This document shows, one piece after another, positions 1 to 64,000 of a DNA stretch of 64,000 nucleotides. The notes under the pieces were generated by a model. The model had not been told where the DNA came from. It made no database searches and saw nothing but the letters and a program-made list of their open reading frames with translations. Origin of the DNA: Castellaniella sp. MT123. Lineage in GTDB: Bacteria; Pseudomonadota; Gammaproteobacteria; Burkholderiales; Burkholderiaceae_B. The DNA lies in the NCBI RefSeq assembly GCF_039614765.1, contig NZ_CP154879.1, positions 2,294,001 through 2,358,000 of the forward strand, written 5' to 3'. Each line of letters starts with the position of its first letter. Within the stretch, counting starts at the first letter, position 1. The position numbers and the translations under genes were made by a program.

Positions 1-14
1 ATGGCGCCCTCCCT

Positions 15-200
15 GTGCAGCGTCGCCGTCTAAGCGGATTAGGCCAGTTTTTCAAGGGCATCCTGCGCGCCGATGCGTACCAGAAGTATCTGGAACACAT
101 GGCGCGCACACACCCAGACCAGGCGCCCGTGTCGGAACGTCAGTTCTGGCGCGAGCGCTACGACTGGGAAGACCGCAATCCGCAAGGGCGCTGCTGTTAG
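15..200 (+). CDS. YbdD/YjiX-family small protein (possibly 5'-partial)
   Basis: Small soluble protein of about 61 residues resembling the YbdD/YjiX family, usually encoded just after the CstA-type peptide/pyruvate carbon-starvation transporter. Visible family marks are the tyrosine/His region (Y-x-x-Y-x-x-H-M), a HPD triplet, the F-x-R-E-R stretch and the typical Arg-Cys-Cys C-terminus. The frame is open to the left edge of the window, and family members usually have a few more N-terminal residues. The GTG at 15 is therefore only the first start visible; the true start may lie outside. The molecular function is unknown. Confidence 0.7.
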   Translation: MQRRRLSGLGQFFKGILRADAYQKYLEHMARTHPDQAPVSERQFWRERYDWEDRNPQGRCC

Positions 201-331
201 GCCGAGGCCTGGCGCAACGCCGCCACCACGGCCAACGGGAACGGACATACCCACCACGGGCCAGCAGACTTTACCATCGGCTGGCCCGTGGAACTGCTAG
301 GATAAAGGCCCCTTTCTTTCACCCACCTGCT

Positions 332-517
332 ATGGCCAGATCACTCAGTCTTGCTTGCGTCTGGATCCTGGCGATCCTGTGTTATGCCGTGCCCTACTGG
401 GTACTGGACGATCTCAACACCTGGTACGGCAGCTTTCTGTTCTGGACAGTGACAGGGGTGCTGGTGATCGTGTGCAACGTGATCGCCACCCGCGACTTCA
501 AGGAGCAAGACCGATGA
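332..517 (+). CDS. Small two-helix membrane protein paired with SSS symporter
   Basis: A 61-residue protein with two hydrophobic segments (about residues 6-24 and 33-52) and a charged tail. It ends in an ATGA overlap with the following sodium:solute symporter, so the two are translationally coupled. Size, topology and position match the DUF3311/DUF997-like small proteins next to SSS transporters (for example YhdT beside PanF). It probably helps assemble or stabilise the transporter, but the sequence alone does not prove this. Confidence 0.7.
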   Translation: MARSLSLACVWILAILCYAVPYWVLDDLNTWYGSFLFWTVTGVLVIVCNVIATRDFKEQDR

Positions 518-1986
518 GCACGACGGCCATCTGGATCGGGGCGCTCATCTACCTCATTGTCTCGGTGGGCGTGGCCTGGATGTCGCGCGACGAATCCACC
601 AATGGCCGCTCGGTGAGCATGTCGGGCTATTTTCTGGGGGCACGACGCTTCGGCGGCTTCGTCTCGGCGCTCAGCTACAGCGCCACCACGTATAGCGCCT
701 TCATGATGGTGGGGCTGGCGGGCCTCACCTACACCGCAGGGGTGGGCGCCTTTGGCTTCGAGATCGTTTATTTCGTCGGGGTGTCGCTGGTGGCCATCTT
801 TGGCCCTCGCTTCTGGCGGGTGGGCAAGGCCTACGATTTCATCACCCCCAGCGAGATGCTGGGGCACCGCTACCAAAGCAAATCGGTGGCTGTTTCCACC
901 GCACTCACCAACTGTCTGTTCCTCATTCCCTATGCGGCCGTGCAGCTGGCTGGCGTGGGTTATCTGCTGGTGGGCATGAGCGACGGCGCCATCAGCTTTA
1001 CCACGGGCACTGTCTTTGCCACGATCGTCGCGCTGGTGTTCTCTTACATCGCCGGCATGCGCTCGGTGATGTGGACAGACGCGCTGCAGGCCGCCTTCAT
1101 GCTGGTATCCGCGTTTGCCGTCGCCCTGCTGGTGGTACATCATCTGGGGGGCTTGTCTTCCATGTTCGGGCAGCTGGCCGAGGTCAAAGGCCAGGTGCTC
1201 ACGGTGCCTGGACCGGGCTTTTTCTCCTTTGCCACCTTCCTGGGCCTGACGCTACCCTGGTTTTTCTTCAGCCTGTCCAATCCGCAAGTCAGCCAGCGCT
1301 TGTTCATGCCCAAGTCTTTGCCGGCCATGCGCCTGATGCTGCTTGGCTTTCTGTGCTTTGGGCTGGTGTACACGCTGGTCGCGGTGACCTGGGGGTTTGG
1401 GGCGTTGCTCGCGCTGCCTGGCCTGCCCAAGGCCGATCTGGCCACTCCCCGATTGCTGGCCTCGGGCATTGTCCCCCCGCTGCTGGCCGAAGTGGTCATG
1501 ATCGGTATTCTGGCGGCGGCCATCTCCACTATCGACTCGATCATGTTGACGCTGTCGTCCATGCTGTCGCGTGACGTCTACGCACACGCCTCGGGTCACC
1601 AGGACGATCGGCGCCAAGTCCGCTTTGGCAAGTGGGTGCTGGCCATCATCGCCGTGCTGGCACTGGCCTTCGCCGAGCTGCAGCTGAACCTGATTGCCGT
1701 GCTGTCAGTAGCCGCCTCCACCGGGTTGGCGGTCACCGTACCCGCCATCATCGGCGCCTTCTACTGGCGCCGGGGCACGGCAGCCGGGGCGCTGGCCAGC
1801 ATTGTGGGCGGCAGCGCCGTCGTGCTGCTGATGTTCGCCACCGGCATCCAGCCCCTGGGGCTATCGGCCGGGGTGTGGGTACTGCCCGTCTCGGTCGTGC
1901 TCTTTGTGGCGGTCAGCCTGTGCACGAGGGCGCCCACCAAGACAGCCGATGAGTTCATTGCTCACTCGCACTGGCGGAAGGCCTGA
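514..1986 (+). CDS. Sodium:solute symporter (SSS family)
   Basis: Inner-membrane secondary transporter of 490 residues, typical SSS length, with about 13 hydrophobic segments. The early part carries the family pattern of a Gly-rich S-x-x-S-Y-S-A-T-T-Y-S-A-F-M helix, followed by a long G-x-R-x-W region. A D-S-I-M-L-T helix corresponds to the Na2-site region. The ATG at 514 overlaps the stop of the small membrane protein upstream. The substrate cannot be read from the sequence; relatives carry monocarboxylates, pantothenate, proline or acetate. No metabolic gene adjoins it to narrow this down. Confidence 0.85.
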   Translation: MSTTAIWIGALIYLIVSVGVAWMSRDESTNGRSVSMSGYFLGARRFGGFVSALSYSATTYSAFMMVGLAGLTYTAGVGAFGFEIVYFVGVSLVAIFGPRFWRVGKAYDFITPSEMLGHRYQSKSVAVSTALTNCLFLIPYAAVQLAGVGYLLVGMSDGAISFTTGTVFATIVALVFSYIAGMRSVMWTDALQAAFMLVSAFAVALLVVHHLGGLSSMFGQLAEVKGQVLTVPGPGFFSFATFLGLTLPWFFFSLSNPQVSQRLFMPKSLPAMRLMLLGFLCFGLVYTLVAVTWGFGALLALPGLPKADLATPRLLASGIVPPLLAEVVMIGILAAAISTIDSIMLTLSSMLSRDVYAHASGHQDDRRQVRFGKWVLAIIAVLALAFAELQLNLIAVLSVAASTGLAVTVPAIIGAFYWRRGTAAGALASIVGGSAVVLLMFATGIQPLGLSAGVWVLPVSVVLFVAVSLCTRAPTKTADEFIAHSHWRKA

Positions 1987-2004
1987 CACCCAGCCAACAC
2001 CCTA

Positions 2005-2033
2005 TTGATTTAGAAGCACAATTCTGCGAAAAT
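2005..2033 (+). promoter_or_regulatory. Candidate sigma70 promoter for rplU-rpmA
   Basis: TTGATT (2005-2010) and GAAAAT (2028-2033) are separated by 17 bases in the only gap upstream of rplU. Each box matches four of six consensus positions. A hairpin (TGTGCC 2104-2109 with GGCACA 2117-2122) lies in the leader between this promoter and rplU and could be part of ribosomal-protein feedback control, which is inference. Confidence 0.35.
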
Positions 2034-2156
2034 GCAAGGCTTGGTCTGGATGCATAAGGCATACAGGCCATTTTTGGCATCCCTGGTGCCTAAAAAAACG
2101 GCTTGTGCCACCTTCCGGCACAGCCCCGGCACCCGGAATTTTTACAGGAATCCCCC

Positions 2157-2468
2157 ATGTACGCGGTCATAAAAACCGGCGGCAAACAGTATCGTGTTTG
2201 CGCCGGCCAGAAACTGAAAATCGAACAGATACCGGCTGACATTGGGCAAGAAATCTCGCTTGACCAGGTCTTGTCGGTCGGCGAAGGCGAAACGCTGAAG
2301 ATCGGCACGCCCTTCGTCACCGGCGCCGCGGTCAAAGCCACCGTTCTTGCACAAGGTCGTCACGACAAGGTCAAGATCTTCAAGATGCGCCGACGCAAGC
2401 ACTACCAGAAGCATCAAGGTCATCGTCAGAACTACACCGAAATCCGCATCGACGCCGTTGCGGCCTGA
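2157..2468 (+). CDS. rplU: 50S ribosomal protein L21
   Basis: Ribosomal protein L21, a component of the large subunit that contacts 23S rRNA. It has 103 residues, the same as E. coli L21, beginning [14 protein letters not shown] and ending with the basic [11 protein letters not shown] region. An upstream in-frame start would add 18 residues unrelated to L21, so the ATG at 2157 preceded by ACAGGA is chosen. It is the first gene of the conserved rplU-rpmA-obgE block. Confidence 0.98.
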
Positions 2469-2488
2469 TCCGGTCAAGGAGCACAATC

Positions 2489-2749
2489 ATGGCACACAAA
2501 AAGGGCGGCGGCTCGACTCGCAACGGCCGCGACTCCGAATCGAAACGACTGGGCGTGAAAGTCTATGGCGGTCAGGCCATCCTGGCTGGCGGCATCATCA
2601 TCCGTCAGCGCGGCACTCAGTTCCATCCCGGCGTGAACGTCGGTATCGGCAAGGACCACACGCTGTACTCCCTCGTGGACGGCACCGTGCAGTTCTCCGT
2701 CAAGGGCGCGCTGAACAAGCGCACCGTTTCGGTCAACGCAGCGAGCTGA
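2489..2749 (+). CDS. rpmA: 50S ribosomal protein L27
   Basis: Ribosomal protein L27, 86 residues. It begins [16 protein letters not shown], the conserved N-terminal tail that reaches the peptidyl-transferase centre, and has the R-Q-R-G-T and G-x-D-H-T-L-Y motifs. It lies 20 bases after rplU behind a good AAGGAG site, so the two are co-transcribed. Confidence 0.98.
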
Positions 2750-2775
2750 TCGCTGCCTGACTGATTTGACTGTTA

Positions 2776-2828
2776 GAAGGCCCCCACGCCGCGCCTTCGG
2801 CTTGCTGCCCCCCAAGGGGGCGCTTTTT
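2776..2828 (+). repeat. Burkholderiales-type GC-rich dispersed repeat / hairpin
   Basis: Downstream of rpmA is a short GC-rich element with a CCCCC-aa-GGGGG hairpin (around 2809-2820) followed by CGC and five T. Elements of this shape, with the C-rich stretch, the GCCTTCGGC motif and the hairpin, are frequent intergenic repeats in Bordetella relatives. It can act as a weak terminator. Classification comes from memory of such repeats, not from a search. Confidence 0.5.
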
Positions 2829-2854
2829 GCCCTGGGCCGGCCCGGCGGCAAAAA

Positions 2855-2884
2855 AGGCCCTGCCTCTCGGCGGGGTCTTTTTTT
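2855..2884 (+). terminator. Rho-independent terminator after rpmA
   Basis: Nine-base-pair stem (2855-2863 with 2870-2878, two G-U pairs), a six-base loop, then a run of seven T to 2884. It ends 18 bases before the obgE start codon, so obgE may have its own promoter or be reached by partial read-through. Confidence 0.7.
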
Positions 2885-2890
2885 CATTAG

Positions 2891-3991
<1,101 letters not shown>

Positions 3992-4035
3992 CCTATCGTT
4001 AGCCGCCTACACCAGCCGTGTCGAGCCCCGCCAGC

Positions 4036-5199
4036 ATGTCCGTTCCAGAACTTTCCCCCTCCATCGCCCAGGACGCCCACCGGCTCGTCCTGAAAGTCGG
4101 TTCGTCCCTGGTCACCAACGAGGGGCGCGGCATCGACCTGCAGGCGGTCGCCCATTGGGCCGAGCAGATCGCCGCCCTGCACGCGGCCGGCCGCCAGGTC
4201 GTGCTGGTTTCCAGCGGAGCGATTGCCGAAGGCATGGCCCGGCTGGGCTGGCCGCGCCGTCCCAAGACCATGCCGGAACTGCAGGCCGCCGCCGCCGTTG
4301 GCCAGATGGGACTGATCCAGGCCTACGAGGCCGCCTTCGCGCGCCATGGCGTTCGCACGGCGCAGATCCTGCTGACCCATGAAGACCTGTCCGACCGTCG
4401 CCGCTACCTGAATGCCCGCAGCACGCTGGTCACGCTGCTGAACCTGGGCGTGGTGCCGATCGTCAACGAGAACGATACCGTCGTCACGGACGAGATCCGG
4501 CTGGGCGACAACGACACGCTGGGCGCGCTGGTCACCAACCTGATCGAAGCCAACGTCCTTGTCATCCTGACCGATCAGTCGGGGCTCTACAGCGCCGACC
4601 CCCGCAAGCACCCCGATGCCCGGTTCATCCACCAGGGACGGGCCGGCGATCCGGCACTCGAGGCCATGGCGGGGGGATCCGGCAGCGCCATCGGCACCGG
4701 CGGCATGCTGACCAAGGTGCTGGCCGCACGCCGCGCAGCCAACAGCGGCGGCCACACGATCATCGCATCCGGCCGCGAGTCGGACGTGCTGCGCCGCCTG
4801 ACCTCGGGCGAACCGATCGGCACCGAATTGCGGGCGGTGCTGCCCGTGAGATCCGCGCGCCAACGCTGGTTGGTGAACCACCTGCGGATGCGCGGCCGCG
4901 TCACGCTGGACGCGGGCGCCGTGCGCGCCCTGACCCAGGGCCATCGCAGCCTGCTGCCCATTGGCGTGATCGACGTGGAAGGCGAATTCGAACGCGGCGA
5001 CGTCGTGGCCTGCGTGGACGAGCACGGTGTGGAATGCGGGCGTGGGCTCATCAACTATTCGTCGGCCGACACCGCGCGGATCCTGCGCCAGCCCAGCACC
5101 CGGATCGCGGAGATCCTGGGGCACCTGTCCGACCCGGAACTCATCCATCGCGACAACCTGGTGGTCACGCGGCCGCGCGCGATTCCAGGCCAGGGATAG
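4036..5199 (+). CDS. proB: Glutamate 5-kinase
   Basis: Catalyses ATP-dependent phosphorylation of glutamate, the first step of proline synthesis, in the cytoplasm. It has the amino-acid-kinase start [11 protein letters not shown], the [10 protein letters not shown] loop, the NENDTVV and [10 protein letters not shown] substrate motifs, and a C-terminal PUA domain (about residues 285-365). The first in-frame start is GTG at 4018; ATG at 4036 gives 387 residues, closer to the family, and is preferred, though neither has a strong ribosome site. proA is not in the window. Confidence 0.95.
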
Positions 5200-5245
5200 C
5201 CGTCGCGCGACGGGCGCGGATGGCACGGTCCGGCAGATTCCCGCT

Positions 5246-5734
5246 CTACTTCTGCGCGGGGATGAACAGGGTTTCCTTGACCTCTTCCATGACCACGCAG
5301 CTCTTGGTCTGGGTGACCCCTGGCAGACGTAGCAGGATGTTCCCCAGCAGATTGCGGTACTGCCCGATTTCCTTGATGCGCGCCTTGATCAGATAGTCGA
5401 AGTCCCCCGACACCAGGTGGCATTCCAGCACCTGCGGGACACACAGGACCTCGCGGCGGAATTCCTCGAAGGTGCGTTCCGATTTGCTGGACATGCTGAT
5501 CTCGACGAAGACCAGCAGGCCGGCATCCAGCACAGCCGGCGCCACACGGGCGTGATAACCTGTGATGACGCCGTCACGCTCCAGGCGCCGCACCCGCTCG
5601 ATGCACGGAGTCACGGTCAGGCCGACGGCATCGGCCAGTTCCGTCATCGACAGCCGGCCATTTTGCTGCAGCAGGTCCAGGATCCGCCGGTCGATCTTGT
5701 CTAGGGCATGCATGGATTCTTTCTGTATGCGCAT
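5246..5734 (-). CDS. lrp: Leucine-responsive regulator Lrp
   Basis: AsnC/Lrp-family transcription regulator, 162 residues (E. coli Lrp has 164). The N-terminal helix-turn-helix runs over residues 15-60 with the near-invariant TPCIERVRRLERDGVI segment. The C-terminal RAM domain contains LECHLVSGDFDYLIK and ends with CVVMEEVKET, which makes it Lrp proper rather than a distant AsnC relative. The start at 5734 is supported by GGGAGG just upstream; an internal ATG at 5713 has no such site. It is divergent from dadA, its classic target. Confidence 0.92.
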   Translation of the reverse strand: MRIQKESMHALDKIDRRILDLLQQNGRLSMTELADAVGLTVTPCIERVRRLERDGVITGYHARVAPAVLDAGLLVFVEISMSSKSERTFEEFRREVLCVPQVLECHLVSGDFDYLIKARIKEIGQYRNLLGNILLRLPGVTQTKSCVVMEEVKETLFIPAQK

Positions 5735-5911
5735 CGCGTCCTCCCGGGAGTGCGGTCGTATGGGCGTCAGTCACCCGGAAACCGGGCATTTAGCCCCCAT
5801 CCAGGGCGCCGGACGGGGGCTGCAGGCCCTTGTCCACGACAGGCCAGCATTTTGTCCTGCCCACTCGTCAGCCCGATCATAAAAACCAATCGAAATTCTC
5901 GAATCACTTAT

Positions 5912-5959
5912 TTTTTCATGAAAAATAACCTGAGACTATTGCCTATCATCATGAAAAAT
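5912..5959. promoter_or_regulatory. AT-rich palindromes in the lrp-dadA divergent promoter region
   Basis: The 245-base gap between lrp and dadA is GC-rich next to lrp and abruptly AT-rich next to dadA. It contains a perfect 14-base palindrome TTTTTCATGAAAAA (5912-5925) and a second half copy CATGAAAAAT (5950-5959) about 38 bases on. The spacing and composition fit Lrp operator sites controlling dadA and perhaps lrp itself. This is inferred from context. Confidence 0.5.
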
Positions 5960-5979
5960 TAATCTATTTGAGGTGCGTC

Positions 5980-7230
5980 ATGAAGGTTTTGGTTCTCGGT
6001 GCCGGCGTCGTCGGCGTGGCAAGTGCCTATTACCTCGCCCGACAGGGACATGAAGTCACCGTCATCGACCGGGAATCGGGGACGGCGGAGGAAACCAGCT
6101 TCGGCAACGCGGGGCAGTTATCCTTCGGCTATTCCTCGCCCTGGGCAGCGCCCGGTATCCCCCTGAAGGCGCTGAAGTGGCTGTTCACCCAGCATGCGCC
6201 GCTGACGATCCGCCCCGACGGCAGCCTGTTTCAGCTACGCTGGATGTTCGACATGTGGCGCAACTGCACACCGTCGCGCTATGCCATCAACAAGGACCGC
6301 ATGTTGCGTCTGTCGTCCTACAGCCGCCAATGCCTGCACGAACTGCAAGGCGACACCGACATCCAGTTCGAAGGCCGGCGCCAGGGCACGCTGCAGGTCT
6401 TTCGCACCCAGAAGCAGATGGACGACGCCCAGCGCGACGTTCAGGCGCTCAGCGACGCGGGCGTAGCCTACGAACTGGTGGATGGCGACCACCTGGTCGA
6501 CTACGAACCCGCCCTGCACCAGGTCCGCCACAAGCTGGTCGGCGGTCTGCGCACGCCTGACGACGAAACCGGAGACTGCCGCCTGTTCACTCAGGCCCTG
6601 ACAACATTGGCCGAGGGCCTGGGCGTGAGATTCCGTTATGGCGAGACCATCCAGGCCCTGCACCAGGCCGGCGGCCGGATCTCGGGCGTCCAGTGTCTGT
6701 CCGGGACGCTGCAGGCCGATGCCTATGTGGTGGCGCTGGGCTCCTATTCCCCGTTGCTGCTGCGCGACATCGTCGATCTGCCGATCTACCCCATGAAGGG
6801 TTATTCCATTACTGTGGATATCGCCGATCCCGACCGCGCGCCGGTATCCACCCTGCTGGATGAAACCTACAAAATCGCCCTGACCCGCTTTGACCAGCGC
6901 ATCCGGGTAGGCGGCATGGCCGAAGTCGTCGGCTATGACACCCATCTGGACCCGCGCCGCCAACGCACGCTGGAAATGGTCCTCAATGACCTGTTCCCGG
7001 GCAGCTACAAGGGCAGCGACGTCCATTTCTGGACCGGTCTGCGCCCAAAGACCCCGGACAGCACGCCAATCGTCGGACGCACCCGCCTGGACAATCTGTT
7101 TCTGAATACCGGACACGGCACTCTCGGCTGGACCATGTCCTGCGGCAGCGGGCGGCTGATCGCCGACATCGTGTCGGGGCAGGCCACCGCGATCCGCAGC
7201 GACGACCTGGGCGTGCAACGCTACCGCTGA
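5980..7230 (+). CDS. dadA: D-amino acid dehydrogenase small subunit
   Basis: FAD-dependent oxidoreductase of the DAO superfamily that deaminates D-alanine and other D-amino acids at the membrane, feeding electrons to the respiratory chain. The N-terminal dinucleotide fold is [19 protein letters not shown], followed by the DadA marks [20 protein letters not shown] and, near the C-terminus, [14 protein letters not shown] and the [16 protein letters not shown] loop. ATG at 5980 has GAGG seven bases upstream; a TTG at 5968 is less likely. With this start it has 416 residues. The partner racemase is not adjacent. Confidence 0.95.
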
Positions 7231-7239
7231 ACCGGCTGA

Positions 7240-7971
7240 TCAAAGCGCCCAGGCATAGCCGAAGTCGCGCAGCGACTCGACGGGAGGTTCCCGCAACCCT
7301 GCCACTCGGGCCCGCATCCGCAGGCGGCTGATGATGTCACGGCATTTCGGATCCCCGTCCGGAGTGCGTGTCATCGGCCGCCATCCCTGGCGCACCGCCC
7401 CGATGATATCGGCATGGCTGGCGACGTGGCCGGGTGCCTCGAACAGACACAGCAGCACCGCCCGTTCGGCCCCGGTCAGACGCAGGAACGCTCCATCCTG
7501 ATGCGTCAGGCGCCATCCCTGTTCCACCAGGCGCCAGGGGCCGATGCGATGGATCGCGTCCCCCTCGGACAGCGGACTGAATTGCGGCTGTTCCGCGCAA
7601 TCCCCTGACGCCCGCCGGTACCCCAGGGCCCGCAAAGCCGATGCCATCTGGGATGGGGAATCGTCAGGCCGCAGGATGCAATCGACCCCGACCCGCAACA
7701 AGGCCGCCGGCTCGGCGCCCATGGGCCGGCCCAGCAGGGCGACCAGGATCAGGGCCGGATATCGTGTCCGCACAGCCTCGGCCACTCGGCAATTCGACGC
7801 GACATCGGCCATCAGCACCAGCGCATCCGGTGCCCGCACACCAGGGTGGTTCAGCGCCAGGCGTAAGGCCGGCCCGTCCAGAAACCGATCGACCCGCCAC
7901 CCCAAAGCCTTCAGATACCGCGCCCAGGCGTCGTCACCGGGAGCCAGCACCCATACCCGTTGCTCCTCCAT
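7240..7971 (-). CDS. Response-regulator-like winged-helix protein
   Basis: A 243-residue protein with an N-terminal receiver-like alpha/beta region (about 1-105, strands VWVLAPG and DALVLMADV) and a C-terminal OmpR/PhoB-type winged helix (about 140-243, with LTGAERAVLLCLFEAPGHVASHADI spanning its start). The acidic pocket and phospho-acceptor of a true receiver are not clear, so phosphorylation is uncertain. The ATG at 7971 follows GGGGTAAGG; an upstream start would add 27 atypical residues. No histidine kinase is adjacent. The target genes are unknown. Confidence 0.65.
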   Translation of the reverse strand: MEEQRVWVLAPGDDAWARYLKALGWRVDRFLDGPALRLALNHPGVRAPDALVLMADVASNCRVAEAVRTRYPALILVALLGRPMGAEPAALLRVGVDCILRPDDSPSQMASALRALGYRRASGDCAEQPQFSPLSEGDAIHRIGPWRLVEQGWRLTHQDGAFLRLTGAERAVLLCLFEAPGHVASHADIIGAVRQGWRPMTRTPDGDPKCRDIISRLRMRARVAGLREPPVESLRDFGYAWAL

Positions 7972-8101
7972 CCTTACCCCCCATTGCCCCACTTGCGTCC
8001 CGGGCCCATTCGAATGTGGGCATACGCTTCCGTCAGGAATGCCGATTATCACACTAGTAATAATTGATGACCACCAACGTGGTATTCATTTTTAGTCCAA
8101 T

Positions 8102-8479
8102 GTGGACGTGGAAACATTCGGCGAACGACTACGCAAAACCCGGCTCCAGCGCGGTCTATCGCAGGCGCAGCTGGCGCATGCGTGCGGCCTGTCGCAAAGC
8201 GCCATCTCCAGCTACGAGAACGGCAGCCGGCAGTCGCCGAAGAAGCTGTTGAACCTGGCACAGACCCTGCAGGTGGACATCTACTGGCTCAGTCGGGGTG
8301 AAGGCGGCGCCGGCCCGGCATCGAACGCCGTCCAGACAGCCATGCGCGAGCACGAGTCCCCCTGGCCGTTTCCCTCCATCGAGCCCCGGATGTTCTGGTC
8401 CCTGACGCGGAAGGACCGCCAGACTGTGGAATCCGCCGTGTCCGCGCTGATCGACAATCTGCTGGCATCCGGCACCTGA
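8102..8479 (+). CDS. XRE-family helix-turn-helix regulator
   Basis: A 125-residue cytoplasmic DNA-binding protein with a Cro/CI helix-turn-helix at residues 6-60 (FGERLRKTRLQRGLSQAQLA, then SQSAISSYENGSR). The C-terminal half has no recognised domain. The start is GTG at 8102, overlapping an out-of-frame ATG. It is divergent from the winged-helix gene to its left, and the shared 130-base gap contains a CCAC-n4-GTGG inverted repeat around 8070-8081. The target is unknown. Confidence 0.75.
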   Translation: MDVETFGERLRKTRLQRGLSQAQLAHACGLSQSAISSYENGSRQSPKKLLNLAQTLQVDIYWLSRGEGGAGPASNAVQTAMREHESPWPFPSIEPRMFWSLTRKDRQTVESAVSALIDNLLASGT

Positions 8480-8596
8480 CCACCCAGGGCCGGGAACGTC
8501 TTCCGCGGACTGGCCGGCGCGTTCACATCCGGTCACCAAACATCGCAATCGGAACGGCTGGCAGACTCGGGGGCATCCCCGTATACTTCGTTCCAC

Positions 8597-10679
<2,083 letters not shown>

Positions 10680-10716
10680 TGTCCACGGTTTGCGCGGGCA
10701 GGATTGATGATATCTG

Positions 10717-10927
10717 CCAACCCAGCCGCCGCAATGCCCGGTGGTTCCGCGACGCACTCCTGGTGGCCCTTCGGGCTTCCCGGATCTTCTTCGTCCGCCG
10801 GGGCGGCGGGCAAACTCGGCCTTCGGCCTCAAACAGTGCCCGCCGAAAACTCCCCGGCTCCCTTCAGAAGCATCCGGCACCAGTCGAATGGTCGCTCCAC
10901 CACCGGGCATTGCGCCGACTGGGTTGG
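10717..10927. repeat. Long imperfect inverted repeat downstream of thiC
   Basis: Two 37-base arms, 10717-10753 and 10891-10927, are inverted copies of each other with five mismatches (core GCAATGCCCGGTGGT). They enclose 137 bases. Inside is a further pair, GGCGGGCA (10804-10811) and TGCCCGCC. The whole 10680-11381 stretch has no gene I can support. It looks like a nested intergenic repeat element, possibly acting as a transcript-stabilising or terminating structure after thiC. Confidence 0.65.
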
Positions 10928-11204
10928 CTGCATGCGTGAGGATCACAAACCCCGAGTCAACGCTATAGCCTTGATCCGCATGCTCCATGAACGGAAATCG
11001 CCCTCAGGCATACCGCTACGTGGTTTGCACGAGGCGCACGACAGCCCAGCAACACAACCGCTCACGCCTTCACGCTAGGCCATTGCACTACCCAGGCCGT
11101 TGTTATCACCTTGCCGAGCCCCGACACAAGCCCCTGGGGGTCATGCTCCCGGCGCCGACATTGACGGGCGCCGGATGCTGACGAAGGGAGAGCGGGAGAA
11201 GTCG

Positions 11205-11300
11205 GCGGGTGTGTTTGAGCCGCGAAGCGGCGAGTTCGCCCGCCGCCCGCTCGGACGAGGCAGATCCGGGAAGTCCGAAGGACCGTCCGTCACCGTCGGC
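11205..11300. repeat. Inverted second copy of the 10766-10835 dispersed repeat
   Basis: Read on the minus strand, about 11290 to 11211 repeats the stretch 10766-10835. Both contain the core CTTCCCGGATC, then a CGTCCG segment, GGCGGCGGGC, AACTCG, and a short GCC..GGC hairpin ending in CTCAAACA. The two copies are therefore members of one dispersed family in opposite orientation. It resembles GC-rich intergenic repeats common in Bordetella relatives. No coding potential is evident. Confidence 0.6.
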
Positions 11301-11381
11301 AGAGGGGGCGTGACCTCCAGGGGCGCCTCAAGAACTCAGATAAAGCAGACACCACAGCGACCCCCGGTGGCCCTCAACAGC

Positions 11382-12035
11382 CTACTTCACTGCGTACAGG
11401 AAAAGTTCCACCCGCCGGTTCAACGAGCGCCCCTCTGGCGTATTGTTGTCACCCACTGGATTTGCCGCGCCGCGGCCCTCCGAGGTCAGTCGAGCCATCG
11501 CCACCCCCTGCCCCGCCAGATACTGCGTCACCGCCTGCGCGCGCCGCTGCGACAAAGGAATATTGATTGCGTTCGACCCCGTCGAATCCGTATAGCCGAT
11601 CGACTTTGCCCGCAATTCCGGATGCTGGCTCAACGCCCGCGCCACACTGTCGAGCACCGGAAGAAGCTCCGGCTTCAGCACCGACTTGTTCGTATCGAAC
11701 GACACATTGCTGGGGATATTGACCTTCAGTGTCCCATCCGGCATTTCGATCACAGCGACTCCCAGATTGGATGCACCGGATTTTTCCACATCTTGCTTGA
11801 TCCCCTTCCAGTTGTAGCCGACCACCCCGCCGACCACCGAGCCGATACCGGCGCCGATCAGCGCCGACGAACCGGTATCCCCGATCAATGCACCAAGCCC
11901 TGCGCCAAGCGCGGCCCCGGCACCTGCTCCCATGGCCGTATTCTGACCCTGAGGGGACATATTCGCACAGGCCGTCAGCAAAGCCAGGCTGCCAATTGCC
12001 GCCACACGGGCCGCACCTTGAATTCCAGCATACAT
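11382..12035 (-). CDS. OmpA-family outer-membrane lipoprotein with glycine zipper
   Basis: Probable peptidoglycan-associated lipoprotein of 217 residues. A lipobox LLTAC ends the signal peptide at about residue 21. A glycine-zipper segment follows (AMGAGAGAALGAGLGALIG), then an OmpA C-terminal domain (about 100-217) with the peptidoglycan-binding pattern SIGYTDSTGSNAINIPLSQR. The architecture resembles YiaD. ATG at 12035 has AGGAG nine bases upstream; longer frames would cross into the ftsE leader. It is divergent from ftsE. Confidence 0.85.
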   Translation of the reverse strand: MYAGIQGAARVAAIGSLALLTACANMSPQGQNTAMGAGAGAALGAGLGALIGDTGSSALIGAGIGSVVGGVVGYNWKGIKQDVEKSGASNLGVAVIEMPDGTLKVNIPSNVSFDTNKSVLKPELLPVLDSVARALSQHPELRAKSIGYTDSTGSNAINIPLSQRRAQAVTQYLAGQGVAMARLTSEGRGAANPVGDNNTPEGRSLNRRVELFLYAVK

Positions 12036-12233
12036 GAGCGATCTCCTGTTCCTGATGGGACGCCAATAGCGTAACAGGACGAATGCATAAAAATGTAAGT
12101 CCTTGTAGCTGTCCCCGAACCGGCTTGCCTGGGGCCATAGGCGCCCAACAAGCATCGAATCCCACGACACGGAATACAATCGTGTCGAACTGGCCCGACG
12201 GGCCCGGCACCGCGATCGATCCGCAGGAACCGC

Positions 12234-12905
12234 ATGATTGAATTTCAGCACGTCTTCAAGTCATATGGACGCGGCCGCAACATCCTGGCCGACGTTAATT
12301 TTCACGTCGCCCCGGGTGAATTCATCTTCGTGTCCGGCCCCTCGGGCGCGGGCAAATCCACACTGCTGAAACTGATGGGCGGGCTTGAACCGGCCAGTCG
12401 GGGATCCGTCACCGTCAACGGACACCGCATCGACAAGCTGTCGTCCCGAAGTCTGCCGTATCTGCGCCGTACGGTCGGCCTGATCCTGCAGGATGCCCAC
12501 CTGCTGTTCGACCGTCACTCTCTGGACAATGTCCTGCTTCCCCTGGCTGTCCAGGGGCTCGACCCCGGCACCGCAGGCACACGGGCACGCGCCGCACTGG
12601 AAAAGGTCGGCCTGCGCGGCAAGGAAACTCTATGGCCCATCGAATTGTCCGGTGGCGAACAGCAGCGCCTCGCGATTGCGCGCGCCATCGTGGGCCGGCC
12701 GGCCATCCTGATCGCCGACGAACCCACAGCCAATCTGGACCATGAAAGCGCCACCCGCATCATGGACGTCTTCCGCGATTTCAATCAGGTCGGCGTCACG
12801 ACCCTGATCGCTTCGCACGATACCGACCTGATGGCCCGATACGCCCAGCGCACGCTGCACATCGATGCGGGCCGCTTTACCGATCTGACGGGGGTTCCAG
12901 CATGA
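12234..12905 (+). CDS. ftsE: Cell-division ATP-binding protein FtsE
   Basis: ABC ATPase of the FtsEX divisome complex, which activates periplasmic amidase regulators during septation. It has 223 residues, as expected, with Walker A GPSGAGKST, signature LSGGEQQR and Walker B ILIADEPTANLD. It ends in an ATGA overlap with ftsX. Confidence 0.95.
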   Translation: MIEFQHVFKSYGRGRNILADVNFHVAPGEFIFVSGPSGAGKSTLLKLMGGLEPASRGSVTVNGHRIDKLSSRSLPYLRRTVGLILQDAHLLFDRHSLDNVLLPLAVQGLDPGTAGTRARAALEKVGLRGKETLWPIELSGGEQQRLAIARAIVGRPAILIADEPTANLDHESATRIMDVFRDFNQVGVTTLIASHDTDLMARYAQRTLHIDAGRFTDLTGVPA

Positions 12906-13810
12906 ACCGCTGGCTGCGCCATCATCGCTATGCCCTGCAGGTGTCGCTACGCCGCCTGTGGCTGCATCCGTTCTCGTCTCTGGCCAACATCGTCGTCATC
13001 GCCCTGATGCTTACGGTGCCCATCCTGGGGGCCTCTGTGCTGCAATCCAGCCAGCCGCTGGCGCGGCAGCTGGCCGTCGCCCCGGAACTGACCCTGTTCC
13101 TGAGCCCCGGCACGCCGGCCCCCCAGCAGCAGGCCCTGCTCGAGCGGTTGCGCGCGCAGGCCGGCGACAAGATCTCGCAGGCGCGCCTGCTGCCGCGCGA
13201 TCAGGCGATGGCCCAGCTGCGGGCCGACCCGACGTGGGCCCAGGCGCTCGACGCGTTGGCCGACAACCCTCTGCCGGATGCCCTGATCGTCACCCTGCGC
13301 GACTCTGATGCCCCCGCCCGCGAAGCCCAGGCGCTGGCCGACACCTGGCGCCAGTGGCCCGGCATCGATCACGTCCAGCTCGACAGCGAATGGGTCCGGC
13401 GCCTGGAATCCCTGCTGTCCTTCGTCAAGGTCGGCCTGGGGCTGCTTGCCATCGCCGTGCTGGTGGTCGTGCTGGCTACAGTCTTCAATACGGTCCGCCT
13501 GCAGGCCCTGACCCAGCGCAATGAAATCGCGGTCGCCCGGCTGGTGGGAGCCACCGAATCGTTCGTGCGCCGTCCCTTCCTGTATCTGGGCGCGCTCACA
13601 GGGCTGGCCGCCAGCCTGCTCTCCCTGTTGCTCGCCTGGCTGGCGCTGACGCCGCTGAACACTTTGCTGGGGCGCTTTGCCGAAAGTTATGGAATCGACT
13701 GGACCATGCATTTGCCCGACACAGCGGATCTGCTGTTGTCCGGCCTCCTCGTGGTCATCATGGGGGCGGTCGCCGCACGCCTGTCGGTGACCCGCCACAC
13801 CCAGTTCTGA
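12902..13810 (+). CDS. ftsX: Cell-division permease FtsX
   Basis: Membrane partner of FtsE, 302 residues. It has the expected layout: a first transmembrane helix (about 22-45), a periplasmic loop of about 120 residues, then three helices near the C-terminus, with the FtsX segment VFNTVRLQALTQRNEI between. The start overlaps ftsE by four bases and its stop shares one base with the mutY start codon. Confidence 0.94.
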   Translation: MNRWLRHHRYALQVSLRRLWLHPFSSLANIVVIALMLTVPILGASVLQSSQPLARQLAVAPELTLFLSPGTPAPQQQALLERLRAQAGDKISQARLLPRDQAMAQLRADPTWAQALDALADNPLPDALIVTLRDSDAPAREAQALADTWRQWPGIDHVQLDSEWVRRLESLLSFVKVGLGLLAIAVLVVVLATVFNTVRLQALTQRNEIAVARLVGATESFVRRPFLYLGALTGLAASLLSLLLAWLALTPLNTLLGRFAESYGIDWTMHLPDTADLLLSGLLVVIMGAVAARLSVTRHTQF

Positions 13811-14955
13811 TGTCGTTGTCCGACCCGGCCTCCCGCATCGCCGCCTGGCAGGCGCAGGCGGGGCGTCACGACCTGCCCTGGCAGCGGACACACGATCCCT
13901 ACCGGATCTGGCTGTCCGAGATCATGCTGCAACAAACGCAGGCGGCCACCGTCATCCCCTACTACGAACGCTTTCTCGGCCGCTTCCCCGATGTCCGGAC
14001 GCTGGCCGATGCGCCGCTGGATGCCGTGCTGCAGGCCTGGGCCGGGTTGGGGTATTACGCCCGCGCCCGCAATCTGCATCGTTGCGCCCAGGTGCTGCGC
14101 GACGACCATGGTGGCCAGTTTCCCGATTCGGCGGTGGCGCTGGCCGAACTTCCCGGTATCGGCCGCTCGACGGCGGCCGCGATCGCGGCATTCGCCCACG
14201 AGGAACGGACGCCGATCCTGGACGGCAACGTGCGTCGTGTGCTGACCCGCTACCTGGCACTGGAAGGCGACCCGACGTCCGCACGAACGATGCAGACCCT
14301 GTGGCGCCATGCGCAGGCCTGGCTGGACGCCGCGCCCGCCAGCCTGAACATGCGTGCCTACACCCAGGGCCAGATGGACCTAGGTGCCACGGTCTGCACC
14401 CGAGGCACTCCCGACTGCGATCGCTGCCCGCTGGCGCCCGATTGCGCAGCCCGCCTGCAAGGCCTGCAGAACGTGCTGCCCACGCCGCGCGTGCGGCGTG
14501 AACAACCGCGACATCACTGCTGGCTGCTGATCGCCGAATGCCAAGACCACATCTGGCTGCAGCGCCGCCCTGACGCGGGCATCTGGGGCGGCCTGTGGGC
14601 ACCGCCCATATTCCCCGACCGCGCCGCGCTGGAGGCCGCCTGTGTCCCTCTGGACGGGCCGGTCCAGAACCTGGCTGCGATCGAGCACGTCTTCACGCAC
14701 TTCCGGCTACTGCTACAGCCGGTGCGCCTGCGACTGGCTGGCCCGCCGCCAAAGTTCCTGGCCCTGTCAGCCATGCCTGCGCAGCACCCGAAGCCCGGCG
14801 CCTCGCGCCGGGGCGCCAATCCCGCCATAATCCCGCCCGATGCGGGTCTGTCATCCTGGATTTCGATCGACACCCTGGCGGACACGGGAATGCCCGCGCC
14901 CATCGCCCGATTATTGCTGAGCCTATACGAGCGGACAGTTCGCTCATCCGGATGA
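13810..14955 (+). CDS. mutY: Adenine DNA glycosylase MutY
   Basis: Removes adenine mispaired with 8-oxoguanine. Visible features are the LSEIMLQQTQ segment holding the catalytic Glu, the helix-hairpin-helix LPGIGRSTAAAI, the catalytic Asp in ILDGNVRRV, and the iron-sulfur cluster CTRGTPDCDRCPLAPDC (C-x6-C-x2-C-x5-C). A C-terminal NUDIX-like domain for 8-oxoG recognition occupies about residues 230-375. It is translationally coupled to ftsX (TGATG). Confidence 0.96.
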   Translation: MSLSDPASRIAAWQAQAGRHDLPWQRTHDPYRIWLSEIMLQQTQAATVIPYYERFLGRFPDVRTLADAPLDAVLQAWAGLGYYARARNLHRCAQVLRDDHGGQFPDSAVALAELPGIGRSTAAAIAAFAHEERTPILDGNVRRVLTRYLALEGDPTSARTMQTLWRHAQAWLDAAPASLNMRAYTQGQMDLGATVCTRGTPDCDRCPLAPDCAARLQGLQNVLPTPRVRREQPRHHCWLLIAECQDHIWLQRRPDAGIWGGLWAPPIFPDRAALEAACVPLDGPVQNLAAIEHVFTHFRLLLQPVRLRLAGPPPKFLALSAMPAQHPKPGASRRGANPAIIPPDAGLSSWISIDTLADTGMPAPIARLLLSLYERTVRSSG

Positions 14956-15020
14956 GCGCAGGTTCGGCAACGGGCCGCGCCCGACACTGACACCAGAGAT
15001 TGTCTTCGCGCGGCAGGCCG

Positions 15021-16196
15021 TCACCGCCCGGAAGACTCCCAGCGCGGGTCGGCATCGCTGCCATATCGTGGCTGATACGCCCCGATACTCATCAGCAGAC
15101 CGCAGGCGATCCCCAGCGTCATCAAGGCCGTGCCCCCGTAGCTCATGAAGGGCAAGGGCACGCCCACGACGGGCAGCACCCCGGTCACCATGCCAATGTT
15201 CACGAATACATAGATGAACATCATCATCGACATGGCCCCACCCAGCAGACGGCCGAACTGCGTGGGTGCCCGCACGGTGATCGTCAGGCCGCGCAACACC
15301 ATCAGCGCATAAAGCGCCAGCAGCATCACGCCTCCGTACAGGCCGAACTCCTCGGCGAAAACGGCAAAAATGAAGTCGGTCGTCCGTTCCGGGATGAAAT
15401 CCAGGTGGCTCTGCGTTCCCTGCATGTAGCCTTTACCGTAGACACCGCCGGAACCGACCGCGATCATGGACTGGATGGTATGGAATCCCTTGCCCAGGGG
15501 ATCGGAGCCGGGATTCAGCAGAACGCAGACCCGGTACTTCTGATAATCATGCAGCACGACCCAATCGACGTCCGGCTGACAGATCTGATCTTCATAGGAG
15601 ACCAGCGTCCCCAGCCCCACGACAACCGCCAGCACAACCGGTGCAAGCAGTTTGAACGGAAAACCGGCGAAGTAAATCACGCAAAATCCCGACGCCAGCA
15701 CCAGTAGCGCCGTCCCCAGATCCGGCTGTTCGATGATCAGGCCCGCCGGCACCAGCAGCAGCAAACCCGCCACCAGAAAGTCGCGCAGCCGGAACCGGTC
15801 GCCGGACTGGCGCTGGAAATACCAGGCCAGCATCAGCGGCACCGCGATCTTCATCATCTCGGAGGGCTGGATGCGTCCAAAGCCCAGGTCCAGCCAGCGA
15901 GTGGCGCCCTTGCTGGTCACGCCGAACAGGGTCACCGCCGTCAGCAGGACGATCCCGCCCACGTAGAAATAGGGTGCGGTGCGCATGATGAATGCCGGTC
16001 GCATCAGCGCGACCGCCCACATTGCCACGAAGGCAATCAGGAAATTGCGCAACTGGTCGGCGAAGCGCCAGTCGGTATTACCCACCGCCGAGTGCATGGT
16101 AGCCATACCCACCAGGGCCATCAACACCAGCAGAATCAGCAACGGCCAGTCCAGCACCGCCAGCATGCGGCGTGCCATCAGCACGATGATCTTCAT
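15021..16196 (-). CDS. rodA: Peptidoglycan glycosyltransferase RodA
   Basis: SEDS-family polymerase of the elongasome, a polytopic inner-membrane protein of 391 residues with about ten helices. Family marks include QPDLGTALLVLASG and VPLPFMSYGGTALMTLGIA, the C-terminal SEDS signature. Its start overlaps the mrdA stop by four bases, so it is made together with its transpeptidase partner PBP2. Confidence 0.95.
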   Translation of the reverse strand: MKIIVLMARRMLAVLDWPLLILLVLMALVGMATMHSAVGNTDWRFADQLRNFLIAFVAMWAVALMRPAFIMRTAPYFYVGGIVLLTAVTLFGVTSKGATRWLDLGFGRIQPSEMMKIAVPLMLAWYFQRQSGDRFRLRDFLVAGLLLLVPAGLIIEQPDLGTALLVLASGFCVIYFAGFPFKLLAPVVLAVVVGLGTLVSYEDQICQPDVDWVVLHDYQKYRVCVLLNPGSDPLGKGFHTIQSMIAVGSGGVYGKGYMQGTQSHLDFIPERTTDFIFAVFAEEFGLYGGVMLLALYALMVLRGLTITVRAPTQFGRLLGGAMSMMMFIYVFVNIGMVTGVLPVVGVPLPFMSYGGTALMTLGIACGLLMSIGAYQPRYGSDADPRWESSGR

Positions 16197-18253
16197 GGCG
16201 AATCCTCCTGGGCGCCGTCCTCGGGGGGCGTTTCGGCATCGGGCAGGGGCGCGGGCTCTGGTGTGCCTTCCTCATCCGGCGCCGGCGCCGCATCGGGCAC
16301 GGGTTGCAGCGGCCCCGTGCCGGCCCCTGTGCCGGACGAGGTCACGGCATCGACCACCTTCCGGGACTCCTGTTCCGTGCGCAACTGCCGCCGCCGCTCG
16401 GCCACCTGGGCCGGGTCCAGCCAATAATCGAATACCGCCCGGGCGATGGGCGCCGCAACCGATGCGCCCCAGCCGCCGTTTTCCACGATCAGGGCGACAG
16501 CGATCTGGGGATCGTCGACCGGCGCGTAGGCCATGAAGAGGGCATGATCGCGCAGGCGTTCATCCACCGCATGGGCCTTGTACTTGGCTCCCCGCAGGCT
16601 GTAGACCTGGGCGGTGCCGGTCTTGCCCGCCGCCTGATAGGTCGCACCCTCGAAGGCGCGCCTGGCGGTGCCCTTGCGGATCACGTCCACCATGGCATCC
16701 TGAACGACCTTCAGATACGCTGGCTTGAGCGGAATCGTGTACTGGGGTCCCACCACCGGATACGTAAAGTGGCCCGTCACCGGATTGATGATGCGCCGCA
16801 CCAGATGGGGCTTCATGTAGACGCCGTCGTTGGCCAGCACAGCGGTCGCCTGCGCCAGCTGCAGCAGTGTGAACGCGTTGTAGCCCTGCCCCACCGTCAC
16901 GGATACGGTCTCGCCCCGGAACCAGTGCTGCTGCGCGGGTTTCTTGTATGCCTTGCGCTTCCACTCGCGCGAAGGCAGCACGCCGCGCCGCTCGCCGTCC
17001 AGGTCGATGCCGGTAATCTGGCCGAACCCGAACTGCTTGCTGAAATCATGCAGGGCATCCACATCCATCAGGGCCCCCAGCGAAAAGAAGTACGTGTCCG
17101 AAGACACCATGATCGCCTTGTGCATGTTGGTGGGTCCGTAGGCCGCGCCACCCGCATTGCGGAATTTCTGTCCGGCCAACTCGAAATACCCCGGATCCGG
17201 AATCAGGTCCTGCGGTCCACGCAGGCCCATTTCCAGGGCGGCCAGAGCCACGAACGGCTTGTAGGTCGAACCAATCGGGTATGTACCGTACAACGGACGA
17301 TTGATGAGTGGATGATCCGGCGAATCGTTGAGTTTGCGCCAGTTCTCGACGTCGATCCCGTCCACGAACAGATTCGGGTCGAAAGACGGAGAAGACACGA
17401 ATGCCAGCACCTCGCCGGTGTGCGGCGCGATCGCAACCAGCGCGCCTCGCCGGCCGGCGAATTGGGCCTCGGCGAGCTTCTCCAGACCCTCATCCAGGGA
17501 GAGTTCCAGATTGGAGCCCGGGATCGGGTCGGTGCGGCTGAGTTCACGCACGGGCCGGCCTGTGGCGGTCACTTCGAGTTCCTCGACCCCGGTGCGCCCA
17601 TGCAAGGCCTTTTCCCAGGTCTTCTCGATGCCCTTTTTACCCATGACCAGGGTGCCGCGGTAATTGCCTTCCTGGCTGGTTTCCTCCAGGTGCTGTTGGT
17701 CCGCCTCGGAAATGCGGCCGACGAAACCCAGCACGTGAGCGGCGGACTCGTGCTCCGGATAGGACCGCACCCAGCGGGCCTGAAGGCTCACGCCAGGGAA
17801 CTCGAACGCATGCACGGCAAACCAGGACGCCTCGATATCGCTGAGATTGTTGCGCAGCAGCACCGGCGCATAGCGACCACTTTGCTGGTAGAGCCGCAGA
17901 AATTTGCGCTGGTCGCTATCGCTGATGTAGACGAGTTCCCGCAAGCGGTTCAGCAGGTCCTCGAGCTTGCCCTTGACCTGCGCTCGCGTCACCAGCAGCG
18001 TGTAGTCGCGCTGGTTGGTGGCCAGTACCTGGCCATGACGATCCGTAATCTGCCCGCGCTGGGGCGGAATCGGCACGATCGTGATGCGGTTCTGTTCAGC
18101 GCGTGCCGACAGATTGTCATAGCGGATGACCTGCAGATACCACAGGCGCCCCGCCAGCAGCAGCAGGCACACCAAGGCAAAAAGCCCCGCCACCCAGGCT
18201 CGCAACAGCACCGTCTGGCGCTGACGCAGGCCGGTCTTGCGGAACTCGAACAT
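16193..18253 (-). CDS. mrdA: Penicillin-binding protein 2
   Basis: Class B transpeptidase of the elongasome, working with RodA and MreBCD to cross-link lateral-wall peptidoglycan. It has an N-terminal membrane anchor (about 17-39), the dimerisation domain, and a transpeptidase domain with active-site STYK, the SSD box (V-S-S-D-T-Y-F) and KTGTA. A low-complexity, acidic and proline-rich tail of about 60 residues follows the catalytic domain, giving 686 residues against roughly 630 in E. coli. Confidence 0.96.
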   Translation of the reverse strand: MFEFRKTGLRQRQTVLLRAWVAGLFALVCLLLLAGRLWYLQVIRYDNLSARAEQNRITIVPIPPQRGQITDRHGQVLATNQRDYTLLVTRAQVKGKLEDLLNRLRELVYISDSDQRKFLRLYQQSGRYAPVLLRNNLSDIEASWFAVHAFEFPGVSLQARWVRSYPEHESAAHVLGFVGRISEADQQHLEETSQEGNYRGTLVMGKKGIEKTWEKALHGRTGVEELEVTATGRPVRELSRTDPIPGSNLELSLDEGLEKLAEAQFAGRRGALVAIAPHTGEVLAFVSSPSFDPNLFVDGIDVENWRKLNDSPDHPLINRPLYGTYPIGSTYKPFVALAALEMGLRGPQDLIPDPGYFELAGQKFRNAGGAAYGPTNMHKAIMVSSDTYFFSLGALMDVDALHDFSKQFGFGQITGIDLDGERRGVLPSREWKRKAYKKPAQQHWFRGETVSVTVGQGYNAFTLLQLAQATAVLANDGVYMKPHLVRRIINPVTGHFTYPVVGPQYTIPLKPAYLKVVQDAMVDVIRKGTARRAFEGATYQAAGKTGTAQVYSLRGAKYKAHAVDERLRDHALFMAYAPVDDPQIAVALIVENGGWGASVAAPIARAVFDYWLDPAQVAERRRQLRTEQESRKVVDAVTSSGTGAGTGPLQPVPDAAPAPDEEGTPEPAPLPDAETPPEDGAQEDSP

Positions 18254-18262
18254 GCCGCGCCG

Positions 18263-18784
18263 TCAGACCGCGCCCACATCGTCGCCGTCGAGACGGCGCT
18301 GTGGCAGCAGCAAAAGCACGTCGGCCAGAGGCCACAGGAGTCCGGTGATAAGCGCCGACCAGAGCCAGTCCCAACCCACCCATTGGCCATTGAGCCAGGC
18401 GCCCAGCAGCCGCGGAACGAGAGCGGCCACCACCAGCACCGGGATGATGTGCAGTGTCTGCACCAAGATGCCGAAATGTTCCAGACGACGTTGCAGACGC
18501 AGGACCCCATAGGTAGCCAGCACGTAGGACAAGGCATGCAGCCCCAGCAGCCCGGTATCATGCACGTCCATCAGCAGCCCCAGGACGAATGCGGTCGTCA
18601 GCCCCACCCGGCTCGGCTCGTGCAGGCACCAGAAGGCCAGCACCAGCACCAGCACGTCGGGCACGGGTTGCCACAGCCGCCAGGGCAGCAATGACGCCAT
18701 CCACACCAGCAGTAGCGACCCCCAGACCAGCCACGCGGACGAAGGACGATGGAAAGGCGCCGCATCAACCGGCTGCAAAGCCAT
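18263..18784 (-). CDS. mreD: Rod shape-determining protein MreD
   Basis: Small polytopic inner-membrane protein (173 residues, about five helices) of the elongasome. The recognisable segment is the PDVLVLVLAFW stretch followed by GLLMDVHDTGLLGLHALSY. The ATG at 18784 is chosen because the frame upstream is out of register with mreC and encodes no MreD-like residues. It lies between mreC and mrdA in the usual order. Confidence 0.93.
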   Translation of the reverse strand: MALQPVDAAPFHRPSSAWLVWGSLLLVWMASLLPWRLWQPVPDVLVLVLAFWCLHEPSRVGLTTAFVLGLLMDVHDTGLLGLHALSYVLATYGVLRLQRRLEHFGILVQTLHIIPVLVVAALVPRLLGAWLNGQWVGWDWLWSALITGLLWPLADVLLLLPQRRLDGDDVGAV

Positions 18785-18809
18785 AAGCGAGGAATTTCGC
18801 GCCGGCCGC

Positions 18810-19694
18810 CTAGTTGTCGCCAAGGGCATGGGCCACCTCATCGGGTTTGAGCGCCTTCGAGACATCCACACGCAGCACCAGGAAATGGCGGTAGCGTTCC
18901 GGGTGCGACAGCGGCTCGGCGATAGCCATCGCGAAACCCGTGCCCGGATCCCGATCGACCTTCTGGATTTTCCCGACGGACAGCCCGGCCGGAAACAAGC
19001 CACCGATCCCGCTGGTCACCAGGGAATCCCCCGGCTGTACATCCATGTTTTCCGTCAGGTAGCGGACTTCGAGCTTGCCGACCTCGTCGCTGCCGAATGC
19101 AATCAGGCGCAGCCCGTTGCGCAGCACCTGGACGGGAATGGAGACCTGGTCGTCGATCAGCAGCGCGGCTTCGGAAGTGAACGGCGTGACGCGCATGATC
19201 TGACCGACCACCCCACCCTCGTCGATGACGGGCATGCCTGGTGCGATGCCCGCTTCCGACCCCTTGTTGAAGATCAGTCTGTGGCTGAAGGCATTGGGCG
19301 GTACGTAGAACACTTCCACCGCCACGGACCGCTGAGAAATCGATTCGGACACGTTCAGCAGCCGGCGCAACTGCTCGTTTTCCGTGGTCAGTTGGGCGGC
19401 ATGCGTCACCAGCTGGGCCATCTCGATCTGCTGGCGGCGCAAGGCGTCCTGCTCTTCGCGCGCCAGGGTGGCCGCATGCGACCAGCTGTCCACATATTCG
19501 AGCGCATCCCGCGGTGCCAGGACGACCCGCTGGAACGGATAGATCACCATCGAGACCGCCTGGCGCACCCGGCCGAGGACCGGCCAGTGCGCATCGGTCA
19601 CGATCAGCGCCAGGCACACTACCAGCAGCAGGACCAGGCGGACTTCCACGCTGGGCCCACGCTTGAAGAGCCTTAGCGTTCCCGGTTCACGCAT
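18810..19694 (-). CDS. mreC: Rod shape-determining protein MreC
   Basis: Periplasmic scaffold of the elongasome, 294 residues, with one N-terminal membrane helix (about 19-36), a coiled coil (about 65-110, with ENEQLRRLLN) and a beta-rich MreC domain with the GVVGQIMRVTPFTSEAALL segment. It activates PBP2-RodA in characterised systems. Located 36 bases after mreB. Confidence 0.95.
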   Translation of the reverse strand: MREPGTLRLFKRGPSVEVRLVLLLVVCLALIVTDAHWPVLGRVRQAVSMVIYPFQRVVLAPRDALEYVDSWSHAATLAREEQDALRRQQIEMAQLVTHAAQLTTENEQLRRLLNVSESISQRSVAVEVFYVPPNAFSHRLIFNKGSEAGIAPGMPVIDEGGVVGQIMRVTPFTSEAALLIDDQVSIPVQVLRNGLRLIAFGSDEVGKLEVRYLTENMDVQPGDSLVTSGIGGLFPAGLSVGKIQKVDRDPGTGFAMAIAEPLSHPERYRHFLVLRVDVSKALKPDEVAHALGDN

Positions 19695-19730
19695 GACGAA
19701 TAAGCAGCGATTGCCACCCGATCAATCCGG

Positions 19731-20897
<1,167 letters not shown>

Positions 20898-20898
20898 T

Positions 20899-20904
20899 TA
20901 TAAT
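20899..20904 (+). promoter_or_regulatory. Candidate -10 box for gatCAB
   Basis: A perfect TATAAT lies at 20899-20904 in the 254-base gap between mreB and gatC, in the + orientation. No convincing -35 TTGACA is seen at the standard distance. The leader to gatC (start 21029) is about 120 bases. Confidence 0.4.
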
Positions 20905-21028
20905 CCTCAATGGACATGCCTCGAATTGAGGGAAAAGTTTTGCAAAACTGGCGCTTTTACCCACCACGGACACATCCGCACACATTCATCCGGCTGCCAG
21001 TCCATGGCAGCCTCTCCGGCACGACGAC

Positions 21029-21337
21029 ATGGCACTCACCGAACAGGACATCACCCGGCTCGCACGACTCTCGGGCCTGCGGCTGGAATCCGACGACCAA
21101 CAACGCGCCCAGCAGGAACTGACCCGCATCCTGGGACTGATCGAGGAACTGCAGGCTGTGGACACCACGGGCATCGAACCCATGGCGCACCCCCTGGCCG
21201 CCCACCAGGATATCGCGCTGCGGCTGCGCGACGACCAGGCCGACCCGGCCCAGTCCACCGAACAGCGCGACGCCTGCCTGACCAACGCGCCGGCCCCGCA
21301 CCAGGGGCTGTTCCTCGTGCCCACCGTCATCGAATGA
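21029..21337 (+). CDS. gatC: Glutamyl/aspartyl-tRNA amidotransferase subunit C
   Basis: Small stabilising subunit of the GatCAB amidotransferase, which converts misacylated Glu-tRNAGln or Asp-tRNAAsn to the amidated forms. It has 102 residues, beginning [20 protein letters not shown] with the conserved [13 protein letters not shown] region. Four bases separate it from gatA. Confidence 0.94.
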
Positions 21338-21341
21338 TGCC

Positions 21342-22865
21342 ATGACCCAGCTTTCCGAATTTCACAGTATCCAGGCGTTGGGCGATGCCCTGCGCAGCCG
21401 CCGCGTCAGCGCCGTCGAACTGGCCACCGATGCCCTGCGGGCCGTCCGCACGCACGCCGATCCCAACGTCTTCCTGCACGTCGACGACAACCTGACGCTG
21501 GAACAGGCCCGGTCGGCCGACCAGGCGCTGGCGGGCGGCAACGCGGGCCCGCTCACCGGCATCCCCATTGCGCACAAGGACCTGTTCGTCACGCGCGGCT
21601 GGCGCACCACGGCCGCCAGCCGGATGCTCGCCGATTACGTCAGCCCATTCGACGCCACCGTCGTCGACCACCTGCGCCAGGCGGGCACGGTGTCGCTGGG
21701 CAAGCTCAGTTGCGACGAATTCGCCATGGGCTCAGGCAACGAAAATTCCGCCTTCGGCCCGGTACGCAATCCCTGGGATACCGACCGTATCCCGGGTGGA
21801 TCGTCGGGCGGCTCCGCCGCCGCCGTGGCCGCCGGCCTGGTACTGGGCGCCACCGGCACCGACACCGGGGGCTCGGTGCGCCAGCCCGCCGCCTACTGCG
21901 GGGTCAGCGGTATCAAACCCACCTACGGCACGGTCTCGCGCTACGGCATCATTGCCTACGCCTCCAGCCTGGACCAGGCGGGGCCGCTGGCGCGCAGCGC
22001 GCGCGACCTGGTGCCGCTGCTCGATGCCATGAGCGGCTTCGATCCCCAGGACTCCACCAGCCTGGAATCCTGCGACGGCCGCCCCAATGCCACCGGCCGC
22101 ATCCAGGCCGACTTCGATGCGGCCCAGGCGGCGTTCCAGGCCGCCGGCACACAACCCCTGAAGGGCCTGCGTATCGGGGTGCCGCGCGAATTTTTCAACG
22201 AAGGCCTGGCGCCGGCCGTCGGTGCCGCCATTGAATCCGCGCTGCGGGCATTCGAGTCCCTGGGGGCCGTCCGGGTGAACATTTCACTCCCCCGCACCCG
22301 GCTGTCCATCCCTGCCTACTACGTGATCGCACCGGCCGAGGCTTCCAGCAACCTGTCGCGCTACGACGGCGTACGCTACGGCCATCGCGCCGCCCAATAC
22401 ACCGACCTGTTCGACATGACCAGCCGGTCGCGTTCCGAAGGGTTCGGCGACGAAGTCCGCCGCCGTATCCTGGTGGGTACTTACGTGTTGTCCCACGGCT
22501 ATTACGACGCCTACTACCTGCAGGCACAGCGCGTGCGGCGCATGATCGTCGATGACTTCCAGCGCGCCCTGGCCCAGGACTGCGACGTCATCATGGGTCC
22601 GGTCACCCCCGACGTGGCACGCCGCATCGGCGACAACCGCCAGGACCCGATCGCCGACTGGCTGAGCGACATCTACACCCTGGGCGTGAGCCTGGCAGGG
22701 CTGCCCGGCATGTCCATCCCCTGCGGCTTCGGCGGCGAATCAGGCCGCCTGCCCATCGGACTGCAGATCGTCGGCCGCTATTTCGACGAGGGCCGGCTGC
22801 TGGCCCTGGCCGACCGCTACCAACAAGTCACCGACTGGCACCAACGCACACCGGAACACGCATAA
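21342..22865 (+). CDS. gatA: Glutamyl/aspartyl-tRNA amidotransferase subunit A
   Basis: Amidase subunit that releases ammonia from glutamine. The amidase-signature catalytic triad is visible as Lys in IPIAHKDLF, cis-Ser in [14 protein letters not shown], and the nucleophilic Ser in [15 protein letters not shown]. It has 507 residues, normal for the family. The stop shares a base with the gatB start codon (TAATG). Confidence 0.96.
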
Positions 22866-24319
22866 TGGATTGGGAAATCGTCATCGGGCTGGAAACCCAC
22901 GCCCAGCTGTCCACACAGTCGAAAATCTTTTCCCGCAGCAGCACGCGGTTCGGTGCCGAGCCCAATACCCAGGCCAACGCCGTGGACATGGCCCTGCCGG
23001 GCTCGCTGCCGGCCATGAACCGGGGCGCGGTCGAACGCGCCATTCGGTTCGGCCTGGCGATCGGCGCCCAGGTGGCACACCGTTCGGTATTCGCCCGGAA
23101 AAACTATTTCTACCCCGACCTGCCGAAAAACTACCAGATCAGTCAGTTCGAGCTGCCTATTGTGATCGGCGGACAGCTGTCCTTCTTCGTGGGCGAACAG
23201 GAACACACGATCAACCTGACCCGCGCCCATCTGGAAGAAGACGCCGGCAAGTCCCTGCATGAACATTTCACGGGCCCACACGGGGAATCCTCCAGCGGCA
23301 TCGACCTGAACCGCGCCGGCACACCACTGCTGGAAATCGTGACCGAGCCCGAAATGCGCTCGGCGGCCGAAGCCGTGGCCTATGCCCGCACCCTGCACGG
23401 CCTGGTGGTCTGGCTGGGCATCTGCGACGGCAACATGCAGGAAGGTTCCTTCCGCTGTGATGCGAATGTCTCGGTGCGCCCACGCGGGCAGGTGGAATTC
23501 GGCACGCGCTGCGAGATCAAGAACCTCAATTCCTTCCGCTTCCTGGAACGCGCGATTCAGTACGAAGTCCGCCGCCAGATCGAACTGATCGAAGACGGCG
23601 GCAAAGTCATACAACAGACGCGCCTGTATGATCCGGACCGGGATGAGACCCGCGCCATGCGCACCAAGGAAGACTCGGACGACTACCGCTACTTCCCCGA
23701 CCCCGACCTGCCCCCGCTGATCGTCTCACCCGAATGGATCGAGCAGGTGCGCGCTGCGATGCCGGAACTGCCCGCCGCCAAGCGGGCCCGCTTCGAATCC
23801 GACCTGGGCCTGAGCGCCTACGATGCGGCCCAGCTGACGCTGCACCGTGCCGTCGCCGATTATTTCGAAACCACCGCGCAGGCCCTGCCGGCCGGTCAGG
23901 CGAAACTGGCTGCCAACTGGATCCTGGGCGAACTGTCCGCGGCGCTGAACCGGGACGGTCTGGAGATCATCCAGTCGCCGGTGCCCCCCGCAAGGCTGGC
24001 GGCATTGATCGCCCGCATCCTGGATGGCACGATTTCCACGAAGATCGCCCGCGACGTGTTCGCGGCCATGTGGGCGGGGGAATCCGGCGGCGATCCCGAC
24101 GCGATCATCGAGGCCAGGGGCCTGCGCCAGATCAGCGACACCGGGGCCATCGAAGCCATGATCGATCAGGTACTGACGGCCAATCCCGCCATCGTCGAGG
24201 AATACCGCGCAGGCAAACAGAAAGCCTTCAATTCGCTGGTGGGTCAGGTTATGAAGGCCGCGCGCGGCAAGGCGAACCCCCAACAGGTCAACGACATCTT
24301 GCTGCGAAAACTCGGCTGA
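22865..24319 (+). CDS. gatB: Aspartyl/glutamyl-tRNA amidotransferase subunit B
   Basis: Subunit that binds the misacylated tRNA and performs kinase/transamidation chemistry. It begins [14 protein letters not shown], with [23 protein letters not shown] and [11 protein letters not shown]-type C-terminal sequence. It has 484 residues with an N-terminal cradle domain and a C-terminal YqeY-like helical tail (about 330-484). Confidence 0.96.
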
Positions 24320-24367
24320 GACAGACCGCGCCGGGTGCGCCGCATCCGGCCGGCAAGCCCGTCGCCG

Positions 24368-25039
24368 TCAGATACCGTAGCGTTCGCGGTACGCAATGAC
24401 CGCGTCGCGGTGGGCGATCAGTTCCTGGTCGCCATCCAGCAGCCCGATGACATCGGCCAGCGACGCAATGCTGATCACGGGAATCCCGTAGGTCTGTTCC
24501 AGGTCCTGCACGGCGGAATGTTCCGACAGATTGCCCTCCGAGCCCGCGCGTTCCATGCGGTCCATGGCGATCAGCACGGCGGCGGGCTGTGCGCCGGCCG
24601 CGCGGATCATCCCCACGGATTCACGCACGGACGTGCCCGCCGTGACCACGTCGTCGATGATCACGACGCGCCCCGCAAGCGGCGCCCCGACCAGCACACC
24701 ACCCTCGCCATGGTCCTTGGCTTCCTTGCGGTTGAAGGCGAACGGTATGCGGCGCCCCGCCAACACAGGATGTTCAGCCAGAGCCACCGCAGTGGTTGTC
24801 GCCAGTGGGATGCCCTTGTATGCCGGCCCGAACAGCATGTCGAATTCCAGCCCGGAATGCACCAGCGCCTCGGCGTAGAACCTGCCCAATCGCCCCACGC
24901 AGGCCCCGTCGTTGAACAGGCCCGCATTGAAAAAATAGGGGCTCACACGTCCCGACTTGGTTTTGAACTCACCAAAGCGCAACACCCCGTGTTCCAGAGC
25001 GAATCGGATGAAAGCAAGGGCATGCGTGCCGGGCATCAT
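24368..25039 (-). CDS. pyrE: Orotate phosphoribosyltransferase
   Basis: Transfers phosphoribose from PRPP to orotate in UMP synthesis. The PRPP loop [13 protein letters not shown] is present, with [20 protein letters not shown] near the N-terminus. Start: ATG at 25039 gives 223 residues; an upstream in-frame start at 25069 adds ten non-conserved residues. It is convergent with gatB. Confidence 0.93.
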
Positions 25040-25237
25040 GAGAGATCTCGAATTCGGTAAAGCCGCCATTATCCGACATTTCCCATGCCTGGCTCATGTC
25101 GAGCCTGGGAGGCGCATCCATGAGAAAGGATGACAGGCAAGCCGATAATCCATTTTTTTTATACTAAACTGACCTTTGAGGCTTCAAATCAGAAGCAAGT
25201 TGGGTACTTTCACTAATCCTGCGGATCCGCGTTCATC

Positions 25238-26035
25238 ATGCGCCAACCTGTCTACTTCATCTGCCATGGCGGCGGCCCCTGGCCCTGGATGCCCGAAATG
25301 ACGGCTTCCTATGCCGTGCTGACCCAGGCACTGCAGGCAATCCCCGCGACGCTGCCGCAACCGCCCGACGCGATCCTGATGATCTCGGCGCACTGGATCA
25401 CACGCAACGGGGTGCAGGTCGGCAGCCATCCGCAGCCCGGCATGCTCTATGACTACTACGGTTTTCCGTCGCAGACCTACGACATTCATTACCCTGCGCC
25501 GGGATCCCCCCAGGTGGCCGGGCGCGTGCGGTCCCTGCTGACGGACCATCACATCGACATCGCCGAAGATCCCGACCGCGGCTTCGATCACGGCGCTTTT
25601 GTGCCTGCCTACGTCATGTACCCGCAGGCCCGGATTCCCATGGTGCAGCTGTCCATCAATGCCGGCTTCGGCCCGGCCTGGCATCATGCGCTGGGGGCGG
25701 CGCTGCAGCCCTTGCGGGATGAAAACATCCTGATCGTCGGCAGTGGCCTGAGCTTCCACAATCTGCGTCTGTTTGGCCCCGCAGGACGCCAGCCTTCGGC
25801 CCTGTTCGACGCCTGGCTGCATGAAGCGCTGGGCGGGGCGTCCGCCGCCGACCGCCTCAGCCGGCTGGAGCACTGGGCACAGGCCCCTGCGGCACGCATC
25901 GCGCATCCGATGGAAGACCACCTCGTGCCCTTGTTCGTCGCCAGCGGCGCGGCGGGCGACGAGCCGGCCAACCGCTTTCACCACGAAACCCAGGCAGCCG
26001 GCGGGCTCACCATCTCCAGTTATCGGTTCGGGTAA
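25238..26035 (+). CDS. Class III extradiol dioxygenase (DODA/YgiD-like)
   Basis: LigB-family non-haem iron dioxygenase, 265 residues, resembling E. coli YgiD, a 4,5-DOPA extradiol dioxygenase. Likely metal-binding histidines are those of FICHGGGP and ISAHWIT, with others in FDHGAFVP and SGLSFHNL. The physiological substrate is not evident from the neighbours (pyrE, xthA). A strong T-rich tract and an AT-rich stretch lie upstream at 25150-25170. Confidence 0.85.
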   Translation: MRQPVYFICHGGGPWPWMPEMTASYAVLTQALQAIPATLPQPPDAILMISAHWITRNGVQVGSHPQPGMLYDYYGFPSQTYDIHYPAPGSPQVAGRVRSLLTDHHIDIAEDPDRGFDHGAFVPAYVMYPQARIPMVQLSINAGFGPAWHHALGAALQPLRDENILIVGSGLSFHNLRLFGPAGRQPSALFDAWLHEALGGASAADRLSRLEHWAQAPAARIAHPMEDHLVPLFVASGAAGDEPANRFHHETQAAGGLTISSYRFG

Positions 26036-26106
26036 AACTAGGCCTCGCACGAGGCGCAGCCGTCCATGCGGTACAGTCCGACTTTCGACGAATCACCGGA
26101 GCACTC

Positions 26107-26898
26107 GTGCTACGCATCACCACACTGAACGTCAACGGCATCCGCGCGGCCTTTCGCAAAGGGCTGGCGGACTGGCTGAAGAACCAGAATTCCGACATCG
26201 TCTGCCTGCAGGAAATCAAGATCCAGGATACGGATCTGACCGACGAAATGCGTCACCCGGATGGCTACACCGGGCACTTCCACCACGCGGAAAAGAAAGG
26301 CTACAGCGGCGTCGGCCTCTATCTGCGCCAGCCCGCCGACGCCATCACGATCGGCATGGGGTCTCCCGAATTCGACGCCGAAGGCCGCATCCTGCGCGCC
26401 GACTGGCCTGGACTGAGCGTCATCAGCGCCTATCTGCCCTCCGGATCCAGCGGCGACGAACGCCAGACGGCCAAATACCGGTTCCTGGACCTCTACGAAA
26501 CCTGGCTCGAAGGCCTGATGCGGGAACATCGCGACACCGGCCGGGAATTCGTCATCTGCGGCGACTGGAACATCGCCCACCACGAGATCGACCTGAAAAA
26601 CTGGAAGGGCAACCTGAAGAACAGCGGCTTCCTGCCGGAAGAACGCGCCTGGATGACAGCATTGTTTGGCCAGCACGGCTGGGTCGACGTCTATCGACGC
26701 CTGCATCCCGATACGACCGGCGAAGCCTACACGTGGTGGAGCAACCGGGGCCAAGCCTGGGCGAAGAACGTCGGGTGGCGCATCGACTATCACGTCGCGA
26801 CCCCGGGAATCGCCGCGCAGGCGCAAACCGCGACCGTCTACAAGGACGAGCGGTTCAGCGACCACGCGCCATTGACCATCGACTACGCGCGAAATTGA
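26107..26898 (+). CDS. xthA: Exodeoxyribonuclease III
   Basis: AP endonuclease/3' exonuclease of base-excision repair, 263 residues. It contains NVNGIRAAFRKGL, the metal-binding Glu in CLQEIKIQ, the GDWNIAH catalytic motif and the C-terminal SDHAPLTIDY. The start is GTG at 26107, nine codons before the conserved Asn; no ATG is available in frame at the correct place. Confidence 0.94.
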   Translation: MLRITTLNVNGIRAAFRKGLADWLKNQNSDIVCLQEIKIQDTDLTDEMRHPDGYTGHFHHAEKKGYSGVGLYLRQPADAITIGMGSPEFDAEGRILRADWPGLSVISAYLPSGSSGDERQTAKYRFLDLYETWLEGLMREHRDTGREFVICGDWNIAHHEIDLKNWKGNLKNSGFLPEERAWMTALFGQHGWVDVYRRLHPDTTGEAYTWWSNRGQAWAKNVGWRIDYHVATPGIAAQAQTATVYKDERFSDHAPLTIDYARN

Positions 26899-26991
26899 TC
26901 CGGCAATCCATGCTCCAGGCGCATGGATTGCCTTATAATCGGTTGCAATTGTCATACCCGTCGAAACCGAATTCCTGAACAGGAGACCTTG

Positions 26992-27195
26992 ATGTCGAGT
27001 TCCGTTGAGAGCCTGGTGGGCGCCGCGACCGGCCTGCAAAACTACGCCCAGCTGCAAGACAACCAGAACGTGCTGCTGCGCAAGGTCCTGGACAACCAGT
27101 CCAATACCGTCATGAGCCTGATCAATTCGGTGCCCAGCGCACCGCAACTGGCCTCCAGCGGGATGGTGGGCACGCAACTGCACGTCACGGCCTGA
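26992..27195 (+). CDS. YjfB-like putative motility protein
   Basis: A 67-residue protein related to the YjfB family of small putative motility-associated proteins. It shows the helical VLLRKVLDNQSNTVMSLI core followed by a Pro-containing, glycine-rich tail ending in a hydrophobic-His-Val-Thr-Ala stretch. ATG at 26992 has GGAG eight bases upstream; an earlier ATG at 26923 lacks one. It is a single-gene unit closed by a strong terminator. The function is unknown. Confidence 0.65.
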   Translation: MSSSVESLVGAATGLQNYAQLQDNQNVLLRKVLDNQSNTVMSLINSVPSAPQLASSGMVGTQLHVTA

Positions 27196-27241
27196 AAAGC
27201 CCGATCTGCGCCCTACCACCAGGGCGCCACCGACAGACTGT

Positions 27242-27276
27242 AAAAAACCCTGTTTGCGATGCACACAGGGTTTTTT
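27242..27276. terminator. Bidirectional Rho-independent terminator
   Basis: A perfect 12-base inverted repeat, AAAAAACCCTGT (27242-27253) and ACAGGGTTTTTT (27265-27276), with an 11-base loop. It has T runs on both strands and sits between the convergent yjfB-like and bile-acid-symporter genes, so it can serve both. Confidence 0.9.
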
Positions 27277-27279
27277 GCA

Positions 27280-28290
27280 TCAGGCGACTAATTGCCGCCG
27301 TTCGTGTTGTTCGGCCGGCGCGTTGCGCCGATAGTTCTGCGCCAACACCGCGCAGACCATCAGCTGGATCTGATGGAAAATCATCAGCGGCAGCAGCACC
27401 GGCCCGATCGCTCCAGCGCTGAACAGCACGCCCGCCATGGGCACCCCGGTGGCCATGCTCTTTTTCGAACCACAGAAGACGATGGTGATTTCGTCGGCGC
27501 GATTGAAGCCCAATCGCCGGGTGGACCAGGTGTTCAGCACCAGGACGATCGCCAGCAACACGCAACAGGTGACCACCAGCAGCACCAGGGATATGGAATC
27601 CACCTGATGCCAGAGGCCGGCGATCACCGATTCGCTGAACGCCGTGTAGACCACCAGCAGGATCGAACTCTGGTCGACGCTGGTCACCAGTTTGCGATGG
27701 CCATCCATCCAGCGGCCGATGACCGGGCGCAACAGGTGCCCCGCCACGAAGGGCAGGAAGATCTGCTCGCCGATGCGCAGGATCGACTGCAGCAGCGAGT
27801 GGCTGTCCAGCGCGGACGTGTCCGTCCGCAACAACAGCTGAAGCAGCAAGGGCGTGAGGACAATGCCGATGATGCTGGAGGCCGACGCCGCGCACACCGC
27901 TGCAGGCACATTGCCCCGCGCAATCGACGTGAACGCGATCGCCGACTGCACCGTGCCAGGCAGCACGCACAGATACATCACCCCGATATACAGCGGTTCG
28001 CCCAGCAGGGGCACCAGCAGGGGCCGCGCCAGCCACCCCAGGATCGGAAAGAGCACGAAGGTCCAGATGAAAATCAACCCATGAAGCCGCCAGTGGGTAG
28101 CCCCGGCAATGATGGCCTCGCGCGAGAGTTTGGCACCGTGCAGAAAGAACAGCAGCGCGATGGCCGCCGCCGTCAGTCTTTCGAAAAACACCGCACCCTG
28201 CCCGTGGGCCGGCAACACCGTCGCGGCTGTGACGACGGCAATCAGGATCAGCGTGAATCGATCCAGCAGCAAATGCAATTTCGACATCAT
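27280..28290 (-). CDS. Bile acid:sodium symporter family transporter
   Basis: Ten-helix inner-membrane transporter of 336 residues in the BASS/SBF superfamily, closest in pattern to YfeH-like members. Family marks are LPGTVQSAIAFTSIARGN and VFCGSKKSMATGVPMA, the two unwound-helix ion/substrate sites. The substrate is unknown; it is not necessarily a bile acid. It lies 18 bases after ampG on the same strand, so it may be co-transcribed. Confidence 0.85.
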   Translation of the reverse strand: MMSKLHLLLDRFTLILIAVVTAATVLPAHGQGAVFFERLTAAAIALLFFLHGAKLSREAIIAGATHWRLHGLIFIWTFVLFPILGWLARPLLVPLLGEPLYIGVMYLCVLPGTVQSAIAFTSIARGNVPAAVCAASASSIIGIVLTPLLLQLLLRTDTSALDSHSLLQSILRIGEQIFLPFVAGHLLRPVIGRWMDGHRKLVTSVDQSSILLVVYTAFSESVIAGLWHQVDSISLVLLVVTCCVLLAIVLVLNTWSTRRLGFNRADEITIVFCGSKKSMATGVPMAGVLFSAGAIGPVLLPLMIFHQIQLMVCAVLAQNYRRNAPAEQHERRQLVA

Positions 28291-28308
28291 GAAGGGACAG
28301 ACCTCAGG

Positions 28309-29556
28309 TCAGGCAGCCTGATCCACATCCAGGCCGCGGATCAGGCTGCGTTTCGCCCACAGCAAAACCAGGCCGGGCAGCGCGATCAGCACAGTCAGCA
28401 TGAAAAAAACCGGCCAGTCGAAACGGTCGACGAGCACGGGTGTCAGAGGGCCGGCCAGGTACGTGCGGCCCACCGCCGACAAAGCCGACAGCAGGGCGAA
28501 CTGGGTCGCGGAAAACTGCTGGCGGCACAGCGCCATCAGCAGCGCGACGAACGCCGCCGTCCCCAGGCCGCCGCAGAGATTTTCAACGGCTACCACCAGC
28601 GCCATCCCGTACAGGTGCGGCGGGGTCACCGCCAGCATCCAGTAGCCCAGATTGGAAACCGCCTGCAGCACGCCAAACGCCATCAATGACCGATACAAGC
28701 CCAGGCGCGTCATCAGGCCGCCGCCCGCCAGCGCACCGATGATCGTTGCGACCAGGCCGAAGACCTTGTTGACCATACCGACCTCGGTCACGTCGAACCC
28801 GGCCCCCCGGATGAGGAAGGTCGTGGACAGCGCGCCCGCGAAGGCATCGCCCAGCTTGTAGAGCACAATCAGCAGCAGGATGGTCCAGGCGCCTGGCCGG
28901 CTGAAGAATTCCCGCAGCGGCTCGACCACGGCATGCTCGAGGCTGCGCGGAGCCTGCGCGACGTGTTCGGGTTCCGGTGCCCACAAGGTCGCAAGCGACG
29001 CCAGCATCATCAGGCCGCCCATCAGGAAATACATGTTTCCCCAACCGAGCCATTGATCCGCCAGAATCAGCGCCAGACCACCCGACACCACCATGGCCAG
29101 CCGGTATCCCATGACCTTCAGGGCAGCACCGGCGGCACGCTCCTCGTGACGCAGCACGTCCGTGCTGTAGGCGTCGAAGGCGATATCCTGCGTGGACGAG
29201 AGGAAGGCCACCCAGACCGCCAGCAGCGCCAGCGACTGCAGCTGCGACCCCGGCGAAAACAGGCCCATGGCGGCGATCGAGGCAGCCAGCAACCATTGCG
29301 TCAGCAGCATCCAGCCGCGCCTTCGGCCCAGCCAGGGAGGCGCGAACCGGTCCACCAGCGGCGCCCAAAGGAACTTCAGGGTATAGGCCGTGCCGGCCAG
29401 GGTCAGAAAGCCGATGCTCTGCAGCGAGACCTGTTCGACGGTTGCCCAGGCCTGTAAGGTACCCGAGGTCAGCGCCAGCGGCAGACCGCTGGCAAACCCC
29501 AGCACCAGCAGAGGCGACACGCGTCGCCCGCCATAGACGCGCCAGCCATCGGTCAT
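28309..29556 (-). CDS. ampG: MFS muropeptide permease AmpG
   Basis: Major-facilitator transporter of 415 residues with 12 predicted helices. The AmpG pattern is clear: LVLGFASGLPLALTSGTLQAW-like first helix, LSSTQDIAFDAYSTDVL loop and YKLGDAFAGALSTTFL. AmpG imports anhydro-muropeptides for wall recycling. ATG at 29556 overlaps the metW stop (ATGA); the longer frame contains unrelated residues. It is shorter than E. coli AmpG (491) because it lacks the C-terminal extra helices. Confidence 0.88.
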   Translation of the reverse strand: MTDGWRVYGGRRVSPLLVLGFASGLPLALTSGTLQAWATVEQVSLQSIGFLTLAGTAYTLKFLWAPLVDRFAPPWLGRRRGWMLLTQWLLAASIAAMGLFSPGSQLQSLALLAVWVAFLSSTQDIAFDAYSTDVLRHEERAAGAALKVMGYRLAMVVSGGLALILADQWLGWGNMYFLMGGLMMLASLATLWAPEPEHVAQAPRSLEHAVVEPLREFFSRPGAWTILLLIVLYKLGDAFAGALSTTFLIRGAGFDVTEVGMVNKVFGLVATIIGALAGGGLMTRLGLYRSLMAFGVLQAVSNLGYWMLAVTPPHLYGMALVVAVENLCGGLGTAAFVALLMALCRQQFSATQFALLSALSAVGRTYLAGPLTPVLVDRFDWPVFFMLTVLIALPGLVLLWAKRSLIRGLDVDQAA

Positions 29557-30212
29557 GTGCGCCGACCCATAGGCGACTGGAAACGATAGACCGCCAGCAT
29601 GCTGCGCCACCCCCGCAACCAGTGAATCTCGGCATCCCCCCGGAAGGTGGCCAGATGGGTGATGCGCAGGCCCAGCTGCGCCGCCAGCGACTGGAAGTCC
29701 CGCAGCGTACAGAGATGGATATTGGGCGTGTTGTACCATTGGTACGGCATCTGGTCATTGACCGGCATGCGCCCGCGCAGGATCGACCAGCCATGCGGCC
29801 AATAGCCGAAATTGGGGAACGATACGATGCCATAGCGCGCAACCCGGGCCATTTCCCGCAGGATGTGTTCCGTGTGGTGCATGGACTGCAGCGTCTGCGA
29901 CAGCACGACCGTGTCGAACTGCTGATCGTCGAACAGCGCCAGGCCTTCTTCCAGGTTCTGCTGGATGACCCTCACCCCGCGACGCACGGCCGCGATCACC
30001 CGGTCATCGTCCAGCTCGACGCCGGCACCGCGCACCTGACGCGTACGCTGCAGATAGGACAGCAGATGCCCCTCGGCGCAGCCCAGGTCCAGCACCCGGC
30101 TGCCGGGCTCGATCCATTGGGCGATGCGCAGCAGGTCGATGCGCGGGGTGACCTCCGCGGGATCGCCCGATCCGGGCTGGGGACGGGTATCGCTCACAGC
30201 AGCCTGATTCAT
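29553..30212 (-). CDS. metW: Methionine biosynthesis protein MetW
   Basis: SAM-dependent-methyltransferase-like protein of 219 residues with the binding motif [15 protein letters not shown]. It is the classic partner of MetX in proteobacteria; MetX/MetW pairs have been linked to homoserine O-succinyl- rather than acetyltransferase activity. It starts four bases inside the metX stop, confirming a metX-metW unit. Confidence 0.93.
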
Positions 30213-31453
30213 GCCAGCACCCCCGTCGTCCGGCTGCGTTCGCCCAGGTCCAGGCGCCGTGCGATCTGGTCGTAATACCCCTGCACGATCGCGTGATAGC
30301 GCACATCGCCCAGCAGGAACGCGTCATGGCCGTGAGGCGCATCGATCTCGGCGTAGGTGACCTCGCGCTGGTTCTTCAACAGCGCCCGGACGATTTCGCG
30401 GGAATGTTCCGGCGCGAAGCGCCAGTCGGTCGAGAACGACACCAGCAGGAAGCGCGCCTGCGCCGGGGATAGCGCCTGGGCCAGATCCCCGCCATGCGCG
30501 CGCGCCGGATCGAAATAGTCTAGGGCGCGGGTCAGCAGCAGATAGGTATTGGCATCGAAATAGCGGGAAAATTTTTCGCCCTGGTGGCGCAGATAGGACT
30601 CGACCTCGAATTCAACGTCGTAGTTGTAGTGATAATCGCCATCGGGCCCGGGAGCCTGTTGAGCGCGCCCGAATTTGGCGGCCATGACCTCGTCGGACTG
30701 ATAGGTAATGTGGCCCACCATGCGCGCCACCGAAAGACCGTGGGTGGGGACGACGCCATGGGCATAGTAGTCCCCATCGCGGAAATCCGGATCGGTCAGG
30801 ATGGCCCGGCGCGCGACCTCGTTGAATGCGATGTTCTGCGCGGTCAGACGAGCCGTGCTGGCCACGACGATGCAGTCGCCGACCCGCTCCGGGCAGGTGA
30901 TCGCCCAGCTGAGCGCCTGCATGCCGCCCAGGGACCCGCCCATCACTGCCGCCAGCCGTTCGATACCAAAATGGTCGGCCACTCGCGCCTGCGCCCGTAC
31001 CCAGTCCTCGACGGTCAGCAAGGGAAAGGCCGCGCCCCAGGGTTTACCGGTGTCGGGATTGATCGAGGTCGGCCCGGTGGAACCGAAACACGACCCCAGA
31101 TTGTTGATGCCGATCACGAAAAACCGGTCGGTATCGACGGCTTTGCCAGGCCCCACCATGTTGTCCCACCAGCCGATCTGGTCCGGATGTTCGGCGTCCA
31201 TGCCGGCGACGTGGTGCGACGCATTCAGCGCATGGCACACGAGCACCGCATTGCTGCGCTGCGCATTGAGTGTCCCATAGGTTTCCACCGCCAGCGTATA
31301 GGACGAAATCACCTGCCCGCTGGAAAGCGTCAGGGGTTCATCGAACGACAGAAACCGGGGGGAGACATATCCGACGCTGCCGGTAGGCACCGGTGGATGC
31401 GCCGGGTCGGCATGGGCCGCGGCGGAGTCAGGCGAAATGGCAATGGCGGTCAT
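30209..31453 (-). CDS. metX: Homoserine O-acyltransferase MetX
   Basis: Alpha/beta-hydrolase-fold enzyme that acylates homoserine, the first committed step of methionine synthesis. The nucleophile lies in [14 protein letters not shown], the GTSGP-like ligand loop in [14 protein letters not shown], and the catalytic His in [10 protein letters not shown]. It has 414 residues. Given the adjoining metW, the acyl donor is probably succinyl-CoA (inference from family studies). I see no SAM riboswitch in its leader. Confidence 0.95.
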
Positions 31454-31723
31454 CAGGACCTCTTTAGCTGGATTTATGGGGCGCCCGCAAGCGGATCAAG
31501 CAAATCGGCGCCAAGTCGAGAATCATTCTAGCACCTCGCCTCGTGCCCGATGACCTGCTTTTGGTTCGCCGCTCCCGGGTCATCCGCCTTCACCGTCCTT
31601 TGAGCCAGGTCATCCATCCGGACAAAATCGTCCCGCGAAGGCGCCATTCATTTTTACACCTTGTGATACATTTGCTGACGTATGCGCGCAGTAGCCAATA
31701 ACAAAGCCTCACCGGGGAAGAAC

Positions 31724-31951
31724 ATGACAAAACTGACCGCTCGCGAGCACGACTGCCTGTATTGGGCCGCCCAGGGCAAGACCAGCTGGGAGATGGGCCG
31801 GATCCTGGGCATTACGGAACGCACCGCGAATTTCCACATTGCCAACCTGTGCGACAAGCTGGGGGTCCGCACCCGCCAGGCGGCCATCACCACGGCGATC
31901 CAGCGCGATTTGCTGGACCTCACCGGCGTCGCCAGCGGGCACCGGGTATGA
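31724..31951 (+). CDS. Solo LuxR-type helix-turn-helix protein
   Basis: A 75-residue protein that is almost entirely a GerE/LuxR DNA-binding domain (LTAREHDCLYWAAQGKTSWE, then NFHIANLCDKLGVRTRQAA). No autoinducer or receiver domain precedes it. ATG at 31724 follows GGGGAAG; an alternative ATG at 31682 adds 14 residues. It is either an orphan regulator or a surviving 3' fragment of a longer LuxR gene; the absence of homologous coding sequence upstream favours the former. Confidence 0.7.
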   Translation: MTKLTAREHDCLYWAAQGKTSWEMGRILGITERTANFHIANLCDKLGVRTRQAAITTAIQRDLLDLTGVASGHRV

Positions 31952-31995
31952 GCAGCTAAAATCGGTCTATTCAGACCAACCCGGTACCCATTATC

Positions 31996-33555
31996 ATGAG
32001 CCTGGCCTCCGAGCGGCGCGCCTACCTGGCGAGCCATCCCGACCTGTTGCGCAACATCCTGCGCGGCATCGAAAAAGAGGGTCTGCGAGTCGATGCGACC
32101 GGCGCGCTGGTCGATACCCCCCACCCCATCGCACTGGGGTCGGCCCTGACCAACGGGCACATCACCACGGATTATTCCGAATCGTTGCTGGAACTCATCA
32201 CCAGCCCGATCAGCACCCCGGCCGCCCTGATCCAGGAACTCACGGACATCCATACCTTTGTCTCGCTGCGCAACCCGGGCGAGGCCATCTGGAACCAGTC
32301 CATGCCAGCGCACCTGCCCCCCGAGGCGGAGATCCCGGTCGCCTGGTATGGCACGTCGAACACGGGCATGCTCAAACACGTCTATCGCCTGGGCCTGGCC
32401 TGGCGCTACGGCAAGGTCATGCAATGCATCGCCGGCGTGCATTACAACTTCTCCCTGCCCGAAGCCGCATGGGACGGCCTGGCATCCGGCGAATCCTCGA
32501 AAGAACGGCGCAACACCGGCTACATGGCGCTGATCCGCAATTTCATCCGCCATTCATGGCTGCTGATGTATCTGTTTGGCTCCTCGCCGGCCGTCTCCCG
32601 CAGCTTTCTGCAGCATGTCGGCCTCGAGGACCAGCTGACACGGCTGAGCCCCGACACCTATTGCCTGCCCTGGGCCACCAGCCTGCGCATGAGCGATCTG
32701 GGCTACAAAAACCCGACCCAGTCCGATCTGCATCTTTGCTACAACGACCTGGACACGTTCACGGCGCGCATCCATACCGCGGTCACCACGCCCTGGCCTG
32801 CCTACGAAGCGATCGGCACCCACCGCGACGGCAAACGCATCCAGCTGAACACCAACATCCTGCAGATCGAGAACGAGTACTACGCCACAATCCGGCCCAA
32901 ACAGACGGCCGGGCGCTGCGAGCGCCCCAACACGATCCTGCGCCAGCGCGGCATCCAGTACATCGAAGTCCGCTGTATGGACATCGACCCCTGGGCCCCG
33001 GCCGGCATCAGGATCGAAACCAGCCGGTTCCTGGATGCTTTCCTGCTGTTCTGCGCCCTCGAGGACAGCCCGCTGTTTCCACCCCCCGGCACCTGCCAGG
33101 AAAGCCAGGCGAATTTCGCCCTGGTGGCGCGCGAGGGCCGTCGTCCCGGCCTGGTGCTGCAACAGGACGGGCAGCCGATCGAACTGCGCGACTGGGCGCG
33201 GCAGGTCCTGGATCGCATCGCCCCTTACGCGGAACTGCTGGACACCCATACCGACGATCACCGGCACACGGCGGCCCTGGCGCAACAGCACGGCAAGGTA
33301 CAGGATCCGGACAACACACCCTCCGCCCGTCTGCTGGCCGAACTGCGCGACAGCGGGCAGGAATTCCATGACTGGACCCTGGCACAAAGCCAGGCCCACT
33401 GGAAGGCCTTGCGCGAGCGCGGCCTGCCCGCCGGCACCCTGGCCGCGTACGACCAGGCTGCGCGCGACTCCATCGCCGAACAGGCCGCCCTCGAAGCATC
33501 CGACAAGGAAAGCTTCGAGGATTATGTGACACGGTTTCATGCGGCGCTGAAATGA
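31996..33555 (+). CDS. gshA: Glutamate-cysteine ligase GshA
   Basis: First enzyme of glutathione synthesis, joining glutamate and cysteine with ATP. It is an E. coli-type GshA of 519 residues. The N-terminal GIEKEGLRV motif and TDYSESLLELIT are followed by the substrate region YIEVRCMDIDPW. It is separated from the downstream LOG gene by eight bases. Confidence 0.95.
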   Translation: MSLASERRAYLASHPDLLRNILRGIEKEGLRVDATGALVDTPHPIALGSALTNGHITTDYSESLLELITSPISTPAALIQELTDIHTFVSLRNPGEAIWNQSMPAHLPPEAEIPVAWYGTSNTGMLKHVYRLGLAWRYGKVMQCIAGVHYNFSLPEAAWDGLASGESSKERRNTGYMALIRNFIRHSWLLMYLFGSSPAVSRSFLQHVGLEDQLTRLSPDTYCLPWATSLRMSDLGYKNPTQSDLHLCYNDLDTFTARIHTAVTTPWPAYEAIGTHRDGKRIQLNTNILQIENEYYATIRPKQTAGRCERPNTILRQRGIQYIEVRCMDIDPWAPAGIRIETSRFLDAFLLFCALEDSPLFPPPGTCQESQANFALVAREGRRPGLVLQQDGQPIELRDWARQVLDRIAPYAELLDTHTDDHRHTAALAQQHGKVQDPDNTPSARLLAELRDSGQEFHDWTLAQSQAHWKALRERGLPAGTLAAYDQAARDSIAEQAALEASDKESFEDYVTRFHAALK

Positions 33556-33563
33556 GGCCATCC

Positions 33564-34142
33564 ATGACCAGAACCTTGCACACCGTTGCTGTTTTCTGCG
33601 GCTCCAATCCCGGCGCGACGGATGACTATGCGCGTGGCGCGGATGGCCTGGGCCGCGCGCTCGCCCGGCAGGGCCTGATCCTGGTCTACGGCGGAACGAA
33701 CAAAGGCCTGATGAAGGCGGTGGCCGACAGCGTCCTTGCCCATGGCGGCGAAGCGCATGGCGTGATCACCGAAAGACTGCATGCCCTCGGCCACGTCCAT
33801 CCCGGCCTGACCCGACAGGAAGTCGTCCCCACACTGTCCATCCGCAAGGCGCGCATGATGGAACTCGCGGACGCCTTCATCTCCTTGCCCGGCGGCATCG
33901 GCACCCTCGAGGAAACGATGGTTGTCTGGTCCAGAAACCAGCTCGGCGAGATCGACAAGCCGCTGGGTCTGCTGAACATCGCGGCGTTCTTTTCCCCCTT
34001 CCTGGCCTTTCTGGACAGCATGGTTCAGACGAAATTTCTGCCACCCGCCCACAGAGCCGCGATCTCGGTGGATACCGATCCGGAAGCTCTGATCGAAAAA
34101 CTGCGCACCTTCCAGGCGACAGACGTGCCGAAATGGCTGTAA
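33564..34142 (+). CDS. LOG-family protein (cytokinin riboside 5'-monophosphate phosphoribohydrolase type)
   Basis: Rossmann-like nucleotide 5'-monophosphate N-glycosidase of the LOG/TIGR00730 family, 192 residues. The family motifs RKARMMELADAFISLPGG and GGIGTLEE are intact, so it should be active. The start at 33564 has GAGG seven bases upstream; ATG at 33552 overlaps the gshA stop and is an alternative. The bacterial role is uncertain (AMP/nucleotide turnover or metabolite repair). Confidence 0.88.
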   Translation: MTRTLHTVAVFCGSNPGATDDYARGADGLGRALARQGLILVYGGTNKGLMKAVADSVLAHGGEAHGVITERLHALGHVHPGLTRQEVVPTLSIRKARMMELADAFISLPGGIGTLEETMVVWSRNQLGEIDKPLGLLNIAAFFSPFLAFLDSMVQTKFLPPAHRAAISVDTDPEALIEKLRTFQATDVPKWL

Positions 34143-34208
34143 GGCGCGCGCCTGGCCTGACAGCCACTTGTTGCGGGACCGATTTATAATCCCCCTCGCA
34201 ATCGATCC

Positions 34209-34239
34209 ATGGGTTCCCTCACCCCATCCACCAAAAAGG
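34209..34239 (+). ncRNA. preQ1-I-type riboswitch upstream of yhhQ-queC
   Basis: A compact H-type pseudoknot can be drawn. P1 is ATGGG (34209-34213) with CCCAT (34223-34227), followed by TTC, then P2 5' strand CCT (34217-34219). A lone C at 34220 would contact the ligand. After P1 an A-rich tail (34233-34236) leads to P2 3' strand AGG (34237-34239). This matches the preQ1-I consensus GGG-TYC ... ACCCCA ... AAAA-AGG. The AGG is also the ribosome site, seven bases before the yhhQ ATG, so ligand binding would hide it. The downstream genes handle preQ0/preQ1. Confidence 0.75.
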
Positions 34240-34245
34240 TCCCTC

Positions 34246-34917
34246 ATGACAACCGCTCCTGTTCCGCTGTTGCGGACTTCCAGCTCGCTGGCGCTGCTGG
34301 TCGCCTTTCACATTGCCATCATCATCGCCAGCAACTATCTGGTGCAGCTGCCCATTGAACTGCTGGGCTTTCACAGCACCTGGGGCGCATTCAGCTTCCC
34401 GTTCATCTTCCTGGCCACCGATCTGACCGTACGCCTGGTCGGCAAGGCAGCCGCCCGCCGCGTGATTTCCCGCGTGATGGTCCCTGCGCTGATCGCATCC
34501 TATGTCGTGTCGGTCCTGTTCCATGACGGCCGGTTCAGCGGACTGGGCGCGCTCGGGGCGTTCGATGCCTTCGTGTTCCGCATTGCATCCGCCAGCTTTG
34601 CCGCCTACGTCCTGGGCCAGTTGCTGGACGTGCAGGTCTTCGATCGCATCCGGCGCAGCCGCCTGCCCTGGTGGGTCGCGCCCGCCGCTTCCGCGATATT
34701 AGGGCAGGCGCTGGACACCCTGGTCTTCTTCGCGGTCGCGTTCTGGCACAGCAGCAATCCATTCATGGCGGCACACTGGGTGGAGATCGCCCTGGTGGAC
34801 TACGCAATCAAACTGACCGTCAGCCTGCTGCTGTTCGTGCCCCTGTACGGCATCGCCCTGAATGCCATTTTGCGGATACTGGGCCGGCGCACCGCCATGT
34901 CGGCATCACCGGCATGA
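34246..34917 (+). CDS. yhhQ: Queuosine-precursor transporter YhhQ
   Basis: Six-helix inner-membrane protein of 223 residues in the VUT/YhhQ family that imports 7-cyano-7-deazaguanine and related queuine precursors. Family segments are [20 protein letters not shown] and [20 protein letters not shown] at 34246 sits after the AAGG that is part of the riboswitch; longer frames are unlikely. Its stop overlaps the queC start (ATGA). Confidence 0.92.
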
Positions 34918-35624
34918 TCGCAGGCCAAAGAACCGGCCGCGCCCTTGTCCTGTTCTCCGGCGGCCAAGATTCCACCACTTGCCTGGCCTGGGCGCTATCG
35001 CGATTCGGTCACGTGGAGACGGTGGGCTTCCAATACGGCCAGCGCCATCAGGCGGAACTGGCCTGCCGGGCCACATTGCGCGACCGCATGGCGACCTTTC
35101 ATGCCGATTGGGCGTCCCGTCTCGGTCCCGACCATCTGCTGGATGCGGGGGTTCTGGGGCAACTGGGGGCTTCAGCCATGACGGACGATATGGCCATTGC
35201 ACTGCAAGCGGACGGCCTGCCCAATACGTTCGTGCCGGGCCGCAATTTGCTGTTCTTTACGCTGGCTGCGGCCCTGGCCTATCGGCGCGGGCTGGATGTC
35301 CTGGTGGGCGGCATGTCGCAGACCGACTATTCTGGCTATCCGGACTGCCGCGACAATACCTTGAAGGCATTGCAGGTCGCGCTCAGCCTGGGCGTGGACC
35401 GCCCGTTGGTCATAGAAACTCCGCTCATGTGGCTGGACAAAGCCGATACCTGGGAACTGGCGCGGGAAACGGGGGGAACGGCTCTGGTGGAACTGGTACG
35501 CACAGAAACGCATACCTGCTACCTGAACCAGCGCGACGAACTGCATGCGTGGGGCTACGGCTGCGGCCACTGCCCCGCCTGCGTCCTGCGCGCGCAGGGC
35601 TATCAGCAGTGGCGGGCACGGTAA
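34914..35624 (+). CDS. queC: 7-cyano-7-deazaguanine synthase QueC
   Basis: ATP-dependent enzyme forming preQ0 from carboxy-deazaguanine in queuosine synthesis. PP-loop [12 protein letters not shown] opens the protein. The zinc ligands form the C-terminal cluster [16 protein letters not shown] plus an earlier Cys in HTCYLN. It has 236 residues. Coupled to yhhQ, so uptake and synthesis of the same precursor share one riboswitch-controlled transcript. Confidence 0.95.
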
Positions 35625-35639
35625 AAGGCACCCCCGGCG

Positions 35640-35954
35640 TCAATCATCTTCGTTGCCGTAGGCGCGCCTGTATCCCTTCCAGGCTCTTTCCTGCTGTTTT
35701 TTCCAGTGTTTCCTGGCATGTTTATAGGCGTGCTCGTCATAGTAATAGTACGGCGAGGGTGGCACATAAACGGGCTCGGGCACCACGACGACACGCGGTG
35801 GCGGCGGTGGTGGGTAATAGTAGACGGGCGGCCCACCAAACACGACACCCGGAATCCCGATACCAATGCTGAGGTCTACGCCCCCTGCCTGGGCGGCGGG
35901 TCCAGCCATCAACATTCCGAGAGTCAGGGCGGCGACAGATATGATCCTTTTCAT
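35640..35954 (-). CDS. Exported Pro/Tyr-rich small protein
   Basis: A 104-residue protein with a signal peptide (MKRIISVAALTLGMLMAG, cleavage near AQA-G). A run of Tyr and Pro (YYYPPPPPP around residues 45-53) follows, then a basic, Trp/Tyr-containing C-terminus. Similar proteins are common in Alcaligenaceae but have no known role; it is probably periplasmic or surface-exposed. It is convergent with queC. Confidence 0.7.
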   Translation of the reverse strand: MKRIISVAALTLGMLMAGPAAQAGGVDLSIGIGIPGVVFGGPPVYYYPPPPPPRVVVVPEPVYVPPSPYYYYDEHAYKHARKHWKKQQERAWKGYRRAYGNEDD

Positions 35955-36042
35955 CGGTCATCCCTTCGTAAATCGCGATAGCCCATTGTGGCCCAAATGG
36001 ACAGTGGAAACCTGAACGACAAGGATCTGCGATTTCAAAGTA

Positions 36043-36264
36043 TTGCAAAAACGCGCGACCTTCGTGTTTGCGGAACAAATGTTAACTATTGCCGAGCAGA
36101 TCGCGAGCGAGTTGGCAAATTCGATCTCATTCGAGAAATACGTGGATCAGTTCGAGACGACGCTGGAGCCCGCGGCCAGGCAGATGAGAGCGGCGGAATG
36201 GAAGGGACGAACTGCTATCGAAAAGCCACCAACCGAAATTGTTGACAGTACATGGCGAATATTC
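36043..36264 (+). pseudogene. Unrecognised gene cut by the left IS256 copy
   Basis: An open frame of 74 codons (MQKRATFVFAEQMLTIAEQI start, helical, no recognised domain) runs into the IS at 36264. After the right target duplication the same frame stays open from 37649 to a stop at 37751-37753, reconstructing a protein of about 110 residues. Codons upstream of 36043 in another frame (ATG 35997) suggest an additional frameshift. I do not recognise the product, and it may be a decayed fragment rather than a real gene. Confidence 0.4.
36257..36264. repeat. Target-site duplication, left copy (GAATATTC)
   Basis: GAATATTC at 36257-36264 directly precedes the left IS end and recurs at 37641-37648 directly after its right end. 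The 8-bp length is typical of IS256-family transposition. The target is a perfect palindrome. Confidence 0.95.
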
Positions 36265-37640
36265 GAGAGTGTCCGGAATTTTGTGGGCGAGGCATAACAT
36301 GAGAGAAAACGATCATGGATATGCCCGTGAAACACAAGAAACCATCCATCGCGGCGCAGGCGGCCGCCCGCGAGGCGCGGCTGCCCAAGCTGCCTGAGCA
36401 CCTACTGGACGGCCTGGTCGAAGGCCCGATGTCAGCCATGGAGGTCGAGGACCTGATCGATGCCTTCGGCCGCGCGGTCATCGAGCGGGCCATGGGTGCG
36501 GAGATGAACGTGCACCTGGGCTACCGCCCCGGTGAGGACAAGCCCGCCGCGCAGACCGATGAGCGCAACGGCGTGAGCACCAAGACGCTGCTGACCAAGC
36601 ACGGTTCGGTGCAGGTACAGCTGCCCCGAGACCGCGACGGCAGCTTCGAGCCGGTGCTCATCCCCAAGCATGAACGCCATTTCGCCGGGTTCGATGAGCG
36701 CATCATTGCCCTGTATGCCCGTGGCATGAGCGTGCGCGAGATCCAGGCTTTTCTCGCCGAGACCTATGGCACGAACGTTTCGCCCGAGCTCATCAGCGAG
36801 GTGACCAACGAGGTGATGGCCGAGACCGTCGCCTGGCAGAACCGCCCCTTGGAGCGCATGTACCCGGTCGTCTTATTTGACGCACTGCGGGTGAAGATCC
36901 GCACTGATGGTTTGGTGGTCAACAAGGCCGTCTACCTGGCCCTGGGCATCGACGCCAACGGGGAACGCGACGTGCTGGGGCTGTGGATCGAACAAACCGA
37001 GGGCTCAAAATTCTGGCTCAAGGTCTTCAATGAACTGAAAAACCGAGGCTGCCAGGACATCCTGATCGCCGTGGTGGATGGCTTAAAGGGCCTGCCCGAG
37101 GCCATTAACGCGGTCTTCCCGAAGACGACGGTGCAGACCTGCATCGTGCACCTGATGCGCAACAGCTTGGATTACGCGGGCTGGAAGGACCGTAAATTGG
37201 TCGCTGCCGCGCTCAAGCCCATCTATACCGCCGCCAACGAACAGCAGGCCCGAGAGGCCCTGCAGGCCTTCGCCGATGGCCCCTGGGGTACCCGCTACCC
37301 GACCATTGTGGCCGCCTGGGAACGGGCTTGGGAGCATGTGGTGCCGTTCTTCATCTTCCCGCCCGATATCCGGCGAGTGATCTACACCACCAACGCCATC
37401 GAGAACATGAACCGGCAGCTGCGTAAAATTATCAAGAACCGGGGCCAGTTCCCCAGCGATGAGGCGGCTGTGAAGCTGCTGTGGCTGGCGCTCAGAAACA
37501 TCCTGGCCAAGCCATCCCGATCCGTTCACACTTGGAAGGCGGCGATGAACCAGTTCGCCATTCTGTTCGGTGAACGGTTCACTGAGGCCAGGGATTAACC
37601 AATGTCAAATCGCCCCGCCCACAAAAAATCTGACACTCCC
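36265..37640 (+). mobile_element. IS256-family insertion sequence, copy 1
   Basis: A complete 1,376-base element. Its ends are imperfect inverted repeats: GAGAGTGTCCGGAATTTTGT at the left and, read inward from the right, GGGAGTGTCAGATTTTTTGT, both continuing with GGGCG. One transposase gene fills it and an 8-bp target duplication flanks it. It sits about 115 bases upstream of gntR, so outward transcription from its right end could alter expression of that regulator. It looks functional. Confidence 0.95.
36315..37598 (+). CDS. IS256-family transposase (copy 1)
   Basis: Mutator-type DDE transposase of 427 residues. The catalytic acids are the Asp of VVLFDALRVKIR, the Asp of IAVVDGLKGLPEA and the Glu of YTTNAIENMNRQLRK, with the conserved C/H spacer region TVQTCIVHLMRNS between them. 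It is full length without stops. It differs from the second copy at roughly two dozen residues (for example E20T, L23F, N152D), so the two elements are not very recent duplicates. Confidence 0.95.
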   Translation: MDMPVKHKKPSIAAQAAAREARLPKLPEHLLDGLVEGPMSAMEVEDLIDAFGRAVIERAMGAEMNVHLGYRPGEDKPAAQTDERNGVSTKTLLTKHGSVQVQLPRDRDGSFEPVLIPKHERHFAGFDERIIALYARGMSVREIQAFLAETYGTNVSPELISEVTNEVMAETVAWQNRPLERMYPVVLFDALRVKIRTDGLVVNKAVYLALGIDANGERDVLGLWIEQTEGSKFWLKVFNELKNRGCQDILIAVVDGLKGLPEAINAVFPKTTVQTCIVHLMRNSLDYAGWKDRKLVAAALKPIYTAANEQQAREALQAFADGPWGTRYPTIVAAWERAWEHVVPFFIFPPDIRRVIYTTNAIENMNRQLRKIIKNRGQFPSDEAAVKLLWLALRNILAKPSRSVHTWKAAMNQFAILFGERFTEARD

Positions 37641-37648
37641 GAATATTC
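37641..37648. repeat. Target-site duplication, right copy (GAATATTC)
   Basis: Exact repeat of 36257-36264 after the right IS end; confirms a simple insertion with no later rearrangement at this copy. Confidence 0.95.
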
Positions 37649-37657
37649 AAACAATAT

Positions 37658-37667
37658 TTGTCAACAC
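37658..37667. promoter_or_regulatory. Candidate GntR operator upstream of gntR
   Basis: TTGTCAACAC matches the GntR-family GT-n-AC pattern and resembles TTGTAGACAA at 48053-48062 at the other end of the cluster. It lies in an AT-rich stretch 88 bases before the gntR start and only 10 bases beyond the IS target duplication. Confidence 0.45.
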
Positions 37668-37754
37668 GGAATTCTTCAATTGCATATAAAGCTTTAAAAT
37701 ACCGTGGTCCGCCGGGAAATTCTCTGCGCCATATGGTTCTTCCATCCCGATAAC

Positions 37755-38456
37755 ATGTCGCCATCCAATACCGCTCTCCCCAGCAGCCCCCGGAACCGCG
37801 AGGGCAATGAAGACATCTACGAAAAAATCTATGTTGCCATCCTAGAGCATCGCCTCGTTCCAGGTACCAAGCTGGCCGAAGAACGCATGGCCGAGATCTT
37901 CAAGGTTAGCCGCGCGCGCATCCGGGAAGTTCTGGCGCGGCTCGCTTATGAACACATCGTGGAACTGATCCCAAACAAAGGCGCGTTCATTGCGAAACCC
38001 ACGGTCGAGCAGGCACGCGACATCTTCGAAGCGAGAAGGATCATCGAGCCGGCCATAATGCGCCGCCTGGCATCCAATATGGCAGCTAAGCAGGCGGCCG
38101 CGCTTCGGGAGCACATCGCTCAAGAGCGCCAGGCTCGGAAGAACGACGACAAGCGCGCGGTCATCAGGCTCTCAGGAGAGTTCCATAATCTATGCGCGGA
38201 TCTCGCCGGCAACGTAGCGCTTTCGAGAAGCCTGCGTGAACTGACGACACTGACCTGCTTGATTATCCTCGTCTACGACGCGCCCACCGCGCACAGTTGC
38301 CGGGAAGACGAGCACTCGATGATCGTCGAGGCGCTGATCGAAGGCAACGAAGCCCTGGCCTCGACACTGATGAGCGAGCATCTGGATCATATCGAAGGCA
38401 GCGTCAATCTCGATGTGTCGCTCAAGGAAGTGGACCTAGCCGACATTTTCACCTGA
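37755..38456 (+). CDS. GntR-family (FCD) transcription regulator
   Basis: A 233-residue regulator with an N-terminal winged helix (about residues 17-80: LEHRLVPGTKLAEERMAEIF and VSRARIREVLARL) and a C-terminal FCD ligand domain (about 90-220) with the metal/ligand histidines in SGEFHNL and SEHLDHIEG. ATG at 37755 is chosen; the frame upstream is non-conserved. It converges on the catabolic gene set at 38522-47923 and is its likely repressor, with the substrate or an intermediate as inducer. Confidence 0.88.
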   Translation: MSPSNTALPSSPRNREGNEDIYEKIYVAILEHRLVPGTKLAEERMAEIFKVSRARIREVLARLAYEHIVELIPNKGAFIAKPTVEQARDIFEARRIIEPAIMRRLASNMAAKQAAALREHIAQERQARKNDDKRAVIRLSGEFHNLCADLAGNVALSRSLRELTTLTCLIILVYDAPTAHSCREDEHSMIVEALIEGNEALASTLMSEHLDHIEGSVNLDVSLKEVDLADIFT

Positions 38457-38521
38457 ATCCAGGTCTCGAGCTGCCTTCGAACAACCCTGTTCGAAGGCAG
38501 CTCCGTCACAATGTCATGCCA

Positions 38522-39295
38522 TCACAGCATGACGTCACCGCCATTGGGCGACAGAGTCTGCCCGGCATAGAAGGCGCCAGCGCCAGACGCGAGAAGCAAC
38601 GCGGTCGGAGCAATCTCGTCGACGTGTCCGAACCGTCCCACAGGCAGTTGAGCCTTCTTGACCTGCAGCCATTCCTCGCTATGATTACGCAGCAATTCCG
38701 TGTCCACCGGCCCCGGCGCGATGCTGTTTATCATCACGTGGTGCGGCGCTCCTTCGTAGGCCAAGGCACGAGTGAAGCCGATGACGCCCGCTTTGGCTGC
38801 ACAATAGTGAGCCAGTCCGGGCGCGCCCTTATAAGCCAGTTGGGATGCGATGTTGATGATGCGCCCCCACTTGCGCGCCACCATGGGTGCGAAGAATGCG
38901 CGGCTGACCAGCATCGTGCCGCGCAGGTTCACACCCACTGTGCGGTCCCAATCGCTGTCGTCCGTCAATTCGAAAGCACGATCTCCACCACCGACGCCCG
39001 CCGAATTCACGACAATGTCCACCCGGCCCAATTTCTGAGTGGCCCATGCCGCAAAGTCCTTCACCGCCGCAGGCGACGACACATCACATTCCGTGGCGTG
39101 CAGGATGAGCCCTCTTGCTGCCATCCTGTCCCGCAGCGCATCGGCATTCACGGCATCCCCGAAATGGCAGATCGCGACTTCAGCGCCATGCTCCAGGAAC
39201 AGCTCGGCAATGGCGCCGCCGATGCCTCGACTGCCGCCAGTAATCAGCGCCTTGCGGCCAGTCAGATCAAATGTTTTGTGCATGATTTCGTCCAT
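38522..39295 (-). CDS. Short-chain dehydrogenase/reductase
   Basis: Classical SDR of 257 residues. The cofactor motif is ITGGSRGIGGAIAE, followed by NSAGVGGG, the catalytic Ser in NIASQLAYKG and Tyr/Lys in YCAAKAGV. The start at 39295 shares a base with the stop of the upstream hydrolase gene (TAATG), so it is translated in the same unit. It probably oxidises or reduces a hydroxyl/keto intermediate of the pathway; the substrate is unknown. Confidence 0.88.
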   Translation of the reverse strand: MDEIMHKTFDLTGRKALITGGSRGIGGAIAELFLEHGAEVAICHFGDAVNADALRDRMAARGLILHATECDVSSPAAVKDFAAWATQKLGRVDIVVNSAGVGGGDRAFELTDDSDWDRTVGVNLRGTMLVSRAFFAPMVARKWGRIINIASQLAYKGAPGLAHYCAAKAGVIGFTRALAYEGAPHHVMINSIAPGPVDTELLRNHSEEWLQVKKAQLPVGRFGHVDEIAPTALLLASGAGAFYAGQTLSPNGGDVML

Positions 39296-40200
39296 TAATT
39301 CGTCGGTGCGGGGTGAACCTGCTGCCAATGCTTGGCAATGTCGAGCCGTCGGGTGATCCACACATCAGGAAACTGGGCGACATAGTCTAAGAATCGCTCG
39401 AGTGCCGCAGCCCGCGCCGGATGGCCCACGAGCCGCATGTGCAGACCCACGGACATCATCTTGGGATGCTGACGGCCTTCCTTATAGAGCATGTCAAAGG
39501 CATCTTTGAGAAAGCCGAACCACTGCTCGGACGTGCTCACACCCGCAGCGTATTGCCCATCGTTGTTGGTCAGCGAATATGGCACCACCAGATGCGGCTT
39601 GCCCTCGACGCGCGTCCAGAACGGCAGTTCCTCGCCGTAGTAGTCCGAGTCGTACAGGAAACCACCCTCTTCCACCAGTAGCCGACGCGTATTGACGCTC
39701 GGCGAATACCGACAGTACCAGCCTTGAGGACGATGGCCGACTATCTTCTCCAGTGAAGCAACGGCATGGTGGATGTGCTCCCGTTCCTCATCCTCGGACA
39801 ATTGATAGTGCTGAATCCAGCGCCATCCATGCGAACAGACGTCGAAGCCTGATTCCCTGATGAAATCGCAGGCTTCAGGATTACGCTCAAGTGCCAGCGC
39901 GCAACCGAAGATCGTCGCAGGCAGCGAACGCTCCTGCAGCAGACGCATCACCCGCCAGAACCCCACGCGACTGCCGTATTCGAACAGCCCTTCCGCCGCC
40001 AGATCACGCCCGGCCACACCAGCCAGGCCATGGCTTTCGGTGAACCAGGTCTCAGTCATACCCTCGCCGTCCTGGAAGGAGGGCTCGGAGCCTTCCTCAT
40101 AATTGAGCACGAAGTTCAGAGCCAGACGCGCGCCACCCGGCCACTTCGGATCCGGAGGGTTGCGGCCATAGCCCACAAAATCGCGTTGCAGATGATCCAT
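39295..40200 (-). CDS. Polysaccharide-deacetylase-fold hydrolase (PuuE allantoinase / imidase-like)
   Basis: A 301-residue NodB-fold protein of the PuuE type, with the opening GYGRNPPDPKWPGGARLALN, FVLNYEEGSE, SRVGFWRVMRLL, CSHGWRWI and a C-terminal histidine in SVGLHMRLVGHP. PuuE members hydrolyse allantoin, and related enzymes hydrolyse cyclic imides; others deacetylate peptidoglycan. Next to a hydantoinase-like gene, cleavage of a cyclic amide or imide is the most likely role. Confidence 0.82.
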   Translation of the reverse strand: MDHLQRDFVGYGRNPPDPKWPGGARLALNFVLNYEEGSEPSFQDGEGMTETWFTESHGLAGVAGRDLAAEGLFEYGSRVGFWRVMRLLQERSLPATIFGCALALERNPEACDFIRESGFDVCSHGWRWIQHYQLSEDEEREHIHHAVASLEKIVGHRPQGWYCRYSPSVNTRRLLVEEGGFLYDSDYYGEELPFWTRVEGKPHLVVPYSLTNNDGQYAAGVSTSEQWFGFLKDAFDMLYKEGRQHPKMMSVGLHMRLVGHPARAAALERFLDYVAQFPDVWITRRLDIAKHWQQVHPAPTN

Positions 40201-40248
40201 GTTTGAGAGACCTCCATGAATGGGGAAAATTGCGCCTGGACCTGGGTA

Positions 40249-41196
40249 TCAGGCCCCAGCCGCCTGCCTTGCACGTGACTCGATCCACGCGGCATATGCC
40301 CGGATACCCAGCTCGAGCGGAACGCGGGGTTCGTAGCCAAAATCCCGTTGGGCCGCCTGGATGCTGAATTGCCCCTGAAATTCGTCCATAGGGTCCGGAC
40401 CGTTCTGCAGCTCGATATCGGCCTCGGGGAACACTCGTCGGACCAATGCCGCCAGCTCGCCGAGGGTCACACGCCCATTGCCCGTGACGTTATAGGTCGT
40501 CCTTGGTAGCGCCACCGCATCCAGCGCCCTCAGCAGGCCGTCCGCCGCATCATCGACATGAATGAATTGCCGAGGGAAATCTTGACCGAACGACATTCTC
40601 GTCGGCCGCTTGGCCTGCGCATCCTCGATCATGGCCCTGATCACACAGTCCGTGGTCCGACCGGGCCCGTACACCCACGACAAGCGGATATTTACAGCCG
40701 ACAGGCCGTACTGCTCCGCATATGCTGTCGTGATGTATTCGGAAGCCACTTTGCTAGCGCCGTACAGACTGCCCGGCCGCAACAGACTGTCCTCTACGAT
40801 AGGAACTCCCGACTGTGTGACACCATAGGCGCTAGTGGACGAGCAGTAGACGAAACGGCGGGCCTGATGCACACGCGCCAACTCCAGTACGTTAGCAGTA
40901 CCCACGATATTGATCTGCACCATGGCATACGGCGTATCGCGTGCAACCATCGGTCCCGAAAACGCACCGCAATGAATCACCGAATCGATGCCGTCGCGCG
41001 CCAACGCGTGCAGACCATGGATATCGCCTAGGTCGCACCCATTGATGGCGATGCCGTCTTCGATGATGGAAGTCACTCGATCCACGGCGATGAAGGCACG
41101 ATCCTGCGCCACAAGGCGGCGAACCAGAGTACGACCGACCAGGCCTGCCGCTCCAGTCACCAGCACAGGTTTCGTAGATTGTTGAGTCATCGTCAT
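40249..41196 (-). CDS. NAD(P)-dependent epimerase/dehydratase (extended SDR)
   Basis: A 315-residue Rossmann protein. The GAAGLVGRTLVRRLVAQ cofactor loop and the YGASKVASEYI active site (Tyr-x3-Lys) are intact, as is the SSTSAYG segment with catalytic Ser. It overlaps the ABC ATPase gene by four bases. Epimerases of this type act on sugars or hydroxy-acids; why one belongs with an importer and amidohydrolases is unclear and is informative about the substrate. Confidence 0.85.
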   Translation of the reverse strand: MTMTQQSTKPVLVTGAAGLVGRTLVRRLVAQDRAFIAVDRVTSIIEDGIAINGCDLGDIHGLHALARDGIDSVIHCGAFSGPMVARDTPYAMVQINIVGTANVLELARVHQARRFVYCSSTSAYGVTQSGVPIVEDSLLRPGSLYGASKVASEYITTAYAEQYGLSAVNIRLSWVYGPGRTTDCVIRAMIEDAQAKRPTRMSFGQDFPRQFIHVDDAADGLLRALDAVALPRTTYNVTGNGRVTLGELAALVRRVFPEADIELQNGPDPMDEFQGQFSIQAAQRDFGYEPRVPLELGIRAYAAWIESRARQAAGA

Positions 41197-42860
41197 ACCG
41201 CCTTGGCCACCGCCATAATTTCGGAATGCGTCAGTTCGCGCGCCTCGATCGGAAGCTCGGCATCCAGGAGCTTGCGCGTGTAGGCGTCCTGAGGATGTTC
41301 GAAAATCTGCTCCGTCGGGCCCTGTTCGATCAGCTTGCCATGACGCATCACCGCCACATAATGCGCAAGCGAACGGACGGAATTCAGGTCATGCGTGATG
41401 AACAACGCGGAAAGCCCCATACGTTTCTGCAGATCGCGCACGAGGTCGATGATCTGTGCACGCACCCGAATATCCAGGGCCGTCGTGGGTTCATCAAAGA
41501 TCACAAAGTCCGGATTCACGGCCAGAGCACGCGCCACCCCGACGCGCTTCTGCTCGCCCGCCGTCAGTTCATGCGGATAAAGATTAGCCTTCGCCCTATC
41601 GACGCCGACCAGATCCAACAATTCCAGCACGCGGACCTCGCGCGCGGCACGCGACAGAGGCTCACCCAATTTCAGCGGCTCGGCCACCAATTCCCGCACG
41701 CGCCATCTCGGGTTCAAGGCGACGTAAGGTTCTTGAAACACCATCTGCATCCTCCGGCGGACGGCCCGGAATTCCTTGTCCGACATCGTCAATGTTTCGT
41801 GGCCATCAAAACGGATTGAGCCGGAGTCGGATTGCAGCAAGCGGACCAGGCACTGGCCCATGGTCGTTTTGCCCGAACCGCTTTCGCCGACCAGGGCCAG
41901 AGTCTCGCCGCGACGAATCGAGAGCGACACATGATCGACGGCCCGCACGACATCGGCAGTGCCACCAACATGGAAAGTCTTGACCAGATCGGTGACCTCG
42001 AGCAGCGGTGGCCTGGCCGCCTCGCCAGCGGCCTCCGGATCCTGGACCATGGGCAGGGGCCGCACTTTCGCAGCCTCAAGTAGTTCTCGGCTGTAGAGGT
42101 GCCGTGGCCCATCCGTCAGAAACGAGCGTACGCTTTCGAGCTCCAGCAGCTCTCCCGATTTCATAATGCCAACGCGGTCACAATACGCGGCGACCATGCC
42201 CAGATCGTGCGTGATGAGCACGACGGCCAGACCGAGCTCACGGCCCTTCTGCACAAGCAGGTCCAGCACCTGCAATTGGATCGTGGCGTCCAGCCCGAGC
42301 GTCGCATCGTCTGCGAGCAATACCTTAGGCTGAGCGATCAGCGCCATGGCGATCACGACCCGCTGCGCCATCCCGCCAGATAACTCGTGCGGATAGGCGT
42401 GCGCACGCCGCTCCGGATTGACGATCCCCACCTGCTCGAAGAGCGCGATGGCATTCTGCCAGGCCTGCCTTTTTCCAATGCCGCGGTGGGTGCGCAATAC
42501 CCGTGCAATCTGCTCGCCCACCTTGACGACCGGATCCAGCAAGGACTTCGCATTCGTTCCGATCAGAGCAACCTCGCCACCGCGGAACCCTCGTTTCTGC
42601 GCCTCGGTCATTCCGGCCACTGATTGCCCTCTGACCAGCACATCGCCATCCACAATCCGGCCGTCACCTGGCAGCATGTCGATGATAGCGCGGGCAAGCA
42701 ACGACTTGCCCGCGCCTGTCTCACCCACAATACCCAGGATTTCACCTTGACCCAAAGTGAAGCTGACGCTATTCAGTGCGAGCGGTGCCGACTGATCTGA
42801 AGAAAATCCGACGGAAAGATTTCGAACTTCCAGCAATGCATCTGCCAACTGTGCCATCAT
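41193..42860 (-). CDS. Fused dual-domain ABC transporter ATPase (Dpp/Opp type)
   Basis: A 555-residue protein with two nucleotide-binding domains, about 1-265 and 285-555. Domain 1 has Walker A GETGAGKS and signature LSGGMAQR but lacks the Q-loop glutamine (ALIGTNAKSLLDP), and its Walker B reads LLADDATLGLD with Asp in place of the catalytic Glu. Domain 2 has Walker A GESGSGKTT, Q-loop VFQEP and Walker B FDEPTTALD but an altered signature LTAGEQKR. It energises the two permeases next to it. Confidence 0.93.
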   Translation of the reverse strand: MMAQLADALLEVRNLSVGFSSDQSAPLALNSVSFTLGQGEILGIVGETGAGKSLLARAIIDMLPGDGRIVDGDVLVRGQSVAGMTEAQKRGFRGGEVALIGTNAKSLLDPVVKVGEQIARVLRTHRGIGKRQAWQNAIALFEQVGIVNPERRAHAYPHELSGGMAQRVVIAMALIAQPKVLLADDATLGLDATIQLQVLDLLVQKGRELGLAVVLITHDLGMVAAYCDRVGIMKSGELLELESVRSFLTDGPRHLYSRELLEAAKVRPLPMVQDPEAAGEAARPPLLEVTDLVKTFHVGGTADVVRAVDHVSLSIRRGETLALVGESGSGKTTMGQCLVRLLQSDSGSIRFDGHETLTMSDKEFRAVRRRMQMVFQEPYVALNPRWRVRELVAEPLKLGEPLSRAAREVRVLELLDLVGVDRAKANLYPHELTAGEQKRVGVARALAVNPDFVIFDEPTTALDIRVRAQIIDLVRDLQKRMGLSALFITHDLNSVRSLAHYVAVMRHGKLIEQGPTEQIFEHPQDAYTRKLLDAELPIEARELTHSEIMAVAKAV

Positions 42861-43699
42861 GCGCTCCTCGCCTGGGGATCAAACATCTGCTTCGCGGCAT
42901 CCCCTAGTAGCGCAAAGGTCAGTACGGAAAAGACGATGGCCAGGCCAGGAAAGAGCGAGACCCACCACACGCCGAGGATCATCTGCTGCGCCCCATTGCT
43001 AACCATCAGTCCCCACTCGGGCGTGGGCATCCGAACCCCGGCGCCTACGAAAGAAAGCCCAGCAGTCAGCAGAATGGCCATACCGATGCTGATGGATATC
43101 TGCACAATAGCCGGCGTCAGGGCATTGGGCAGGATATGCTGGAACATGATGGCGCCATCGGTCGCACCACTGCAGCGTGCTGCAGCAATGAACGGGCGGT
43201 CGCGCAATGACAGCACTTCGGCACGAATCAGCCGTGCAAATACCGGGGCGAACAGCACTGCCAGCACGATGGCTACGTTCCAGATCTCCTGACCCATGAC
43301 GGATACCAGCACCATACCCAGCACAAACACGGGAAAGGACTGGATGAAGTCGAAGATGCGCATCGCGAATGAACTGAGCCAGCCTTTGTAATAGCCAATG
43401 GCCAGGCCGATCGGCACGCCGATGACGAAAGCGATGGCAACCGCCGTGACGCTGATCAGCAGGTTGATGCGGGTGGCGAAGATGACGCGGGAAAAGATAT
43501 CCATGCCCGACACATCAGTGCCGAACAGATGTTGCAGTGATGGTTCTTTCAATGCATTGAGCGGATCCGCATCGACCGGCGAGTATGGAGCGATCCAGGG
43601 TGCGAACACGATGGCCAGGGCCTGTACGGCCAGTAGTACAAGGCCGATCGTCAATGTCAGCCTGCCGTTCGGGCGGCGCCGTAAGGACATTTTTTTCAT
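42857..43699 (-). CDS. ABC permease, DppC/OppC type
   Basis: Inner-membrane permease of 280 residues. After a first helix (about 15-37) it has the binding-protein-dependent transport domain with FGTDVSGMDIFSRVIFATR and the EAA coupling loop AARCSGATDGAIMFQHILPN. It overlaps its neighbours by four bases on both sides, indicating tight co-translation. Confidence 0.92.
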   Translation of the reverse strand: MKKMSLRRRPNGRLTLTIGLVLLAVQALAIVFAPWIAPYSPVDADPLNALKEPSLQHLFGTDVSGMDIFSRVIFATRINLLISVTAVAIAFVIGVPIGLAIGYYKGWLSSFAMRIFDFIQSFPVFVLGMVLVSVMGQEIWNVAIVLAVLFAPVFARLIRAEVLSLRDRPFIAAARCSGATDGAIMFQHILPNALTPAIVQISISIGMAILLTAGLSFVGAGVRMPTPEWGLMVSNGAQQMILGVWWVSLFPGLAIVFSVLTFALLGDAAKQMFDPQARSA

Positions 43700-44736
43700 A
43701 CTTCGATCCTCGGGTCCGCGATGCCGTAGAGCACGTCCACCACGGTATAAACAATCAGAATGAACGCTGCTGCCACCAGCACGAAGCCCTGCAGTGCTGG
43801 GTAGTCACTGTTCATCACGGCCGAAACGGCATACTGTCCCAGGCCACCCCACGCAAAGATGGTCTCGACCAGGACGGCTGCGCCCAGCAGGAAGCCGAAG
43901 AGGAAACCCACCATCGTGATGATCGGCGGCAGGCTGTTGCGCAACGAGCTCTTGATGAGCTGCCTTTCGGACAGGCCGCTGGCGCGCGCATGGCGGATGT
44001 ATTCGCTGCGATAGTTGTCGGCGAAGACCATCTGGGTCATTTTCATCAAGGCACCAGCATTCACGATGGCGAGCGTCAGCACCGGCAGACATAGGCGACC
44101 GACGGCCGACATGAAGGCATCGGTATCCCCCGCGAGTAGCGTATCGATGGTCAGGAACCCGGTGATGGCCGGGGGCGCCGACATGATCGGATCCAGGCGC
44201 CCGAACGGGGCCGGCGCAATGCCCGCGACGTAGAAAAGAAAATAGATCAGCAACAGACCGACCCAGAAATCAGGCACGGCACCAGCAGCCAGGCCATAGA
44301 CCTTGCTGATACGGTTTACGATGCCCTTGGGCCGCACGACGGACACGATCGCCAGGGAAATGCTGATGAGGATGGTCAGCAACATGGCATAAGTGATCAG
44401 TTCCAGGGTCGCAGGCACACGGTCGAGCAGGTCCACCAAAACTGGATTTGCGGTGAACATTGAAGTGCCCAGGTCACCGTGGATCACGGTCGATAGATAG
44501 CTGGTGAACTGGGACCACAGGCTGCCATTCAGGCCCAGGCGTTCCCGCAGGTTCGCAATCTGTTCCGGAGTGGCCATATTGCCCAGCATGAGTAGTGCGG
44601 GGTCACCCGGCAGCAAGCGAATCAGCAAAAATGTCGCCAGCAACACGCCAAACATCTGCGGTATCAGGATACTGAACCTTGCAAAAATGATCCGCAGCGG
44701 CCGTGGCAGCGATCTCAACGGCAGATTTTGCTTCAT
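43696..44736 (-). CDS. ABC permease, DppB/OppB type
   Basis: Inner-membrane permease of 346 residues with six helices. It has the family features LIRLLPGDPALLMLG after the first helix and the coupling loop IRHARASGLSERQLIKSSLR. ATG at 44736 has GGAA eight bases upstream; an in-frame start at 44763 is possible. It forms the channel with the DppC-type gene product. Confidence 0.92.
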   Translation of the reverse strand: MKQNLPLRSLPRPLRIIFARFSILIPQMFGVLLATFLLIRLLPGDPALLMLGNMATPEQIANLRERLGLNGSLWSQFTSYLSTVIHGDLGTSMFTANPVLVDLLDRVPATLELITYAMLLTILISISLAIVSVVRPKGIVNRISKVYGLAAGAVPDFWVGLLLIYFLFYVAGIAPAPFGRLDPIMSAPPAITGFLTIDTLLAGDTDAFMSAVGRLCLPVLTLAIVNAGALMKMTQMVFADNYRSEYIRHARASGLSERQLIKSSLRNSLPPIITMVGFLFGFLLGAAVLVETIFAWGGLGQYAVSAVMNSDYPALQGFVLVAAAFILIVYTVVDVLYGIADPRIEV

Positions 44737-44805
44737 AGCACTTTCCTTGTTCTTGCCTTGCAAGGCAAGGAGGCGCCGTTTACGACCCTCCCTGCCATTG
44801 GGAAA

Positions 44806-46419
44806 TCACTTCTTGGAGAAGTCGTACCACGTGTTGCTGTTCGGCGTGTACCAGCTGAAGCCGGTCACATTGGCTCGCGTGGCAAGCTGGTAGCCAGGAT
44901 TCATCAGGAACACCCACGGCGCCTGTTCGACCACGATCTGCTGGACACGCTTCATGTTGGCTTCACGCTTCGCTTCGTCGGTGCTGGTCAGCCCTTCATT
45001 GATCAACTGATCGACTTCGGCATTCTTGAATTTCGGATAGTTGATCAGGGAAGCGCTGTTGAGCCAGAGATTGGCGACATAAGCAGCATCCGGCACGATC
45101 GCCATGTCCCGGAAAAAGTACATGGGAATAGTGCCTTTGGAATACCGCTCGACGAGCGTCGAGGCAGGCAGCTTGATCAGTTCGACGTCGACCCCGGCGC
45201 GAGCGAAGGCCGTCTTCAGGATCACGGCGATCTCTTCCTCGATCTGATCTCCTGTGCGGTAGCCCAATTGGGTCTTGAATCCCTCCTCATGACCTGCTTC
45301 CTTCAGCAACGCCTTGGCTTTATCGACGTCCTGCGTGTACTTGAAGTATTCGTCAGCATAGGCCGGATAGATCTCCGAGATCGGGCTCTTCGTCGCACGT
45401 GCCTTGCCGTAGTACACGGCCTTCAGAATATCCTCGCGCGGCACCAGGTAGTTCAAGGCCTGGCGCACATTCTGGTTATCGAAGGGTGGCGTGGTGTTGT
45501 TCATCTCCACGCGATGAATGTAGTTACCGAATACCTGCCACACTTTGATCTGGGGATTCTTCTCCAGGGCGGACAGTTCCCGGGGCGAAAGCCATTCGGC
45601 TACATCGACTGCGCCCGCCTGCAATGCTGCCAACCGGTTGGCCGACGTCGGCATCTCACGGAAGATGACTTTCTTGATCTGCGGCGCACCACGGTAATAG
45701 TTTGGATTGGCTTCGTAGATGACCTCCTGGCCCGACTGGAATTTCGCCACCTGGTATGGCGCAAACGACGCCGAATGGGTGGACAGCCAGCGCGAAGCCC
45801 AGGGATCGTCCGCCGTCACATGCTTCTTCGCGGTCACCGCATCCAGGATGCCTAGGTCATTGTTGACCCAGATGCGCTCGATCAACGGAGAGGGTCGGGG
45901 CAGCGTGACCTTCACCGTCATGCCGTCGACCTTCTGGAATGCCGAGAAATCGGTGATGCCCATGATCTGGCCCATGTACCAGCGGAAATTGGCATTCTTG
46001 TTCCAGCCACGCTCAAACGTCCACATCACGTCATCGGCGGTCATCTCGTTACCATCGGCGCTCTTGACGCCCTTGCGCAGGAAGAAAGTGATCGACGTCT
46101 TGTCTGCGGAGACTTCCCACTGCTCGGCCAGAGCACCGACGAGCTTGTCAAAGTTCTCTACCTTGACGCCATTCTGCATCTTGGTGTCATAGGCCAACAG
46201 ACGCTCGTAGGTGTTGCGCTTGGATTCGTGCGAGGCCTCTGTGGGTGGATATTCCTGGTCAAGCGATTCCGGCGTGCGAGGTCCTGCCACGACCAGAACC
46301 GATTTTGCATCCTGCGCATATGCGGAGGGCACCACAAACATACCCAGCAACGATGCGGTGATGATGGCTCTCGCCATAGACTCCATAAGCGATTGTGCAG
46401 CTTCCTTCTTGATATTCAT
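44806..46419 (-). CDS. Periplasmic substrate-binding protein (DppA/OppA family)
   Basis: A 537-residue solute receptor of the SBP_bac_5 family. The signal peptide spans residues 1-36 (ending SAYA-QDA). It is followed by the mature start SVLVVAGPRTPESLDQEYPP and the family segments FFLRKGVKSADGNEMTADDV and QNVRQALNYLVPREDILKAV. Members bind peptides but also many other small compounds. It is the first transporter gene after the hydantoinase. Confidence 0.93.
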   Translation of the reverse strand: MNIKKEAAQSLMESMARAIITASLLGMFVVPSAYAQDAKSVLVVAGPRTPESLDQEYPPTEASHESKRNTYERLLAYDTKMQNGVKVENFDKLVGALAEQWEVSADKTSITFFLRKGVKSADGNEMTADDVMWTFERGWNKNANFRWYMGQIMGITDFSAFQKVDGMTVKVTLPRPSPLIERIWVNNDLGILDAVTAKKHVTADDPWASRWLSTHSASFAPYQVAKFQSGQEVIYEANPNYYRGAPQIKKVIFREMPTSANRLAALQAGAVDVAEWLSPRELSALEKNPQIKVWQVFGNYIHRVEMNNTTPPFDNQNVRQALNYLVPREDILKAVYYGKARATKSPISEIYPAYADEYFKYTQDVDKAKALLKEAGHEEGFKTQLGYRTGDQIEEEIAVILKTAFARAGVDVELIKLPASTLVERYSKGTIPMYFFRDMAIVPDAAYVANLWLNSASLINYPKFKNAEVDQLINEGLTSTDEAKREANMKRVQQIVVEQAPWVFLMNPGYQLATRANVTGFSWYTPNSNTWYDFSKK

Positions 46420-46495
46420 GGCTGATTTTCCAAGGTGGTGGAGAAAAGTGAAGCTTCAAAACAGAGTGACAAACAAAACCAGAAAACGCTCGAGA

Positions 46496-47923
46496 CTAGG
46501 AAGCACGGACGTCGGGCAGGATCGAAGGCCGACCCGCCACAATGAACTTCCCTCGATGCCTGGAACCGACATAGGACTCACCGTCCCACAGCACTTCGCC
46601 ACGCAGCAGCGTGCAGGCTGGCCAGGCGCCCAGCCGCATACCTTCATAAGGGGTGTAGTCGACCGCGTGATGCAGCGACCCATTGCGGATGGTGACTTCG
46701 CGTTCATCCCAAATCACCAGATCGGCATCGGCACCGATGCAGATGGCCCCCTTGCGTGGATGCAAGCCGTAAGTCTTGGCTGGACCCGTCGCCGTCAGCT
46801 CGACGAACTTTTCGAGACTGATGCGCCCCTTGAGGACCCCTTCCGAATACAGCAGCGGCATGCGCGTTTCCAACCCGGGGATTCCGTTGGGAATATGCCG
46901 GAACGACACTTCCTTGCCCTGCGGATGCTTGCCCTCGTCGCCTTCGAAATTGAAGGGCGCATGATCGGAAGAAAATACGGTGAACAACCCGTCACGCAGA
47001 CCATTCCAGATGAATTCCTGATTTGCTTTGTCGCGCGGGGGCGGGCTGCACACACACTTGGCACCGGTATAACTGTCATCGATTCCCAGGTCCTCTGCCG
47101 TCAGGAAAAGATATTGAGGACAGGTCTCGGCGAAGATGTTCAAGCCATGCGCACGGCCCCAGCGTATCTGCTCGATCGCCTCGCGGCCCGAGACATGGAC
47201 GATGAGAATCGGTACAGCCACCAATTCGGCCAATGCAATAGCGCGATGGGTGGCTTCACGCTCCACCAGCATCGGACGGGAATAGGCGTGAAAACGCGGA
47301 GCATGGCGCCCCATTGACTCAAGCCGCTGCGTCAGCCATTCGATGCAGTCCGAATTCTCCGCATGAAGCATAGCGATCGCACCATGACGCTTCGCCACAT
47401 CCAGAACATCCAGGATCTGGCCATCGTCGAGCTTGAGATCGTCGTATGTCATGTACGCCTTGAATGACGTGTATCCTTTGCCGATCAGCTCCGGCAGCTC
47501 GACCTTCAGAACCTCGGGCGTCGGATCGCTGACGATGAGGTGAAATGCATAATCGATATGCGACACGCCATCCGCACGCCGGTGGTAGTCCTCAACAGCC
47601 GCACGCAGACTATGCCCCTTCTGCTGGGCGGCAAAGGGGATGACCGTCGTCGTTCCACCGCAAGCAGCGGAAATCGTGCCACTATTGAAATCGTCAGCCA
47701 TCTTCACGGGCGACGACGACGGCTGGTCCAGGTGACAATGCGCATCAATACCACCCGGCGTGACGACACGGCCACGCGCATCGATCTCCCGGGCGCCTTC
47801 TGGCAGGCCTGACCCCAACTGGACGATCCGGCTATCACGAATGCCGATATCCGTGGTAAAGACATCGGAAGCCGTGGCCGCACGGGCATTGCGGACCACC
47901 AAATCAAAACAGGATGTGCTCAT
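46496..47923 (-). CDS. Dihydropyrimidinase/hydantoinase-like amidohydrolase
   Basis: Binuclear-metal cyclic amidohydrolase of 475 residues. Metal-binding features are visible: PGGIDAHCHLDQ (His-x-His), the carbamylated Lys in KGYTSFKAYMTY, His in AMLHAENSD, His in LIVHVSG, and the catalytic Asp in FSSDHAPFN. The family hydrolyses the ring amide of hydantoins, dihydropyrimidines and related compounds. It is the first gene of the minus-strand unit and probably opens the imported ring. Confidence 0.92.
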   Translation of the reverse strand: MSTSCFDLVVRNARAATASDVFTTDIGIRDSRIVQLGSGLPEGAREIDARGRVVTPGGIDAHCHLDQPSSSPVKMADDFNSGTISAACGGTTTVIPFAAQQKGHSLRAAVEDYHRRADGVSHIDYAFHLIVSDPTPEVLKVELPELIGKGYTSFKAYMTYDDLKLDDGQILDVLDVAKRHGAIAMLHAENSDCIEWLTQRLESMGRHAPRFHAYSRPMLVEREATHRAIALAELVAVPILIVHVSGREAIEQIRWGRAHGLNIFAETCPQYLFLTAEDLGIDDSYTGAKCVCSPPPRDKANQEFIWNGLRDGLFTVFSSDHAPFNFEGDEGKHPQGKEVSFRHIPNGIPGLETRMPLLYSEGVLKGRISLEKFVELTATGPAKTYGLHPRKGAICIGADADLVIWDEREVTIRNGSLHHAVDYTPYEGMRLGAWPACTLLRGEVLWDGESYVGSRHRGKFIVAGRPSILPDVRAS

Positions 47924-48052
47924 CTCTCTATGCTTCTTTCAATCAGGGCGACAGCGTATTTCTGGCCTTAGCACCTCATAAATACGCAACAAAATTCAGG
48001 TCAATTGCTTACAAAGCTTTATTTATGCTTTTATGATGAATCGTAGAAACTG

Positions 48053-48073
48053 TTGTAGACAATAATGTGGACA
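48053..48073. promoter_or_regulatory. Tandem candidate GntR operators upstream of hydantoinase
   Basis: TTGTAGACAA (48053-48062) is a near-perfect palindrome, and TGTGGACA (48066-48073) follows 13 bases later. Both fit the GT-n2-AC GntR pattern. They lie 130-150 bases upstream of the hydantoinase start, beyond a possible -35 TTGACC (minus strand, 48004-47999) of its promoter. Confidence 0.5.
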
Positions 48074-48079
48074 AAATTT

Positions 48080-48558
48080 ACACGCCTATGTTTTTGTCGA
48101 ATAGAGGGGAAAACCCTCACGTCTGAAGGGTCGGTGCATGGGGAAGCGTGGAGCTGGATGGCGGCGCTGGTCACGGAGTACAGGGCCACTGGCTGCAATG
48201 AACGCCCACTCTGACATCCCAGTCAGGGGTGGCTATCCTATGCCTTGTTTGGCTGATTCAATATCAACGCATCCCTGAAATCGAAGACTTAGGCGACCTA
48301 TCCGCCTACGAGCAGGTCACGCACCCGAAATTGAGATCGGAAATACAGCAGACGCTTTCCGCTCGGACCGCCCAATAAGAGGAACGCGGCCGACTCATCG
48401 ACTACCAGAACGTGCAGACGTGGGCAGATAGCCTTGGCACTGACCAGCCGATGTCGGTGCCGCGTTGATGGATCTGAAGTGGGTTCGGACCGTGCAGGGC
48501 ACGGCGGCTGCTGGTCAGCCAGGATACGAGATACGCTATGAAATCCAGGGTTCCTGAT
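48080..48558. other. Gene-poor junction with decayed coding fragments
   Basis: No intact gene is supported between the hydantoinase promoter region and the recombinase. One plus-strand frame stays open for about 48 codons and ends in a TAA near 48379 (containing IPEIEDLGDLSAYEQ and PKLRSEIQQTLSART). Another short frame near 48464-48558 reads MDLKWVRTVQGTAAAG. Both look like remnants of mobile-element genes, but I cannot assign them to a family. Confidence 0.4.
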
Positions 48559-50262
48559 CTACGTGCTGAGACTGTGCACACACGAGAGGATCGCTAAAGA
48601 GAGGGTCCGCCGACTGGCGGGAATGCCCATCCCCCGTTTATGGGGTAGAGCCGGGAATTTCGATTTAATTGGTGCGCCAGGTACGGCAAGGGTGGGCACT
48701 TTCAGCCCACCGCCCGCATTCAGTTCCTCGATGACACCCTCCAGGTCGCCAGTCCTGCCGGTGATCTTGATGTCACCGGCCTTGACCCGGATCTCTTTCA
48801 CCAGCAGGCGCAGCAACTGCTTGCCATAGCCCTTTTCGCGATCCATCAGCATGGCCCGCATACGGTCGCAGGCGAAGGCTACCTGCGTGGGGGCTACATG
48901 TCGGGCCGACGGCGTTTCACGCCGCACCTCTGCCATCTGAGCCAGGATACGCTCCCGCTCGTCCTTGAGCCGGTTGATGCGGGCCTGGAACGTCGAGTCG
49001 AGGGTCACAATCCCCTTCTCAATGGCACCGTACAGGTTGTTGAGCCCATCATCTGCAGCCTTCAGCGCCTTTTGCAGATGCTCCATGGTGTCATTGGTGG
49101 CCGCTGCGCGCTTACCCTGCTCAGCCAGCCAGGCCTTGAGAATGACGGTAACCCGCTCAGGTGTAAGGACCTTGCCGATCAGGTGGTTCAGGATCAGTTC
49201 GTCCGTATCCCTGACCGGCAGATTGGGGGTATCGCAGGCGTTCGCCGAGAGGGAAACCTTGTGGCTGCATTTGTAGTACCTGTACCGCCCTCCCTTGCCG
49301 CTCGCCTGGGTCATGGATGTACTGCAGTGGTCACATTTTATGAGACCTGCCAGCAAGGTCACGCTGGTCGCATGCTGGGCCTTGCCGCCTTGCTTGTTAG
49401 GGTCTCGCGACTCCCGCACTCGGCGCACAGCCTCAAAGGTCTCGTCATCAACGATGGCCGGAATCGTGGTACGGATCCACTCGCTTTCAGGGCGCACCTG
49501 TCCCGTACGAGAATTCCGCATATTGAAGCAATACTCGCCGCGATAGGTTGTATCGGCCAGCACGGCATTGACCTTCTGCACCAGCCATGGCTTTCCGCGC
49601 ATGAGAGTGCCGGACTGGTTCAGCCGGCCCGCGATCGCCTTCAAGCCCAGCGCGCACCCGTTTTCGCCATGTAGGTAAAGGTCATAGATCCGTCTGACGA
49701 CCAAAGCTTCACGTTCATCGATTGCCAGCCGCTTGCGCTTCTTGCCCTTGTGGCCGACCACATCAGTCTCTACGGCCTCATAGCCAAAGGGCGCACACGA
49801 TCCGTTGAAGTAGCCCCTGCGGGCGTTCTCCTTCATCGCCCGGCTGGTGTGCTTGGCATTCTCCAGCGAACTGTACTCATCCATCATCGAAATGAGGTTG
49901 TCCATCATGAAGCCCATCGGATCATCCGATGTGGGCTGCGTCATGGACAGAATGCGCGTGCCGTTGCGCTTGAGCCGGTGGGTGTACAGCGCCGAGTCCA
50001 TCGTGTTGCGGAAGATCCGCGACCGGGCAAAGACGAGGATCGCATCGTACCGCCGAGACTTGCAGGAAGCGTCCTCGATCATCTGCTGGAAGACCGGGCG
50101 CCTATCGTCCATGGCAGAGTCGCCGGGCTCAACATACTCATGCAAGACCGTCATACCGTTTTGATGGCAGTAGGCCCGCATTTGGTTCAGCTGGTCTGGG
50201 ATCGAGAGGTCGGCTTCGGCTTGCCTCGTGGTGGAAACGCGGGCATACAGGGCTACATCCAT
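48559..50262 (-). CDS. Large serine recombinase
   Basis: A 567-residue site-specific recombinase. The N-terminal resolvase domain contains the catalytic Ser in YARVSTTRQ and the Arg-containing VFARSRIFRNT. It is followed by the recombinase domain (GSCAPFGYEAVE, with NAVLADTTYRGEYCF), a zinc ribbon (IKCDHCSTSM and YYKCSHK), and a long coiled coil (about 390-480). Such enzymes integrate or excise phages and islands. Its ATG overlaps the stop of the 67-codon gene upstream. The last 30 residues are non-conserved. Confidence 0.92.
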   Translation of the reverse strand: MDVALYARVSTTRQAEADLSIPDQLNQMRAYCHQNGMTVLHEYVEPGDSAMDDRRPVFQQMIEDASCKSRRYDAILVFARSRIFRNTMDSALYTHRLKRNGTRILSMTQPTSDDPMGFMMDNLISMMDEYSSLENAKHTSRAMKENARRGYFNGSCAPFGYEAVETDVVGHKGKKRKRLAIDEREALVVRRIYDLYLHGENGCALGLKAIAGRLNQSGTLMRGKPWLVQKVNAVLADTTYRGEYCFNMRNSRTGQVRPESEWIRTTIPAIVDDETFEAVRRVRESRDPNKQGGKAQHATSVTLLAGLIKCDHCSTSMTQASGKGGRYRYYKCSHKVSLSANACDTPNLPVRDTDELILNHLIGKVLTPERVTVILKAWLAEQGKRAAATNDTMEHLQKALKAADDGLNNLYGAIEKGIVTLDSTFQARINRLKDERERILAQMAEVRRETPSARHVAPTQVAFACDRMRAMLMDREKGYGKQLLRLLVKEIRVKAGDIKITGRTGDLEGVIEELNAGGGLKVPTLAVPGAPIKSKFPALPHKRGMGIPASRRTLSLAILSCVHSLST

Positions 50263-50465
50263 CAGTTGATCTCCCACTGAGCAAACGGCTGGACACCCAG
50301 CAGGTCATCCAGCATCGAGAAGGCCAGCTCCATTTCTTCCGGCCCCGGCTCGACTGCCGGTTCGCGGTAGGCCATGGCCAGGATTGCATTGGGTACCTTA
50401 TCAGAAGGTGCAGTGAAAGTCTGAGTTGAGAATTGTGTGGTCGAGGACATCGACGGGCTCCACAA
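50262..50465 (-). CDS. Small protein translationally coupled to the recombinase
   Basis: A 67-residue acidic protein (with EPAVEPGPEEMELAFSMLDD) without a recognised domain. Its TGA shares a base with the recombinase ATG, so the two are produced together. It is a candidate accessory or directionality factor for the recombinase, purely from its position. Confidence 0.5.
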   Translation of the reverse strand: MWSPSMSSTTQFSTQTFTAPSDKVPNAILAMAYREPAVEPGPEEMELAFSMLDDLLGVQPFAQWEIN

Positions 50466-51189
50466 GGAGCGCCGGGGCCGTGGAGTGTGTCGTTTGTCCT
50501 CGAAATACCTGTGAAAATTTCATGTCTGCCTAACTCCGCCGTGCCAGGGCGCGATTGCAGTCCAGGATTGGGCTGTAACTCGTATAGGCCGTGGATTCAA
50601 GCTGAAGTCTGGTAGGGCGGAGGCAAAACCACTAGATCTGCCGATCTAGCCACGGTAATTGTTCTTCTTGAACTCAGCAATATCACCAACGCAACCTGAT
50701 CGATGAATCATCCGGTGGCAGTTGGCACAGAGAACCGCAAAGTCCTTTACAGGATCCATGGCAACTCTTTTCCCTTTGAGAGTTGCAAGCGGCCTGAGGT
50801 GATGGGCTTCGATGTAGTCCTTGCCGAGTGCTCCATAGCGCATTTCAAAGTTGGTGCCACACACCTGACAGGTGTAGCCACGGTATTTCTTCACAGCTTT
50901 GACTAGACTTACGTTCCGTTCGATGCGTTTATGCATGCGGAAGCGCGTTGCGTCCTCGTAAGCCATGTCTGCGGGCTCGTCGCCCTCCACGGCCGTAGAA
51001 CTTACCTCAGTATTCGTCTCGCTCTGAATAAGGGACTCATAAAGCTGAACCATATCGCTGAGATCACTAACCAGTTGAGCCTCACTCGGCAGAGCCTCTA
51101 GGGGGTAGAACTTGGCACATATGTTCCCAGCTTCGTAAAAAACTGTGTCGTTAGTACGGTTGGAAGGACGCAAATCGATGCTTAGCTCT

Positions 51190-51197
51190 GGGAACCC
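51190..51197. repeat. Target-site duplication of IS copy 2, left (GGGAACCC)
   Basis: GGGAACCC at 51190-51197 abuts the IS end and recurs at 52574-52581. It differs from the duplication around copy 1, so the two copies inserted independently. Confidence 0.95.
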
Positions 51198-52573
51198 GGG
51201 AGTGTCAGATTTTTTGTGGGCGGGGCGGTTTGACATCGTTTAATCCCTCGCCTCGGTGAACCGTTCACCGAACAGGATGGCGAACTGATTCATGGCTGCT
51301 TTCCACGTATGAACCGATCGTGACGGCTTGGCCAGCACGTTTCGCAGCGCCAGCCATAGGAGTTTGACGGCCGCCTCGTCGCTGGGGAATTGGCCCCGGT
51401 TCTTGATGATTTTACGCAGCTGCCGATTCATGTTCTCGATGGCGTTCGTGGTATAGATCACGCGCCGGATATCGGGTGGGAAGATGAAGAACGGCACCAC
51501 ATGTTCCCAGGCCCGCTCCCAGGCGGCCACGATCGTCGGATATTTCGTGCCCCAAGGGCCAGCCGCGAAGGCGGCCAGCGCCTCTCTGGCCTGTTGCTCA
51601 TTGGCGGCGGCATAGATGGGCTTGAGGGCGGCGGCGACCAACTTACGGTCCTTCCAGCCGGCGTAATCCAGGCTGTTGCGCATCAGATGCACGATGCAGG
51701 TCTGCACCGTCGTTTTCGGGAAGACCACGTTGATGGCCTCGGGCAGGCCCTTTAAACCATCGACCACGGCAATCAGAATGTCCTGGCAGCCCCGGTTCTT
51801 GAGCTCGTTGAAGACCTTGAGCCAGAACTTCGAACCTTCGGTCTGCTCAATCCACAGCCCCAGCACGTCACGCTCCCCGTTAGCGTCGATCCCCAGGGCC
51901 AGGTAGACCGCCTTGTTGACCACCAGCCCGTCGGTGCGGATCTTCACGCGCAGGGCATCGAAGAACACGACCGGGTACATGCGCTCCAGGGGCCGATTCT
52001 GCCAGGCCACCGTCTCGGTCATGACCTCGTCAGTGACCTCGCTGATGAGCTCGGGCGAGACATCCGTGCCATAGGTCTCAGCCAGGAATGCCTGGATCTC
52101 GCGCACGCTCATGCCTCGGGCGTACAGGGCGATGATGCGTTCATCGAACCCGGCGAAATGGCGCTCATGCTTGGGGATCAAGACCGGCTCGAAGGTACCG
52201 TCCCGGTCGCGGGGCAACTGAACACGCATCGAGCCGTGTTTGGTCAACAGCGTCTTGGCGCTCACGCCGTTGCGTTCGTCGGCTTGTTGGGCCGGCTTGT
52301 CTTCGCCGGCACGGTAGCCAAGGTGGGCGTTCATCTCGCCAGCCATGGCCCGCTCGATCACCGCCTTGCCAAAGGCATCAATCAGATCCTCGACCTCCAT
52401 GGCCGACATCGGACCTTCGACCAGGCCGTCCAGCAAATGCTCAGGCAGCTTCGGAAATCGGGCCGTACGGGCGGCCGCCTGGGCCGCAATAGATGGCTTC
52501 TTGTGTTTCACGGGCATATCCATGATCGTTTTCTCTCATGTTATGCCTCGCCCACAAAATTCTGGACACTCTC
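51198..52573 (-). mobile_element. IS256-family insertion sequence, copy 2 (inverted)
   Basis: Again exactly 1,376 bases with the same terminal inverted repeats as copy 1, in opposite orientation, carrying one transposase. It is inserted inside the McrB-N/HNH nuclease gene. The pair of inverted copies makes inversion of the 13.6 kb between them possible by recombination. Confidence 0.95.
51240..52523 (-). CDS. IS256-family transposase (copy 2)
   Basis: Full-length 427-residue Mutator-type transposase, colinear with copy 1. Its catalytic Asp, Asp and Glu lie in VVFFDALRVKIR, IAVVDGLKGLPEA and TTNAIENMNRQLR. The N-terminal third carries most of the differences from copy 1 (for example T20, F23, K53, Q79), while the catalytic core is nearly identical. 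Confidence 0.95.
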   Translation of the reverse strand: MDMPVKHKKPSIAAQAAARTARFPKLPEHLLDGLVEGPMSAMEVEDLIDAFGKAVIERAMAGEMNAHLGYRAGEDKPAQQADERNGVSAKTLLTKHGSMRVQLPRDRDGTFEPVLIPKHERHFAGFDERIIALYARGMSVREIQAFLAETYGTDVSPELISEVTDEVMTETVAWQNRPLERMYPVVFFDALRVKIRTDGLVVNKAVYLALGIDANGERDVLGLWIEQTEGSKFWLKVFNELKNRGCQDILIAVVDGLKGLPEAINVVFPKTTVQTCIVHLMRNSLDYAGWKDRKLVAAALKPIYAAANEQQAREALAAFAAGPWGTKYPTIVAAWERAWEHVVPFFIFPPDIRRVIYTTNAIENMNRQLRKIIKNRGQFPSDEAAVKLLWLALRNVLAKPSRSVHTWKAAMNQFAILFGERFTEARD

Positions 52574-52581
52574 GGGAACCC
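52574..52581. repeat. Target-site duplication of IS copy 2, right (GGGAACCC)
   Basis: Second copy of the 8-bp duplication. On the minus strand it supplies the Gly-Phe-Pro codons that rejoin the split nuclease gene. Confidence 0.95.
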
Positions 52582-53043
52582 AGCAACCTCCTTTCCAAGC
52601 ATGGCACGGAAGTTAGCTGCCCGCGACTTCAAGGCAGTTTGTGCGTCAGATCTGTACAACCTTCTTACTTCAGTCATCCCTTGATTTAGGCTTAGATAAA
52701 GCCCCGTCATATCTTCGCGGAACAAATAGACCGGGTAATAGCCGCTTTGGGCACCAGCAGTTACGAGCTTGTCAAAGACAGCCACCCAGGGACCGCGCGC
52801 CCAGGCACCTTGACCGGCGCTTCCTTTGAAGAGCAGACGATCACTTTGGCCGACGGCGTGGGCGACATCATCTCGCAGCCCATGACGGATGAAGTCCGCC
52901 AACACGTGTTGCGTAAAGTCTTCCTGCCTCGCCAAGGGATACTCCCTGAGTACTCGTTCCAATCCTTCACGCACACCCACAGGCGTTTCCTCCGCTTGCG
53001 TCGCTAAATTAGTCACGCCGATAGCATACTGCCGGCATAACAA

Positions 53044-53510
53044 GGCCGCTCAGCGGGAGCCGCGCCAGATGCTCTCGGAGGCCATCCGGAGGCGTAGCCG
53101 ACGAGCCGCAGAGAGCAACTGGCGTGGGGCGCAGCCCGGTCCAGGCGGCAGCCTGGTGGGGGAGCCGTCCAGAGTCCGGACGCAAGCCGGGAGCCCGAAG
53201 GGCGGAAGGCGGCCGGAGCTCTGGATGGGGGCAACGCCCCGCCCCCCGCCGGCAGGCGGGCAAGGGGGTTTTTGAGGCCGTCCAGGCCGAAAAAAAGCCA
53301 CTTGCCCGCCTGCGAAGCAGGTGGGGGGCGCCCCGAGCCGCCCGCCAGGGTGGCGCTGGAGGCTGACGGCAGTCAGCCGTGAAGGCCCTTGTGCGGCAAG
53401 GAGATTTGCGCAGCAAATCGACCCAGCACAAGGGTGTTCGCTGAGATAACGCACCCCACACTCTGGGAGTGTCTGGCGGTGTAAGGGGCTCACGCGGTGC
53501 TATACCATGC
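53044..53510. other. Hairpin-rich plasmid/ICE-like noncoding block
   Basis: This 467-base GC-rich stretch has no supported gene but dense dyad symmetry. A 13-bp inverted repeat (53252-53264 with 53301-53313) encloses T- and A-runs that read as terminators. Further hairpins are GGCTGAC-GTCAGCC (53361-53378), CCCTTGTGC...GCACAAGGG (53386-53434) enclosing GATTTGC-gca-GCAAATC (53403-53419), and ACACTC-tgg-GAGTGT (53458-53472). Such clusters are typical of transfer or replication origins of mobile elements. The assignment is inference; no relaxase gene is present. Confidence 0.5.
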
Positions 53511-54542
53511 ATGAACGACCAAAAAACCTCCCCATCGTCCCAACAGCAGCGCAAAGAAAACATCATCGATGCGCTCTACTTCATACACCAGCATGGCTGG
53601 TTACGGCCCATCGAAATGGGCGTGCACCTGTGGCCGCAAAACGCGTTCCCGCGTGCGCCTGGCTATGCCCTGGCCAAGGTGCTACAAGAAAAGCGACTAG
53701 TACGCGGAGTCGTACTGCCCGACAAGGCGGGTACGGCGCTGGTCCTGGCCAGGCGTGGAGCCGCTCTGCTGCGAGAGGATGGCATAGCTGGCGCCCAGGC
53801 ACAGGAGCGGTGGCGGCCATCAAGCTCCTGGCGACATGAACTCATCGCTGCGGGGACCCTGGCTACCCTCTACAAATACGGTTGGGACGTCTTACCAGAG
53901 GCCGAAATCCGAAGACGAGTGAATCTGCGCGACACACTCAAACTGCCCGATGGACTGGCACGCGACCCTGAGGGTCGCTGGTGGTGGATCGAATGTGAGC
54001 AGGCAAGGAAATCAGGGCCGCAGTTGCGCCGCATGGCATCCTATGTCAGCGCGGTAGGCAACGGTGAGACTGAGATATGCGGGGTACGAACTACGGGCAC
54101 GATGATCGCTTACCCGCATGAGGCGCGCGATGAAGGCGGCCACCGCATCGATCATCGGCTTCGCGTGACGCACGCCATCGAAACGTGGGCATGGGGTCCC
54201 GTACCGATCATCTGGGCGTCCTGCACGATGCACGGAGCAGGTGTTCAATCGATCGCGACAGAAATGGAAACCCTCCATCCCGACGCGGCACGCCGCGTGC
54301 GCAGAGTGCTGGATGCACGAAAATGGCAACCAGACGAGAGCGGCGTTTTGGTAGGGACACACCCACCGCACACGGCCCATGTCTGGCACGACGAGGACTA
54401 TGGCCCAGGTTGGTACGCTAACGTGGAAGGTCCTGGCATAGAGCCGGGAGAACTCGCCTCGTACCACCCCACGATATCGGAGGCAAAATGGGACGCTGCA
54501 CAGCGAATAGCCAATGCCCGAGCCAAGGGGAAAGCTGCTTGA
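53511..54542 (+). CDS. Replication-relaxation-like protein (winged helix plus nuclease-like fold)
   Basis: A 343-residue protein not firmly recognised. The N-terminal third looks like a winged helix (IDALYFIHQHGWLRPIEMG, then LQEKRLVRGVVLPDKAG). The middle has LPDGLARDPEGRWWWIECEQ followed by ARKSGPQLRRM, which resembles the PD...ExE core of Replic_Relax proteins of plasmids and mobile elements. ATG at 53511 is preferred over GTG at 53469, which lies within a hairpin. It is the last gene before the tRNA and is probably a remnant of an integrated element. Confidence 0.55.
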   Translation: MNDQKTSPSSQQQRKENIIDALYFIHQHGWLRPIEMGVHLWPQNAFPRAPGYALAKVLQEKRLVRGVVLPDKAGTALVLARRGAALLREDGIAGAQAQERWRPSSSWRHELIAAGTLATLYKYGWDVLPEAEIRRRVNLRDTLKLPDGLARDPEGRWWWIECEQARKSGPQLRRMASYVSAVGNGETEICGVRTTGTMIAYPHEARDEGGHRIDHRLRVTHAIETWAWGPVPIIWASCTMHGAGVQSIATEMETLHPDAARRVRRVLDARKWQPDESGVLVGTHPPHTAHVWHDEDYGPGWYANVEGPGIEPGELASYHPTISEAKWDAAQRIANARAKGKAA

Positions 54543-54661
54543 TACCCAAAGGTAGAGACCTCCGCACATTCCGCGCGGGGCTGTGCGGATCAAGATTTGG
54601 ACTTCTGCGGCCACCGATACAGCGGGATATGCTCTACCCAGTGCCCAGACTCATACGTAAT

Positions 54662-54736
54662 TGGCGCGCCCGACAGGAATCGAACCTGTATCAGAAGCTT
54701 CGGAAACTCCTATTCTATCCATTGAACTACGGGCGC
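54662..54736 (-). tRNA. tRNA-Arg (CCG)
   Basis: On the minus strand the acceptor strands GCGCCCG and CGGGCGC pair perfectly. The D arm is GTTC/GAAT, the seven-base anticodon loop is TTCCGAA with anticodon CCG (54701-54703), and the T arm is ACAGG-TTCGATT-CCTGT. Discriminator G and an encoded CCA end the gene. It reads CGG arginine codons. The mobile block lies against its 3' side, a usual integration position. Confidence 0.95.
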
Positions 54737-54936
54737 TGATGGCCAGCCTGGCGGCTGACTAGGGCATATCATTGCGACATGCAAGTCAATCATTGTAGCG
54801 GTTTTAGTTCACAGCTGCAGCGGCTCAGGCCTGTCGCTATAATTGACCGTTGAAGCCTGTAACAGACAGCAGCCGGGATGTCTTACGGCACCGACCGCAG
54901 GCCGTTGGCCGCATTCCAATATCCCAGGACCTCACC

Positions 54937-55842
54937 ATGAGTCTTCCCCAACATCAACACGAGCACGCGCACGAAAGCCCCATCAAGACCCCGAAGCAGT
55001 TGCTGATCACGGTCGTGCTGGCTTTCCTGATCCCGATCACGGTCATCATCCTGCTGGTCAACATGGTCGGCTCCTCCATCCGGACCGGATACGGTTCCAA
55101 CAGCCAATCCGAGGAAGCCATCGCCAAGCGCATCCAGCCCGTGGCCGGCTTCAAACTCGTAGACGCCAATGCGCCGAAAGTCTTCAAGACCGGCGAACAG
55201 GTCTTCCAGTCCACCTGTTCGGCCTGTCACGGCACGGGCGTGGCAGGCGCGCCGAAATTCGGTAACAAGGAAGCCTGGGCACCATTCATCAAACTCGGCT
55301 TCGACCAGTTGCTCAAGAACGCCATCCACGGCATCGGCGCCATGCCGCCCAAGGGCGGCAACGCGTCGCTGGATGACCTCGAAGTCGCGCGCGCCGTGGT
55401 CTATATGACGAATCATTCCGGTGCCGACTTCCCCGAACCGAAGGAACCCGCTGGTGCCGCCACCGCGCCTGCTGCCGGCGCAGCGCCGGCAGCCAAGCCC
55501 GCCGAACAACCGGCCGCAGCCCAGCCTGCGGCAGCCAAACCTGCTGAAAAGCCGGCTGAAACCGCCACCCCCAAGGCGGAAGCCGCCCAGGCATCCGCCG
55601 GCAACGCGGTTGGTGAAAAGCTGTACAAATCCGTCTGCATCACCTGCCACTCCATCGGTGTGGCGGGCGCGCCCAAGTTCGGCGACAAGGCATCCTGGGA
55701 ACCGTTTATCAAGACCGGTCTGGACACGATGCTGAAGAAGGCCATTTCCGGCGTGGGCGCCATGCCGCCGCGCGGCGGCTCGCAGGCAACCGACGACGAA
55801 ATGAAGGCAGCCATCCAGTACATGGTTGACGCCGCGAAGTAA
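54937..55842 (+). CDS. Membrane-anchored di-haem cytochrome c (c5-like)
   Basis: A 301-residue electron-transfer protein. An N-terminal anchor helix (about 21-43) is followed by two cytochrome c5-type domains with haem motifs CSACH (about residue 90) and CITCH (about 236), each followed by the distal Met in GAMPP. An Ala/Pro/Lys-rich linker of about 55 residues separates them. The two domains are clearly internal duplicates. ATG at 54937 follows AGGA; the longer frame overlaps promoter sequence. It acts in the periplasm, probably as an oxidase donor. Confidence 0.92.
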   Translation: MSLPQHQHEHAHESPIKTPKQLLITVVLAFLIPITVIILLVNMVGSSIRTGYGSNSQSEEAIAKRIQPVAGFKLVDANAPKVFKTGEQVFQSTCSACHGTGVAGAPKFGNKEAWAPFIKLGFDQLLKNAIHGIGAMPPKGGNASLDDLEVARAVVYMTNHSGADFPEPKEPAGAATAPAAGAAPAAKPAEQPAAAQPAAAKPAEKPAETATPKAEAAQASAGNAVGEKLYKSVCITCHSIGVAGAPKFGDKASWEPFIKTGLDTMLKKAISGVGAMPPRGGSQATDDEMKAAIQYMVDAAK

Positions 55843-55853
55843 TACTCTCGCGG

Positions 55854-55895
55854 CCCCGGAACCCCTCGCACCCAATCGGGTCCGGGGGGTTTTTT
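55854..55895 (+). terminator. Terminator after cytochrome c
   Basis: CCCCGGA (55854-55860) pairs with TCCGGGG (55881-55887), followed by GG and a run of six T. It ends the cytochrome transcription unit. Confidence 0.8.
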
Positions 55896-56018
55896 CATAT
55901 CCCGGCGGAACAGACCGGGCCACCCCGTCTCCGCCGATCCACAGCGACGATCGGTTTTTCTGATTCAAACGATCGTTTGATTTAGAATGAGAGAATTCAT
56001 CCGCGGGAGACAACCCTC

Positions 56019-56996
56019 ATGCCTGATCCTATCGTCACCACGCTCTACCAGACCATGACGCTGCCCGTCATGGCCGCACCCATGTTCATCGTGTCCAATC
56101 CGGAACTGGTGATCGCCCAGTGTGCCAGCGGCATCATCGGCTCGATGCCGGCGCTCAATGCCCGGCCCCAGGAAAAGCTGGACGAATGGCTGACCCGGAT
56201 CGAAACCGCGCTCGCCGCCTTGCGCACCGCGGAACCCGACCGGCTGATTCCGCCGTACGCCATCAACCACATCATCCACCAGTCCAACGACCGCCTGCAG
56301 CAGGATCTGGAAGTCTGCGCCCGCCATCGCGTGCCGCTGATCATCACCAGCCTGCGCGCGCCCAATCAGGTCGTCGATGCCGTCCACGGCTGGGGCGGCA
56401 AGGTCTTCCACGACGTCACCACATTGCGGCATGCGCAAAAGGCGATCGACGCGGGTGTGGATGGTCTGATTCTGGTGTGCGCTGGCGCTGGAGGCCATGC
56501 GGGCACGCTGTCGCCCTTTGCCCTGCTGGGCGAAGTCCGGCGCATTTTCGATGGCCCCATCTGCCTGTCTGGTGCCATCAGCCGCGGGCAGGACGTCCTG
56601 GCCGCACGCGCCATGGGTGCCGACTTCGCCTATATCGGTACCCGCTTCATCGCCAGCACCGAAGCCCATGCGCAACCCGAATACAAACAGATGATTGTCG
56701 ACACGGCCGCCGCCGACATCGTCTACACGCCGTACTTCACCGGTATCCCCGGCAACTACCTGAAACCCTGCGTGCGCGCCATCGGTCTGGATCCAGACCA
56801 TCTGCCGGCCGCCCAGGACACGCATTTCGGCAGCGACAGCAAGAAAGCCTGGCGCGATATCTGGGGCGCGGGTCAGGGGGTCGGCAACATCGACGCCATC
56901 CTGCCCACGGCCGACATCGTGGCGCGCCTGCGCGACGAATATCAACAGGCAGTCCAGTCCCTGCGGGACGGCTTCGTCACGGAGACCTGCGCATGA
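56019..56996 (+). CDS. Nitronate monooxygenase family flavoprotein
   Basis: FMN-dependent TIM-barrel enzyme of the NMO/2-nitropropane dioxygenase family, 325 residues. Visible motifs are LPVMAAPMFIVSNPEL at the start, CAGAGGHAG (catalytic His), SGAISRGQDVLAARAMGADF and YIGTRFIAS for FMN phosphate. It oxidises propionate-3-nitronate or similar toxic nitronates. It overlaps the enoyl-CoA hydratase homologue by four bases, so the two are one unit. Confidence 0.92.
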   Translation: MPDPIVTTLYQTMTLPVMAAPMFIVSNPELVIAQCASGIIGSMPALNARPQEKLDEWLTRIETALAALRTAEPDRLIPPYAINHIIHQSNDRLQQDLEVCARHRVPLIITSLRAPNQVVDAVHGWGGKVFHDVTTLRHAQKAIDAGVDGLILVCAGAGGHAGTLSPFALLGEVRRIFDGPICLSGAISRGQDVLAARAMGADFAYIGTRFIASTEAHAQPEYKQMIVDTAAADIVYTPYFTGIPGNYLKPCVRAIGLDPDHLPAAQDTHFGSDSKKAWRDIWGAGQGVGNIDAILPTADIVARLRDEYQQAVQSLRDGFVTETCA

Positions 56997-57727
56997 TCCG
57001 CCTCGAACGCCATGGGCAAATCCTGGAGATCCTGATCGATCGCCCGGAACGCCGCAATGCACTGACCGACATCATGTACCGCGACATCGCTCACGCGCTG
57101 GAAGCCGCGAACACGGACTCCGGGTGTGCCGCCGTCATCCTGCACGGGGCGGGCGGCCACTTCACGGCCGGTAATGACCTGTCCGAGTTCCAGATGCCGC
57201 AAGACAGCCGCGACGTCGGCTCGATCGCCTTCCTGCACACGCTGGCAGCGGTGGACGTGCCTGTCATCGCCGCCGTCCAGGGTCAGGCCGTGGGCGTGGG
57301 CGTCACCCTGCTGGCGCATTGCGATTTTGTCTACGCCGACCGCAGCGCCGTCTTCCGTCTGCCCTTCGTCTCGCTGGGCCTGTGCCCCGAAGGTGCCTCC
57401 AGCTATCTGCTGCCCCGCCTGGCCGGGCCGCGTCGGGCAGCCCGATGGCTACTTCAGGCACAGCCTTTCGACGCCGATGAGGCGCTGGCGGGGCAGCTGA
57501 TCAGCGACATCCAGGACGATCCGCTGGCCGCCGCACGCGCCAGCGCCCAGGTTCTCGCCACCCTGCCAACGCAGGCGATCCGCGCCAGCAAGCGGCTGCT
57601 GCGGGCGCCGGACCGGGATACCGTCCACCAAGTACTGGATGCCGAGGCAGCTGTGTTCTTGGACCGGTTGAGGTCACCCGAGGCCCAGCGGGCATTCCAG
57701 CAGTTCTTTGCGCGCAAGGGTGGCTGA
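56993..57727 (+). CDS. Enoyl-CoA hydratase/isomerase family protein
   Basis: Crotonase-fold protein of 244 residues. The oxyanion-hole segments GGHFTAGNDLSEF and GQAVGVGVTLLAHCDFVYA are present. The first catalytic Glu position of true hydratases is occupied differently (the LPFVSLGLCPEGASS loop retains one Glu), so it may be an isomerase or a hydratase with altered specificity. It is translationally coupled to the nitronate monooxygenase gene, a pairing seen in several Burkholderiales. Confidence 0.88.
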   Translation: MIRLERHGQILEILIDRPERRNALTDIMYRDIAHALEAANTDSGCAAVILHGAGGHFTAGNDLSEFQMPQDSRDVGSIAFLHTLAAVDVPVIAAVQGQAVGVGVTLLAHCDFVYADRSAVFRLPFVSLGLCPEGASSYLLPRLAGPRRAARWLLQAQPFDADEALAGQLISDIQDDPLAAARASAQVLATLPTQAIRASKRLLRAPDRDTVHQVLDAEAAVFLDRLRSPEAQRAFQQFFARKGG

Positions 57728-57840
57728 TCCAGCCACTCGACGTGCGACGGATGTCATCGGCCGGCAGGATCTCGAACCTGGGTATCGTTTTCATCTTTTT
57801 AACCACACCTTTTCAGGTTTCATTTGGCCTGAAGAAGGCA

Positions 57841-57883
57841 TTAGGGTTTACCCCTATCTTTATCTTAGGGTTTACCCTATACT
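57841..57883 (+). promoter_or_regulatory. Paired TTAGGGTTTACCC palindromes over a promoter
   Basis: TTAGGGTTTACCC occurs at 57841-57853 and again at 57865-57877, 24 bases apart, each built from AGGGT-TT-ACCC(T) dyads. The second runs directly into TATACT (57878-57883), a good -10 box, 42 bases before the next start codon. No -35 consensus is present. The arrangement suggests a regulator binding as two dimers on adjacent helix turns. Confidence 0.6.
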
Positions 57884-57924
57884 GACGTTGTCCTAATCTG
57901 AAACTTCTGAAGCAGGAGTCAGTC

Positions 57925-58152
57925 ATGAACCACGTCTACACCCCGAACCTGATGTCCGATGCGCTGGAACGCGCGTATGCCTATACGATTCTGAACGAAT
58001 CGCAACCGCTGGGCCTGACCAAGGGCCTGCGCGCTGCGGGCCGTGCCCTGCGCCGAGGCGCCAAGGCTGTCGGCCGCGGTGTCGCCAACATGATCAATGC
58101 CCAGGCCGAGGCCCGCGCCCGCAACATGCTGTACAACCGCACCCACTGGTAA
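57925..58152 (+). CDS. Small basic protein of unknown function
   Basis: A 75-residue protein with a strong AGGAG site eight bases upstream, its own promoter and its own terminator, so it is a genuine gene. The C-terminal half is a basic amphipathic helix (GLRAAGRALRRGAKAVGRG) that could bind nucleic acid or membranes. It vaguely resembles the Arg-rich DUF1127 proteins but lacks their motif. The elaborate promoter suggests stress- or nutrient-dependent expression. Confidence 0.6.
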   Translation: MNHVYTPNLMSDALERAYAYTILNESQPLGLTKGLRAAGRALRRGAKAVGRGVANMINAQAEARARNMLYNRTHW

Positions 58153-58243
58153 GACATTGATCGTCGGCGGCTGAAGGCCGCCGGGGCGCGCGCCCGTCAC
58201 GCCGTCGCAAAAGCACACGGACGGAAGCCGCGTCGATCCCAGC

Positions 58244-58279
58244 AAAAAGCCATGCCGCTCATCGCGGCATGGCTTTTTT
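58244..58279. terminator. Strong bidirectional terminator
   Basis: A perfect 15-bp stem, AAAAAGCCATGCCGC (58244-58258) with its complement at 58264-58278, a five-base loop and flanking A/T runs. It serves both the small protein gene and the convergent rep gene. Confidence 0.92.
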
Positions 58280-58294
58280 ATCGCTACGGAGGGC

Positions 58295-60523
58295 TTACCG
58301 CCCCAGCAGGCTTTTCAGGCGGCTGAGCGTGCGATCCGGGTCGACATCCGCCGGCCCGGCTTGCGCACCGGGCGCCTGCGTCAACAGGCCCATTTCAGCA
58401 ATGAACCGCGAGGGTTCGCACACGGTGTCCTCGCGACCCCGCCTGCGTTTGCGGCACCAGCTGATCTGCAAGGTCCGCTGCGCGCGGGTGATGCCCACAT
58501 ACATCAGCCGGCGTTCTTCCTGAATCCGGCGCACGCGTGCCGCCACGGCGGCATCGCTGACGTCACCTTCCTCATCACCGCCCCGGTGAGGCAGCAAGCC
58601 CTCCTCCACCCCGATCAGGTAGACATGGGGAAACTCCAGGCCCTTGGATGCATGCAGGGTGGACAGCTTCACGGCATCGGGTTCCTCGTCGTCCGAGCGT
58701 TCGAGCATCGTCACCAGGGCGACGTGCTGGACGAGTTCCAGCACGGTCAGATCGTCCTCATCGGCCTTGCGTTTCAGCCACCCCATCAATTCCAGGACGT
58801 TGCTCCAACGCGCCTGGGCCTGACGCTCATCGAGCAGGTCATACAAATGGCGCTCGTAGCCCATGGCCGACAGCAGGTCGTCAAGCACCCGTCCCGCATG
58901 ATCTTCACGCAGGCCATCGATGCCCGGGGTCGCCCCCGACGACAGGCTGCCAAGGGCGGCGGATACGGACTGACGCGCATCCGGGATATGCGGCTCGGGA
59001 CCTGACGCGGCCGGCGGGTCCGGGTCGAACGCCAGCAGATCGCCCTGGACGCTCGCTGTCGGCAAGGGCAAGACCGCTGCCCCATTGCGCCGCGCCGCGC
59101 GCGCCTTAAAATGCTGGATCAGACGCACGAAGTCGCGCAGGGCTTCGCGCTGACGGGCGGCCGGAAGAACCGCCTCGGTCACTTCGGCGGCGGCGGCGAA
59201 TAGCGAGACCCCCTGGCGCGCGGCTTCGGCACCCAATGCTTGCAAGGTTCCCTGGCCAATACCCCGACGGGGGGTGGTCGCCGCCCGGATGAAGGCCGGG
59301 TCCTCGTCCTCGTTGGCAATCAGGCGCAACCAGGCCAGTACATCGCGGATTTCAGCTTTGTCGAAAAAGCTTTGCCCGCCCGACACCGTATAGGGGATAC
59401 GCAAGGTGCGCAGCGCCTGCTCCAGGATCCGGGCCTGGTGATTGCCGCGATACAGCACGGCAAAATCCTTCCACTGCGCTTGGCGCTCGAACCGGGCGGC
59501 GGACAGACGCATGGCAATGGATTCGGCCTCGCTCAGATCCGAATCCATGGGGGTGACGCCAATCGGTTCCCCGATCCCCAGGTCCGACCACAAGGTCTTG
59601 TCGAAGGTTTTGGGGTTATGGCTGATGACCTGATTGGCCGCCTGCAGGATGCGCTGCACCGAGCGGTAATTTTGTTCCAGCTTGATGACGCGCAGCTGCG
59701 GATAGTCGCGCTCGAGCTGCGCCAGGTTCTCGACGGTCGCTCCGCGCCAGGCATAGATGGCCTGATCATCGTCGCCCACCGCCGTGAATTGGGCCCGATC
59801 GCCGCACAGCATGCGTACCAGCTGATACTGACACGTGTTGGTGTCTTGATATTCATCCACCAGCAGATACTGCACACGCGCCTGCCAGCGGGCACGCACC
59901 GAATCGTCCCCGGCCAGAAGCTGCGCCGGCAGCCGGATCAGGTCGTCGAAATCCACGGACTGATAGGCCCGTAGCGTCGCTTCGTAACTGCGGTAGACCC
60001 GGACTGCCTCGGCCTCGTCGGGGCCTGCAGCCACCCGCGCGGCACCGTCCGGGTCCAGCAGGGCATTTTTCCACAGGGAGATCGTCTGTTGGACGGCGCG
60101 CAGCCGGGCGCGATCCGTCGTCACCAGGATCTCCTGGATGATGCCCTGGGCATCGGTCGCATCCAGAATCGAAAACCCGCGCTTGAGGCCGACCGCGGCA
60201 TATTCCTCGCGCAGGAAGCGCAAGCCCAGCGAATGAAAGGTCCCCACCGTCAGACCGCGCAACAAACGGGAATCCACCAGCGTGCGCACCCGCTCGTTCA
60301 TTTCACGGGCGGCCTTGTTGGTGAACGTCAGTGCGACCACGTGGCGCGCCTGATAACCGCATTCCCGCAACAGATACGCCATTTTCTGGGTGATGACGCG
60401 CGTCTTGCCGCTGCCCGCCCCCGCCAGCACCAGACAGGGGCCGTTCAGGTACAGGACCGCCTCGCGTTGGCGGGCGTTGAGACCAGCGGCCAGCGTCGAA
60501 CCCGGAGCCTGAGTATCGTTCAC
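58295..60523 (-). CDS. rep: ATP-dependent DNA helicase Rep
   Basis: Superfamily 1A 3'-5' helicase of 742 residues that assists replication forks. Helicase motifs are LAGAGSGKTRVIT (I), LTFTNKAAREM (Ia), LLVDEYQDTN (II), GDDDQAIYAWRGA (III), LEQNYRS (IV), STLHASKGLEF (V) and YVGITRAQ (VI). The sequence follows E. coli Rep (673 residues) but has an additional insertion of about 60 residues (roughly 485-545, proline- and glycine-rich). It lies two bases from priA. Confidence 0.93.
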   Translation of the reverse strand: MNDTQAPGSTLAAGLNARQREAVLYLNGPCLVLAGAGSGKTRVITQKMAYLLRECGYQARHVVALTFTNKAAREMNERVRTLVDSRLLRGLTVGTFHSLGLRFLREEYAAVGLKRGFSILDATDAQGIIQEILVTTDRARLRAVQQTISLWKNALLDPDGAARVAAGPDEAEAVRVYRSYEATLRAYQSVDFDDLIRLPAQLLAGDDSVRARWQARVQYLLVDEYQDTNTCQYQLVRMLCGDRAQFTAVGDDDQAIYAWRGATVENLAQLERDYPQLRVIKLEQNYRSVQRILQAANQVISHNPKTFDKTLWSDLGIGEPIGVTPMDSDLSEAESIAMRLSAARFERQAQWKDFAVLYRGNHQARILEQALRTLRIPYTVSGGQSFFDKAEIRDVLAWLRLIANEDEDPAFIRAATTPRRGIGQGTLQALGAEAARQGVSLFAAAAEVTEAVLPAARQREALRDFVRLIQHFKARAARRNGAAVLPLPTASVQGDLLAFDPDPPAASGPEPHIPDARQSVSAALGSLSSGATPGIDGLREDHAGRVLDDLLSAMGYERHLYDLLDERQAQARWSNVLELMGWLKRKADEDDLTVLELVQHVALVTMLERSDDEEPDAVKLSTLHASKGLEFPHVYLIGVEEGLLPHRGGDEEGDVSDAAVAARVRRIQEERRLMYVGITRAQRTLQISWCRKRRRGREDTVCEPSRFIAEMGLLTQAPGAQAGPADVDPDRTLSRLKSLLGR

Positions 60524-60525
60524 AG

Positions 60526-62616
60526 TCAGATCTCCTGGGGATCGACCTCGATCCCCCAGCGCAGGGAACGACCGGTCGCCAACCCATCGACCTGCGGCAG
60601 CAGCACCCGAAGCAAGCGGTGCAAGGCACTGCGCCGCACCGATTCGATCAGCAACTGGGCGCGTTCCACCCGCGCCACACGCACGACGCGCAGAGGCACG
60701 GCATCGTAGACCCGCACGCCACGGGCTTCCGGAAGCGTCCCGGCAAGGGCCCGCACCGCTTCCAGGAAGCCCAGCGCCTCGGCGAGCCTGCCGGCCTGGG
60801 CGGTCAGCAGGGCCTGGCTGGAAAAAGGCGGCAGCCCGAGATCCTCGCGCTCGGCCAGGGCGGTTTCGGCAAAGGACCGGTAATCATGTCGACAGAGCGC
60901 CTGATAGACGGCCTGGTCGGGATAATCGGTCTGCACCAGGACCTGAGCCCCGGCGGTGCGCCGGCCCGCCCGGCCTGCCACCTGCATCAGTTGCGCGAAC
61001 AAACGTTCCGGCGCGCGGAAATCCTGGGCGAAAAGCGTGGCATCGGCATTGAGCACCCCCACCAGACCCAGGTTGGCGAAATCATGCCCCTTGGAGACCA
61101 TCTGCGTGCCGACGAGGATATCGGCATCCCCGGCATGCACCTGGGCAAACAGCGCCTGCGCACTGCCCTTGCGCCGCGTGGCATCGGCATCGATGCGCAC
61201 GATGCGCGCCTGCGGAAAGCGCTCGGCCAGGAATTCCTCGACCCGCTGAGTGCCCCGCCCCATCGGCTGCAGATCCTGGTCCCCGCAATCAGGGCAGGCG
61301 CGCGGCACGGGCCTTGCATCGCCGCAGTGATGACATTGCAGCACCGCGCGACGCCCGGCTTCCCGATGCAGCACGGTATGCGCCGTGCATTGGTTGCACT
61401 GGCTGACCCAGCCGCACGAGGCGCAGCGCAGCACCGGCGCATAGCCCCGTCGATTGATGAAGACCAGACTCTGTTCGCCCAGTCGCAGGCGCGATTCCAG
61501 CGCCTGCAGCAACTGCGGGGTAAAGCCTTGCTCGAGTTGCGACCGGCGCGTGTCCACCAGATGGATGTCGGGTAATGCCTGAGCCTGGGCGCGTTCCGGC
61601 AGCGACACCAGGCGATAGTCCCCGCGCTGCGCTCGCCGCCAGGATTCCAGGGACGGCGTCGCCGACCCCAGCACCACGGGAATACCCAGATCATGCCCAC
61701 GCCAGACGGCCAGATCGCGCGCCGAATAGCGCAGTCCGTCCTGCTGCTTGTACGAGGCGTCATGTTCCTCGTCCACGATGATCAGCCCCAGGCGCGGCAT
61801 GGGGGTCATCAGGGCCAGTCGGGTGCCCAGCAGGATATCGGCCTGGCCGCGCGCGACTCGCAGCCAGGCGCGCAGCCGTTCACCTTCGGACAGGCGGCTG
61901 TGCAGGATCGCCATTGCGCCGCCGGCTGCCCCATCAGTGGATTCTTCGTGACCCGCACCGATCGCACACAGTCGGCCCGCGACGACCTGTTCCAGTTGCG
62001 GTGTCAGATTGATTTCCGGCACCAGCAGCAACACCTGCCTGCCCTGGGCCAGCACTTGCCGCGCCAGACGTAAATAGAGCTCGGTCTTGCCGCTGCCAGT
62101 GACGCCGTGCAGCAAGGCGATACCACGCCCATCGTCCATCAGGGCCTGCAGACTGTCCATGGCCGCGCCCTGAGCGGGCGTCAACGGCGGCGGCTCGACA
62201 GGCGACACTCCAACGGGTTTCGACTTCGCGGCACGCGGCCGCCGGTCCGCCCGACTCACCGGGCCGCCTGCGGACCGCGCCCCGGTATACGCGGCCGGTT
62301 TGCGCAACGGCGGAGGCAGCGCCGGCAATAGGACCTCGCCCAATGGGTGGTGATAATACCGCGCCGCGAATTCCGCCAGTCGCAGCCAGTCCGCAGGCAT
62401 CGGCGGCAGATCATCCAGCACGGATTCAATTGGCCGGACCCGGTCCGCCGCTACCCCCGGTTGCTCCCGCACGGCCCAGACCATCCCCACCATGACCCGG
62501 CGGCCGAACGTCACCCGCACGCGCACCCCGGGTGCCACTGGCGCGACGTGGCTGTAATCGAACAGCCCCGGCAATGGCACATCCAGGGCTACGGCCAGAT
62601 AGACGGGGTCAGACAT
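60526..62616 (-). CDS. priA: Primosomal replication-restart helicase PriA
   Basis: Helicase that reloads the replisome at stalled forks, 696 residues. It has Walker A GVTGSGKTELYLR, DEEHDASYKQQ, GSATPSLESW, and an eight-cysteine zinc region (CASCGWVSQCNQC, CHHCG, CPDCG). The N-terminal 3'-end-binding domain occupies about residues 1-105. It heads the priA-rep unit; its upstream gap contains a DnaA-box match. Confidence 0.96.
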   Translation of the reverse strand: MSDPVYLAVALDVPLPGLFDYSHVAPVAPGVRVRVTFGRRVMVGMVWAVREQPGVAADRVRPIESVLDDLPPMPADWLRLAEFAARYYHHPLGEVLLPALPPPLRKPAAYTGARSAGGPVSRADRRPRAAKSKPVGVSPVEPPPLTPAQGAAMDSLQALMDDGRGIALLHGVTGSGKTELYLRLARQVLAQGRQVLLLVPEINLTPQLEQVVAGRLCAIGAGHEESTDGAAGGAMAILHSRLSEGERLRAWLRVARGQADILLGTRLALMTPMPRLGLIIVDEEHDASYKQQDGLRYSARDLAVWRGHDLGIPVVLGSATPSLESWRRAQRGDYRLVSLPERAQAQALPDIHLVDTRRSQLEQGFTPQLLQALESRLRLGEQSLVFINRRGYAPVLRCASCGWVSQCNQCTAHTVLHREAGRRAVLQCHHCGDARPVPRACPDCGDQDLQPMGRGTQRVEEFLAERFPQARIVRIDADATRRKGSAQALFAQVHAGDADILVGTQMVSKGHDFANLGLVGVLNADATLFAQDFRAPERLFAQLMQVAGRAGRRTAGAQVLVQTDYPDQAVYQALCRHDYRSFAETALAEREDLGLPPFSSQALLTAQAGRLAEALGFLEAVRALAGTLPEARGVRVYDAVPLRVVRVARVERAQLLIESVRRSALHRLLRVLLPQVDGLATGRSLRWGIEVDPQEI

Positions 62617-62867
62617 AAGAACGGATTTTTCCTGCCTGTGGATAACTTTGTGGAGAAAGGCGGAACAAATGCACGAGGTCGCGACAACCGGTCAGACCAT
62701 CTACCAGGAATTGGGTGGAAATTATGAATTTCTTCTTTAAAAACAACTGATTAAATGATTAATCAATATCTATTCTGGAAATGTTGGCGTTTACCCTGAG
62801 CCAGCTGAAATTGTGCATAAGCACAAAATTCAAACGCCCCGGATGCATGAGCAAGCAGGGCGCCGCT
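62617..62867. promoter_or_regulatory. AT-rich priA-hemE spacer with two DnaA-box matches
   Basis: The 251-base spacer holds TTATCCACA (minus strand, 62645-62637), a perfect DnaA box, and TTATGCACA (minus strand, 62820-62812), which fits the relaxed consensus TTWTNCACA. Between them is an unusually AT-rich stretch (62720-62777) with a 7-bp-arm palindrome TGATTAA-atga-TTAATCA (62748-62765). It contains the priA promoter, and possibly an origin-like or DnaA-controlled element. Confidence 0.45.
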
Positions 62868-63935
62868 TCAGGCATGATACGCCCTGCTGGCAGTGTGGAC
62901 TTCGTCGACCAGGGAAACGACGGCTTCCGGCGATGTGAATTGGGAAATACCATGACCCAGGTTGAACACGTGCCCACCGGCACCCACAGGACCAAAATCG
63001 GCCAGCACGCGACGAGCCTCGGCACGGATCGCCGCATCCCCCCCGAACAGCGCCATGGGGTCCAGGTTGCCCTGCAGGGCAACCCGGTCGCCGACCCGGC
63101 TGCGGGCGGCCCCCAGACGCGCGGTCCAGTCGAGCCCCACCGCATCGCAGCCGATAGCCGCGATATCCTCGACCCACTGGCCGCCGCCCTTGGTGAAGAC
63201 GATGACCGGGACGCGGCGCCCGTCGTGTTCACGCAGCAGCCCGTCGATCACACGCTGCGTATAGTGCAGCGAAAACTGCTGGAACAGGCCGTCGGCCAGC
63301 ACCCCGCCCCAGCTGTCGAACACCATCACGGCCTGGGCGCCCGCCTGGATCTGGGCATTCAGGTAGGCCTGAACGGCCCGCGCATTGACGTCCAGGATGC
63401 GATGCAGCAAATCGGGGCGCTGATACAGCAGGGTCTTGATCCGCCGGTAATCGCTGCTGCCCGCGCCTTCGACCATGTAGCAGGCCAGAGTCCAGGGGCT
63501 ACCCGAAAAGCCAATCAGGGGAACCGCGCCATCCAGTTCCTTGCGGATCAGGGATACGGCGTCGAACACATAGCGCAGCGTGTCCAGATCCGGTACCTGC
63601 AAAGCCGCGATGGATGATTCATCCCGCAAGGGACGCTCGAATTGTGGACCCTCGCCCGTGACGAACCGCAGGCCCAGACCCATGGCGTCCGGAACGGTCA
63701 GGATGTCGGAAAACAGGATGGCCGCGTCCAGGGCGAAACGCCGCAGGGGCTGCAGGGTGACTTCGCAGGCGTATTCTGGATTTTGCGCCAGCCCCAGGAA
63801 CGACCCCGCCTGTGCGCGGGTCTGGTTGTATTCCGGCAGATAGCGGCCCGCCTGACGCATCATCCAGATCGGCGTGTAGGGGACGGGCTGGCGCAAAAGC
63901 GCCCGCAGGAACGTATCATTTTTCAACTGGGTCAC
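62868..63935 (-). CDS. hemE: Uroporphyrinogen decarboxylase
   Basis: Decarboxylates uroporphyrinogen III to coproporphyrinogen III in haem synthesis. It has the family signature [20 protein letters not shown] near the N-terminus (residues 18-37), [14 protein letters not shown] and [16 protein letters not shown]. The length of 355 residues matches the family. It is transcribed toward priA on the same strand; the 65 bases upstream reach the window edge. Confidence 0.97.
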
Positions 63936-64000
63936 GTCGGTTTTCCTGTGGGACGTCGGGGTTTCCCGGCAACGTCGGATCGTCGATGGGGGGACCCTGG

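What the first reader, a model, noticed from the sequence alone, without database searches (positions are those of the whole stretch)
37755..47923. Uncharacterised GntR-controlled uptake and catabolic cluster for a cyclic amide or imide
One minus-strand unit couples a hydantoinase-like amidohydrolase, a full Dpp/Opp-type ABC importer, an extended-SDR epimerase, a PuuE/imidase-like hydrolase and a classical SDR, with four-base overlaps through most of it. Two mechanistically different ring-opening hydrolases in one unit suggest sequential cleavage of a cyclic amide/imide after uptake, followed by redox/epimerase steps. No characterised pathway I know has this exact set.
Basis: partly seen in the sequence, partly recalled or inferred. 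Interest (0 to 1): 0.7.

Follow-up and report, generated by a model that had tools for sequence, protein, structure and literature searches.

The report
Mobile import-and-ring-opening catabolic gene cluster
A genomic island carries a set of genes that very probably lets the bacterium import a small nitrogen-containing ring compound and open it; the same set is found in unrelated bacteria, its substrate is unknown, and one enzyme usually labelled an allantoinase belongs to a separate, uncharacterised subfamily.

Summary
The gene set is real: GntR/FCD regulator, hydantoinase (HydA), Dpp-type importer, extended SDR (Epi), PuuE-like hydrolase and classical SDR. All nine genes cluster, with small rearrangements, in 9 of 11 close loci (Variovorax, Pseudomonas, Paraburkholderia, Caballeronia, Trinickia), and a seven-gene core in eight further loci, so it is not chance assembly. 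Here it lies in an 18.6-kb island ending at a tRNA-Arg gene; a same-species assembly lacks it. The two flanking IS256 copies inserted independently. The host has its own allantoinase with allantoicase, ureidoglycolate lyase and another hydantoinase. The PuuE-like enzyme is not a canonical allantoinase: it scores below the curated cut-off and has CRY where allantoicase-linked PuuE has TGR. None of the CRY-type loci examined has allantoicase or UraD nearby (0 of 22; 0 of 26 in a second sample with short flanks), but 9 of 22 and 9 of 26 have ureidoglycolate lyase. Best reading: uptake of a hydroxylated cyclic ureide or imide, dehydrogenation by Epi/SDR, ring opening by HydA and PuuE-CRY. Substrate, order and activities are inferred. 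New variant of a known kind; moderate interest.

The parts
37755..38456 (+). GntR/FCD transcriptional regulator, convergent with the operon
   Evidence: PF00392 + PF07729; GntR homologue in 11 of 11 close loci
38522..39295 (-). classical SDR dehydrogenase (SDR)
   Evidence: PF13561/PF00106; ATG overlaps PuuE stop
39295..40200 (-). PuuE-like hydrolase of the CRY subfamily (NodB fold)
   Evidence: TIGR03212 389.5 bits, below cut-off 424.6; CRY motif at residues 163-165, 21 clade-specific columns
40249..41196 (-). extended SDR (Epi), clade motif HCGAxSGPMV, YxxxK present
   Evidence: PF01370; alignment A1; best NCBIfam 100 bits against cut-off 365.1
41193..42860 (-). ABC importer ATPase with two fused ATPase domains
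   Evidence: PF00005, two stretches
42857..43699 (-). ABC importer permease, DppC type
   Evidence: PF00528, PF12911
43696..44763 (-). ABC importer permease, DppB type (alternative ATG start 44736)
   Evidence: PF00528, PF19300
44806..46419 (-). family 5 solute-binding protein
   Evidence: PF00496, 285.9 bits
46496..47923 (-). hydantoinase/dihydropyrimidinase-type amidohydrolase (HydA)
   Evidence: PRK13404 761.5 bits (cut-off 647), TIGR02033 513.3 (cut-off 393.25); best PDB match 1nfg D-hydantoinase
48053..48062 (.). candidate GntR operator TTGTAGACAA upstream of hydA
   Evidence: TTGTNNACAA also in 4 of the 11 other upstream regions examined; in the window alone no better than chance (1 seen, 0.30 expected)
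36264..37641 (+). IS256-family element with its own target repeat CGAATATTC; not part of the pathway
   Evidence: IS256 name from plasmid annotation, Transposase_mut, repeats
51197..52574 (-). second IS256-family element, 87% identical, with its own target repeat GGGAACCC
48559..50277 (-). large serine recombinase of the island
   Evidence: PF00239, PF07508, PF13408
36095..54661 (.). genomic island carrying the cluster, absent from a same-species assembly
   Evidence: L130 aligns to window 32241-36094 and 54662-61703 at 98-99% with 104 bp between; that assembly has no close Epi anywhere
54662..54736 (-). tRNA-Arg(CCG) whose 3' end is the right island boundary

Best explanation
A horizontally acquired, probably GntR-regulated operon for uptake and catabolism of a small, probably hydroxylated, cyclic ureide or imide. 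The Dpp-type importer brings the compound in (inferred from family). Epi and SDR oxidise hydroxyl or ring carbinolamine groups (inferred, by analogy with the fungal dehydrogenase HxnW that precedes the imide hydrolase HxnM). HydA, with its expected metal ligands kept, opens a five- or six-membered cyclic amide/imide (supported by family). PuuE-CRY opens a hydantoin- or imide-like ring that is not allantoin (supported by sequence and context). Where an AllA-type ureidoglycolate lyase is the neighbour, the product is probably ureidoglycolate or a close analogue, cleaved to glyoxylate and urea; my specific guess for the PuuE-CRY substrate is a 5-hydroxyhydantoin-like ring (about 0.1-0.15). In this window AllA is absent from the unit, and the chromosomal AllA could serve.
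For: Families and scores. All nine genes clustered in 9 of 11 close loci and the seven-gene core in L050, L051, L053, L055, L060, L076, L077, L078. GntR homologue in 11 of 11 close loci, in differing orientations. The host already has allantoinase+allantoicase, AllA+UraD, and another hydantoinase beside a family-3 binding protein. CRY versus TGR split: allantoicase/UraD near 0 of 22 CRY and 21 of 27 TGR loci; AllA within 140 bp of 9 of 22 CRY loci; second sample 0 of 26, 3 of 4, and 9 of 26. Accessory genes in some relatives fit ring catabolism: asparaginase with CE4 hydrolase (L050, L053, L076), D-2-hydroxyacid dehydrogenases (L048, L055, L121), and, in loci with only Epi or only PuuE of this unit, a HyuC-type amidase (L057), StyA-type monooxygenase (L081; also L060), Mo hydroxylase and 2OG oxygenases (L121). 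Fungal HxnW-HxnM precedent (PMC9304392, passages). A bacterial dihydropyrimidinase hydrolyses dihydrouracil, phthalimide and 5-propylhydantoin but not allantoin (PMC4437985, passages).
Against: No activity, growth or expression data. Five core loci (L050, L051, L053, L060, L076) show no PuuE-CRY in the held stretch, and several CRY loci show no HydA, so 'sequential' action is not supported as a rule. More than half of CRY loci (13 of 22; 17 of 26 with short flanks) have no AllA nearby. Dpp-type importers often carry peptides, opines or oligosaccharides (family knowledge). Partner enzymes vary so much between lineages that one common substrate is unlikely.
Confidence: 0.55

Rival explanations
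1. Ordinary ureide or pyrimidine salvage: HydA is a dihydropyrimidinase and the PuuE-like protein an allantoinase, giving the host a second copy of known pathways.
For: PuuE-like homologues are annotated 'allantoinase PuuE'; HydA passes the dihydropyrimidinase models.
Against: PuuE-CRY is below the allantoinase cut-off with the conserved motif changed; not beside allantoicase or UraD in any of the 48 CRY-like loci examined; the unit has no dihydropyrimidine dehydrogenase, ureidopropionase or allantoicase among its genes; host copies already exist.
Confidence: 0.12
2. The unit degrades a lactone- or lactam-bearing sugar-like or amino acid conjugate: Epi and SDR act on a polyol or uronate part, HydA opens a lactam, and PuuE-CRY removes an N-acyl group as its NodB-fold relatives do.
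For: Extended-SDR fold shared with sugar-nucleotide enzymes; NodB-fold relatives are deacetylases; binding proteins of this family can carry opines (agrocinopine SBPs).
Against: HydA passes the D-hydantoinase/dihydropyrimidinase models; PuuE-CRY is much closer to PuuE allantoinases (about 50%) than to deacetylases and lacks the CE4 HxxxH pair; AllA neighbours point to ureido chemistry.
Confidence: 0.15
3. Xenobiotic-degradation cassette (hydantoin or imide drugs and pesticides) recently assembled and spread on mobile elements.
For: Mobile context here and plasmid copies; two carriers come from contaminated soils (record fields). Paenarthrobacter YJN-5, which has the Epi-SDR pair, is recalled as an iprodione degrader; only lists iprodione papers that mention it.
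Against: Divergence among the clustered copies (about 45-92% identity) is too large for recent assembly.
Confidence: 0.1

Closest known systems
Aspergillus nidulans hxn nicotinate pathway, steps HxnW (SDR) and HxnM (cyclic imide hydrolase) (PMC9304392, passages)
   Same: An SDR oxidises a ring hydroxyl to an imide, which an imide hydrolase opens; both in one regulon.
   Different: The steps described in the passages seen include no hydantoinase, extended SDR or ABC importer; fungal; HxnM was not compared with the window protein here, so homology is not tested.
Purine catabolism module PuuE-UraD-allantoicase-AllA
   Same: PuuE-like protein, about 50% identity; AllA neighbour in 9 of 22 CRY loci.
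   Different: CRY instead of TGR motif, below the TIGR03212 cut-off, no allantoicase or UraD nearby; extra HydA, Epi, SDR and importer.
Hydantoin utilisation (D-hydantoinase with N-carbamoylase and racemase; gene set recalled)
   Same: HydA family and catalytic residues.
   Different: No carbamoylase or racemase in the unit; Epi, SDR and PuuE-CRY instead.
Cyclic imide utilisation (imidase plus half-amidase, recalled)
   Same: Relatives L050, L053 and L076 pair a CE4-type hydrolase with an asparaginase-family protein.
   Different: The window unit has no half-amidase; its PuuE-like enzyme is of a different subfamily.

Membership tests
D-hydantoinase/dihydropyrimidinase (HydA) | Score above curated models | tested here: met
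   TIGR02033 513.3 over 393.25; PRK13404 761.5 over 647
D-hydantoinase/dihydropyrimidinase (HydA) | Binuclear metal ligands HxH, carbamylated Lys, two His, Asp (ligand identity recalled) | tested here: met
   H62, H64, K155, H187, H243, D320 align with 1nfg
D-hydantoinase/dihydropyrimidinase (HydA) | Hydrolysis of hydantoin or dihydropyrimidine | not testable with these tools
   needs assay
PuuE allantoinase | Score above TIGR03212 cut-off 424.6 | tested here: not met
   389.5; the 6 CRY relatives scanned score 347-406; the one TGR protein scanned 521.9
PuuE allantoinase | GWYTGR motif of allantoicase-linked PuuE | tested here: not met
   GWYCRY at residues 160-165; 21 alignment columns differ consistently
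PuuE allantoinase | Context with allantoicase or UraD | tested here: not met
   0 of 22 CRY loci, 21 of 27 TGR loci; probe identities confirmed by Pfam
Dpp/Opp-type ABC importer | Family 5 SBP, two BPD permeases, two ATPase domains | tested here: met
Sugar-nucleotide epimerase/dehydratase (Epi) | Score above a curated epimerase or dehydratase model | tested here: not met
   best TIGR01181 100 bits against 365.1; none of the 25 listed reaches its cut-off
IS256 composite transposon | Target repeat shared by the outer ends of the two IS copies | tested here: not met
   each IS has its own repeat on both sides
tRNA-associated genomic island | Segment at a tRNA end absent from a relative, with recombinase | tested here: met
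tRNA-associated genomic island | Direct-repeat attachment sites | tested here: inconclusive
   no exact repeat of 9 bp or more between the two 260-bp junction stretches

The most novel reading that the evidence does not exclude
PuuE-CRY is a new ring hydrolase acting on 5-hydroxyhydantoin-like rings (oxidation products of pyrimidines or of hydantoins), whose product is ureidoglycolate, passed directly to AllA; the operon would then be an undescribed route for salvaging oxidised cyclic ureides that bypasses allantoate, with Epi and SDR supplying the oxidised ring.
Probability: 0.12. Interest if true: 0.75.

Novelty: new variant of a known kind. Interest (0 to 1): 0.42.

Why it matters
It marks a recurring, mobile catabolic module with no described pathway that I could find, and suggests that proteins annotated 'allantoinase PuuE' that carry the CRY motif are unlikely to be allantoinases. 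A one-motif rule makes that possible misannotation testable, and the conserved Epi-SDR-HydA core is a concrete target for finding a new nitrogen-heterocycle pathway.

Tried and rejected
Composite transposon: rejected, because each IS256 copy has its own target repeat and they are only 87% identical.

Recent loss of AllA in the window: the 48-bp Epi/PuuE gap showed no AllA remnant by eye, and the Pseudomonas and Burkholderiales relatives have no AllA hit in the held stretch either; not concluded.

Substrate from neighbours: relatives carry very different accessory genes (asparaginase + CE4 + CobW; StyA with flavin reductase; nucleoside hydrolase; Mo hydroxylase and 2OG oxygenases; FAH family), so no single substrate emerged.

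Riboflavin/lumichrome degradation was considered from a listing and dropped after passages: a hypothetical 25-gene Nocardioides operon found by looking for a P450, amidases and a catechol dioxygenase (PMC12746152). Iprodione degradation was considered; the Paenarthrobacter stretch has only GntR, Epi, SDR and an amidohydrolase below the hydantoinase cut-offs.

Literature: nine searches of an open-licence library; in the listings shown I saw no paper describing this gene set. I read passages of six papers and no whole paper. Structure prediction and fold search were not used: about 50% identity to solved PuuE and clear hydantoinase matches already give the folds.

Rows dropped before counting: two copies of the window itself (L006, L059) and seven distant proteins without the motif (second ones in L037 and L039; L050, L053, L061, L062, L076). 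In one search the comparison used 15 CRY sequences (L027, L035, L037, L039, L055 left out; L077, L078 not in that file) against 20 TGR sequences (L036, L038, L040-L043, L057 left out). In one search each locus was classed by its best copy. Against a tidy picture: 6 of 27 TGR loci showed neither allantoicase nor UraD (short flanks in five), and in the tree L055 fell outside the CRY group on a long branch although it has the motif. One search repeated the order and is not counted separately.
Full report
Observation. The window holds the genes as described: a GntR/FCD regulator at 37755-38456 (+) and, on the minus strand in transcription order, HydA, SBP, PermB, PermC, double-ABC ATPase, Epi, PuuE-like and SDR. 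Four-base overlaps occur at 3 of 7 junctions, not most; PuuE and SDR share one base (TAATG); three junctions have gaps of 42-76 bp. The regulator is convergent with the operon at its distal end; linkage is nevertheless kept in all 11 close loci, where it is divergent upstream (V. paradoxus L044; Pseudomonas L026, L027) or follows the unit on the same strand (L028-L035).

Catalytic state. HydA passes the dihydropyrimidinase models (PRK13404 761.5 over 647; TIGR02033 513.3 over 393.25) and aligns with D-hydantoinase 1nfg with the expected metal ligands kept (H62, H64, K155, H187, H243, D320; ligand identity recalled). Epi has the Rossmann motif, YxxxK and a clade motif HCGAxSGPMV, and is far below the named epimerase/dehydratase cut-offs listed. 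The PuuE-like protein matches solved PuuE structures; as in the host's own PuuE, the second histidine of the CE4 HxxxH pair (motif recalled) is Trp, in line with the metal-independent PuuE type (PMC10967932 and PMC3084791, passages).

Is the unit real? A named-genome scan gave 18 loci with PuuE relatives, of which ten, L026-L035, carry the neighbouring genes; with V. paradoxus VAI-C (L044) that makes 11 close loci. Homologues of all nine genes cluster in 9 of 11: L026, L027 (Pseudomonas), L028-L032, L034 (Paraburkholderia, Trinickia, Caballeronia) and L044; L033 and L035 keep only ATPase to GntR. Gene order varies a little: HydA is last in Pseudomonas, SDR precedes PuuE in the Burkholderiaceae loci, and V. 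paradoxus has AllA between Epi and PuuE. L026 and L027 have identical PuuE proteins, so they are hardly independent. The seven-gene core SBP-PermB-PermC-ATPase-Epi-SDR-HydA recurs in L050, L051, L053, L055, L060, L076, L077 and L078; of these L055, L077 and L078 also carry PuuE-CRY with AllA, while L050, L053 and L076 have a CE4 hydrolase with asparaginase. The Epi clade is rare: at E<=1e-60, 9 of 399 genomes of the order, the eight others at only 213-261 bits against 516 for the window; 3 of 398 of the phylum sample including this one; at E<=1e-90, 9 of 297 in one other order. Clustering kept at identities of about 45-92% argues for selection on the set, not chance.

Mobility. A same-species assembly (unnamed G1395, 89% complete) aligns to window 32241-36094 and 54662-61703 at 98-99% with only 104 bp between, and its best Epi match anywhere is a distant 115 bits against 516. 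The 18.6-kb stretch 36095-54661 is therefore an island whose right end is the 3' end of tRNA-Arg(CCG). It carries a large serine recombinase. GC of the cluster is 0.587 against about 0.64 in the flanks. No exact attachment repeat of 9 bp or more was found in the junction stretches compared. The two IS256 copies are 87% identical, each with its own target repeat (CGAATATTC; GGGAACCC), so they inserted separately and do not form a composite transposon. The best PuuE hits in the eight same-genus genomes are 48-51% identical.

Host background. The host has an ordinary PuuE with allantoicase (L072), AllA with UraD (L074) and another hydantoinase beside a family-3 binding protein (L073) (probe identities by Pfam). 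The cluster's HydA and PuuE-like proteins are thus additional copies.

PuuE-CRY. Comparing 15 cluster-type with 20 canonical sequences, 21 alignment columns are consistently different, including GWYTGR to GWYCRY with an inserted Pro. In the tree the 27 TGR proteins form one group (100/98), apart from 19 CRY/WRY proteins (94/97, next fork 85/90); L055, on a long branch, falls outside the latter although it has the motif. Context splits cleanly: of 27 TGR loci, 21 have allantoicase or UraD in the held flank; of 22 CRY/WRY loci, none do within 8 kb, and 9 have AllA within 140 bp. In a second sample (134 of 385 genomes of one class matched; only the 30 loci returned, with flanks of about 1.5 kb, were examined) 26 CRY-like loci (22 CRY, 2 CRH, 1 CRT, 1 SRY by best copy) gave 0 with allantoicase/UraD and 9 with AllA, and 4 TGR loci gave 3 with allantoicase/UraD. 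That sample was ranked by similarity to the window protein, so it is rich in CRY and poor in TGR. The window protein scores 389.5 and six CRY relatives 347-406 against the allantoinase cut-off of 424.6; one canonical protein scores 521.9. I conclude that it is not a member of the allantoinase equivalog, although it may well work like a ring-opening PuuE.

Mechanism. By family and context the unit imports a small nitrogen heterocycle, oxidises it with two dehydrogenases and opens rings with two hydrolases. The clearest precedent for dehydrogenation to an imide followed by an imide hydrolase is HxnW-HxnM of Aspergillus nidulans (PMC9304392, passages). Dihydropyrimidinases also open imides: the P. 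aeruginosa enzyme hydrolyses dihydrouracil, phthalimide and 5-propylhydantoin but not allantoin (PMC4437985, passages). The CRY-AllA pairing without allantoicase suggests ring opening directly to ureidoglycolate or an analogue; D-2-hydroxyacid dehydrogenase relatives near PuuE-CRY in L048, L055 and L121 would fit glyoxylate or 2-oxoacid reduction. Shown: gene content, clustering elsewhere, island, subfamily split. Inferred: substrate class, step order, role of Epi, regulation. TTGTNNACAA occurs in 5 of 12 upstream regions examined, the window's hydA region included, but in the window alone is no better than chance.

Verdict. The cluster is genuine, conserved, mobile and, as far as my nine searches of an open library show, undescribed. 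It combines known enzyme families in a new set; the sharpest new point is the PuuE-CRY subfamily.

Noticed in passing
window 50646-51236 (-): An ORF with an MrcB-like N-terminal fragment and an HNH domain begins inside the right IS256 end, so it looks like the remnant of a restriction-type gene cut by the insertion.
   Followed up: partly
window 53469-54542 (+): A 357-aa ORF between the right IS256 copy and tRNA-Arg, inside the island; no Pfam match.
   Followed up: partly
   Followed up: no
L035 (Candidatus Burkholderia humilis) 7040-11652: The cluster looks reduced: no hits for HydA, SBP and permeases, GntR match in two pieces, motif WRY.
   Followed up: partly
L026 13266-14015: The Pseudomonas version ends with an FAH-family gene overlapping hydA by 4 bp; no hit in the other close loci except the near-identical L027.
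   Followed up: partly
   Followed up: partly
L050 15976-18301, L053 14146-16306, L076 14538-16871: A CE4 hydrolase (HxxxH kept in L050), a small unknown protein and a CobW GTPase travel together with asparaginase beside the core unit, perhaps a metal-dependent imidase with its chaperone.
   Followed up: partly
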